A program made the translations under genes and the position numbers. A stretch of DNA of 35,554 nucleotides from a virus, in IMG/VR virus record IMGVR_UViG_3300005613_000214, positions 1-35,554 of that record; one strand, written 5' to 3'. Under the pieces are notes generated by a model, which worked only from the letters and a program-made list of their open reading frames with translations, made no database searches and had not been told where the DNA came from. Below, in pieces: positions 1 to 35,554 of the stretch; positions within the stretch are counted from its first letter, which is position 1; the number at the start of each line of letters is the position of its first letter.

Positions 1-963
1 ATTCGTCACTGCTTGTAAAGACCTTAAAATCATTACGGCAGATAAACCACTTGATTTCAAACGAAGACTTACAATAGGATAAAAAGTATTTGCAGATGCC
101 ATTGTTTTTCCTGTGATGGCATTTGAGACACTCAACAAAGTACCAAGTTTTTCTGGATCACCTTCTTGGATCAGAGAGTTAGATCCCTGATAAAGATAAT
201 GAGTTCCAGCAACACCAGTTACATTCTCAATCTCACAACGAATTGGGAGGAATGGAGTTCTACACCAAACATCATCCCGAACATTTGAGTTCTCAAATGT
301 ATGACTAGGAATAGTCTCACCTGCCATTAACCAATTAAATCTTACATTACCTGCACCATACCATTCATAGTTAATGGAAATCATCTGCTGTTTTGTAGCA
401 TCAGCAGTTACACCAGTGTATCCATTACCATCAAACTTTTCACCATTCCAGTTTTCTCTGGTTACTCTTGTTTCTGTAGTGATACCAGATGCACTGCTGC
501 GAATTACATAAGAATATGTTCCTCCATCATCCTCAAAGTAAGCACCATCATTTTCATCAAACAATCCAAATCTTCTGCGAATACCGACTTGTGGTGCTTC
601 TAGACGAACTGCAAATGTAAGAGTTGCTGGTCTACCAGGAATGTATCTCATTACATTCTTTGTCTGTCTGACAACCTTACTACCAGCAGTAGATCCAACT
701 TCCATAACTATATTACTGGAATTTGCATTATAAGTAGCAGTTGCAACACCAACTAGACTCTCATCCCAAACATCAGTCTCCTTACCATACTGGAAAGTAT
801 TGAAGAAAACTGTTTGGAAGGGAGCAACCTTTAGTCTATTATTGTCAGAAAACTGAGGTCTCCAGTCTGTCTGGTTTCCCCAATGATCAGCAATATTATA
901 AACCTCAAATAGACTTCTCTCTTGATTCAAGAAGTCTTGTGTAGTCTTATTCCACTGTGCCAT
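1..963 (-). CDS. Virion structural protein, C-terminus cut off by window edge
   Basis: The reading frame is open from an ATG at 963 to the left edge (321 codons, no stop), so the C-terminus is missing. The protein begins MAQWNKTTQDFLNQERSLFE, an opening I associate with cyanophage virion proteins. Around residues 100-280 is a beta-rich stretch with RYIPGRPATLTFAVR, then an FDENDGAYFEDD segment, then WNGEKFDGNGYTGV and INYEWYGAGNVRFNW. This series recurs in phage and giant-virus structural or fibre proteins as I know them. There is no signal peptide or membrane segment. It starts three bases after the stop of the 109-aa gene and is the last gene of the structural operon seen here. A tail-fibre or capsid-decoration role is inference; being a virion protein is likely from context. 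Confidence 0.7.
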   Translation of the reverse strand, partial: MAQWNKTTQDFLNQERSLFEVYNIADHWGNQTDWRPQFSDNNRLKVAPFQTVFFNTFQYGKETDVWDESLVGVATATYNANSSNIVMEVGSTAGSKVVRQTKNVMRYIPGRPATLTFAVRLEAPQVGIRRRFGLFDENDGAYFEDDGGTYSYVIRSSASGITTETRVTRENWNGEKFDGNGYTGVTADATKQQMISINYEWYGAGNVRFNWLMAGETIPSHTFENSNVRDDVWCRTPFLPIRCEIENVTGVAGTHYLYQGSNSLIQEGDPEKLGTLLSVSNAITGKTMASANTFYPIVSLRLKSSGLSAVMILRSLQAVTN

Positions 964-966
964 AAA

Positions 967-1296
967 TTAAATCCACTCCAATTTTCCTGGATGATATCTT
1001 TTTACATCTGCAATCTTTACTTCTGGTTTTGGTTCTACTGGATAAATTCTTTGAACAATTGCGCCAGGATATTCTCCTTGAAGTTGTTCTGCTAATTCTT
1101 GTGTTGTTGGAAGGCGAATTGATTCCTTCTTTTCTAGTGTCATTCTATAGATACTTCCCATCCACATTACATCAGCAATATATTGATTTTGCTCCTCAAC
1201 TTGTTGCTGAACAGAATCACTTCCTACATTAAGAGTTCCATTAAAATCACCGTGGATAGTGACGCTTTCCGATAAAAATTGCTTAAAGGATTTCAT
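967..1296 (-). CDS. Small conserved cyanophage protein (109 aa) with a W-x-G...YPGA domain
   Basis: Starts MKSFKQFLSES, an N-terminus shared by many small cyanophage virion and prohead proteins. Residues about 40-95 read MWMGSIYRM...RLPTTQEL...YPGAIVQRIYPVEP. The same pattern appears inside the 467-aa protein immediately upstream (TWRGKYYAIKMFFP...YPGARVLAYNI), so the two share a domain. The ATG overlaps the stop of the 467-aa gene as TGATG, implying translational coupling. Function is unknown; I infer a virion or assembly accessory role from its position at the end of the structural operon. Confidence 0.8.
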   Translation of the reverse strand: MKSFKQFLSESVTIHGDFNGTLNVGSDSVQQQVEEQNQYIADVMWMGSIYRMTLEKKESIRLPTTQELAEQLQGEYPGAIVQRIYPVEPKPEVKIADVKRYHPGKLEWI

Positions 1297-2699
1297 CAGT
1301 TACACCTCCAACGACGCAGTGCTTTATTGATTCTTGAATCTGGATCTCTTGCAGTTTCTGCTGAAGTTAATCTCTTCTTCATTCCTTTCATACGACTACA
1401 AAACGATTTTCTTCTTTCTGATCTTTTACCTTCTGGATTTTTTTCAGTTACAGCAGTTTGTAACTTTGAACCAGGATTTTCACGACGATATGCTTTGACT
1501 GCTGCTTTGCTTAATCCATCAGTTTTATCTTGACGATTGACTTTTTGCCAATCTTCTGTCTGTAAAAACTGTTCACCAGGTTTGATTTCTGAAATATTGT
1601 ATGCTAAAACTCTTGCACCAGGATAAACTTTGTCAATTTGATCCTGAACATCTCTTCTATTTGGCACAGAAACTTGGGGGAAGAACATCTTAATAGCATA
1701 ATACTTACCTCTCCAAGTCAGAGTTACAAGAATAATATTTCCTGTTTTTGATGGAATTCTTACTGCTTCTTCTAGTTCAATCTCCTCACTTACCGATTTC
1801 CATTTACCACCTGCTTTTTTATATTCTTTTGCAGCCCAACCATTTGCATAAGCAGAAGGATAAACATCAAATTTTGCCTTTGCTCTTGATTTCATTTTTG
1901 CCCATAAAGAAGGATTTGTTGGAACATTCTTTTCCTCAAGGTTTTGAAGTTCTCTTTCTCCTTCAAGTTCTTCAAGAATTTTTTTGACTAATGGTGATTG
2001 TTCTTTAACACAATTTGGAACCATTTTATTTCCCTTCTTCTTCATTCCTTCTTGTTTATAACCTTTCCAACAAGGATCATTTTTTTCTTCATCCATTGAT
2101 CCATGAACATCATGCTCTCCACTATCGACATAATCTGCAGCAGAATCAATGTAGTCTGCTGCTTTGGTGATTTTAGATTGAACCCATGCCTCTACATTCC
2201 CCTCACCTTTCATTTTAGACTTCAAACGATCCACTGCCTTTCTAATCGTTTCAAGTTCAGAACGAATCATTGAATGTTCATGATCTGGTTGTTTCTTTGC
2301 TTCTTCCATTTCAATATTTGGCGTACTTACAGTTACTGCATCCCACATTTTTGGGCCATAAGAGCATTCTCTTCTTCTTTCTCTTTTTTTGCACATTGGG
2401 CAATATCTAATTTCTTCCATTTCTTCCTTAATTTTATTAGATACCATTTTTGGTGCTCCTCCTTTACCTGGACGATCTGCAACTGGATCTGCTTCTCTTT
2501 TTCTTCTTACTGCATCAGCAATTTCATCCTTTGACATTTTTGCTGCTTTTTCCTTTGAAAGACACTTTGGTTTTGGTTCACCTGGTTCACGAGCACATTT
2601 ACCAATTCTTTCACCTTTGGTGTTATAGCGATCCCATCCACCGCCACCAACACCACCTTTTTTACCTTTACCAAACCATTTGCGAAGATCTTCGTTCAT
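1296..2699 (-). CDS. Multi-module Lys/Cys-rich cyanophage protein (467 aa, DUF6321/DUF5872-like)
   Basis: A string of short modules rather than one fold. Residues 18-70 (GGGGWDRYNTKGERIGKC, then KPKCLSKEKAAKMSK and AVRRKRE) resemble the DUF6321-type module. Residues 99-112 hold CPMC and a further Cys, a possible partial metal site. Residues 140-193 (HSMIRSELETI...AWVQSKITKAADYIDS) are a helical module common in cyanophage proteins. Residues 206-231 (DPCWKGYKQEG...VPNCVK) are a short Cys motif. Residues 258-302 (PTNPSLWAKMKSRAKAKF, AAKEYKKAGGKWKS) resemble DUF5872. Residues 313-375 share the W-x-G...YPGA domain with the 109-aa neighbour. Residues 395-466 (AYRRENPGSKLQTAVTEK...RRKSFCSRM...RDPDSRINKALRRW) are another recurrent basic module. 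The ATG overlaps the preceding stop as ATGA. Highly charged, no membrane segment; DNA or head binding is a guess. Confidence 0.85.
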   Translation of the reverse strand: MNEDLRKWFGKGKKGGVGGGGWDRYNTKGERIGKCAREPGEPKPKCLSKEKAAKMSKDEIADAVRRKREADPVADRPGKGGAPKMVSNKIKEEMEEIRYCPMCKKRERRRECSYGPKMWDAVTVSTPNIEMEEAKKQPDHEHSMIRSELETIRKAVDRLKSKMKGEGNVEAWVQSKITKAADYIDSAADYVDSGEHDVHGSMDEEKNDPCWKGYKQEGMKKKGNKMVPNCVKEQSPLVKKILEELEGERELQNLEEKNVPTNPSLWAKMKSRAKAKFDVYPSAYANGWAAKEYKKAGGKWKSVSEEIELEEAVRIPSKTGNIILVTLTWRGKYYAIKMFFPQVSVPNRRDVQDQIDKVYPGARVLAYNISEIKPGEQFLQTEDWQKVNRQDKTDGLSKAAVKAYRRENPGSKLQTAVTEKNPEGKRSERRKSFCSRMKGMKKRLTSAETARDPDSRINKALRRWRCN

Positions 2700-2851
2700 T
2701 TTACCGTATTTGATTTAGTGTCTTCACCTTTTGCTCTTTTTTTTCTTGAGGCACAATGGGCCTTTTGAGAAAATCCTTTTGGATTGGAGCAATCAATACT
2801 CTTTTTATATTTATTACTCCACTCTTCTTGAAAATTCTTAAAAGTTTTCAC
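2696..2851 (-). CDS. Micro-protein (51 aa) with CSNPKGFSQKAHC motif
   Basis: A short frame starting at a GTG that overlaps the gp16 stop (GTGA) and ending in a TGA that overlaps the ATG of the 467-aa gene (ATGA). The frame therefore fills the gap between two genes with both ends coupled. The product begins VKTFKNFQEEW and contains SIDCSNPKGFSQKAHCASR followed by a lysine/arginine-rich tail. I recognise the C-S-N-P-K-G-F-S...H-C motif as recurrent in small cyanophage proteins. Two Cys and one His could bind a metal, but this is unproven. The alternative of a non-coding spacer is unlikely because both junctions are exact overlaps. Confidence 0.8.
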   Translation of the reverse strand: MKTFKNFQEEWSNKYKKSIDCSNPKGFSQKAHCASRKKRAKGEDTKSNTVK

Positions 2852-3294
2852 TCGGATTCTCCTTTTTCCAAATTTTTTGATTTTAATAATTTTGCAAGTT
2901 CTGCAGTAGATCCCACAAAAAGAGCATTTGTAACATTTGTTGGGCCTTTTGATATTTTTTGTTCTTCTACATCCTTTAATTTTTTTTGCAAATCCATTAA
3001 TTTATCAGTTGCATCGGAAACATTTTTAATTAACTGTCCTGCAACTTCATATGCTCTTGGCATTTCACTTTCTTGGGCAAGTTCTAAAATTCCATTTACA
3101 GCTTGTTGTCCTTTTTCTATTAATGAATATAAATTTCCTCTTGCATATTCATAATCTTTTTTTATATCACTTAATTCACTCCTCAACAAATCCTCAGAAG
3201 AAGGTACTTTTTTAATACCTTCTTCTATATCTGAAGAAACTACTTCACTATTAACATTAAATGCTTCGTTTAAATCGTCAAACTTTTGCGCCAT
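2848..3294 (-). CDS. 16: Terminase small subunit gp16
   Basis: 148 aa, close to the usual length of cyanophage gp16 (T4 gp16 is 164 aa). The product is nearly all alpha-helical and coiled-coil-prone. Key stretches are KKDYEYARGNLYSLIEKGQQ, NGILELAQESEMPRAYEVA, GQLIKNVSDATDKLMDLQKK and NALFVGSTAELAKLL, the conserved core of T4-like small terminases as I know it. gp16 forms a ring that recognises concatemeric phage DNA and activates the large-subunit motor gp17. It lies two bases downstream of gp15, as in T4. gp17 does not follow directly; three cyanophage mini-domain genes do. Confidence 0.92.
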   Translation of the reverse strand: MAQKFDDLNEAFNVNSEVVSSDIEEGIKKVPSSEDLLRSELSDIKKDYEYARGNLYSLIEKGQQAVNGILELAQESEMPRAYEVAGQLIKNVSDATDKLMDLQKKLKDVEEQKISKGPTNVTNALFVGSTAELAKLLKSKNLEKGESE

Positions 3295-3296
3295 AT

Positions 3297-4298
3297 TTAA
3301 AATGCGGAATCGCTAAAACCAAAATCATCACCTTTCTGTACCAATGAATTATCTACAGATGTAATTGACTTGATTGGCGATCCTTTTAAATGTATTGTAA
3401 TTGGCGTACCGTCTTGTCCCCTGTCAACTGTTATTTTATTTCCAGTTTTGGATTTGATGTATAATTCTTCACCTTCTAAGTCAATATAAGTTTTTGCTGC
3501 CAATCCACTAGCATCATCAACTTCGATTATAGAATCAGTAATACTAATGTCTGAAGATAAATTCGTTACAATATTTCCTGTATAATTTTTGATTGCTCTT
3601 GGAGTCGTTGAATAAACAACATTTCGTGAAGAATTTGTAGTATCTGTTCCAGCCGCATAACTGATAGTAGTTTTCTTGATAATATCTTTTGTAACTGTAG
3701 AAGATGGCCCAAATAGATATGTTTTAGCAGTAAATCTCAGCGTGTACAAAAGAACTCTTCTAGAAGTGAAGTCTCCTTCATAATCATCTTGCATAGTAAT
3801 GTTTTCTAAAATAATAGGAATATCTCTCTTTTCTCCCAATTGCTCTACTAATTCAACTGTTAAATTATAAGAAGGTTGAAAATATGGTAATATTTGCTCT
3901 ATGATTTGAAGCATATCATCATTCAATTTTGTCATTATATTCAATTCAAATTGCATATTATAAGGAACGGGCATATATGCCTTTTTTGTTTCAGATCCAT
4001 CAGTTGGATCTTTAACAGTAAATGACTGAGTTGTGGTAACTTTTCTTGATTGATCGTAAACTAATCCAGTAAATTCAAAAGACATTCTAGGCAAAGTGAT
4101 TGCCGTAGATTTATTTAAATCTGGAGATTGCTCTAATCTAGCAAGAAATTTTTGTGTAGGCCCATATGAAAGTGGAACTTTAATAATGCTTTTTACATCA
4201 CCTGAAGAATCTGTGTGTCGAATACTGATGCCATTAAAAAGACTACCGAAGGCAATTACTGTTCTCCTTAAAATTTCGTTGTAAAAGTATTCAAACAT
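3297..4298 (-). CDS. 15: Tail completion / sheath stabiliser gp15, with C-terminal extension
   Basis: 333 aa against 272 aa in T4. Residues 1-200 are the gp15 core: MFEYFYNEILRRTVIAFGSL, then SYGPTQKFLARLEQSP, LPRMSFEF, YMPVPYNMQFELNIMTK, QILPYFQPSYNLTVEL and LFGPSS. gp15 caps the tail tube and sheath and provides the head-joining surface. Residues about 248-310 form an added module (EGEELYI...ITVDRGQDGTPI...HLKGSPI) that recurs in the gp7-like and 2563-aa proteins here and is absent from T4 gp15 as I know it. The C-terminus FGFSDSAF is short and polar. The gene stands between gp14 and gp16, in T4 order, with a 44-nt gap upstream that may hold a late promoter. Confidence 0.93.
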   Translation of the reverse strand: MFEYFYNEILRRTVIAFGSLFNGISIRHTDSSGDVKSIIKVPLSYGPTQKFLARLEQSPDLNKSTAITLPRMSFEFTGLVYDQSRKVTTTQSFTVKDPTDGSETKKAYMPVPYNMQFELNIMTKLNDDMLQIIEQILPYFQPSYNLTVELVEQLGEKRDIPIILENITMQDDYEGDFTSRRVLLYTLRFTAKTYLFGPSSTVTKDIIKKTTISYAAGTDTTNSSRNVVYSTTPRAIKNYTGNIVTNLSSDISITDSIIEVDDASGLAAKTYIDLEGEELYIKSKTGNKITVDRGQDGTPITIHLKGSPIKSITSVDNSLVQKGDDFGFSDSAF

Positions 4299-4339
4299 TT
4301 TAGTTTCCTATTATACTATTATTTAACAATATTAAAATT

Positions 4340-4347
4340 TATTTATG
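4340..4347 (-). promoter_or_regulatory. Possible late promoter CATAAATA before gp15
   Basis: The minus strand reads CATAAATA, one base from the T4 late consensus TATAAATA, 41 nt before the gp15 ATG. It overlaps the stop end of gp14. Such motifs arise easily in AT-rich DNA and this one is further from its start codon than the others, so support is weak. Confidence 0.3.
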
Positions 4348-5752
4348 GAACTCCAAATGGATTAGTTTCACTAAAGTCTAGAATATCATCAGCTTCGCTC
4401 TCTATTTGTTCATTTTCCGCAAAACCATCATCATTAACATTATCGTCAATTGATCTTATTTGATAACTTGCACCAGATTCTGATCCAACAATATTTTCAC
4501 CAATTTCAAATGAACCATTAACATTTGAAATGTCAAGTTGACTTGTTATAACATTCCATTTTCTAACTACTGCCGTGGTTCCTGTATTACTTCCCGTTAC
4601 GATTTCTGTAAAGGAGTATGTTCCTATTCCAGAAGAATACGGTGAAGAAATTGTAATTGTTGGTGGTTCTGTATATCCTAAACCTGCGTTTGTAATTCTT
4701 ATATTCTGAATTGTTCCGGCAGAACTTACAATTGCAGTAGCAGAAGCTGATACTGTAGATATTCCTGTAAATGTTATTGTTGGCGAAGTTGAATATCCAG
4801 ATCCAGATGAAGTAATTGTGACAATACCAATCACACCATCACCAATAGTTGCTGTAGCAGCAGCACCAGATCCTCCTCCACCAATAAATCTAACTCCAGG
4901 AGCAACAGTATATCCAGATCCAGGATTAATTATATCTACAGATTGAACAGATTTTGCGCCATTTACATTATCATTACATACCACTATTCCACCAATCATA
5001 TTAGCTGTTGCTACTCCACTAATTCCTCCAGAAGGTGCAGAAGAAATACCAACCAATGGAGTAGTTGTATATCCACCACCCCTATTTGTAACAGTTATCA
5101 ATCTAATGCCACCATTAACAATTGATGCTGTTGCTGTTGCAGTTGTTCCTGCACCAATTAGTGTTAATGTTTGTGTTCTTCCAATAAAGATTCCCTCACC
5201 ATCTGGCCCAGAAATTTCTTCTAAAACATCATCTATCTCATCAACTCCAGTATCAATTATTTCATCTTCATATCTAAACAATTCACATCTGAGATGATAT
5301 ACATAGTTTTTTTGTAATTGATAGAAAGGTTTTTCGTGCTCTACATATTTAATTTCAAATATTCTATCACCGAGAGGAAAATATATAAGATCACCTTCTT
5401 TTGGCCTAGAAGATAACTTTATATTTGGTAGATTTTTTGTTAGAGGTGCAATATAAAGTTCAAATCTTTCCTTTGATATAATTAATGATATTTCATTTGT
5501 TGCTTGAATACCAAATTTTGTCAAAATACTACTATTATCCGCATATCCTTCATAATTTTCTACATATGCTTCAATTGGAAAAGTAGAATCAAATTTTGAT
5601 TCTATAACTTCTTTTATAATAGTTTTTTCTGTAATATATTTTCTAGGTAAATAATAAACTTCAACACCATACATTCTAAGTTGTTCATTTATCAAATCCT
5701 GAACAAGTCCCTGTTCGCCCTTAGATCCTTGAAGAAAGAATGGATTTAACAT
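4343..5752 (-). CDS. 14: Neck protein gp14 with inserted GxGY repeats
   Basis: 469 aa against 256 aa in T4. Residues 1-180 are the recognisable gp14 core (MLNPFFLQGSKGEQGLVQDL, EVYYLPRK, FGIQATNEISLIISKERF, RPKEGDLIYFPLGDRIFEIK, FYQLQKNYVYHLRCELFRYE). Residues about 200-375 carry four glycine-rich repeats, with G-x-G-Y at 225-228, 278-281, 317-320 and 357-360. Each is preceded by a V-x-x-(I/V)-x-(I/V)-x-N/S strand and followed by an x-P-x-I/V strand. Residues 385-435 (GTTAVVRKW...FEIGENIVGSESGA) form a second added module. The end, DFSETNPFGVP, belongs to the original protein. gp14 and gp13 complete the neck so that heads join tails. It starts 6 nt after the gp13 stop. The repeats suggest a surface-exposed, modular insertion. 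Confidence 0.92.
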   Translation of the reverse strand: MLNPFFLQGSKGEQGLVQDLINEQLRMYGVEVYYLPRKYITEKTIIKEVIESKFDSTFPIEAYVENYEGYADNSSILTKFGIQATNEISLIISKERFELYIAPLTKNLPNIKLSSRPKEGDLIYFPLGDRIFEIKYVEHEKPFYQLQKNYVYHLRCELFRYEDEIIDTGVDEIDDVLEEISGPDGEGIFIGRTQTLTLIGAGTTATATASIVNGGIRLITVTNRGGGYTTTPLVGISSAPSGGISGVATANMIGGIVVCNDNVNGAKSVQSVDIINPGSGYTVAPGVRFIGGGGSGAAATATIGDGVIGIVTITSSGSGYSTSPTITFTGISTVSASATAIVSSAGTIQNIRITNAGLGYTEPPTITISSPYSSGIGTYSFTEIVTGSNTGTTAVVRKWNVITSQLDISNVNGSFEIGENIVGSESGASYQIRSIDDNVNDDGFAENEQIESEADDILDFSETNPFGVP

Positions 5753-5758
5753 TTTTAA

Positions 5759-6607
5759 TCACCCTATCATATCCAAAGGAGGAAGTTCATATGTATTTGA
5801 CATCTTTTCCATAAGATTATCAATTTCTTTTTGTGCATCATCATAAATTTGTCTACCATTCAATTCAACTCCACCGGGAAGTTTCACTCCTTGGAATTTA
5901 ATTAAATTTTGTCCCCATTGTCTTTTTATTAAGGATGTCAAATAAATTTTTAAAAAAGAATCATTCCAAACTCTACTATATTCATTTGGATTTAAAGCTC
6001 TATAGCAGTCTATGATCAAATAATCTCCAACTCTAACACTTCCCCAATCAATATCTAAATATAATCTATCTTGCCTTTGATTAAATCTAATTTGCTTTTG
6101 TGTCGTCAATAAAAAATCTAAATCTTCTAAGTAAGTTTTTGTCATCGCATATGTCAAAATTTCAGTTGATCCCCAATAATAAATGTCATTTAAAAATAAC
6201 TGATATTTTACACTAAACATATTATTTGTCGTGGTATTAGCACCATCAAAATGATATATTTTTTGAATACCAATAACAGAAGGTGGTATTTGTAAAAAAT
6301 TACTATTTTCTTTATAATTAAAAGTTACTGCAGTACCAACGATATTGGCAGTTGCACTTGTTGATGCAATTCCTGCAGTCGGATTTCCTCCGGCAGGTGC
6401 TCTTCCTCTATCGATATCATCTTGCGTTACTTGATATTTTAAAAATACTTGTCCAACGCCATCAAAATGTCTTTCTTGGAAGAATTGTATGGCATCATCA
6501 ACCAAGTCATCGATTTGCTCATCCGCAACATTTATTTCCAAAACAGGCGCACCCAACTTCCTCTTACAATAATCAATTAATTCTTGTCTAGTGGTGGGTT
6601 GTGCCAT
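5759..6607 (-). CDS. 13: Neck protein gp13
   Basis: 282 aa (T4: 309). The N-terminus TTRQELIDYCKRKLGAPVLE is the hallmark of gp13, followed by EINVADEQIDDLVDDAIQFF and ERHFDGV. Later conserved parts are NDIYYWGSTEILTYAMTKTY, QKQIRFNQRQDRLYLDIDW and RQWGQNLIKFQGVKLPGGV. gp13 forms the ring under the portal to which gp14 and the tail attach. A Gly/Ala/Thr-rich loop (residues about 70-90) may be disordered. AGAGG lies 6-7 nt before the ATG, and a late-promoter-like motif sits 19 nt before it. It is the first large gene after two small ones that separate it from the 2563-aa protein. Confidence 0.94.
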   Translation of the reverse strand: MAQPTTRQELIDYCKRKLGAPVLEINVADEQIDDLVDDAIQFFQERHFDGVGQVFLKYQVTQDDIDRGRAPAGGNPTAGIASTSATANIVGTAVTFNYKENSNFLQIPPSVIGIQKIYHFDGANTTTNNMFSVKYQLFLNDIYYWGSTEILTYAMTKTYLEDLDFLLTTQKQIRFNQRQDRLYLDIDWGSVRVGDYLIIDCYRALNPNEYSRVWNDSFLKIYLTSLIKRQWGQNLIKFQGVKLPGGVELNGRQIYDDAQKEIDNLMEKMSNTYELPPLDMIG

Positions 6608-6625
6608 TGTTTATTACCTCTTGGA

Positions 6626-6802
6626 TTATTTATTGAAACCGTATTCACATAAAACTTCTTGTTGTTTAAGATAAAGTTTGTAATACATTTTTGTAAGTTT
6701 CTTTAAAGTTTCAATATTATCAATATTTTCTAATTCTGAAGAAAATTTGGCAAATTCAAAATTTTTATTTAAATTTTCTAATTTTATTTCTTCATGATTC
6801 AT
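6626..6802 (-). CDS. Small helical protein, 58 aa, cyanophage conserved
   Basis: ATG at 6802, 11 nt inside the end of the 71-aa gene; stop TAA at 6628-6626, 18 nt before the gp13 start. The product has MNHEEIKLENLNKNFEFAKF, then ELENIDNIETLKKL and KMYYKLYLKQQEVLCEYGFN. This N-x-x-F-E...K-L-Y-L-K-Q-Q-E pattern recurs in short T4-like cyanophage proteins that I cannot name. It is predicted to be two helices, acidic then basic. Too short for most gene callers. It sits between the 2563-aa/71-aa pair and gp13, so a tail or neck assembly role is possible but not shown. Confidence 0.8.
   Translation of the reverse strand: MNHEEIKLENLNKNFEFAKFSSELENIDNIETLKKLTKMYYKLYLKQQEVLCEYGFNK
6627..6634 (-). 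promoter_or_regulatory. Late-promoter-like AATAAATA before gp13
   Basis: The minus strand has AATAAATA (7 of 8 match to TATAAATA) 19 nt before the gp13 ATG, nearly the same distance as the motifs before gp25 (20 nt) and gp8 (17 nt). It overlaps the stop codon of the 58-aa gene. Confidence 0.45.
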
Positions 6803-7007
6803 TTACCAATCTCCTAAGTAATCCTTTTATTTCACTTATATCATCCTTTAAATTTTTAATATCAGATTCAAACTCTTCCATTTTTTTACTTTTTGCCTTT
6901 TTTCTGGCAATGTATTCATTATAGTCTTTCATATTATTATTAACAATAATGTTTGTTTCAGAATCTCTATAAAGATTGGGATGCTCTTTTATCTTAAAAT
7001 ACTTCAT
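6792..7007 (-). CDS. Small coiled-coil protein, 71 aa
   Basis: Begins MKYFKIKEHPNLYRDSETN, a short motif known to me from cyanophage operons at this position. A lysine-rich segment (ARKKAKSKKMEE) follows, then a heptad-like helix FESDIKNLKDDISEIKGLLRRLV suited to oligomerisation. It starts 5 nt after the stop of the 2563-aa gene and ends inside the start of the 58-aa gene, so all three are probably translated in series. The role is unknown; a chaperone or a minor tail part for the giant neighbour would fit the context. Confidence 0.82.
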   Translation of the reverse strand: MKYFKIKEHPNLYRDSETNIIVNNNMKDYNEYIARKKAKSKKMEEFESDIKNLKDDISEIKGLLRRLVNES

Positions 7008-7012
7008 AATTT

Positions 7013-10000
7013 TTATGCAATTGCGATTACTCTTAAATCTCTCATTCTTGGCGGAAATACTTGATTTGTTGAAGTTCCAACTAATTTAATTCTAAATGAT
7101 CGGAATTCACCAATATTATCTGCAGTAAATTCATAATCTTTATATTGAATGTCATATGGCTTGAATCCAACTTTATTTGTCGGTGATACATAAACATCGG
7201 GTAATCCATCATTGTTATTTTGATCGATTACATTTCCTCTCACATCTAAATTATTAAATCCCGGAAATGGAGTGAATATTGGAGAAAATCCTTCATCGTT
7301 ACTAATAGAATAAAATGCTCTTATATCAGAATATGGATTTACATGAGCAGCTAAATAAATTTTTATAGAATTCGCTGGATTTTTTAATCTCACTTCTTTT
7401 GTTATATATTGAAAAGCAGTGGGATCACTATCAATTCTGCTTACTCTCTCATCTTCTATGTAATCTGAAATAGCATTATTAATTCTATTGGATGTAAAAA
7501 TAGCACTCACTCTTTGAGTATCAATTACAGGTGAAACTCTAGAGTCTACAGTGTTTAAACTCAAATTTAAATTAAATGATTTATTTTTTGGTAATTGGAG
7601 GGGAGAGATATTTATTTCCTCGTTAATATTAGAACAAACAATTCTAGTACTATCTAAGTAATTTGTTTCATTTAAAGAAACCTCAGTTAATTCTGATTCT
7701 TGATAAGGAATTTCATCCCCACTTATACTTTGTCCCGTAATTGTTTTAATCGATGCTCCAAGAGAAGTTCCTTTTACTGCAGTATATTGAACATTTGGTG
7801 TTACAATTTCATATGGAATATTCTGAGATGCTCTACAACCAAATCCACCAGAAGATTTTGTAGTATTAAAATGGAGACTTGGATAACTATCTCCAGATGT
7901 TCTTCCAACACCGTAAGAATTTCCAGTATCTACTCTTAATGTATAGGAATCAAATGATATTGGTTCATTTGTTGTCACATCTCCAAGGTAATGTGTTTTA
8001 TTAATTCTTCTTAAAGAAATTCCATTTAACTCATATTTTCTTATTGGAGTCCCTGCAGGATAATCTTTAGAATATCCAGAAACATTTCTTGTAATTATAC
8101 CACCAATGGTACCGGATGTTACTGATGTATAAGATATAACCTCGTCTCCAATTAATACATATCCAGGATTAGTTGTTCCGACACCAACATTTTCAAATGT
8201 AGTAAAACTTGTAGAATCTTCTACAGATATAGATCCAGTAGAATCTGTATTATATGTGGATGTCAACTTTGTTGGTATTGTATCGGGAAGAACATTAGAA
8301 AGAGTTACATAGTTATCATTAAAATACATTCCATGATTTTTATGATTAACAATAATATCCAATCCACTATTGATTATATTGATGTTTTGTATTTGTACGT
8401 TTCCTCCGAAAGAATAATTAAGTGTAGTAGTTACCCCAGCATCATTTAAAACATAATTAAGAGTGTTTGCTACACCAACAACGAAATCTCCCTGTACATT
8501 ATCCAATATCAATTCATTAATACTAGAAATACTAGAAATTGAAATTCTTGCATTTTGTCCAACATTTAAAGTTCCTATGGAAGTTATTCCAAGAACATCT
8601 CCTATTTGATATCCAGATCCACCATTTTGGATTGTTGCTGCAATTGCCACACCATCTTGTATTGTTATATTTGCTGTTGCACTATTTCCATTTGCAGTAA
8701 TATTTTGTAGTGGAACATTATCATATGTAAATGATCCAGAAGATGGTGTGTATCCAATTCCAGAATTGATAATATTCAAATTACCATATGCAGATCCTGC
8801 ACTTCCAACATAATTTCCAGTTCCATCAGAACCATCTTGTAAAATAGTCATACCTAAAGTTAGTTCACTATCTTGTAGTGTACTTCCAAGTCCAACTCTT
8901 ATAGACTTGGAATTCATATTTAGTGAATTTGGCAATAACTTTGCAACTTGATTATTCTTGTCAGTAAAAGATGGATTATAAAAATTAACACTTCCTTTAG
9001 AAACAAAATCTGCTCTATAAAGAGTAAATTTAAGATCTTCCCACTGAGAAGGTTCCCAAGTGCTTCCATTTTGAGACTTGAATAATGATCCCAATGTTGG
9101 TTGATTTGCAACAAATGCTTGAGTTATTAAGTCATTTTCACCAACTCTTGAGATAAAACACCTATATTTTGCAGAATTGGATAACATACATATTGCATAT
9201 TCAGTTCCGCCTTCAAGGTAAACGGGAGCTTTAAATTTAATATTTGTTGGCACTGATGCATCTCCAGAAACTGCTATTTCTGAAGGTTCAACTATTATCT
9301 CAGAAAATGGTAATACTTTCTCTGTTGGTAATCCAATTTTCATGGATCTTATTTGAAATACAAGCGGAATATTTTCGTCATCCACTTGACTAAAGAAAAT
9401 ATCACAAGAAGTAATAAAAACTCCAGACTGTTCCGTAACAAAAAATGATTGTGATAAAGGATCTCTCCTCGGCGGCGGTGGAGGTGGCGGAAAAACTCTT
9501 GCATTTAATCTATTTAATTGTTGCTGAGCTGCTTGCAATTGCTGTTGTAAATTTTGAGCCCCTTCACCAATAGCTGCAGTAAGTTCTGTCTCTAATTGTG
9601 CTACTTCTGCCGCTGCAGCTTGCCTAGCAGCTGCTAATTCTTGAGGTGTTACAACAACACCTTCCTGTATTAAAGATTCAACTCTTTCCGTCCTTTCTAC
9701 ATCTATAACATCTGTTGATACGAGTTGAGTTCCTGTTGTAGTTACATTTGTTCTATTTTCAATCTCTTGAATTCTTGTTACATTAGCATTTCTTACAGAA
9801 ACAATAGTTTCCTGAATAGTTTCTAATATTCCAGAGGAAGTAAATGTATCTTGTCCAATGGTTGTTGCTGAAGAACTATCATTTATTGGATTATCCAACA
9901 TGGTAAAAGTTTTAGTTCCTGTTTCAAATCTCAAATTTCCAATAATATTTGGATCTGGTAAATAGAAATTACCAATGAAAAAAGAGGTTAAGTCGGAAAC

Positions 10001-13000
10001 AAATCTAACCGCAGTTATTACTGCTCTTGCTCCACTAGTTTGTCCAACAAGTACCATTTCAGGTGCAACCCAACCACCATATGAACTTTGAACACTATTT
10101 GCTAAAGAAAAAGTATCTATATTTAAAATTGATGAAGTTGATGAATATATTTCCTGTAATGCTTGTCTTGTATAAGGATTTTCTGGAAATATATGTGTTG
10201 GTTGATTAAATGGGCCAAGTCTATGATTTGACTGAGCAACTCTAAATGCAATCCTTGGCAAATCTTCTGTTGGAGACTCTGACAATCCAACAGTATTCAT
10301 CGTACCAATAACATCTTCTCCAACCTGAAAAACTCCAGAAATCATAGAAATTTCTAAAAGTTTTGGTACAATGTACTTGTTGATGTCAACTCCATCAAAA
10401 AATCCATATAATCTAGTGTTTGGTTTAAAACTTCTCCCGACAATTTGAATATTCCTAGATCGCATGAAAAGAATTGCTTCACGACTTACAGATCTATCAC
10501 CTTGAGAGAAAGTATCAAATCGCTCTGTTACTAGAACTCTTTGTCCAACTCTTGCCTGTTCTGTAGTAGTAATTACTTCTTCAAAGTTATCTTGGACTGT
10601 TGTTGTTTCTGTAAAGAAAGTATTTTCTTGAACAAGATCATTTCCTTCAATTCTAACATCAACATCTGAAAGTTGATCATCTATACTAACAAAGCTTCTT
10701 TCTTGTTGTGTTTGTATTGTATTTGTTCCAACCCAAACATCTTCCCAAGATCCCCAATTGATTGGAGAAAGTCCAGTTTGTGGATCAATATCAAAAACAG
10801 TTGCTAGAGTTGTATAATTTCCTTCCTGTTGTACAATTCTAGGATCGATCCTTACAGTATCTACCCAAGTATCAGATTCTGGAAATAACTCCAATCTAGC
10901 TTCCCAAAAAGCAAGAATATATGGAGTTACACTTTCAGTTCTTGTTGCATACTCTTGTTTTAGAAACTCAGTTTCCAAATAATTTAAAGTGATAATGCCC
11001 TCATTTTTTACAACATTTTCTCCATCCAAAGAAGATGATGATAAATCATCTGTCGAATTTCCAGAAATTAAATCAATTGATGTTGTATAATGTGTTGGCC
11101 TAAGTTCTTGGAACTTTGTATCCACGCTATTTTTTGGGCTAGCTATTTTACTTTCTTGTGTTTTTCTTTGAGTAAAATTGTCAACAAAAAATCCAGACTT
11201 AAATCTATTAAATCCATCTGCATCAGGAATGAATAGATTGGCCGCATTTGATTCTAAAAGTGATAATGCAGTATAGTATTCTAAATTTTGAATTCTATTT
11301 TCCAATTTGTTGATATCAATCATTCGATATCTTTTGTGCTCTAGTAAACTGATTGTGGCATCAGAAGTATTATAGAGATATGGTGGAAGTGTTATAGTTC
11401 CTATTTCTAATGCATCACTTACTGATGTTGGTGTTTCAAACCCCTCAGTCGGGTTTCCATATTTTACTTGAAGAGATCCATCTCTAGTGAGGTAGATTTT
11501 ATCAATTCTTCCGAGATAAAATGAATAAGAAATTCCAATTTGTTCGTCAGATGCTAAAATATTTGTTGAAGAATTTCCTGATTGATCAAAAATTCTTCCA
11601 TAAAATTCCAAAGGAGATCTAAAACTTTCAAGAACTGAATAATCATTAACTCTAGGGCGAATATCTACAATATCCGTCACTCTAGTTTTTTGAATTTTTT
11701 GGATATCCTTAGAATAGTTAAAATTTCTGTAAGAATTTGCTGTAGTTATATCTCCATCATCTGAACTTTGATAATATCCATTTGAAAAATAAATTTTTAT
11801 TTTTTTAGAAGGTGATATAGAACTTGGTTTTCTCCTAATCGATCCATAACCATAAAAAGATTGGTTTTGCCCATTACTAAAAGTATAATTATATGAGATA
11901 TCATTGCTCAAATTATCAATTCTAGTTACAATACCACTAATTCCAGATTCTTCAAATAATACAGATTCTCCTTCAATGAAAGATGACGAAGTTTTTAAAA
12001 TAAAAGTTATTTCTGTTGTAGAAACTCTTTCCGCAACAATAGCTATAGCTCCACTAGTAGCACCTGTTATTCTTTCTCCGATTGTTAAATCACTAGTAGT
12101 GTTTGATTCGCCAGTAAGATTGGTTAATGTTAGTTTTGATGCAGTAGGATTATCTGAAGAGCTGCTTGATTCAAATATTCCATGAATTTCAATAACATCG
12201 GGAGAATTTAAAGAAATAACTTCATCCTGTACTCTTGTTCCATATGGATAGTTTCCATAAATCAATCCATCATTAAGGGTAGTTCCACCAACACCAGATG
12301 AGGAATAAATTGATTTATCTACTATTATAGAATTAACTCTATTTTTTAACTTAATTTTTGATTTAATTGAGGTTTTTCTGAGTGTTGCATAAAGTGTTGC
12401 ATTTAAATCATCTAATCCCAAATTATAAAGTATTAGTTCTGTAGATCCATTTGAAAAATTAAATTTATCTGAAGTTAAAATTTCAAATGTTCCATCAGAT
12501 CTTACTAATGTGTATCTTTCTTCATCAAAAGGTAAAAATGTTTCATTTTCACCAGCAGTTATAGTAGAAATTCTGTTTGAGGTAATAGTTAATCCGGAAT
12601 AAACTTTTCTTATTGTTAAATATGAGTTTTCAAGATTTACTGATGAAATATTTTTTCTAGGCAGTTTTGTATATAAACTAGAATCATCTACTGATACTGG
12701 TTTTGTTTTTAAAATCTTTAAATCGTTAACAGTTAAAAGAGAACTTGGTAAAGAACCTTCATTTATACCAGATACTGTGCTGACTCCAGAAATTGTAATT
12801 GAAATATCATCTACACCAACTACTTTAGAAAAAACTGGATTTGAAAACTCTGGATTATTGAAAGAAATAACATCATTAATTTTTACCAAATTTCCTGGAA
12901 ATGAGGGGTTTGTTGAAATAACTGTAGAAATTCCACCACTAGATCCACTAATAGTAGCAAATCCTACATTTATAGTAGAAGATAAAACAACATCCGAACT

Positions 13001-14704
13001 AAATGTATTTGCAAGTCCAACTGTTCCATAAACTGATTTTACATCAGATAAACTATATGATGTTATTGCTGTTGCAACTCTTCCATTTTCTATTCCATTT
13101 ATAACCAAAGACTCATTCTTTATGAAATTCCCAGATTTTTCATATAAAACAATAGATTTTGAATCTATTACATTGTCTTTTAAAAATGCTGTAGCACCCG
13201 TTTTTGAACCTCTAATAAATGTAGGAGTAGAAAGAGTTACATTTTCATTTAAAGTGATCTCTGTAATGGTTTGAACATCAAAAAGAGATATTGCCCACTC
13301 ATTCAAGTTTGGATTATCAGATTCATATGAACCAGACTCCAATCTAAAATCATATACTCTAGCAACTCCAATTTCTTTTCCTGGAGAATCAACCCGAGAA
13401 TCGCCAACTCTTTCGTCTCTCAAACTTAAAACATATGTATTGCCAATTCCAGTTAAGGGAGTTCCATATGTTCTATTTGTTAACAAATTATATCCAGTAC
13501 TATAATTTAATGCTTGATTTGATATTGTTTTTGTAGTTCTTGGTTTAGGAACATCCAAATAATTTGTCCCCGGAAGTTCAACCTCAAATCCTTTAACATA
13601 AGCTTTTCCCGGAGATATCTGATATAATGCCAAATCATCAGATGGTGTTGATCCTCCATATGTAAGTCTATCCGAAGAAAAAATACCGCCGTTCCCCAAT
13701 CCATCATCGAGAGAATTTTTTACTGATACATTTATTGGATTTACATAATAATCTCCAGATTCATCATATGTTCTTCTCGCCAACTCATTAGCAAAAAGAT
13801 TATATTCAGTATTTGTTACCGAAATAGTATTAATTTCTCCATTGATAATCCTTGCAATTTCTACAAATTCTGCATCTTGGGTATTATCTAAAGAAATTTT
13901 ATCCAATCTTACTGTAATTTTAAGTCTATCGGCTCCAGGTGCAGCATAATTATTGAATCCGTTAGAATTATCATTTAAATTTTCATCTAAATCCGAATTA
14001 ATTATTTCCTCCTTTACTCTAAATCCAACTTTATATGACGGATAAGAGTTATACTGATCTAATAAAATTGTTTCTGAATTTACTTGTATAAATCTTCCAC
14101 GAATAAAATAAACTCCATCATTTATATTAAATGTTGACCCATATGTTGCAGAATCACTTTCAATTGTTGAAGCAAAAGGTTCGCCAGAAGAAATAATAGT
14201 TGTTCCAAGATTTTCTGTTGTAATATCCTCAGAACATGTCAATAATTCTCCATCAGAAAAAACTTTCTGTGAAGTTTGTGAGTTTGAATTTAAATATGTT
14301 ATATAAAGTGTTAAAATACTTCTCTCAGAGTTTGTTGAAGAAAGGACAGAATCAACTCTCGCAGAAACTCCGGAAGTAAGTCCCGTAATAGTTTTATCGA
14401 TCAAAAAATATGCATATAACTCTACAGATACTCCAAGATAAGTATTTTGTAGTTGTATTGCATCTTTCTTTTGAGTATAATTAACATTTCCGGGTATAAC
14501 TTTAGAACCCTCTTTAAAAAAGTGTTGTCCAAAAGTTTCAACTTGATTTTGTAATATTGACTGTAAAGTTGTTAATTCTCTTGCCTGAACAGGATATCCT
14601 GGTTTAAAAAGAACTTGATAATAACCTTTGTCTTTTGCTCCAATTTCTGGTGCATTAAAATCATCAAAATATGGAGCAACATTTAAATTTGTAACCTGTG
14701 ACAT
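7013..14704 (-). CDS. Giant virion/baseplate structural protein with DUF4815-type N-terminus (2563 aa)
   Basis: Residues 1-60 (LNVAPYFDDFN..., PGYPVQARELTTLQSILQ, GQHFFKEGSKVIPGN) are the DUF4815-type start of large cyanophage structural proteins. Near residue 1138 is RIQNLEYYTALSLLE; about 1400 is RSRNIQIVGRSFKPNTRLYG with FFDGVDINKYIVPK. Residues about 1680-1740 are an Ala/Gln/Glu-rich coiled coil, ending in seven prolines at about 1743. This leads into DPLSQSFFVTEQSGVFITS, which begins a beta domain (NTEYAIC-like core: GGTEYAICMLSNSAKYRCF). Residues about 2000-2110 have GxGY repeats and about 2185-2225 a VLIGDEVISY...NVSG module shared with gp15 and gp7. It lies between gp8 and gp13, where T4 has genes 9-12 and wac, so it may combine baseplate-periphery and fibre roles (inference). 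Confidence 0.88.
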   Translation of the reverse strand: MSQVTNLNVAPYFDDFNAPEIGAKDKGYYQVLFKPGYPVQARELTTLQSILQNQVETFGQHFFKEGSKVIPGNVNYTQKKDAIQLQNTYLGVSVELYAYFLIDKTITGLTSGVSARVDSVLSSTNSERSILTLYITYLNSNSQTSQKVFSDGELLTCSEDITTENLGTTIISSGEPFASTIESDSATYGSTFNINDGVYFIRGRFIQVNSETILLDQYNSYPSYKVGFRVKEEIINSDLDENLNDNSNGFNNYAAPGADRLKITVRLDKISLDNTQDAEFVEIARIINGEINTISVTNTEYNLFANELARRTYDESGDYYVNPINVSVKNSLDDGLGNGGIFSSDRLTYGGSTPSDDLALYQISPGKAYVKGFEVELPGTNYLDVPKPRTTKTISNQALNYSTGYNLLTNRTYGTPLTGIGNTYVLSLRDERVGDSRVDSPGKEIGVARVYDFRLESGSYESDNPNLNEWAISLFDVQTITEITLNENVTLSTPTFIRGSKTGATAFLKDNVIDSKSIVLYEKSGNFIKNESLVINGIENGRVATAITSYSLSDVKSVYGTVGLANTFSSDVVLSSTINVGFATISGSSGGISTVISTNPSFPGNLVKINDVISFNNPEFSNPVFSKVVGVDDISITISGVSTVSGINEGSLPSSLLTVNDLKILKTKPVSVDDSSLYTKLPRKNISSVNLENSYLTIRKVYSGLTITSNRISTITAGENETFLPFDEERYTLVRSDGTFEILTSDKFNFSNGSTELILYNLGLDDLNATLYATLRKTSIKSKIKLKNRVNSIIVDKSIYSSSGVGGTTLNDGLIYGNYPYGTRVQDEVISLNSPDVIEIHGIFESSSSSDNPTASKLTLTNLTGESNTTSDLTIGERITGATSGAIAIVAERVSTTEITFILKTSSSFIEGESVLFEESGISGIVTRIDNLSNDISYNYTFSNGQNQSFYGYGSIRRKPSSISPSKKIKIYFSNGYYQSSDDGDITTANSYRNFNYSKDIQKIQKTRVTDIVDIRPRVNDYSVLESFRSPLEFYGRIFDQSGNSSTNILASDEQIGISYSFYLGRIDKIYLTRDGSLQVKYGNPTEGFETPTSVSDALEIGTITLPPYLYNTSDATISLLEHKRYRMIDINKLENRIQNLEYYTALSLLESNAANLFIPDADGFNRFKSGFFVDNFTQRKTQESKIASPKNSVDTKFQELRPTHYTTSIDLISGNSTDDLSSSSLDGENVVKNEGIITLNYLETEFLKQEYATRTESVTPYILAFWEARLELFPESDTWVDTVRIDPRIVQQEGNYTTLATVFDIDPQTGLSPINWGSWEDVWVGTNTIQTQQERSFVSIDDQLSDVDVRIEGNDLVQENTFFTETTTVQDNFEEVITTTEQARVGQRVLVTERFDTFSQGDRSVSREAILFMRSRNIQIVGRSFKPNTRLYGFFDGVDINKYIVPKLLEISMISGVFQVGEDVIGTMNTVGLSESPTEDLPRIAFRVAQSNHRLGPFNQPTHIFPENPYTRQALQEIYSSTSSILNIDTFSLANSVQSSYGGWVAPEMVLVGQTSGARAVITAVRFVSDLTSFFIGNFYLPDPNIIGNLRFETGTKTFTMLDNPINDSSSATTIGQDTFTSSGILETIQETIVSVRNANVTRIQEIENRTNVTTTGTQLVSTDVIDVERTERVESLIQEGVVVTPQELAAARQAAAAEVAQLETELTAAIGEGAQNLQQQLQAAQQQLNRLNARVFPPPPPPPRRDPLSQSFFVTEQSGVFITSCDIFFSQVDDENIPLVFQIRSMKIGLPTEKVLPFSEIIVEPSEIAVSGDASVPTNIKFKAPVYLEGGTEYAICMLSNSAKYRCFISRVGENDLITQAFVANQPTLGSLFKSQNGSTWEPSQWEDLKFTLYRADFVSKGSVNFYNPSFTDKNNQVAKLLPNSLNMNSKSIRVGLGSTLQDSELTLGMTILQDGSDGTGNYVGSAGSAYGNLNIINSGIGYTPSSGSFTYDNVPLQNITANGNSATANITIQDGVAIAATIQNGGSGYQIGDVLGITSIGTLNVGQNARISISSISSINELILDNVQGDFVVGVANTLNYVLNDAGVTTTLNYSFGGNVQIQNINIINSGLDIIVNHKNHGMYFNDNYVTLSNVLPDTIPTKLTSTYNTDSTGSISVEDSTSFTTFENVGVGTTNPGYVLIGDEVISYTSVTSGTIGGIITRNVSGYSKDYPAGTPIRKYELNGISLRRINKTHYLGDVTTNEPISFDSYTLRVDTGNSYGVGRTSGDSYPSLHFNTTKSSGGFGCRASQNIPYEIVTPNVQYTAVKGTSLGASIKTITGQSISGDEIPYQESELTEVSLNETNYLDSTRIVCSNINEEINISPLQLPKNKSFNLNLSLNTVDSRVSPVIDTQRVSAIFTSNRINNAISDYIEDERVSRIDSDPTAFQYITKEVRLKNPANSIKIYLAAHVNPYSDIRAFYSISNDEGFSPIFTPFPGFNNLDVRGNVIDQNNNDGLPDVYVSPTNKVGFKPYDIQYKDYEFTADNIGEFRSFRIKLVGTSTNQVFPPRMRDLRVIAIA

Positions 14705-14710
14705 AGTTTT

Positions 14711-16267
14711 TTAGAATTGCAATATTACTTTAATGTCTTCCTTTTGATTCGTTGATCTTGTTATGGAAGGGCGATTATCAACATAAATGATTTCACCGGA
14801 ATATTTTTTAACCTCTGGATTTGATATTCCATTAGTAAATGATTGTCCAAGGTAGTAAGTTCTATTATTTATCACGGTAGATATACCCGTAAATGATGTA
14901 TCTATTCCCAAAGAAGTTGTTCCTTGAACGATATCTAAATTTCCAGTTCCTGTTGGAGAACTAGTAAATTTATTCAAATTATATCCATAAATTGGATTTG
15001 TTATTCCAATCCCAGCTCCAGGAGATGTTGTAAATCCTGCAAGAGTTCTATCTTGCCAATATTTTAGTACTCCGGTTATTGGATCGTAATTAACTACTCT
15101 TCCTGCAGCAGTAACTCCAGTTCCAATTTCTTGAGTAATTATTGCATCTGGAGTAAACTCTGTTGTACTTGATGCTGCTCCAATAAGTTTTAATGCATAG
15201 ACAGCACTTGCTTTATCAATACTTAAATTTTGTATCGAATCATATGCTTTAGGATTTCTTATAATTCCAATCCTTGCAATCTGATTTCCAATTATAAAAT
15301 CTGGATTTTCTACATCATTTTCAATTCTTGAATAAAGAAGTACATTTTTTGCACCCAATTCTTTGTAAATATCTGCACCATGTCCACCTTGAGGAGAAAT
15401 GATAACATTGAATAAAGGATTTGTCGATCCTTGAGGAATGTTTGATGCATTTAAATCAATATTTCCATAAGTATAACCAGATCCTTGACTCGATATAATT
15501 ACAGAGTCTACCTCTTGATCCGCATTAATAGTAACAGTACATTCTGCTCCATCACCATCACCTTTAATAGGAACTCTCGTATAAGTTCTATTTGCTGTTC
15601 CTACACCAACTCCTCTATTAGTGACGGTAACTATTTTTATAGATCCATCAACAGCATTGTCTCTTACTGCAGCATTTTCATCAGAAGTTTCCCAATTAGA
15701 AGGAACTGGCATAAAATCTACAGATTCAAACTTAGAAATCTCTGATGGTTTAATAGTATACAAATATTTCCAAATATATCCATCACCACTTGTTCCTGCT
15801 GCTTTTGGTTCCAAATCCACAAAAGTTGGTTCATCTAATGAAGGTAAACCTGTAGGATTTTCTGGAGTAGTTCCATTTTGTAAACAAATATAAACTCTAT
15901 AATCACTATTAATTACAAAATAATTTGCAGAATATAAAGTCGTTGCCCCAGATCTTGCAGGATTTCTAATGCTGTAGTCGTGTCGATACATATCATACGT
16001 TGTTCCGGAATTCCAAAAACGCTTTGGAACAACTAATCTTATATCACTACTATTAATCTTTTTTAATGCAATTGCAGTATCCCAGTAATTATTTTCTTCG
16101 TCTAAATTATCGAGAGGGCTTGGTGGATTCTCATCCCAATCAGATTGATAATCCGAAGGATTTGGAAGTCCAATAAAAGAATAATAAGAATTTGAAGTAG
16201 TCGCTACACCAGCAACAAAATTCTTAGCATTCAATATTCTAATTTGATCAGTAATTATTGCAGCCAT
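14711..16267 (-). CDS. 8: Baseplate wedge gp8
   Basis: 518 aa against 334 aa in T4. Core matches to T4 gp8 as I remember it are the start, where a strand is followed by NSYYSFIGLPNPSDY; then IRLVVPKRFWNSGTTYDMYR; DYRVYICLQNG; GDGYIWKYLYTIKPSEISKF with the MPVPSNWE segment; and a C-terminus YSGEIIYVDNRPSI...QKEDIKVILQF, which parallels the gp8 ending. Extra length in the middle (residues about 225-300 and 355-470) includes one GxGY-type strand pair (VIISSQGSGYTYG) and loops rich in Gly, Thr and Ser. gp8 is a dimer in the baseplate wedge that contacts gp7, gp10 and gp6. It lies just after the gp7-like gene, as in T4, and has a clear TATAAATA 17 nt before its ATG. Confidence 0.93.
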   Translation of the reverse strand: MAAIITDQIRILNAKNFVAGVATTSNSYYSFIGLPNPSDYQSDWDENPPSPLDNLDEENNYWDTAIALKKINSSDIRLVVPKRFWNSGTTYDMYRHDYSIRNPARSGATTLYSANYFVINSDYRVYICLQNGTTPENPTGLPSLDEPTFVDLEPKAAGTSGDGYIWKYLYTIKPSEISKFESVDFMPVPSNWETSDENAAVRDNAVDGSIKIVTVTNRGVGVGTANRTYTRVPIKGDGDGAECTVTINADQEVDSVIISSQGSGYTYGNIDLNASNIPQGSTNPLFNVIISPQGGHGADIYKELGAKNVLLYSRIENDVENPDFIIGNQIARIGIIRNPKAYDSIQNLSIDKASAVYALKLIGAASSTTEFTPDAIITQEIGTGVTAAGRVVNYDPITGVLKYWQDRTLAGFTTSPGAGIGITNPIYGYNLNKFTSSPTGTGNLDIVQGTTSLGIDTSFTGISTVINNRTYYLGQSFTNGISNPEVKKYSGEIIYVDNRPSITRSTNQKEDIKVILQF

Positions 16268-16284
16268 TGAGCAAAGTTTTTATT

Positions 16285-16292
16285 TATTTATA
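16285..16292 (-). promoter_or_regulatory. Late promoter TATAAATA before gp8
   Basis: An exact T4 late-promoter octamer TATAAATA on the minus strand, 17 nt before the gp8 ATG and covering the stop end of the gp7-like gene. No Shine-Dalgarno sequence stands before gp8, so a short leader of about 11 nt would follow if transcription starts 6 nt downstream of the box. The best match of the four such motifs noted in the structural region. Confidence 0.55.
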
Positions 16293-19200
16293 GGATGTAG
16301 TCTTGATATCTGAGTGGAATTTTTCTGTTCACAATAGATCCGGTTAAAATGCCAGTTATACCATTATTTAAATATGTATTATATTCTTTTTTATCGTCAA
16401 CTTCTAATCTTGAAGAAAGTGATAATTTCCCCCAACTATATCTACCATAAAAACTACTAGTTCCTATACCAGTTAGTGAGTTATAATCGGAAATACTTAC
16501 AGTTACCCTGGCAACATAAGTAATTCCAAATCCAACAACATCTGTTTGTCCAACTGAAACAGAAGAAACCTTATAAACATTATCTAAAAATTGCGTTCCA
16601 ATACCTAAAACGGAATTGTCACTTTCCAAAGAAGTTACACCACTACCGATATTGGAATCGTATACAATAAAATAATAACCGGTTTGTATCCCGCTTAAAG
16701 TAGTAACTCCAACTACAGAAGAATCTCTTAAGAAAGAATCTTTTTCAATTGTTAAATCTAATATTAACCCGGTAGAAGCAATACCGACTGAAGTTGTTGC
16801 GATGCCAGTAATTATACCAAAATCTCCTTCATATGATTGAATTTTATTCGATTCCTTATTTGTTAATGGAGATTCAATTAGAACTACTGGTGAATTTGAA
16901 GTGGTATAACCAAGTCCAGAATTTATAATATCAATAGAAACGATACTTCCACCAGAAATAGTTGCAGAAGCTTCTGCAGTTACTGTAGCACCTACACCAA
17001 TACCAGCAATACTAACCGTAGGTGTTGTAGTATATCCAACTCCACCATTGGATAAAACTATGGAAGAAATTGTTCCTGCAACACTTACAATAGCAGTAGC
17101 AGAAGCTGCAACTTTAGAGTCCTGAGAGATTAAAACAATATCTCTTTGGAAAGCAAAAGGATCTGAACCACCAGCATTAGTTTCATTTGTCGGATTAAAG
17201 AAAGGCCTTACGTTATCAACAAAAATTATTGTTTCACCAATACCAACGGATTTAATTAAATATGCTGATGGATTGATATTTGCTTCGTACAATTCTCTAC
17301 TCTTTCCTACTATTTTAGAATCAACAAATACATCCTCAGTTTGTCTACACCAAGTTACTGGCCTTAATAAATCTGGATTATCAATATTGCCTGGGCCATA
17401 ATATGGATTGGTAGATACAACATCTACACTGTCTATTCTAGTTACAAGTCTAGGATCTTCTTGCAAAGTTTCACTTTGTCCGAGAGTTGGTGAATGATTA
17501 ATTGTTAAAGTATCTCCAACTTTTACAGTATCAAGAACTTCTCTCTCGATTACATCAATATCGCCAGATCCTCTATAGAAAATAACTTTGGAAGTATCAC
17601 CCTCTTTAGGAGCTTCTGTAAATGTTAAGATGTTGCCACCATTAAATCTATAAGATTCTCCCGGAACTTGTAATATATCATTAATGAAAATTAATAATGT
17701 ATGCTCAACATTTACATTTGAACCCGGTGATGCAAGAATAGAAACATTTTCTCCTGCTAATTTTAAAGAAAATGTTCTTCTATTTCCATTGAAAAATTCA
17801 TCAAAATCATCAAGGATTTGTAAATCTCCAATAGTCCAACCAGAGAATTTATCATTAATAGTTCTTTCAATTGTCAACTCAAATGGAGCATAATCTGAAG
17901 TTGTAGGAATTCCAGAAACTCCACCAATTGGTAAAGTAAGTATTTGTCCTTGTCCGTAGGCATATCCAGTCGATTGAATTTCAAAATCAATTACACTCGA
18001 TCCTTGTCCTACAACAACATTAATAGATGCTGATGTTCCTATACCCGGAGAAGAATTATCAGAATAAATTAATGGAATATTTGAATATGACAATGGATCA
18101 TCAAAAATAACATATGGTGGATTTGACGAAGAATATCCAGATCCAGGATTAGTTATTGATACACTAACAATGTTTCCATTGCTTACAGTTGCAGTTCCAA
18201 TAAAGTGAATATTTGGTATTCCTGTCGTTGATGTTGCAACTCCAACATTAACTGCTTGTATTTCTCTATAACCAGATCCACTATTACCAATACTAATAGA
18301 TTGAATAGTTCCTGAAATTGAAACAACTGCAGTTCCTCCAGCGGATACAAGTGGTTGATAACCAAATCCTGCACTCGAACCAACAGAAACTATCATTCCA
18401 CCTCTTGGAAAAGAAGATATGCCAACATCAGAACCTAAAGTTCTTGCAGAACCTACAAATTCAATATCAGTTTTTCCTCCAGATTCTGTTAAAACATAAG
18501 TATCTTCAAATCCTACATTTTGGAATATTTCATTTATTAATACAATTGCATTACTTGTAGTAATTCCAGTTATATCTGAGCCAGAAGATGTCAATGTAAA
18601 TATACTTGATATTCCGGTAAATGAATCAGATATATCATCAAAAATATAATTTTTGTAATAAGGATCATTTGTTCCATTTATATCTCCAGATCGCATAAAC
18701 ATTCTTCCATGGAATTTCGAACTGGTAGAAATTCCAACCCAATCTCTTGAATCTGGTGGATTCGATGTTGTTGATAGTGGAATATTTCCATATGGAGCAC
18801 TCACAAAGTTTAGTTTATTTCCAACAATATTATAATTTCCAGTAACTTTTGTAACCAAAGAACCTGTAGAGTATCCAGCATTGGTAGTTCCCATCCAAGA
18901 TCTTCTTACTCGGATTGCATTGGTACTTCCTATTCCAACACCATCAATTCTTACAATTTCATCTCCAATTTTAACGAGATCGCCACCAAAGAAAGAAGTT
19001 ATTCCAGTAAAGAAAAGTGTATCATCAAAAAATCTTGCTTCCCTCGCTAGTGATGTTGTTTGTGAAGTCGAAACGATAGGAGATTGAATATTATTGTCAA
19101 TGGCAATTACAACTTTACTATTTTGATTTTTTGCAGTGAGAGTATGTGATGTTCCAATTCCAACATGTGTTATATCTAAAACTTCTGGTATTATTTTAAG

Positions 19201-22200
19201 CGCATTTTCTGCACTTGAAGAAAGCTTCAATGTTTTGTCATCAATTTTTACTGCATAAACAGTTGATGGAAGTTTATCTGTAGTTCCAATACCAGGAATT
19301 GTGGTTGTTGCAATTCCAATTGCCATTGTTGAACCATATCCAGCATGTGTATATGAAAGTTCTTCGCCAGTAACAAAGAAATGATTAGCAATTGTTATCT
19401 CATTTCTATTAATGTTTACAAAATTAGAATCATCTCCCAAGAAATTTCTTACAAAAACTGGATAATTTTGATGAGTTAAATCAAATTCTCTCTTAATATC
19501 ACTATTTGTTCCAAAATATTCGGAGAAATCAGTTTCAATTATTGCATTATTCAAATCAATCTGTTCATTTATATTTTCATCATCGTATTGGAATGCATTC
19601 ATATAAACCTTAACTTCAACATCAATATTTGGTAGTGGAGTGAATGTAAGATTTGTGTCAATTGGATGAGTATGATATGAACCGATAGTGCCCAATCCAG
19701 AATTAGTTTCTAAATTTCCAAATTCAGTTTGATACGTTAAAGATTCTGCATCATTTTCAAGAAGTAAAACTTCCGAAACTTGATGTCTATTATTAGTAAT
19801 ATCGGAAACTTGAACTATAAAATATGCGGCATCGTATGATTCATCAAATGTAGCAATATTATGTGCTATTGGAGATGTTGATGATGCAATAGAAGTTGAA
19901 CTTCCTTCAATGCGAACATACTTCATCTGATATGTTCCAATTCCCGTAGAAGAAGTATCTCCAATTGATATATTAATAAGATTAACTGTAGCAGCTATTC
20001 CAGGATTTGGAGAAAAGTCAAGATTTATATTAGATCCGGAAATATATGCATTATATGTACCCAATCCCGAACTAACATATGAACTCGAACTGTTATCAAG
20101 ACTAGAAAACTCTAGAAGAGAAACATCTACATTATTGTGGATCAAACTAATTTCATCATACTGGAACCTTCCATCAGGAGTTCCCATTTCAACCAAAATC
20201 TTAGAAGAAATATAAGTACTAGCAATTCCTACCAATGTCGTTGTGGTTCCTGTAGAAACAAGAATACTTGATGATGCAATACTAACAGGCCCAAAATGTG
20301 AACTTCCAACAGAAGTTAAAGTATCCTTCAAACTATATGAAATTGATGTTGTATCATAGTTATTAATTTCATATTTGTTTGGATAAAAGGAAAGAAGAAT
20401 CTCTGTACCATCAAAAGAAACATCATAATCTCCCAAATTAGTTGGGCCATAAATTCCATATTGATTTAAATATGTGTTATTATTATTATCAATTAAAAAT
20501 GATGCAATAGTTAACTGTCTTTCGTCAACATAAAATGCATCTCTTGTAAAAATAATATATTTTTGAGTTCTTATATTTGAGGCTGGAGATCTGTGTACTA
20601 CAGAATATCTTGTTGGCCTTGGATTACTATTAAATTGATCACTAATATCATCAAAAAGTAACACTCTATTTCCAAAAGACTCAAAATAATCAGTTAAAAT
20701 TGCACTATTAAAAATTATTTTATCAGATACTAAATTAGAATTTATATTAAGAGCATTTTCTGATACTAAATCAAAATTGTAAATACAATTTACATCAATA
20801 ACACCAATCAAATCAATTTTGAGATCTAAATCAGTTAAATCTGTGGTAATTCCAACAACCATTGAAGTTGGATTAGATGCTTTAGATTCTAATTGAAAAT
20901 CAGAAAACTTCTTAAATCCTGCAGTATGGTTTAAGTTGCTTACAATATCATTCCAACTGTCAAAATCTACATTTGATTTTAAAGAATATGAGAAGTTTTG
21001 ATAGTAAAAACTATCTTGTAATCTTTGTTTATTGTCATTTAAAACTCCTGCATCATATGCCCATCCTCCAATAACTCTGGAAAAAGAATCTAATTTATAT
21101 GTTGAATTGTTTATGTTAAATGGAGATGATTTTGTAATTAGTGCTTGAGAATCTGAAGATCTACCTAACAAAATCTTTCCTACTTCAAAATCATCAACAG
21201 TTTCAACTATTGATTTTTCTGTTATTGGATTAAACTTAAATAGCTTTCCTGAAGAAACACGATCTAAAGTTTCTACTTGCTCTCCCTCATAAAAAATATT
21301 CTTTGTGAGTATTGATTTAAAGGTTGGAAAATATTTTTCCGGTATTACTCTTCCCGCAGATTCTAAGGAATCAAAAGTGCCAGGACTTTCACCTTCTAAC
21401 AAAGATTCTGACAGATTATAAGTAATTGTAGCTGTTAATCCACCATAATCTGGACTTATACCAGTAAGTGTAAATAGTTCATAGTTATAGTTTTCGGAAT
21501 TATATCCTCTATATTCGGAATCAGTTTCTGAAATACTGATATTTTCTATTAAAATTTTATCATTTACTGCGAATGGAAATCCACCAACCGTTGTAAATCC
21601 AACAGATAAACTTACAGTAACATCTTTAGTTACAGAATCATAAGAAATGGATGAAATTCCTACACCGTTACAATTTTTGACTGGTATAATAGTCGGTTCT
21701 AGTTCAAATAAACCTTTGGTATTTTTTAAAATATCAACAGTATCATCTTCAATATTATAACGAAGATCGACATCTGTTATTTGTTCTCCAGTTTTTCCAT
21801 CTATGACTACTAATTCTGGCGCAACAACATATCCTATACCAGTAGAAGTGACACCAATCGATTCAAATGAGGATAATGGTTGCAAATCTAAAACTTCTGC
21901 GATTTTAACACTAGGCCTTAAGGTAAAATCTGTTGGATAATCAAAACCAATATTTTCTATTTTTATCTTTTTAATTAATCCAATAGAAGAACTCTCTGGA
22001 TTCAAAATTGCACCACTTCCTTCTAAAGTTCTTATTGAAGAAACTCCTGGAATAATATCAAATCCATATCCACTATTTAAAATATCTATTTTTTCTATAG
22101 ATCCTTTTGCACTTAATGAATTAGTACTATAAGATATAATTGCATTTTCAGAAGTATAACTGTCTTTTTCTGGATAATCTTCAATATTATATGTAAAAGT

Positions 22201-25200
22201 ATTATTTGATGCAATTAAAATTTTATATTCTCCATTATAATTACTATTTTTCACAAAAATAGTATTATTTTCGTAAATATTTTCATCAATTACTATTTCT
22301 TTCTTTTCATCTGGAATAGAAGAAATATTTACTGGAGATAATTTGTAATAAAGTACATTTGGGGTATTATCATTTATAATAACTTCCAACTTTGCATCTG
22401 TAGTAACTCCAATAATCCCTGTTTTTTGAACAATAAGATTTTTATCTTCAATGTTATTGTAAATATTTGTAAAATTTTTATCAACAAATAAATTTATATC
22501 AAAAGATGGTATACTAGATCCCAAAGAAATATGAGATAATGAGTGATCAGTTAGATCAAAAACTAGTTTTGAATTTCTATGTATACTAATTGGTGGATTT
22601 ATTAAAGATAATTTTCCATCAGAAGAACTTGTTATATTAACGACTAAAGGCCTGTCACTTAAAGAATCATAAAAACTATTTGTTAACTTAATTCTATCAT
22701 TGTCAACAACATAAACATAATAAATTTTGTTGGTTTCTAACCCACCTGAAGGTAAATTTGAAGTATAAAGTACAACTTGTCCAGATTCTAGTCCATGTTG
22801 TGAAATATAAATTTCATTTAAATTTATATCTACATCAGAAGATGTAAATTCTCTTTCTCCAATTAATACTCTTCTACTATAATCATTATATTTTACTGAG
22901 AAAGTTTTTGCTATAGAAGGATTTACATTGATATCTATTGAATTATAGTTTAACAATCCATGAGTTTCTGCAGTAGAAACCGTGACTAAATTTTTATCAA
23001 TTCTGCCAGATAAAATTTCTGGAAAGTTTGTTTTGAAGCTATGATAAACTCCTGTTCCAAATCCAGAAAGATATAATGTACTCTGATTCCTTGTTGTTGA
23101 AGATACCCCAACGATTGTGCCTGTTGATCCAATTCCAACCTTTACTGTCGAAATTCCAATTAAATTCTTATCAATAGCATGAATGTAAACTATCGAATTA
23201 TTTGGAAGACTTGATGTAGTTATTCCATCATTGGAAATGATAATAGAATCTCCACCATTAGAATTGTAAGTTACAGAATCTCCCGTCTTTAATTTGTGAT
23301 CTGGAATATAAATGCTCTTTGTAGGAATAAAAATTTGAGTTATACCTGCACCCGGATTTGAAAATACTAATGTTGATCCAATTCCAACACCAAAAGAAGA
23401 TCCTATTCCAAGAGATTCGCTTGGATTAAAATACAATTCTCTATTTAATAGATTTGAAAAATATGTACTATATCCAGCATTTATAGAAAATTTTCTAGGA
23501 TTTTCTAAAAGTAAAGTACCTGCAGTATGTGATGTTCCGACTGTTCCATCATATTCTCTTAAAACTCTAATTCTTGATGACTTTTCGTCAACATTTAATA
23601 CTTTTATTTTTTCATTTTCTATGGATAAAATATCATTTTCTCTTATACTTAAGAAATCTAGAGGGCCAGTAACTGGGATATAAGTAATAATTCCTGTAGT
23701 TGTTGCAGAAGAAATTCCAACAGAAGTTGTTCCCAATCCAGTAATTGAAAATCTATTTGTCGTAATACCTATTTTGTAAAATCCTTCTAAAAATGAAGAT
23801 GTAGTATTTAACCCGGATATTTTAACGGTATCAAAATCGTTTAAAGAATGTGGAAAAGAAGAAAATCCTATAATTCTTCCATTACCACCAAGAGGATAAA
23901 ATTGAATATCAATAATGCTTGTAGATGAAACACTTACAGAGCTTACAGATTTTCCAGTAATTCTAGATACTCTTCCAGAAAACCCTCTACCACTACTAGT
24001 ATCATCTAAAATAATATCATCATTTACTTTATAATTTGTTCCGCCAGTTTCAATTCCAATATTCTCTATCACACCAATTTGTGTAGTAACTACTTTTGAT
24101 GTTTGTTCTTTTAATTTATTTGGAAATAATACATAATCATAATAACTATTTCTCTTTGTGAAATTGTACGGATAAGTATTTCTAAGCCACTTTCCATCGT
24201 TTAAATTAAACTGATCCTGATTTGAGCCAGGATTAAAGTTAAATGAATTTGGTTTTGATTGATAATTTTTTCCAATTAGATATGGAAAAATTGGCAGTCT
24301 TCTCTTGACAAAAATTCCATCACTTTCTATTTCATCATCAAATGTTGCAAAGTATGCATAAGTCCCATTTGGAAAATCTGGTGTTTTACAAAATCTTCCA
24401 TTATTTTCATCTAAGAATGCATTATCGTTTGATGGTACATAAATATAGTCTTCAATAAAAAAACCGTCAGGAAATTCTGGAGGCCTGCCAGAATCTGGAG
24501 AAAGAACATAACTAGATTTCATTCTTGCGATAGATCCACCAGTTTTGGAAGAATATCCATAAGGGCCGTAAATTGGATTTCCATCATATGCCCAACCAAT
24601 AATTGGTGAATGATATTCTGAAGATATTTCATTTCCAGCAGAATCTACTTTAAGATCTGGTTCTTGATATAGACTGTTACCCAAAGAATCTATAGAATAT
24701 GACGTTCTCCTTAATCCTCTTGGTGCATATATGTGACAGTATTCTAATCCATAATTATTATTAATTCCATCGACAATAATACCATCGTCATCATTTAAAA
24801 TATTTAAATATCTTTGAAATAAATTTATATTCCAAGATTTTATATTTGTTATAAACTTTGAACCAGATCCAGAAGAAGTTGCACTTATTCTCGTAGAATA
24901 TTGATTATATCCTGCACCTGGACTTACAATTTTCACTGAAGTTACTCTGCCGTTTGTTAAAATGGATGTTAACTTTGCTCCATCTCCATCACCAGTCACA
25001 ACCAATTCTGGAGGTGATGTATATGAATATCCACCATTATCAATTAAAACTTCAGAAATTCTTCCACCAACAATGATTGGTGTGAAAGATGCTCCAAATC
25101 CACTGTCAACTTCAATTAAAGGTTCTTTCTTGTAGTTTATAATTGAAGAACCATATCCCGTTCCATTATTTGAAAGATGAACAGATGTTATTTCTCCTCT

Positions 25201-28200
25201 AAAAATTGGTTGAACTTTGCACTTAAAGTCATCATCAGAAACAGAAGCAATTCCAATATTACCAATAACTTGTATTGAAATTTCTGGATAATTGAATAAA
25301 TGCGTTCCAATTCCAGAACTTGTGATGTTTACATATTGTTTTGTTCTATAAAAGAATTCTGGATCGCTAGTTGTCAATCCAACATTTGATACATGAAAAC
25401 CATTTTCATCTACTGATGTCACATAATATTGTGATGTGGTTGATAGTCCAGAAGCAGCAGTTCCATCAACATTGTAGGTTATAATTTCCCCAGATTTGTA
25501 ACCATGATCTTTAATTTCAATCAAATTTAGTGCAGTATTGATTCCAGCAGAAGGACATGTTCTAAGTTTATTCTCATATCCTTCCCCAGAATTTGTAACT
25601 ACAATAGAACTTATAACTTTTTTCTTATTTACTGATTCAAAAGTGTGATTTCCAGTTCCATAGTCCAATAAGAAAATGGTATTGATTCCAGAAACTGAGT
25701 CACTATATGTTTTGTGTAACTTAATCGTTGAAGTGTTTTGAACTGAAACATAATAATTAGAATCTGTAGATAAACCAGAAATTCCTCTCTCCGAAGAAGT
25801 TTTATAAATTACCTGCTCATTATTTCTAAATTTGTGATAAGTAGTAAATCCAATTGTATTGTTTGTAATATCTACCAGAGCAGATCTCTCTTCACTATTA
25901 AAAGATACTTCATGGACAGTATCAGTCAATACTGCTTCGGCAATCGCATTAGAACCATTTCCGCCGATAATTCTAACAACAGGAGTATCAACATAATCAA
26001 ATCCAGAATCAATAATTTTTATTTCTTTTAGATTTCCTTTTACCGATACATATCCAGTAGCACCAGTTCCAATCGAATCTTTAATTAATAATTGTGGAGT
26101 ATTGACTATATCGTAATCTTCACCACCGGCAATAACATCGATATTTTCAATATTTCCATAGTAAATAAAATCTCTAGATTTATAATTTAAAATTTCTACG
26201 CCATTAATCAAGATACCAGTTTGTCCAGGTAAAGTTGGATATATTTTTCCGTCATTTACGGGAGGTGATATCTCTCTTAAAATCTTTTGATTTGCAAGAG
26301 TTTTGTCTTTAAATCTAAGTAATTCTATTTTATTATCAGAGACTTCTTTGTCTGAACTTAATTCTACAAAGATACCATTAAAAATATTAGATCTACTTCT
26401 AGCTAATTTTATATTATTAGAATCTACTCTAAAAACATAATAAATTCCCTCATCAAATAAGGAACTGACAACAGTATCTTGATTTATTTTTTGTGGAGTA
26501 TAGTAAACTTCATCTCCAGTATAAAATCCATGATCAGTTGTTGATGTTATTCTTATAGTGTCTCCTTCTGGAAATTCACCACTCAGAGTATATGAAAGAA
26601 TTCTTGTATTGATTGGTTTTGAATTTTGACTGGAATCACTATAAACAGGAATAGAACTAGAAGATACTAAAGTTTTTTCTTTCAGATTATATACATTTTG
26701 AACATTAGCATCAATATTATTAATATTATATAATGAGGAAGAAGCTTTTAGTCTTTTTCTTTTGAAGGTAAAATTAGCATTTAGATTTAAATTTATGTCG
26801 CCTTCGCAATCAAATACTTTTTCATTTAAAATATTTGTAATTTTAAAGTTATCAAAAACAGATCCATCAGATCCTTGAATTTCTATTTTATCTCCAATTC
26901 TGACTAAATGTGGATCGAATAAAGTAACTCTATAATTTTTTGGTAATCTAAACTCTATGTTTTCAATTTCTTGAGATGATGATGTATTGAAATACCAATT
27001 ATTAGATTTTTTATCTTTTGATTCAACGCCTAAAGTTTTTATTCTGATCTTTTCTCCCGGTAAGTGATATAGTGGTTCTTCTTCTACATTTAATGAATTT
27101 AAAACTGATCTTATTTTAACTCTTACTTGATTTGAAGTATCTACACCAACATATGCATATGCAAAAGTATTTACGTCAATTGGAGTATTATCTGGTATGA
27201 CAAAAGAAACTCCAGAACATCCAATAAACTGCGTAAGTGTTTTTGAAGTGTAAGAAATTACGCCAGATTGTTCATTTGGATATGTTACTGATAATTCACC
27301 ACTGTTAGGAAACCCTAAAGTTGAATCAACATCAATGTAAGTTTGTCCTATTGAAACGTTTCCAATTATTTTCGTTTTTGAATGTATAGAAAATGTTCCA
27401 TAAACTGCACCATTAACTATGATATCTCTATCATATCCAGAGTCTAAACTTACTCTGTAGTAACTTATGGAACTAATTCCTGCATTTACTTTTTCAACCT
27501 TAGTTACAGGAGCATATGCTTTATTAATATCACCATATTGATCTTGGAATAAAGTTAAATTTTCTAAATCCAAAGGATTGCCAGAAACACTCTCTACAAC
27601 TAAATCGTTTGTGATTCTGTATCCAGCATCTGAAGGCCTGAAAAGAAAATCTCTTGGTTTTATAATTTCAACATCAGATCCATATAAAGATCTAAAAAGA
27701 ATTTTAAAAGACTGATCTGTTCCCTTTGTCGAATAAAAATCTTTTGACTGCTTAATGAATATATTTTGATTCAACTCAGATTGATCTGGATTTGGATCTC
27801 CCGGAAATCTTTCTATTGATTTAATTGCAAAATCTCTATTTTCAAATCCAGGAAGGAAAAGTTTTTTTGTTTTCTTTAGGAATTCATTTAAAAAAGAAAT
27901 ACTCAAATTTTCAATAGTATCTCCAGAAGAATGTTCTTGCGCTTCTGTAGATTCAAATACTAAATTTTCTGGATTTGTATTATTTTGATAAGAAGAAACA
28001 CCAGAAAATCCTCTGATGCATCCAATAAATGAAAAACGATTTTTACTAGTATATGTAATTATTTCATCATTTATTTTTAAAAGTCCATAAGAATCTGGAA
28101 ATCCATCTGTTGTTGCAGAAGGATTGATGGTTATAGTTGTATCATCAAATGATATATTAGAATTTAATCTGACAGATTTATTTAAACCAGTTGTCTCATT

Positions 28201-28371
28201 TAATTTTATATACTTATCAATATTTTGAATTAAATCGGTGGGAGCTCCTTGATATTCCTGAGAAATGTAATACTGCGATAAAAATTCTGCAACAAGAGGA
28301 AACTCCTCTCTTACATAAGCAGGAAGTTGATTTTTGACAATCTGATTAAATGAAACTCTCTTTTCTGTCAT
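16288..28371 (-). CDS. 7: Giant gp7-like baseplate wedge protein (4027 aa)
   Basis: Position between gp6 and gp8 and motif content point to gp7 (T4: 1032 aa). Residues 17-55 (PAYVREEFPLVAEFLSQYY) and 210-236 (KDFYSTKGTDQSFKILFRSL, YGSDVEI) match the conserved DFYSTKG region of T4 gp7. Beyond that it is modular. Four E-I-x-x-Y/I...R-G-type modules lie near 97-125, 360-385, 1570-1625 and 3128-3170. About seven HG/HxL...G-x-x-V-x-Y...YYV repeats lie near 604, 840, 953, 1500, 1690, 1853 and 2993. GxGY repeats are scattered, densest at 1030-1180, 3330-3460 and 3740-3830. Residues about 1210-1345 carry a YHYH-like domain. No membrane segment or signal peptide. Likely adsorption-apparatus scaffold with surface modules; large relatives are called VrlC in some cyanophages. 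Confidence 0.88.
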   Translation of the reverse strand: MTEKRVSFNQIVKNQLPAYVREEFPLVAEFLSQYYISQEYQGAPTDLIQNIDKYIKLNETTGLNKSVRLNSNISFDDTTITINPSATTDGFPDSYGLLKINDEIITYTSKNRFSFIGCIRGFSGVSSYQNNTNPENLVFESTEAQEHSSGDTIENLSISFLNEFLKKTKKLFLPGFENRDFAIKSIERFPGDPNPDQSELNQNIFIKQSKDFYSTKGTDQSFKILFRSLYGSDVEIIKPRDFLFRPSDAGYRITNDLVVESVSGNPLDLENLTLFQDQYGDINKAYAPVTKVEKVNAGISSISYYRVSLDSGYDRDIIVNGAVYGTFSIHSKTKIIGNVSIGQTYIDVDSTLGFPNSGELSVTYPNEQSGVISYTSKTLTQFIGCSGVSFVIPDNTPIDVNTFAYAYVGVDTSNQVRVKIRSVLNSLNVEEEPLYHLPGEKIRIKTLGVESKDKKSNNWYFNTSSSQEIENIEFRLPKNYRVTLFDPHLVRIGDKIEIQGSDGSVFDNFKITNILNEKVFDCEGDINLNLNANFTFKRKRLKASSSLYNINNIDANVQNVYNLKEKTLVSSSSIPVYSDSSQNSKPINTRILSYTLSGEFPEGDTIRITSTTDHGFYTGDEVYYTPQKINQDTVVSSLFDEGIYYVFRVDSNNIKLARSRSNIFNGIFVELSSDKEVSDNKIELLRFKDKTLANQKILREISPPVNDGKIYPTLPGQTGILINGVEILNYKSRDFIYYGNIENIDVIAGGEDYDIVNTPQLLIKDSIGTGATGYVSVKGNLKEIKIIDSGFDYVDTPVVRIIGGNGSNAIAEAVLTDTVHEVSFNSEERSALVDITNNTIGFTTYHKFRNNEQVIYKTSSERGISGLSTDSNYYVSVQNTSTIKLHKTYSDSVSGINTIFLLDYGTGNHTFESVNKKKVISSIVVTNSGEGYENKLRTCPSAGINTALNLIEIKDHGYKSGEIITYNVDGTAASGLSTTSQYYVTSVDENGFHVSNVGLTTSDPEFFYRTKQYVNITSSGIGTHLFNYPEISIQVIGNIGIASVSDDDFKCKVQPIFRGEITSVHLSNNGTGYGSSIINYKKEPLIEVDSGFGASFTPIIVGGRISEVLIDNGGYSYTSPPELVVTGDGDGAKLTSILTNGRVTSVKIVSPGAGYNQYSTRISATSSGSGSKFITNIKSWNINLFQRYLNILNDDDGIIVDGINNNYGLEYCHIYAPRGLRRTSYSIDSLGNSLYQEPDLKVDSAGNEISSEYHSPIIGWAYDGNPIYGPYGYSSKTGGSIARMKSSYVLSPDSGRPPEFPDGFFIEDYIYVPSNDNAFLDENNGRFCKTPDFPNGTYAYFATFDDEIESDGIFVKRRLPIFPYLIGKNYQSKPNSFNFNPGSNQDQFNLNDGKWLRNTYPYNFTKRNSYYDYVLFPNKLKEQTSKVVTTQIGVIENIGIETGGTNYKVNDDIILDDTSSGRGFSGRVSRITGKSVSSVSVSSTSIIDIQFYPLGGNGRIIGFSSFPHSLNDFDTVKISGLNTTSSFLEGFYKIGITTNRFSITGLGTTSVGISSATTTGIITYIPVTGPLDFLSIRENDILSIENEKIKVLNVDEKSSRIRVLREYDGTVGTSHTAGTLLLENPRKFSINAGYSTYFSNLLNRELYFNPSESLGIGSSFGVGIGSTLVFSNPGAGITQIFIPTKSIYIPDHKLKTGDSVTYNSNGGDSIIISNDGITTSSLPNNSIVYIHAIDKNLIGISTVKVGIGSTGTIVGVSSTTRNQSTLYLSGFGTGVYHSFKTNFPEILSGRIDKNLVTVSTAETHGLLNYNSIDINVNPSIAKTFSVKYNDYSRRVLIGEREFTSSDVDINLNEIYISQHGLESGQVVLYTSNLPSGGLETNKIYYVYVVDNDRIKLTNSFYDSLSDRPLVVNITSSSDGKLSLINPPISIHRNSKLVFDLTDHSLSHISLGSSIPSFDINLFVDKNFTNIYNNIEDKNLIVQKTGIIGVTTDAKLEVIINDNTPNVLYYKLSPVNISSIPDEKKEIVIDENIYENNTIFVKNSNYNGEYKILIASNNTFTYNIEDYPEKDSYTSENAIISYSTNSLSAKGSIEKIDILNSGYGFDIIPGVSSIRTLEGSGAILNPESSSIGLIKKIKIENIGFDYPTDFTLRPSVKIAEVLDLQPLSSFESIGVTSTGIGYVVAPELVVIDGKTGEQITDVDLRYNIEDDTVDILKNTKGLFELEPTIIPVKNCNGVGISSISYDSVTKDVTVSLSVGFTTVGGFPFAVNDKILIENISISETDSEYRGYNSENYNYELFTLTGISPDYGGLTATITYNLSESLLEGESPGTFDSLESAGRVIPEKYFPTFKSILTKNIFYEGEQVETLDRVSSGKLFKFNPITEKSIVETVDDFEVGKILLGRSSDSQALITKSSPFNINNSTYKLDSFSRVIGGWAYDAGVLNDNKQRLQDSFYYQNFSYSLKSNVDFDSWNDIVSNLNHTAGFKKFSDFQLESKASNPTSMVVGITTDLTDLDLKIDLIGVIDVNCIYNFDLVSENALNINSNLVSDKIIFNSAILTDYFESFGNRVLLFDDISDQFNSNPRPTRYSVVHRSPASNIRTQKYIIFTRDAFYVDERQLTIASFLIDNNNNTYLNQYGIYGPTNLGDYDVSFDGTEILLSFYPNKYEINNYDTTSISYSLKDTLTSVGSSHFGPVSIASSSILVSTGTTTTLVGIASTYISSKILVEMGTPDGRFQYDEISLIHNNVDVSLLEFSSLDNSSSSYVSSGLGTYNAYISGSNINLDFSPNPGIAATVNLINISIGDTSSTGIGTYQMKYVRIEGSSTSIASSTSPIAHNIATFDESYDAAYFIVQVSDITNNRHQVSEVLLLENDAESLTYQTEFGNLETNSGLGTIGSYHTHPIDTNLTFTPLPNIDVEVKVYMNAFQYDDENINEQIDLNNAIIETDFSEYFGTNSDIKREFDLTHQNYPVFVRNFLGDDSNFVNINRNEITIANHFFVTGEELSYTHAGYGSTMAIGIATTTIPGIGTTDKLPSTVYAVKIDDKTLKLSSSAENALKIIPEVLDITHVGIGTSHTLTAKNQNSKVVIAIDNNIQSPIVSTSQTTSLAREARFFDDTLFFTGITSFFGGDLVKIGDEIVRIDGVGIGSTNAIRVRRSWMGTTNAGYSTGSLVTKVTGNYNIVGNKLNFVSAPYGNIPLSTTSNPPDSRDWVGISTSSKFHGRMFMRSGDINGTNDPYYKNYIFDDISDSFTGISSIFTLTSSGSDITGITTSNAIVLINEIFQNVGFEDTYVLTESGGKTDIEFVGSARTLGSDVGISSFPRGGMIVSVGSSAGFGYQPLVSAGGTAVVSISGTIQSISIGNSGSGYREIQAVNVGVATSTTGIPNIHFIGTATVSNGNIVSVSITNPGSGYSSSNPPYVIFDDPLSYSNIPLIYSDNSSPGIGTSASINVVVGQGSSVIDFEIQSTGYAYGQGQILTLPIGGVSGIPTTSDYAPFELTIERTINDKFSGWTIGDLQILDDFDEFFNGNRRTFSLKLAGENVSILASPGSNVNVEHTLLIFINDILQVPGESYRFNGGNILTFTEAPKEGDTSKVIFYRGSGDIDVIEREVLDTVKVGDTLTINHSPTLGQSETLQEDPRLVTRIDSVDVVSTNPYYGPGNIDNPDLLRPVTWCRQTEDVFVDSKIVGKSRELYEANINPSAYLIKSVGIGETIIFVDNVRPFFNPTNETNAGGSDPFAFQRDIVLISQDSKVAASATAIVSVAGTISSIVLSNGGVGYTTTPTVSIAGIGVGATVTAEASATISGGSIVSIDIINSGLGYTTSNSPVVLIESPLTNKESNKIQSYEGDFGIITGIATTSVGIASTGLILDLTIEKDSFLRDSSVVGVTTLSGIQTGYYFIVYDSNIGSGVTSLESDNSVLGIGTQFLDNVYKVSSVSVGQTDVVGFGITYVARVTVSISDYNSLTGIGTSSFYGRYSWGKLSLSSRLEVDDKKEYNTYLNNGITGILTGSIVNRKIPLRYQDYIL

Positions 28372-28375
28372 TTTG

Positions 28376-30295
28376 TTATGATCTTACTAAATTCCCGTTG
28401 GTGTAACTTGATGAGACTGTATAATTTGATGCGGAAAAATCAACTCCAGATGAAATTGAATCCGGTACCATTTCAAAATTACTCTTACTTATATCTAGTT
28501 GCAAATATAAATCCTGTTTTCCGAGTACATCATTTGATTTTGGAATAGAAGATATTTCTATAATTGGAATTCCATCCTTGTTTTTTGCAGATACAATATT
28601 AATTGGATTTAAAGTTATTTCACCTGTTTTATAATTAATCGTTCCTACATTTTCCCTCACAACTGCAAAATCCTTCGATGCTTTTGTTGTGACAGTAAAA
28701 AGAAAAATTGATCCCGTTTCCGAATCAATACTCGTAGTAGAATCACCGAGATAAAGATCGGTATTAATACCATTGATTCTAAAAGAAGTTGTCTTAATAT
28801 TAAATCGAGTTGACTTTTTATGGAATTCGTTTCCAAATCCAATTTTATATTCGGTAAATGCATTAAGAACAACTCTCAAATCTCTTCTCATTTGTAAAGT
28901 TGTAATATTTGAAGTGATTGAATCATCACTCATATCAATAATATTCAAAAACTTACTGTATTTAAATTTTGCGCCATATCTATTGAGTTCACTAGATTCC
29001 GAATACTTTTGAATATTTGTATTTACAATATTAGAAACATATGAAGAACTGGGAGCTAAATTTGTGTTATAGTATATTTTTGAATTTACCTCAACATACA
29101 AATACTTCAAATCTAAAATTTCAGGAACAATTCCCGCAACAGCATATTTCTTAAGTTTATTTTTGATATTTTCTTTAATTAAGTTTGGTATAAAATCACC
29201 ATTTCTTGGTTTTATACTAATAAAAACTTTTCCATATTGTGGTGGTGATAAATCTTCTCCGCCAAATACTGTAAGCGATTCTGCTTCTGGATAAATGCGA
29301 GATGGTATTAATGCTTGATAATCACTTACGGTTAATGCTCTGTTATAAGAAGAATACACTCTTGGTGCATATTTCTTAATAGATTCTACAGATTCTATAA
29401 CATCACCACCAGATGAAATCGTATTAGTGGTTATCAGAGAAATTCCAGATGCGATATTTGTTTCATCATTATTTCTAGTAAAAGACAATCTTCCATTAAA
29501 AAGGAATTGACTTATTCCGTTTGCAGAATCTCCATTACATGTAATATATTCTATTTCTACAACATCACCATTATCTAATTTTCTTCCAAAAATACCATCA
29601 GGAAAAAGTATTTCATATCTTTCATTCTCAATTTCTTGAAGAAAATATACTCTTGATTCCGAATTTAAATCAAACAAATCATCTTTAAGTTGATATTTTG
29701 TTCTTGTAGTTCCACGTTCTAAAACAAAAACATTAATAAGTCGAGTATCAATACCAGAGTTTGGTAAAATGAATCTTTGATTTGGATTAAATGAATTTAC
29801 TGTGAAAGTTGTTGTTAATAAATTTCCTTCATAAATTGGTATCTCATCAAATGATGCAATGTTATCAAATACTGGAACAGTGATATCATTTAAAGTTGAA
29901 AAGACAAAAGAAGTATTTGCAAATGTTCCAGATGATGATGCAACAGGGCCTTTCTTAAGAGTAATTGAAGATGGTGTTGTATTACTATCGGTGACATCAA
30001 CAAAGAAAGATATGGTTGCTTCTGATGCCCTTCTTGATTTTGGTATATATCCAATATTTCTTGCCAGTGCAACGACATTCTCTCTCAATGTCGCACTATC
30101 GATGAATACCTCATTTGATACCATATTGGCATTATATGAGGTAATATATGTATTATATGCCAGTACATCAATGATTGATGAAAGATTAGATCCTTCAAAA
30201 TCATAATCAGTAAAATTTGAATTACTTCTCAAGTAATCAATAATACTTGTTTTAATCTGATCGAAATCCAGATTACTAAAATTTAAAAGAGGCAT
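28376..30295 (-). CDS. 6: Baseplate wedge gp6
   Basis: 639 aa, near T4 gp6 (660 aa). The N-terminus LNFSNLDFDQIKTSIIDYLR, followed by FTDYDFEGSNLSSIIDVLAY and NTYITSYNANMVSNEVFIDS, is the conserved gp6 / baseplate-J-like opening. Further conserved parts are RENVVALARNIGYIPKSRRA, LPDGIFGRKLDNGDVVEIEY (in FPDGIFGRKL form), YAPRVYSSYNRALTVSDYQ and a segment around EAESLTVFGGEDLSPPQYG. gp6 dimers form the continuous ring of the baseplate that dilates on infection. It begins immediately after the gp25 stop (TAAATG, no gap) and ends 4 nt before the gp7-like gene. No extra modules are seen, unlike its neighbours. Confidence 0.95.
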   Translation of the reverse strand: MPLLNFSNLDFDQIKTSIIDYLRSNSNFTDYDFEGSNLSSIIDVLAYNTYITSYNANMVSNEVFIDSATLRENVVALARNIGYIPKSRRASEATISFFVDVTDSNTTPSSITLKKGPVASSSGTFANTSFVFSTLNDITVPVFDNIASFDEIPIYEGNLLTTTFTVNSFNPNQRFILPNSGIDTRLINVFVLERGTTRTKYQLKDDLFDLNSESRVYFLQEIENERYEILFPDGIFGRKLDNGDVVEIEYITCNGDSANGISQFLFNGRLSFTRNNDETNIASGISLITTNTISSGGDVIESVESIKKYAPRVYSSYNRALTVSDYQALIPSRIYPEAESLTVFGGEDLSPPQYGKVFISIKPRNGDFIPNLIKENIKNKLKKYAVAGIVPEILDLKYLYVEVNSKIYYNTNLAPSSSYVSNIVNTNIQKYSESSELNRYGAKFKYSKFLNIIDMSDDSITSNITTLQMRRDLRVVLNAFTEYKIGFGNEFHKKSTRFNIKTTSFRINGINTDLYLGDSTTSIDSETGSIFLFTVTTKASKDFAVVRENVGTINYKTGEITLNPINIVSAKNKDGIPIIEISSIPKSNDVLGKQDLYLQLDISKSNFEMVPDSISSGVDFSASNYTVSSSYTNGNLVRS

Positions 30296-30697
30296 TTACC
30301 TAGTTGGTTGTAATACAAATTCTAATTGTTGTGCAGGAACATCAGCTCCTATAATTTGATATATAATTTTTACATCAAAAGTATTATTATCGTAATCTGG
30401 AAAAGATTCCACATCAATTAAATCAACTCTTGGTTCATAGTTTTCAATTGATTGTCGAATTTCATCAGTAATAATAGATGCAGAAATATCATCTACATTT
30501 TCAAATAAAGTTCTAGAAATTCTAGATCCAAAATTTTCATCAAAAAACTTTTCGCCAGGAAGAGTGAAAACAATATTTCTGATAGAACGAGCAATCGCAT
30601 TTTCATTCTTAAGGGCAATCAAATCATTACTCAGAGGATTTCTCTGAAATGTCATACTAATATCTTTAAATCCTTGACTTACCCTTTCTAAAGGCAT
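30296..30697 (-). CDS. 25: Baseplate wedge gp25 (lysozyme-like fold family)
   Basis: 133 aa; T4 gp25 is 132 aa. Start MPLERVSQGFKDISMTFQRN, then NENAIARSIRNIVFTLPGEK, FFDENFGSRISRTLFENVDD and the diagnostic ENYEPRVDL (E-P-R motif) followed by IDVESFPDYD. This family also includes the baseplate proteins of type VI secretion (TssE). gp25 stabilises the wedge and sheath start with gp6 and gp53. It is the first T4 core gene of the structural operon and precedes gp6 without a gap. A late-promoter-like motif lies 20 nt before the start codon. Confidence 0.95.
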   Translation of the reverse strand: MPLERVSQGFKDISMTFQRNPLSNDLIALKNENAIARSIRNIVFTLPGEKFFDENFGSRISRTLFENVDDISASIITDEIRQSIENYEPRVDLIDVESFPDYDNNTFDVKIIYQIIGADVPAQQLEFVLQPTR

Positions 30698-30717
30698 GAA
30701 ATATTATAATTCTGTCT

Positions 30718-30725
30718 TATTTATT
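30718..30725 (-). promoter_or_regulatory. Late-promoter-like AATAAATA before gp25
   Basis: The minus strand reads AATAAATA, 20 nt before the gp25 ATG, across the stop codon of the 216-aa gene. Seven of eight bases agree with the T4 late consensus, and the distance agrees with those of gp8 and gp13. Confidence 0.45.
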
Positions 30726-31371
30726 CCTGTTCTTTTGCAGTTTTCCAAAAGTAATCTTCTTGATTTCCAAGTCCCATCTGATCATATCCATTTTCAACCT
30801 GATAGTATTTTGTTGATACTTTAAAGTCAGGTTTCTTTGGTTCTTTTGGAGTTAAACTATTATCATAAATTCGAATTCGATTATTTGGATATAATGCATA
30901 TTGTCCATTATTTAATTCAATTAAATTATGTGATTTATGTTCTGAAGGATTTTCACTTGTTGCATAATCAATGATATCTGGATCATGATGATAATTGTCT
31001 ATAGTACACACGTAGGTGCCTCTCTGTGCGCCGAAATCGCGTGTATGGCACTCATAGTCCATTGAACCGATAAATTGCTTTTGAACGGTTACAACACCAT
31101 AATCCATGCAGTTCCAGAACTGTAAATTATTTAATGGAATATCAGGATCTGGTTTTTGTGGACGACTTAAAAATGCACTAATAGGTAACTTATCATACAT
31201 TGCTGCATATTCTGGTAAATAAGTTTCAAAATAAAATGCACGTCCAGGTATTGATTTAACTGATACCCAAACACCTTTTACAAATTCACCATGTCCACTT
31301 TGATGATCTTTTAAATATTCTTTTCTTACCCATACTTCTTGAGATGGTAAATTAGAAATTAAACAAGACAT
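30721..31371 (-). CDS. Conserved marine T4-like phage protein (216 aa), unknown function
   Basis: Starts MSCLISNLPSQEVWVRKEYL and continues GHGEFVKGVWVSVKSIPGRA, FYFETYLPEYAAMYDKLPIS, LQFWNCMDYGVVTVQKQFIG, YECHTRDFGAQRGTYVCTID, QYALYPNNRIRIYDNSLTP and TKYYQVENGYDQMGL. I recognise the whole chain as a highly conserved hypothetical protein of cyanophages next to gp25, without a function I can assign. It is soluble, aromatic-rich and has no signal. It is the first gene after the terminator at 31402-31430 and shares the strand and spacing of the structural operon (23 nt before gp25), so it may be a virion or late protein. Confidence 0.85.
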   Translation of the reverse strand: MSCLISNLPSQEVWVRKEYLKDHQSGHGEFVKGVWVSVKSIPGRAFYFETYLPEYAAMYDKLPISAFLSRPQKPDPDIPLNNLQFWNCMDYGVVTVQKQFIGSMDYECHTRDFGAQRGTYVCTIDNYHHDPDIIDYATSENPSEHKSHNLIELNNGQYALYPNNRIRIYDNSLTPKEPKKPDFKVSTKYYQVENGYDQMGLGNQEDYFWKTAKEQE

Positions 31372-31401
31372 AGTAATTCATATCTTCTTATTATTAGTTA
31401 T

Positions 31402-31430
31402 AAAAAAAAGAGGATACCGAAGTATCCTCT
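31402..31430 (-). terminator. Strong intrinsic terminator ending the accessory operon
   Basis: On the minus strand a 9-bp perfect stem (AGAGGATAC with GTATCCTCT) closes a TTCG tetraloop inside CTTCGG and is followed by a run of eight Ts. It stands 5 nt after the 44-aa gene and before the 216-aa gene, so it separates the right-hand gene set from the virion operon. Confidence 0.92.
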
Positions 31431-31435
31431 CATTC

Positions 31436-31570
31436 TTATCCTTTTCCTTGTCCTCGATATGCTTTCTTTCTTCCATTACGAGAAGTTGGCGAAAGAAGCG
31501 TTCTAGACGAGCGGCCTTGCCGAGTCTTTTTAGGTTTCCCAGCTTCAAAGGTATTATTCTTCAGTGCCAT
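31436..31570 (-). CDS. Small basic protein, 44 aa, cyanophage conserved
   Basis: MALKNNTFEAGKPKKTRQGR, followed by SSRTLLSPTSRNGRKKAYRG and QGKG. About one third of residues are Lys or Arg. The pattern K-P-K-K-T-R-Q-G-R-S...S-R-N...K-x-Y-R-G-Q-G is shared by short proteins of many T4-like marine phages. It overlaps the end of the 57-aa gene by 17 nt in another frame, and a strong terminator follows. Likely binds nucleic acid (from charge only); function unknown. Confidence 0.85.
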   Translation of the reverse strand: MALKNNTFEAGKPKKTRQGRSSRTLLSPTSRNGRKKAYRGQGKG

Positions 31571-31727
31571 AAATACTGTCCTCTATTTCAATAAGATTTG
31601 GATCAATTTCTTCACCATTATCAAAACGTTCAGAAAGTTCTTGAAGAACCTCTCTACATTGTTTTGAAGAGAGGTTCACATAAATTCTCCGTCCATTATA
31701 AATGATATCGGTGTATTTTTCTTTCAT
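31554..31727 (-). CDS. Small protein, 57 aa, unknown
   Basis: Starts at an ATG that overlaps the stop of the glycosyltransferase (TGATG) and reads MKEKYTDIIYNGRRIYVNLS, then SKQCREVLQELSERFDNGEE and IDPNLIEIEDSIYGTEE. A short beta hairpin followed by an amphipathic helix and an acidic tail seems likely. The exact overlap at one end and the overlap with the 44-aa gene at the other argue for a real coupled gene. No function can be assigned. Confidence 0.78.
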   Translation of the reverse strand: MKEKYTDIIYNGRRIYVNLSSKQCREVLQELSERFDNGEEIDPNLIEIEDSIYGTEE

Positions 31728-32494
31728 CAAATAATGCGAGTTTTTTCATGTCCGACACGAATGCGAGGATCGCACCAAATGTCAAAACCTGCTTCTTTTG
31801 CATCAAGACAGAAAGAAACATCCTCTCCGCACATATCTTGAACACTACCACTTTCAAAAACTTGCATCTTTGGTGCAAACCAAGGATACTCAAGATTTTC
31901 AAATACACCCTTCTTAATCAGTACCCAACCAAAACCGGTATAATCTACAGTGAAAGGTTTCTTTCGTTTTGAAATTGATTCAACAGTTTCATGATTCATG
32001 ACTCCGCCATTCTTACGGAAATCATCTTCTTCTAACCAATGTGCAACTGATGTTGTACGTCCATCTTCAGTTGCATACCAACCAGAAACAACTTCACGTT
32101 CTGTACCATCTTCAGAAATAGCAAGATCACAAAGTTGCCAAAACTTGTTTGAATCAAAAACAATATCACTATCAATCCAAAGTTGATAATCATATTCAAG
32201 TTTACCATCCCATGGAATTTGCTTTGGCCCACGAAGTACATTTGCACCAAGACATTTGCATCGTGCAAAATTAACCATTGATGAATAATCTTGACTAATC
32301 TGAATACTCATTCCATTTTGTACCATATCAAAGCAAAGTTGTACAAATGCTTTGAGGAAAATAAAAGAGCATCCACGACCAGGAAGGCAGAATACAATAC
32401 TCTTACCTCTCATTCGTTCTTTAATCGCTTCAATATCCCAATCTTCTGCTTTTTTCTTTGGTGCAGAAGTTTTTACAGTAAATCCTTTTGCCAT
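31727..32494 (-). CDS. GT-A-fold glycosyltransferase-like protein (255 aa)
   Basis: Residues 31-41 (KSIVFCLPGRG) form the first beta strand and sugar-nucleotide loop. Residues 106-113 (WIDSDIVF) carry the D-x-D metal-binding motif (DSD 108-110) expected for GT-A glycosyltransferases. VVSGWYATEDGRT and FTVDYTGFGWVLIKKGVFEN follow in the middle, and residues about 225-250 read MCGEDVSFCLDAKEAGFDIW, then the RVGHEK ending. This resembles small family-2-like enzymes of marine T4-like phages. The acceptor is unknown: phage DNA, virion protein or host surface glycan are all possible. It has its own sigma70-like promoter 18 nt or so upstream of the ATG and heads a three-gene unit ending at the terminator at 31402-31430. 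Confidence 0.85.
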   Translation of the reverse strand: MAKGFTVKTSAPKKKAEDWDIEAIKERMRGKSIVFCLPGRGCSFIFLKAFVQLCFDMVQNGMSIQISQDYSSMVNFARCKCLGANVLRGPKQIPWDGKLEYDYQLWIDSDIVFDSNKFWQLCDLAISEDGTEREVVSGWYATEDGRTTSVAHWLEEDDFRKNGGVMNHETVESISKRKKPFTVDYTGFGWVLIKKGVFENLEYPWFAPKMQVFESGSVQDMCGEDVSFCLDAKEAGFDIWCDPRIRVGHEKTRII

Positions 32495-32518
32495 AAGTTT
32501 TGAAGTAACTTCACTATC

Positions 32519-32547
32519 AGTTTAACAGTTTATATATCTCTTGTCAA
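32519..32547 (-). promoter_or_regulatory. Sigma70-like promoter for the glycosyltransferase unit
   Basis: TTGACA (32547-32542), a 17-nt spacer and TAAACT (32524-32519) on the minus strand; start expected near 32512, about 18 nt before the ATG at 32494. The -35 box contains the TGA stop codon of the 64-aa gene. Same layout as three other promoters in this region. Confidence 0.7.
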
Positions 32548-32738
32548 TATGATGGAGAACCTAAATTATTTTCTACTAACAACGTAAGTTCCTCATATGA
32601 TAAATCCTCAGCAGTATAATCAGTTTTCATTAAACCAACCATACTATTGAGTTGTTTCCATGTATTCTTAAATTCTTCTTCCTTTAATGAAGAAAATAAA
32701 CATCTATCCTTTGCATAAATGTGATAAACCTTTTCCAT
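32544..32738 (-). CDS. Small conserved cyanophage protein, 64 aa
   Basis: MEKVYHIYAKDRCLFSSLKE, then EEFKNTWKQLNSMVGLMKTD and YTAEDLSYEELTLLVENNLG. The opening M-E-K-V-Y-H-I-Y-A-K...L-x-E-E-E-F-x-x-T-W is one I associate with many cyanophage genomes; no function is known. The start has GGAGA 8-9 nt upstream. A stem-loop lies between this gene and the 46-aa gene before it. Confidence 0.85.
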   Translation of the reverse strand: MEKVYHIYAKDRCLFSSLKEEEFKNTWKQLNSMVGLMKTDYTAEDLSYEELTLLVENNLGSPSY

Positions 32739-32763
32739 ATGAAAAATTTCTCCGGAATTTTTT

Positions 32764-32787
32764 GCAGTAATGTCAATTCATTACTGC
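32764..32787 (-). other. Intercistronic stem-loop around the stop of the 46-aa gene
   Basis: A 9-bp perfect inverted repeat GCAGTAATG / CATTACTGC with a 6-nt loop. It contains the TGA stop of the 46-aa gene, and on the minus strand it is followed by AAAAAA rather than Ts, so it is not a standard terminator. Possible RNA-processing or translation-control structure before the 64-aa gene. Confidence 0.6.
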
Positions 32788-32913
32788 ATTATATATCATA
32801 ATTAATAAAAATCCAAGTGTGGTAAACATCACTCGACTTATTTGTTTTGGATATCGTATTAACCATCCAACTAATACAACTTTCCAAAAGTTCCAATAAG
32901 GTGCTCGTTTCAT
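32773..32913 (-). CDS. Small membrane protein, 46 aa
   Basis: ATG at 32913 overlaps the stop of the 37-aa gene (ATGA). The product reads MKRAPYWNFWKVVLVGWLIR, then YPKQISRVMFTTLGFLLIMI and YNAVMN. Residues about 8-19 and 29-42 are hydrophobic, so one or two short membrane helices with a basic N-terminus are expected. I recognise related small cyanophage proteins with the same W-N-F-W-K-V-V-L-V-G-W core. Function unknown. Confidence 0.82.
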   Translation of the reverse strand: MKRAPYWNFWKVVLVGWLIRYPKQISRVMFTTLGFLLIMIYNAVMN

Positions 32914-33023
32914 TTCTTCTTTCTTTTTCGTGCGGCATTCTTTTGAGCACATGTCCTACCTTGTCCTTTTGATTTGTTCTTATTAGGACGACTCACACCG
33001 TTCTTATGAATCCATCTGAACAT
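32910..33023 (-). CDS. Very small basic protein, 37 aa
   Basis: MFRWIHKNGVSRPNKNKSKG, then QGRTCAQKNAARKRKKK. Preceded by CCGGAGG, a strong ribosome site about 10 nt before the ATG, and overlapping the next gene by ATGA. Fifteen of 37 residues are Lys, Arg or His. A likely nucleic-acid or ribosome-binding peptide by charge only. It is the first gene of the unit driven by the promoter at 33178-33206. Confidence 0.8.
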   Translation of the reverse strand: MFRWIHKNGVSRPNKNKSKGQGRTCAQKNAARKRKKK

Positions 33024-33152
33024 TGAAAAATACCTCCGGAAAATTTTTTTATATGTGATATTGATCGCTCGATTTGTCACCTCTGTAGGTTAGGGTAGTT
33101 AGCTATTTTTATATACGCAACGCCGCCACCACGATATCAACCACAACCGCAA

Positions 33153-33172
33153 AACACTGTCATCACGGTGTT
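33153..33172. promoter_or_regulatory. Inverted repeat at the expected start of transcription
   Basis: AACAC and GTGTT arms separated by 10 nt, with a nearly paired C/G inside, span the region 6-25 nt downstream of the -10 box TAGACT of the minus-strand promoter. The position suits an operator or a 5' RNA hairpin. A leader of about 150 nt without a convincing gene follows before the 37-aa ATG. Confidence 0.35.
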
Positions 33173-33177
33173 ACATA

Positions 33178-33206
33178 AGTCTAGCAAATAAGGGGAGAAC
33201 TGTCAA
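33178..33206 (-). promoter_or_regulatory. Sigma70-like promoter TTGACA-N17-TAGACT (minus strand)
   Basis: Perfect -35 TTGACA (33206-33201), 17-nt spacer, -10 TAGACT (33183-33178). Expected start near 33171, with a leader of about 150 nt before the 37-aa gene. The -35 box lies in the loop of the terminator hairpin that ends the 44-aa gene. Confidence 0.75.
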
Positions 33207-33215
33207 GAACTCCCC
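33192..33215 (-). terminator. Terminator of the 44-aa gene with a promoter -35 box in its loop
   Basis: On the minus strand GGGGAG pairs with CTCCCC (6 bp, GC-rich) around a 12-nt loop TTCTTGACAGTT, then TTATTT. It lies 15 nt after the stop of the 44-aa gene. The stem is short and the T-run interrupted, so efficiency is uncertain. Confidence 0.55.
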
Positions 33216-33230
33216 GTGAGATAGTATCAA

Positions 33231-33365
33231 TCAGAAGAGGATATCTGCAATCTCATTGATAGTTTGTTCGGACTGAATATCCTCTGCGATAACATTCAGA
33301 ATCTCAAGAATTTCAGAACCAGTGTTACCTTGACGAAGCATACCAAGAGCAATAGACTTGGACAT
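33231..33365 (-). CDS. Small protein, 44 aa, cyanophage-type
   Basis: MSKSIALGMLRQGNTGSEIL, then EILNVIAEDIQSEQTINEIA and DILF. A compact helical protein, acidic overall; the M-S-K-S-I-A-L-x-M-L-R-Q-G-N-T-G opening is one I know from short cyanophage proteins. It is flanked by a 70-nt leader upstream and by the terminator at 33192-33215 downstream. No function known. Confidence 0.75.
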   Translation of the reverse strand: MSKSIALGMLRQGNTGSEILEILNVIAEDIQSEQTINEIADILF

Positions 33366-33435
33366 AATTAGGAAGAAAAGTGAAGTGAACTGTGAGTGCC
33401 TAGTTTAGACTCAGTGCGACAGGAGTGAGTGATGA

Positions 33436-33681
33436 TCAACCGTAACAATAGTCGTTGATCCATTTACCTACAGAATCACACTTTCTGAGGCGAAGCATAT
33501 CAAACGGATGACAGGGTTTGCTATACACTTGACCCGTATGAGTTTTGATCAATGCAACCCCATGAAGTGGCGACAGGATCAAGTTCTCAACAGTCTTGCA
33601 ATCACTGCAGTCGATGTTAATAAAGACGGGCAGATGATCAGCAAGAAAGTTAGCGAAAGAAGCGTAGATTCTCAGGAACAT
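33436..33681 (-). CDS. Small protein, 81 aa, possibly KTSC-like
   Basis: Residues 23-50 (NIDCSDCKTVENLILSPLHG, VALIKTHT) and the ending RLRKCDSVGKWINDYCYG suggest a small alpha/beta protein. The S-x-G-x-(W/F)-(I/F)-N ending resembles KTSC domains, but the match is weak. Five Cys are present, with C-S-D-C at 25-28. The ATG at 33681 has no clear ribosome site; no better in-frame start is seen. It lies between the 84-aa and 44-aa genes with short spacers and belongs to the same minus-strand string. Confidence 0.65.
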   Translation of the reverse strand: MFLRIYASFANFLADHLPVFINIDCSDCKTVENLILSPLHGVALIKTHTGQVYSKPCHPFDMLRLRKCDSVGKWINDYCYG

Positions 33682-33718
33682 GATGATGAAGAAGTGAACG
33701 AGTGAGTGTTACTTAAGA

Positions 33719-33973
33719 TCAGATATCAAACACATCGCTATTCAGTTGGATCACATTTACCTTAGGATCAGCAAACTTTACACCGTCCTTAGTTTCACGC
33801 ACACCATAATCTTCATAGAGACGATTCACAAGGGTTTCATAATCACCACACTCCATAGCAAGGTGATACAAACGCTCCTCATTGTTGATCCAGAGAGCAA
33901 CATTCCAGGTCTCATAATTCTCCCAACCATTGTAGCTGGTGTCGAGAGCATTACGTTGGAAAGTGGCAGTCAT
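33719..33973 (-). CDS. NYETWNVALWI family protein, 84 aa (DUF7249-type)
   Basis: MTATFQRNALDTSYNGWENY, then ETWNVALWINNEERLYHLAM. The N-Y-E-T-W-N-V-A-L-W-I core is a signature I recall from short phage and cyanobacterial proteins (DUF7249). The second half, YETLVNRLYEDYGVRETKDG, ends in VIQLNSDVFDI. Related phage proteins are usually longer, with a repeated helical part. It is preceded by a 40-bp leader repeat also found before the 119-aa gene. Confidence 0.82.
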   Translation of the reverse strand: MTATFQRNALDTSYNGWENYETWNVALWINNEERLYHLAMECGDYETLVNRLYEDYGVRETKDGVKFADPKVNVIQLNSDVFDI

Positions 33974-33991
33974 GTGTCGATGTGTTGTCCT

Positions 33992-34031
33992 TACACTACT
34001 GAGACACTTTAGAGGTGAGTAACTTTAATTC
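33992..34031 (-). repeat. 40-bp leader repeat, copy 1 (before the 84-aa gene)
   Basis: This 40-bp segment matches 35134-35173 at 37 positions. It ends 18 nt before the 84-aa ATG on the minus strand; the other copy ends 17 nt before the 119-aa ATG. Shared core on the minus strand: TTACTCACCTCTAAAGTGTC, followed shortly by AGTAGTGTA. The two genes that follow are unrelated, so the repeat is likely a control element. Confidence 0.75.
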
Positions 34032-34060
34032 CTTACTGATTAGAACTCTTATATTACTAC

Positions 34061-34136
34061 CTGTGGAAAAAAAGTTTTCCACAGTGTATCTCCCCTCTTG
34101 GAGTTCGTGTTACCTGTGGAATAAAAGTTTTCCACA
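34061..34136. promoter_or_regulatory. DnaA-box-like cluster 1 (three exact TTTTCCACA sites) in two hairpins
   Basis: Exact TTTTCCACA at 34062-34070 (minus), 34075-34083 (plus) and 34128-34136 (plus), and one single-mismatch site at 34115-34123 (minus). The first two form a perfect 10-bp stem CTGTGGAAAA / TTTTCCACAG with a 4-nt loop; the last two form a 7-bp stem. No T-run follows on either strand, so these are not ordinary terminators. TTTTCCACA is the common cyanobacterial form of the DnaA box. Confidence 0.6.
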
Positions 34137-34142
34137 AGTTAT

Positions 34143-34316
34143 CTACCATCTCACAGGATTTGACAGATCTTCAATGTATGCTTCACACCTCTCATTACCT
34201 TGCAATTCGAATAACTCTTCCCACTTAATTTGATGAGGATTAAAGTCATCCAAAGCATCAATCTCTAAAGTGATACGATACTTACTCTTCTGTGCTGAAT
34301 GATAGATAGCAGGCAT
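34143..34316 (-). CDS. Small cyanophage protein, 57 aa
   Basis: Start chosen at ATG 34316 because GAGGATC stands before it and a promoter ends at 34345; a longer frame from a TTG at 34373 would begin inside the -35 box. The product reads MPAIYHSAQKSKYRITLEID, then ALDDFNPHQIKWEELFELQG and NERCEAYIEDLSNPVRW. The L-E-I-D-x-L-D-D-F-N-P-x-Q-I-x-W-E pattern is familiar from small cyanophage proteins. Likely one beta-alpha-beta unit; function unknown. It sits between the two DnaA-box clusters. Confidence 0.8.
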   Translation of the reverse strand: MPAIYHSAQKSKYRITLEIDALDDFNPHQIKWEELFELQGNERCEAYIEDLSNPVRW

Positions 34317-34344
34317 AGATCCTCGAAGAATGGTGAATGTTAAT

Positions 34345-34373
34345 AGTATAGGACTGCGGAGGCAATCTGTCAA
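34345..34373 (-). promoter_or_regulatory. Strong sigma70-like promoter TTGACA-N17-TATACT
   Basis: Perfect -35 TTGACA (34373-34368), 17-nt spacer and -10 TATACT (34350-34345, five of six consensus) on the minus strand. Start near 34338, 22 nt before the 57-aa ATG with its ribosome site. Divergent to the plus-strand promoter at 34446-34474. Confidence 0.82.
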
Positions 34374-34445
34374 TCTGTTGTGGGTATTTATTCGGAAGTC
34401 TTATCATTTTTTTGCAAATGTCAGGAAATACTTATCGGCGGGTTC

Positions 34446-34474
34446 TTGACATTTCGGGGAAGTGCTGATAGACT
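34446..34474 (+). promoter_or_regulatory. Plus-strand promoter TTGACA-N17-TAGACT
   Basis: TTGACA (34446-34451), 17-nt spacer, TAGACT (34469-34474); expected start near 34481. The boxes are identical to those of the minus-strand promoter at 33178-33206, including the preceding TTC. It is the only plus-strand promoter noticed, and it faces a block without a credible large gene. Confidence 0.72.
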
Positions 34475-34484
34475 GCGGGCTTAG

Positions 34485-34540
34485 ATCACTACTCTATGAG
34501 ACATTTAGAGAGTATCAATCACTACTCTATGAGACATTTA
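34485..34540 (+). repeat. Two 23-bp direct repeats at a 33-bp period
   Basis: Identical 23-bp copies at 34485-34507 and 34518-34540, beginning ATCACTACTC and ending GAGACATTTA. A partial third copy (ACATTTAGAGAG) lies at 34568-34579. The 33-bp period is close to three helical turns. The unit is related to the 40-bp leader repeats by a shared CACTACT...GAGACA(C)TTTAGAG core. Confidence 0.85.
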
Positions 34541-34624
34541 TCAGGACATAAGTATCAGGTATCAGGTACATTTAGAGAGGCATAAAGTAACTGCAAAGGT
34601 ACTACGAAGACACTGTAGATACAC

Positions 34625-34662
34625 TCCACAGTAACTCTAACTGTGGAAAACATTGTGGAAAA
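34625..34662. promoter_or_regulatory. DnaA-box-like cluster 2 (two exact TTTTCCACA sites)
   Basis: Exact sites on the minus strand at 34642-34650 and 34654-34662, 12 bp apart. The first also forms an 8-bp inverted repeat with TCCACAGT at 34625-34632. It adjoins a strongly AT-rich stretch at 34663-34720. Confidence 0.6.
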
Positions 34663-34720
34663 CAAAAAGGATAAAATGATTTAAAAAAGCTTTTTTAATT
34701 GTTTTTTGATTAAAAGCATA
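34663..34720. other. AT-rich stretch with an 18-bp perfect palindrome
   Basis: About 58 bp with very few G or C, including the palindrome TTAAAAAAGCTTTTTTAA (34681-34698). Placed directly beside DnaA-box cluster 2 and before the terminator. The layout suits a DNA-unwinding element. Confidence 0.55.
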
Positions 34721-34722
34721 AA

Positions 34723-34749
34723 AAAAGAGAGGTTTTTTACCTCTCTTTT
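34723..34749. terminator. Bidirectional intrinsic terminator
   Basis: Stem AAAAGAGAGGT / ACCTCTCTTTT (11 bp) with a 5-nt T loop. On the minus strand it ends in TTTTTTT, 7 nt after the stop of the 119-aa gene; on the plus strand it ends in TTTT and would stop the transcript from 34481. Confidence 0.85.
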
Positions 34750-34756
34750 GTGTTAT

Positions 34757-35116
34757 TCATGCAAGAAGAAGTTCATTAGAGAGAGAACCTAATCGCATTG
34801 AATTACGGAACTCAGTGATAAAGAACTCAGTACCATTGTAGAGACGAATGAACCATTTGTAGTTCTTTTGGAATACACTTTCTCCTGCAATTCCGTGTTC
34901 AGAAAGAATAGCATTAAGGCGAGACTTTGTTGTATTTGATTGATAACCACCATCATAGAGTTTGATGAAGTTATCACCTACCTCTGCAATTTTGTTACCG
35001 TGAAGATAAACAATAGAGAGGTTAGTTTCAGGATCAAAAGTAACAGCAGTATTTGCAGATTGCCAATTCTTGTTGTTAGAAATGGCATTATTCATTTGAG
35101 TTTCGATCTTTCGCAT
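34757..35116 (-). CDS. Conserved cyanophage protein, 119 aa
   Basis: MRKIETQMNNAISNNKNWQS, then VVYLHGNKIAEVGD-type centre (SIVYLHGNKIAEVGDNFIKL), YDGGYQSNTTKSRLNAIL and a tail VFQKNYKWFIRLYNGTEFFI. I recognise this chain (start through SNTTKSRLNAI) as a common small protein of cyanophages with no known function. Predicted as a mixed alpha/beta soluble protein. It is followed by a terminator and preceded by the second copy of the 40-bp leader repeat, so it may be expressed as a separate unit. Confidence 0.88.
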   Translation of the reverse strand: MRKIETQMNNAISNNKNWQSANTAVTFDPETNLSIVYLHGNKIAEVGDNFIKLYDGGYQSNTTKSRLNAILSEHGIAGESVFQKNYKWFIRLYNGTEFFITEFRNSMRLGSLSNELLLA

Positions 35117-35133
35117 TGTGGTGAATTGCTTTC

Positions 35134-35173
35134 TACACTACTAGGACACTTTAGAGGTGAGTAATTTTAATTC
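35134..35173 (-). repeat. 40-bp leader repeat, copy 2 (before the 119-aa gene)
   Basis: Matches 33992-34031 at 37 of 40 positions. It ends 17 nt before the 119-aa ATG and begins within the last codons of the 78-aa gene, where the AATTAA part supplies that gene's stop. See copy 1 for the shared core. Confidence 0.75.
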
Positions 35174-35403
35174 ATCAGAATGTGACGATAGTTAAAGTGT
35201 GAAACTAACCAACCAGTTTCTGATGTAATCTCTTCACAGATAAGGTATTCAAACTCTGCAATGTCTGCATCTGGGTTACAATCAATCTCAAAGATTTGCC
35301 CTTCAATGTCTTCTTCAAGAGTGGTAATTTCTTGTGGTGAAAGTTGTTCAATTCCATCATCTGTGGTATCAAACTTAACATCGTAAACTTGAATAGTAGG
35401 CAT
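35167..35403 (-). CDS. Small acidic protein, 78 aa
   Basis: Start chosen at ATG 35403 (MPTIQVYDVKFDTTDDGIEQ), which overlaps the stop of the 25-aa gene as TGATG; a longer frame from 35442 would add 13 hydrophobic residues that lie within the 25-aa gene. Then LSPQEITTLEEDIEGQIFEI, CNPDADIAEFEYLICEEITS and GWLVSHFNYRHILMN. Strongly acidic, similar in layout to small cyanophage proteins with an E-x-L-S-x-x-E-I...G-x-x-F-E-I-D core and a T-G-W-L-V ending. Function unknown. Confidence 0.78.
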   Translation of the reverse strand: MPTIQVYDVKFDTTDDGIEQLSPQEITTLEEDIEGQIFEIDCNPDADIAEFEYLICEEITSETGWLVSHFNYRHILMN

Positions 35404-35480
35404 CAGAATTGTGGTAAAGTAACAGCAAAGAAAGTGTAACAAATGGCAGCAATAATGACTGCTAAGTTAGTGAAACTCAT
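35403..35480 (-). CDS. Hydrophobic micro-protein, 25 aa (single membrane helix)
   Basis: MSFTNLAVIIAAICYTFFAV followed by TLPQF. Almost entirely one hydrophobic helix. The ATG overlaps the stop of the preceding gene (ATGA) and its stop overlaps the next start (TGATG), which supports a real coupled gene despite its size. Function unknown. Confidence 0.55.
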   Translation of the reverse strand: MSFTNLAVIIAAICYTFFAVTLPQF

Positions 35481-35554
35481 TTAAGGGAAAGATTGATAAG
35501 TTGTTGAATCAGATTCTTGCGAGCAATCTTCTTACCGTTAATCTTGTAAAGATA
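35477..35554 (-). CDS. C-terminal end of a small protein, start outside window
   Basis: The last 25 codons read YLYKINGKKIARKNLIQQLI, then NLSLK and a TGA that overlaps the 25-aa ATG. The frame is open to the right edge. The ending NGKKIARKxLIQQLINLxLK looks like the tail of a short cyanophage protein, but the start and family cannot be determined here. Confidence 0.65.
   Translation of the reverse strand, partial: YLYKINGKKIARKNLIQQLINLSLK

Follow-up and report, generated by a model that had tools for sequence, protein, structure and literature searches.

An array of exact cyanobacterial-type DnaA boxes in a T4-like cyanomyovirus is, as we conclude from sequence comparison, a putative host-DnaA-binding site in a conserved, origin-like locus, and T4-like cyanophages may borrow the replication initiator of their hosts. 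The window (the whole stretch of viral DNA analysed, 35,554 nucleotides) is a 35.5-kb fragment of such a phage, with genes for the baseplate wedge proteins gp25 and gp6, a tail sheath stabiliser and a small terminase, and the box cluster is placed in a region of short ORFs upstream of gp25. Established here directly are the identity of the boxes, their clustering at quantised spacings, a conservation of order and position, and agreement with the box of host oriCs; initiation at the locus is a graded proposal.

The box array and its surroundings

Six copies of TTTTCCACA, the established cyanobacterial DnaA box (PMC4674748), occur in the window, five of them within 601 bp (34062-34662). These five had been listed in an earlier sequence-only reading, every coordinate and strand of which proved correct. 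The sixth copy, also reported there, is at 23849-23857(-), inside the longer of two very long ORFs of the structural region (16288-28371, 4027 aa; 7013-14704, 2563 aa). The low number expected by chance is borne out by 100 dinucleotide shuffles, which averaged 0.85 copies per whole window and never exceeded 3; the probability of at least five in a given 601-bp stretch is approximately 5e-12.

The boxes form two groups. The left group consists of a pair of direct repeats, each 41 nt long and offset by 53 bp (34058-34098 and 34111-34151; 34058-34151 overall), and each contains an inverted box pair of the form TGTGGAAWA-N4-TTTTCCACA; its exact boxes are at 34062-34070(-), 34075-34083(+) and 34128-34136(+), and the predicted one-mismatch site is indeed present at 34115-34123(-) as TATTCCACA. 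The 13-bp inverted spacing of this group is the sole spacing seen for that orientation in cyanomyovirus loci. The right group comprises two direct boxes (34642-34650 and 34654-34662, both minus) that are 12 bp apart from start to start, the most frequent direct spacing among relatives. The left-hand palindromes (34061-34084 and 34114-34137) fold, but a reading as PeSL (promoter-early stem-loop of T4-like phages) was rejected, as no promoter is predicted close upstream and boxes occur as direct pairs too. A terminator reading was likewise dismissed for want of a U tract, and an Rfam search returned sub-threshold matches to hairpins only.

Read on the minus strand, the locus is divided from the upstream gene (34757-35116(-); PHROG 554, function not assigned) by a terminator-like hairpin with U/A tracts (34749-34723), which has a counterpart at the corresponding place in relatives. 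There follow an AT-rich candidate unwinding element (34735-34663) adjoining the right boxes (34662-34642), the conserved block GTGATCTAAGCCCGCAGTCTATCAGCACTTCCCCGAAATGTCAAG (34489-34445), a promoter-like TTGACA-17-TATACT for the downstream small gene (34373-34345), a 57-residue ORF of PHROG 12516 between the two box groups (34316-34143) and the left box group. The gp25-like baseplate wedge gene (30296-30697(-)), which serves as positional anchor, is 3.4-4.0 kb downstream of the boxes. Another promoter-like site, TTGACA-17-TAGACT (34446-34474(+)), is aimed at the AT element as in the layout of T4-type origins; both promoter-like sites are consensus matches only. The two had been described as divergent promoters flanked by boxes, and their positions hold, but the plus site is part of the conserved block and reads in the direction of the right boxes and AT-rich stretch. 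That stretch, remarked on earlier beside 34642-34662, does exist, reaching 88% AT over 40 bp, yet is unexceptional for the contig (P = 0.31-0.38). A 23-nt exact direct repeat, ATCACTACTCTATGAGACATTTA (34485-34540, spacing 33), overlaps the start of the block.

Conservation of the locus in cyanophages

The count of exact sites covered 18 genomes of cyanophage isolates, most of them T4-like and none picked by motif, with T4 as control. A pair of TTTTCCACA within 60 bp is present in seven of the 18, against an expectation of 0.10 genomes and never more than three in 20,000 simulations; in the 194-kb genome of S-RIM32, all five copies are inside 1.07 kb. In T4, TTWTCCACA is found at five scattered sites that form no cluster, and none was seen there for TTATCCACA, the general bacterial DnaA box. 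Among viral contigs anchored on gp25, 18 of 20 TTTTCCACA copies are 2.8-4.6 kb upstream of that gene, with some loci being near duplicates. Eight whole genomes, a set partly selected for presence of the cluster (S-WAM2 is the exception), have the locus at 2.9-7.6 kb upstream of gp25. In an unbiased test of all 9-mers over 95 dereplicated loci, TTTTCCACA ranks fourth when words are ordered by how many loci contain a close pair, and those that outrank it are words of other repeats.

A non-coding locus of ~400 bp can be aligned between S-RIM32, Syn1, S-PM2, Sf-CH11, Sf-CH3, S-CAM1, S-CAM3, S-CREM1, S-RSM4 and S-WAM2, in the order box array, AT element (AAATGGTTTAAAAAACATAGGTAA), block (TTGTTGNCTTAGCACGC...CTATCGA..GTCAA), -10-like TATAAT and AT-rich hairpin. 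A first model, built from the box-free part of the locus, has matches directly adjacent to the box pairs in DSL-LC03 (E 4e-9), Syn30 (4e-5) and Syn9 (2e-4), all left out of its building, and matches the window weakly. A second model drew on five phages that belong to another branch (L070, L076, L357, L396 and S-SM2) and left the window out; in nhmmer it matches the window at a box-free stretch containing the block (34509-34408 minus, E 2.9e-24) and at a segment containing the AT-rich element (34762-34518 minus, E 2.7e-10). On these matches, the window is taken to contain a diverged version of a non-coding locus that T4-like cyanophages conserve upstream of gp25. An even spread of the 9-mer across the genome and absence of the cluster from relatives had been named beforehand as refutations; TTTTCCACA is unevenly spread, and the cluster is kept in relatives and so extends beyond this contig. 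In S-RIM32 (P=0.0018) and Syn1 (P=0.0035), the 100-bp stretch with the highest AT content genome-wide is ~200 bp from the array; the AT element is conserved by alignment, and local AT content is not significant in the window, Syn9, Syn30 and DSL-LC03. At the S-PM2 box array (19177-19333; L334 3678-3834), NC_006820 annotates tRNA-Asn and tRNA-Leu, though ARAGORN detects no tRNA in that interval.

Box position was also examined in 109 dereplicated loci gathered from viral contigs by two words of the conserved block, with boxes ignored. The 350-bp bin upstream of the block holds 106 boxes and the next eleven bins upstream hold one, a positional contrast independent of how the collecting words were chosen. 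Further boxes are found downstream of the block, 24 at 0-350 and 16 at 700-1050, the latter in one branch. An exact box is present within 350 bp upstream of the block in 47 of the 109 loci, a fraction that is no population estimate because the words were derived from loci including box-bearing ones; the remaining 62 are without exact boxes, and at least one of these (L657) appears to be a chance match to a collecting word. The region is AT-rich and crowded with short ORFs, as might favour a chance or compositional artefact of hypervariable sequence. Such an origin of the cluster is scarcely credible given the window shuffles, the pairs in isolate genomes with their simulations and the enrichment of one-mismatch variants, and the block-anchored, box-blind count already refutes it.

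Identity of the boxes

Several properties of the sites point to DnaA as the protein that reads them. Box-bearing loci contain 0.91 one-mismatch sites per locus, compared to ~0.1 in most neighbouring bins, with TTATCCACA (13) and TTCTCCACA (11) as the leading variants. Pair spacing is quantised, at 12 and 21 bp for direct pairs, 13 bp for inverted pairs of one orientation and 12-14 and 23-25 bp for the other. Exact TTTTCCACA is found 130-330 bp upstream of dnaN in 18 of 30 loci of the host family, and 52 of 61 host genomes have a gene for DnaA. Direct box pairs are absent from six Cyanobium/Synechococcus genomes; they are found at the oriC of some other family members, phased at 12 and 21-22 bp as in the phage loci. 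The phage locus hence shares with bacterial-type origins a cluster of host-consensus DnaA boxes and a phased spacing permitting cooperative DnaA assembly. Motif variants, quantised spacing, host oriC comparison and conserved position strongly support both the identity and the clustering, and the sites are very probably DnaA boxes. No enrichment of degenerate DnaA boxes was seen in box-less loci. In viral contigs at large (loci L091-L318), paired TTTTCCACA sites likewise fall at quantised distances (12 and 21 for direct pairs, 13 and 19 for inverted ones), and phased DnaA boxes may therefore be widespread in phages.

Loci with other repeats

The initiator cassette seems exchangeable, given that more than half of the loci are without exact boxes and some carry another repeat. 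Repeats of TTGAGAATCAAT or TTGATAATCAAT replace the boxes in S-RSM4, S-WAM2, L028 and L388, and L354 and L388 have their downstream part in common with different cassettes. Among the box-less loci, 14 of the 109 have this repeat module only and 48 have neither module nor boxes; in two of the latter that were inspected (L651 and L660), GATACTAATTCGTAT palindromes upstream of the block occupy the box place and are a possible third cassette. With 62 of 109 loci lacking exact boxes, DnaA is not needed for whatever function is common to all copies.

Repeats of the TTGAGAATCAATAA type, which sit in place of DnaA boxes in some phages, are found in L016 (512-540), L017 (7511-7540), L019 (3042-3070), the S-RSM4 and S-WAM2 locus and L388. 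They were rejected as a common host site, occurring as single copies in no more than 4 of 61 host genomes. L019 (2062-2281), L011 (6169-6354) and L017 (6975-7109) hold arrays of the palindrome TCTCGACGAGA, separated in L019-L021 by a few hundred bases from the DnaA-box cluster; the arrays are operator- or stoperator-like, and in some the palindrome is placed between -35 and -10 elements of promoter-like sites. A tentative reading, to which we give slightly less than even chances, is that T4-like cyanophages have one modular origin in which a swappable initiator cassette precedes a constant AT element and promoter block. On the same footing, the cassette could consist of host DnaA boxes in many lineages and of TTATTGAGAATCAATAA repeats or other palindromes elsewhere. 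If so, these phages would alternate between host and other initiators.

Published read-depth peaks

Rihtman et al. reported approximately two-fold read depth at 10,500-12,000 in S-PM2d and an excess of reads at 137,800-139,000 in S-RSM4, left both unexplained and observed no similarity between the two regions (PMC4893331). The shared locus is at 9,456-10,037 (plus) in S-PM2d and 140,250-140,109 (minus) in S-RSM4, and the peaks therefore begin ~0.6 kb and ~1.1 kb, respectively, downstream of the block in the orientation of the locus, and lie 0.6-2.3 kb downstream of it. For peaks placed at random, the chance that both genomes would show one no more than 1.5 kb to either side of the locus is roughly 6e-4, by our own estimate. 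A laboratory deletion in S-PM2 (5,799-15,339) leaves the locus intact (PMC4503421). S-RSM4 has a peak and no exact DnaA box; the peaks consequently speak for the locus rather than for DnaA, and the locus is broader than a DnaA module. Under an origin reading, the S-PM2 and S-RSM4 peaks would acquire a common sequence element.

A candidate replication origin and alternative functions

We consider it reasonably probable that the locus is an origin at which DnaA acts as initiator in the box-bearing phages. In the window copy, the initiator cassette would be the host DnaA-box array, where host DnaA would bind the phased boxes, oligomerise and help to open the adjoining AT-rich element. A sigma70-type transcript from the conserved block into this element may provide an R-loop primer, as at T4 origins, and a helicase, either host DnaB or the gp41/gp59 system of the phage, could then load for a first, theta-type round, after which recombination-dependent replication would take over. 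The sequence-only reading had proposed a host-initiator origin, of which DnaA-box identity and clustering stand; support for the origin part is indirect, from the AT element by the array, the promoter-like site and the nearby read-depth peaks. GC skew, suggested there as a check, gave no clear origin signal, nor did skew at 4-fold sites; gene direction dominates both, and a small step at the array is unconvincing. The replisome of cyanomyoviruses is T4-type (PMC2984593), and host DnaA is therefore not obviously needed.

Three other functions were considered. The locus may adjoin a packaging start or preferred end, with terminase starting beside it and doubled read depth reflecting terminal redundancy, in which case the DnaA boxes would have a different role or link replication with packaging; Puxty et al. 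interpret the S-PM2 peak in this way (PMC4503421), and narrow peaks (1.2-1.5 kb) of ~two-fold height fit a redundant end (PMC4893331). Coverage is nevertheless continuous and consistent with circular permutation according to Rihtman et al. (PMC4893331), and phased boxes, AT element and a promoter-like site reading into them are left unexplained; we regard packaging, with or without this added role for the boxes, as unlikely.

Regulation of neighbouring small genes by DnaA or another host protein at the boxes would agree with the promoter-like sites within the locus and the -10-like sequences kept downstream of the block in relatives. It is a doubtful explanation, however, as the right boxes of the window are ~170-300 bp from the promoter-like sites and neither AT element, hairpins nor read-depth peaks are explained. 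Exact host-consensus boxes, several per genome, could also titrate DnaA as a sink or decoy, stopping host replication or altering DnaA-ATP in a datA-like manner. This appears improbable for boxes that are few, fixed in position and linked with a conserved block and AT element, since a sink has no need of a set place or of an exchangeable partner module.

Should initiation at the locus be correct, T4-like phages would be able to start replication via a host initiator. No experimentally mapped replication origin was found for these abundant marine viruses, and a literature search, with many subscription papers outside its scope, found none that connects cyanophages and DnaA boxes in the way proposed here. 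The locus supplies exact testable sites in the cultured phages Syn1, S-PM2, Syn9 and S-RIM32.

Comparison with known origins

Origins of T4 combine a promoter with a downstream unwinding element that forms an R-loop, with no known requirement for DnaA. The phage locus resembles oriA, oriE, oriF and oriG in its promoter-like site reading into an AT-rich element, within phages that have a T4-type replisome (PMC2984593). It differs in its exact DnaA boxes, clustered in the window and present in 47 of 109 loci, compared to T4 without a cluster, and in this respect it does not fit a T4-type origin.

At P1 oriR, pSC101 and R6K, DnaA boxes adjoin an AT-rich segment, and a self-encoded initiator with iterons is also needed. 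The phage locus likewise pairs boxes with an AT-rich segment, though no self-encoded initiator was identified at it; by analogy, an iteron- or self-initiator-like part might fall to the TTGAGAATCAATAA module found in sister phages. With the cyanobacterial oriC, upstream of dnaN, the locus shares the 9-mer and, in some hosts, the direct-pair phasing of 12 and 21-22 bp (PMC4674748), and it departs from oriC in being viral, near baseplate genes and endowed with few boxes and a virus-specific conserved block. Syn9, for which Weigele et al. (2007), as cited in PMC2984593, predicted a single theta origin, carries the locus at 52565-52744.
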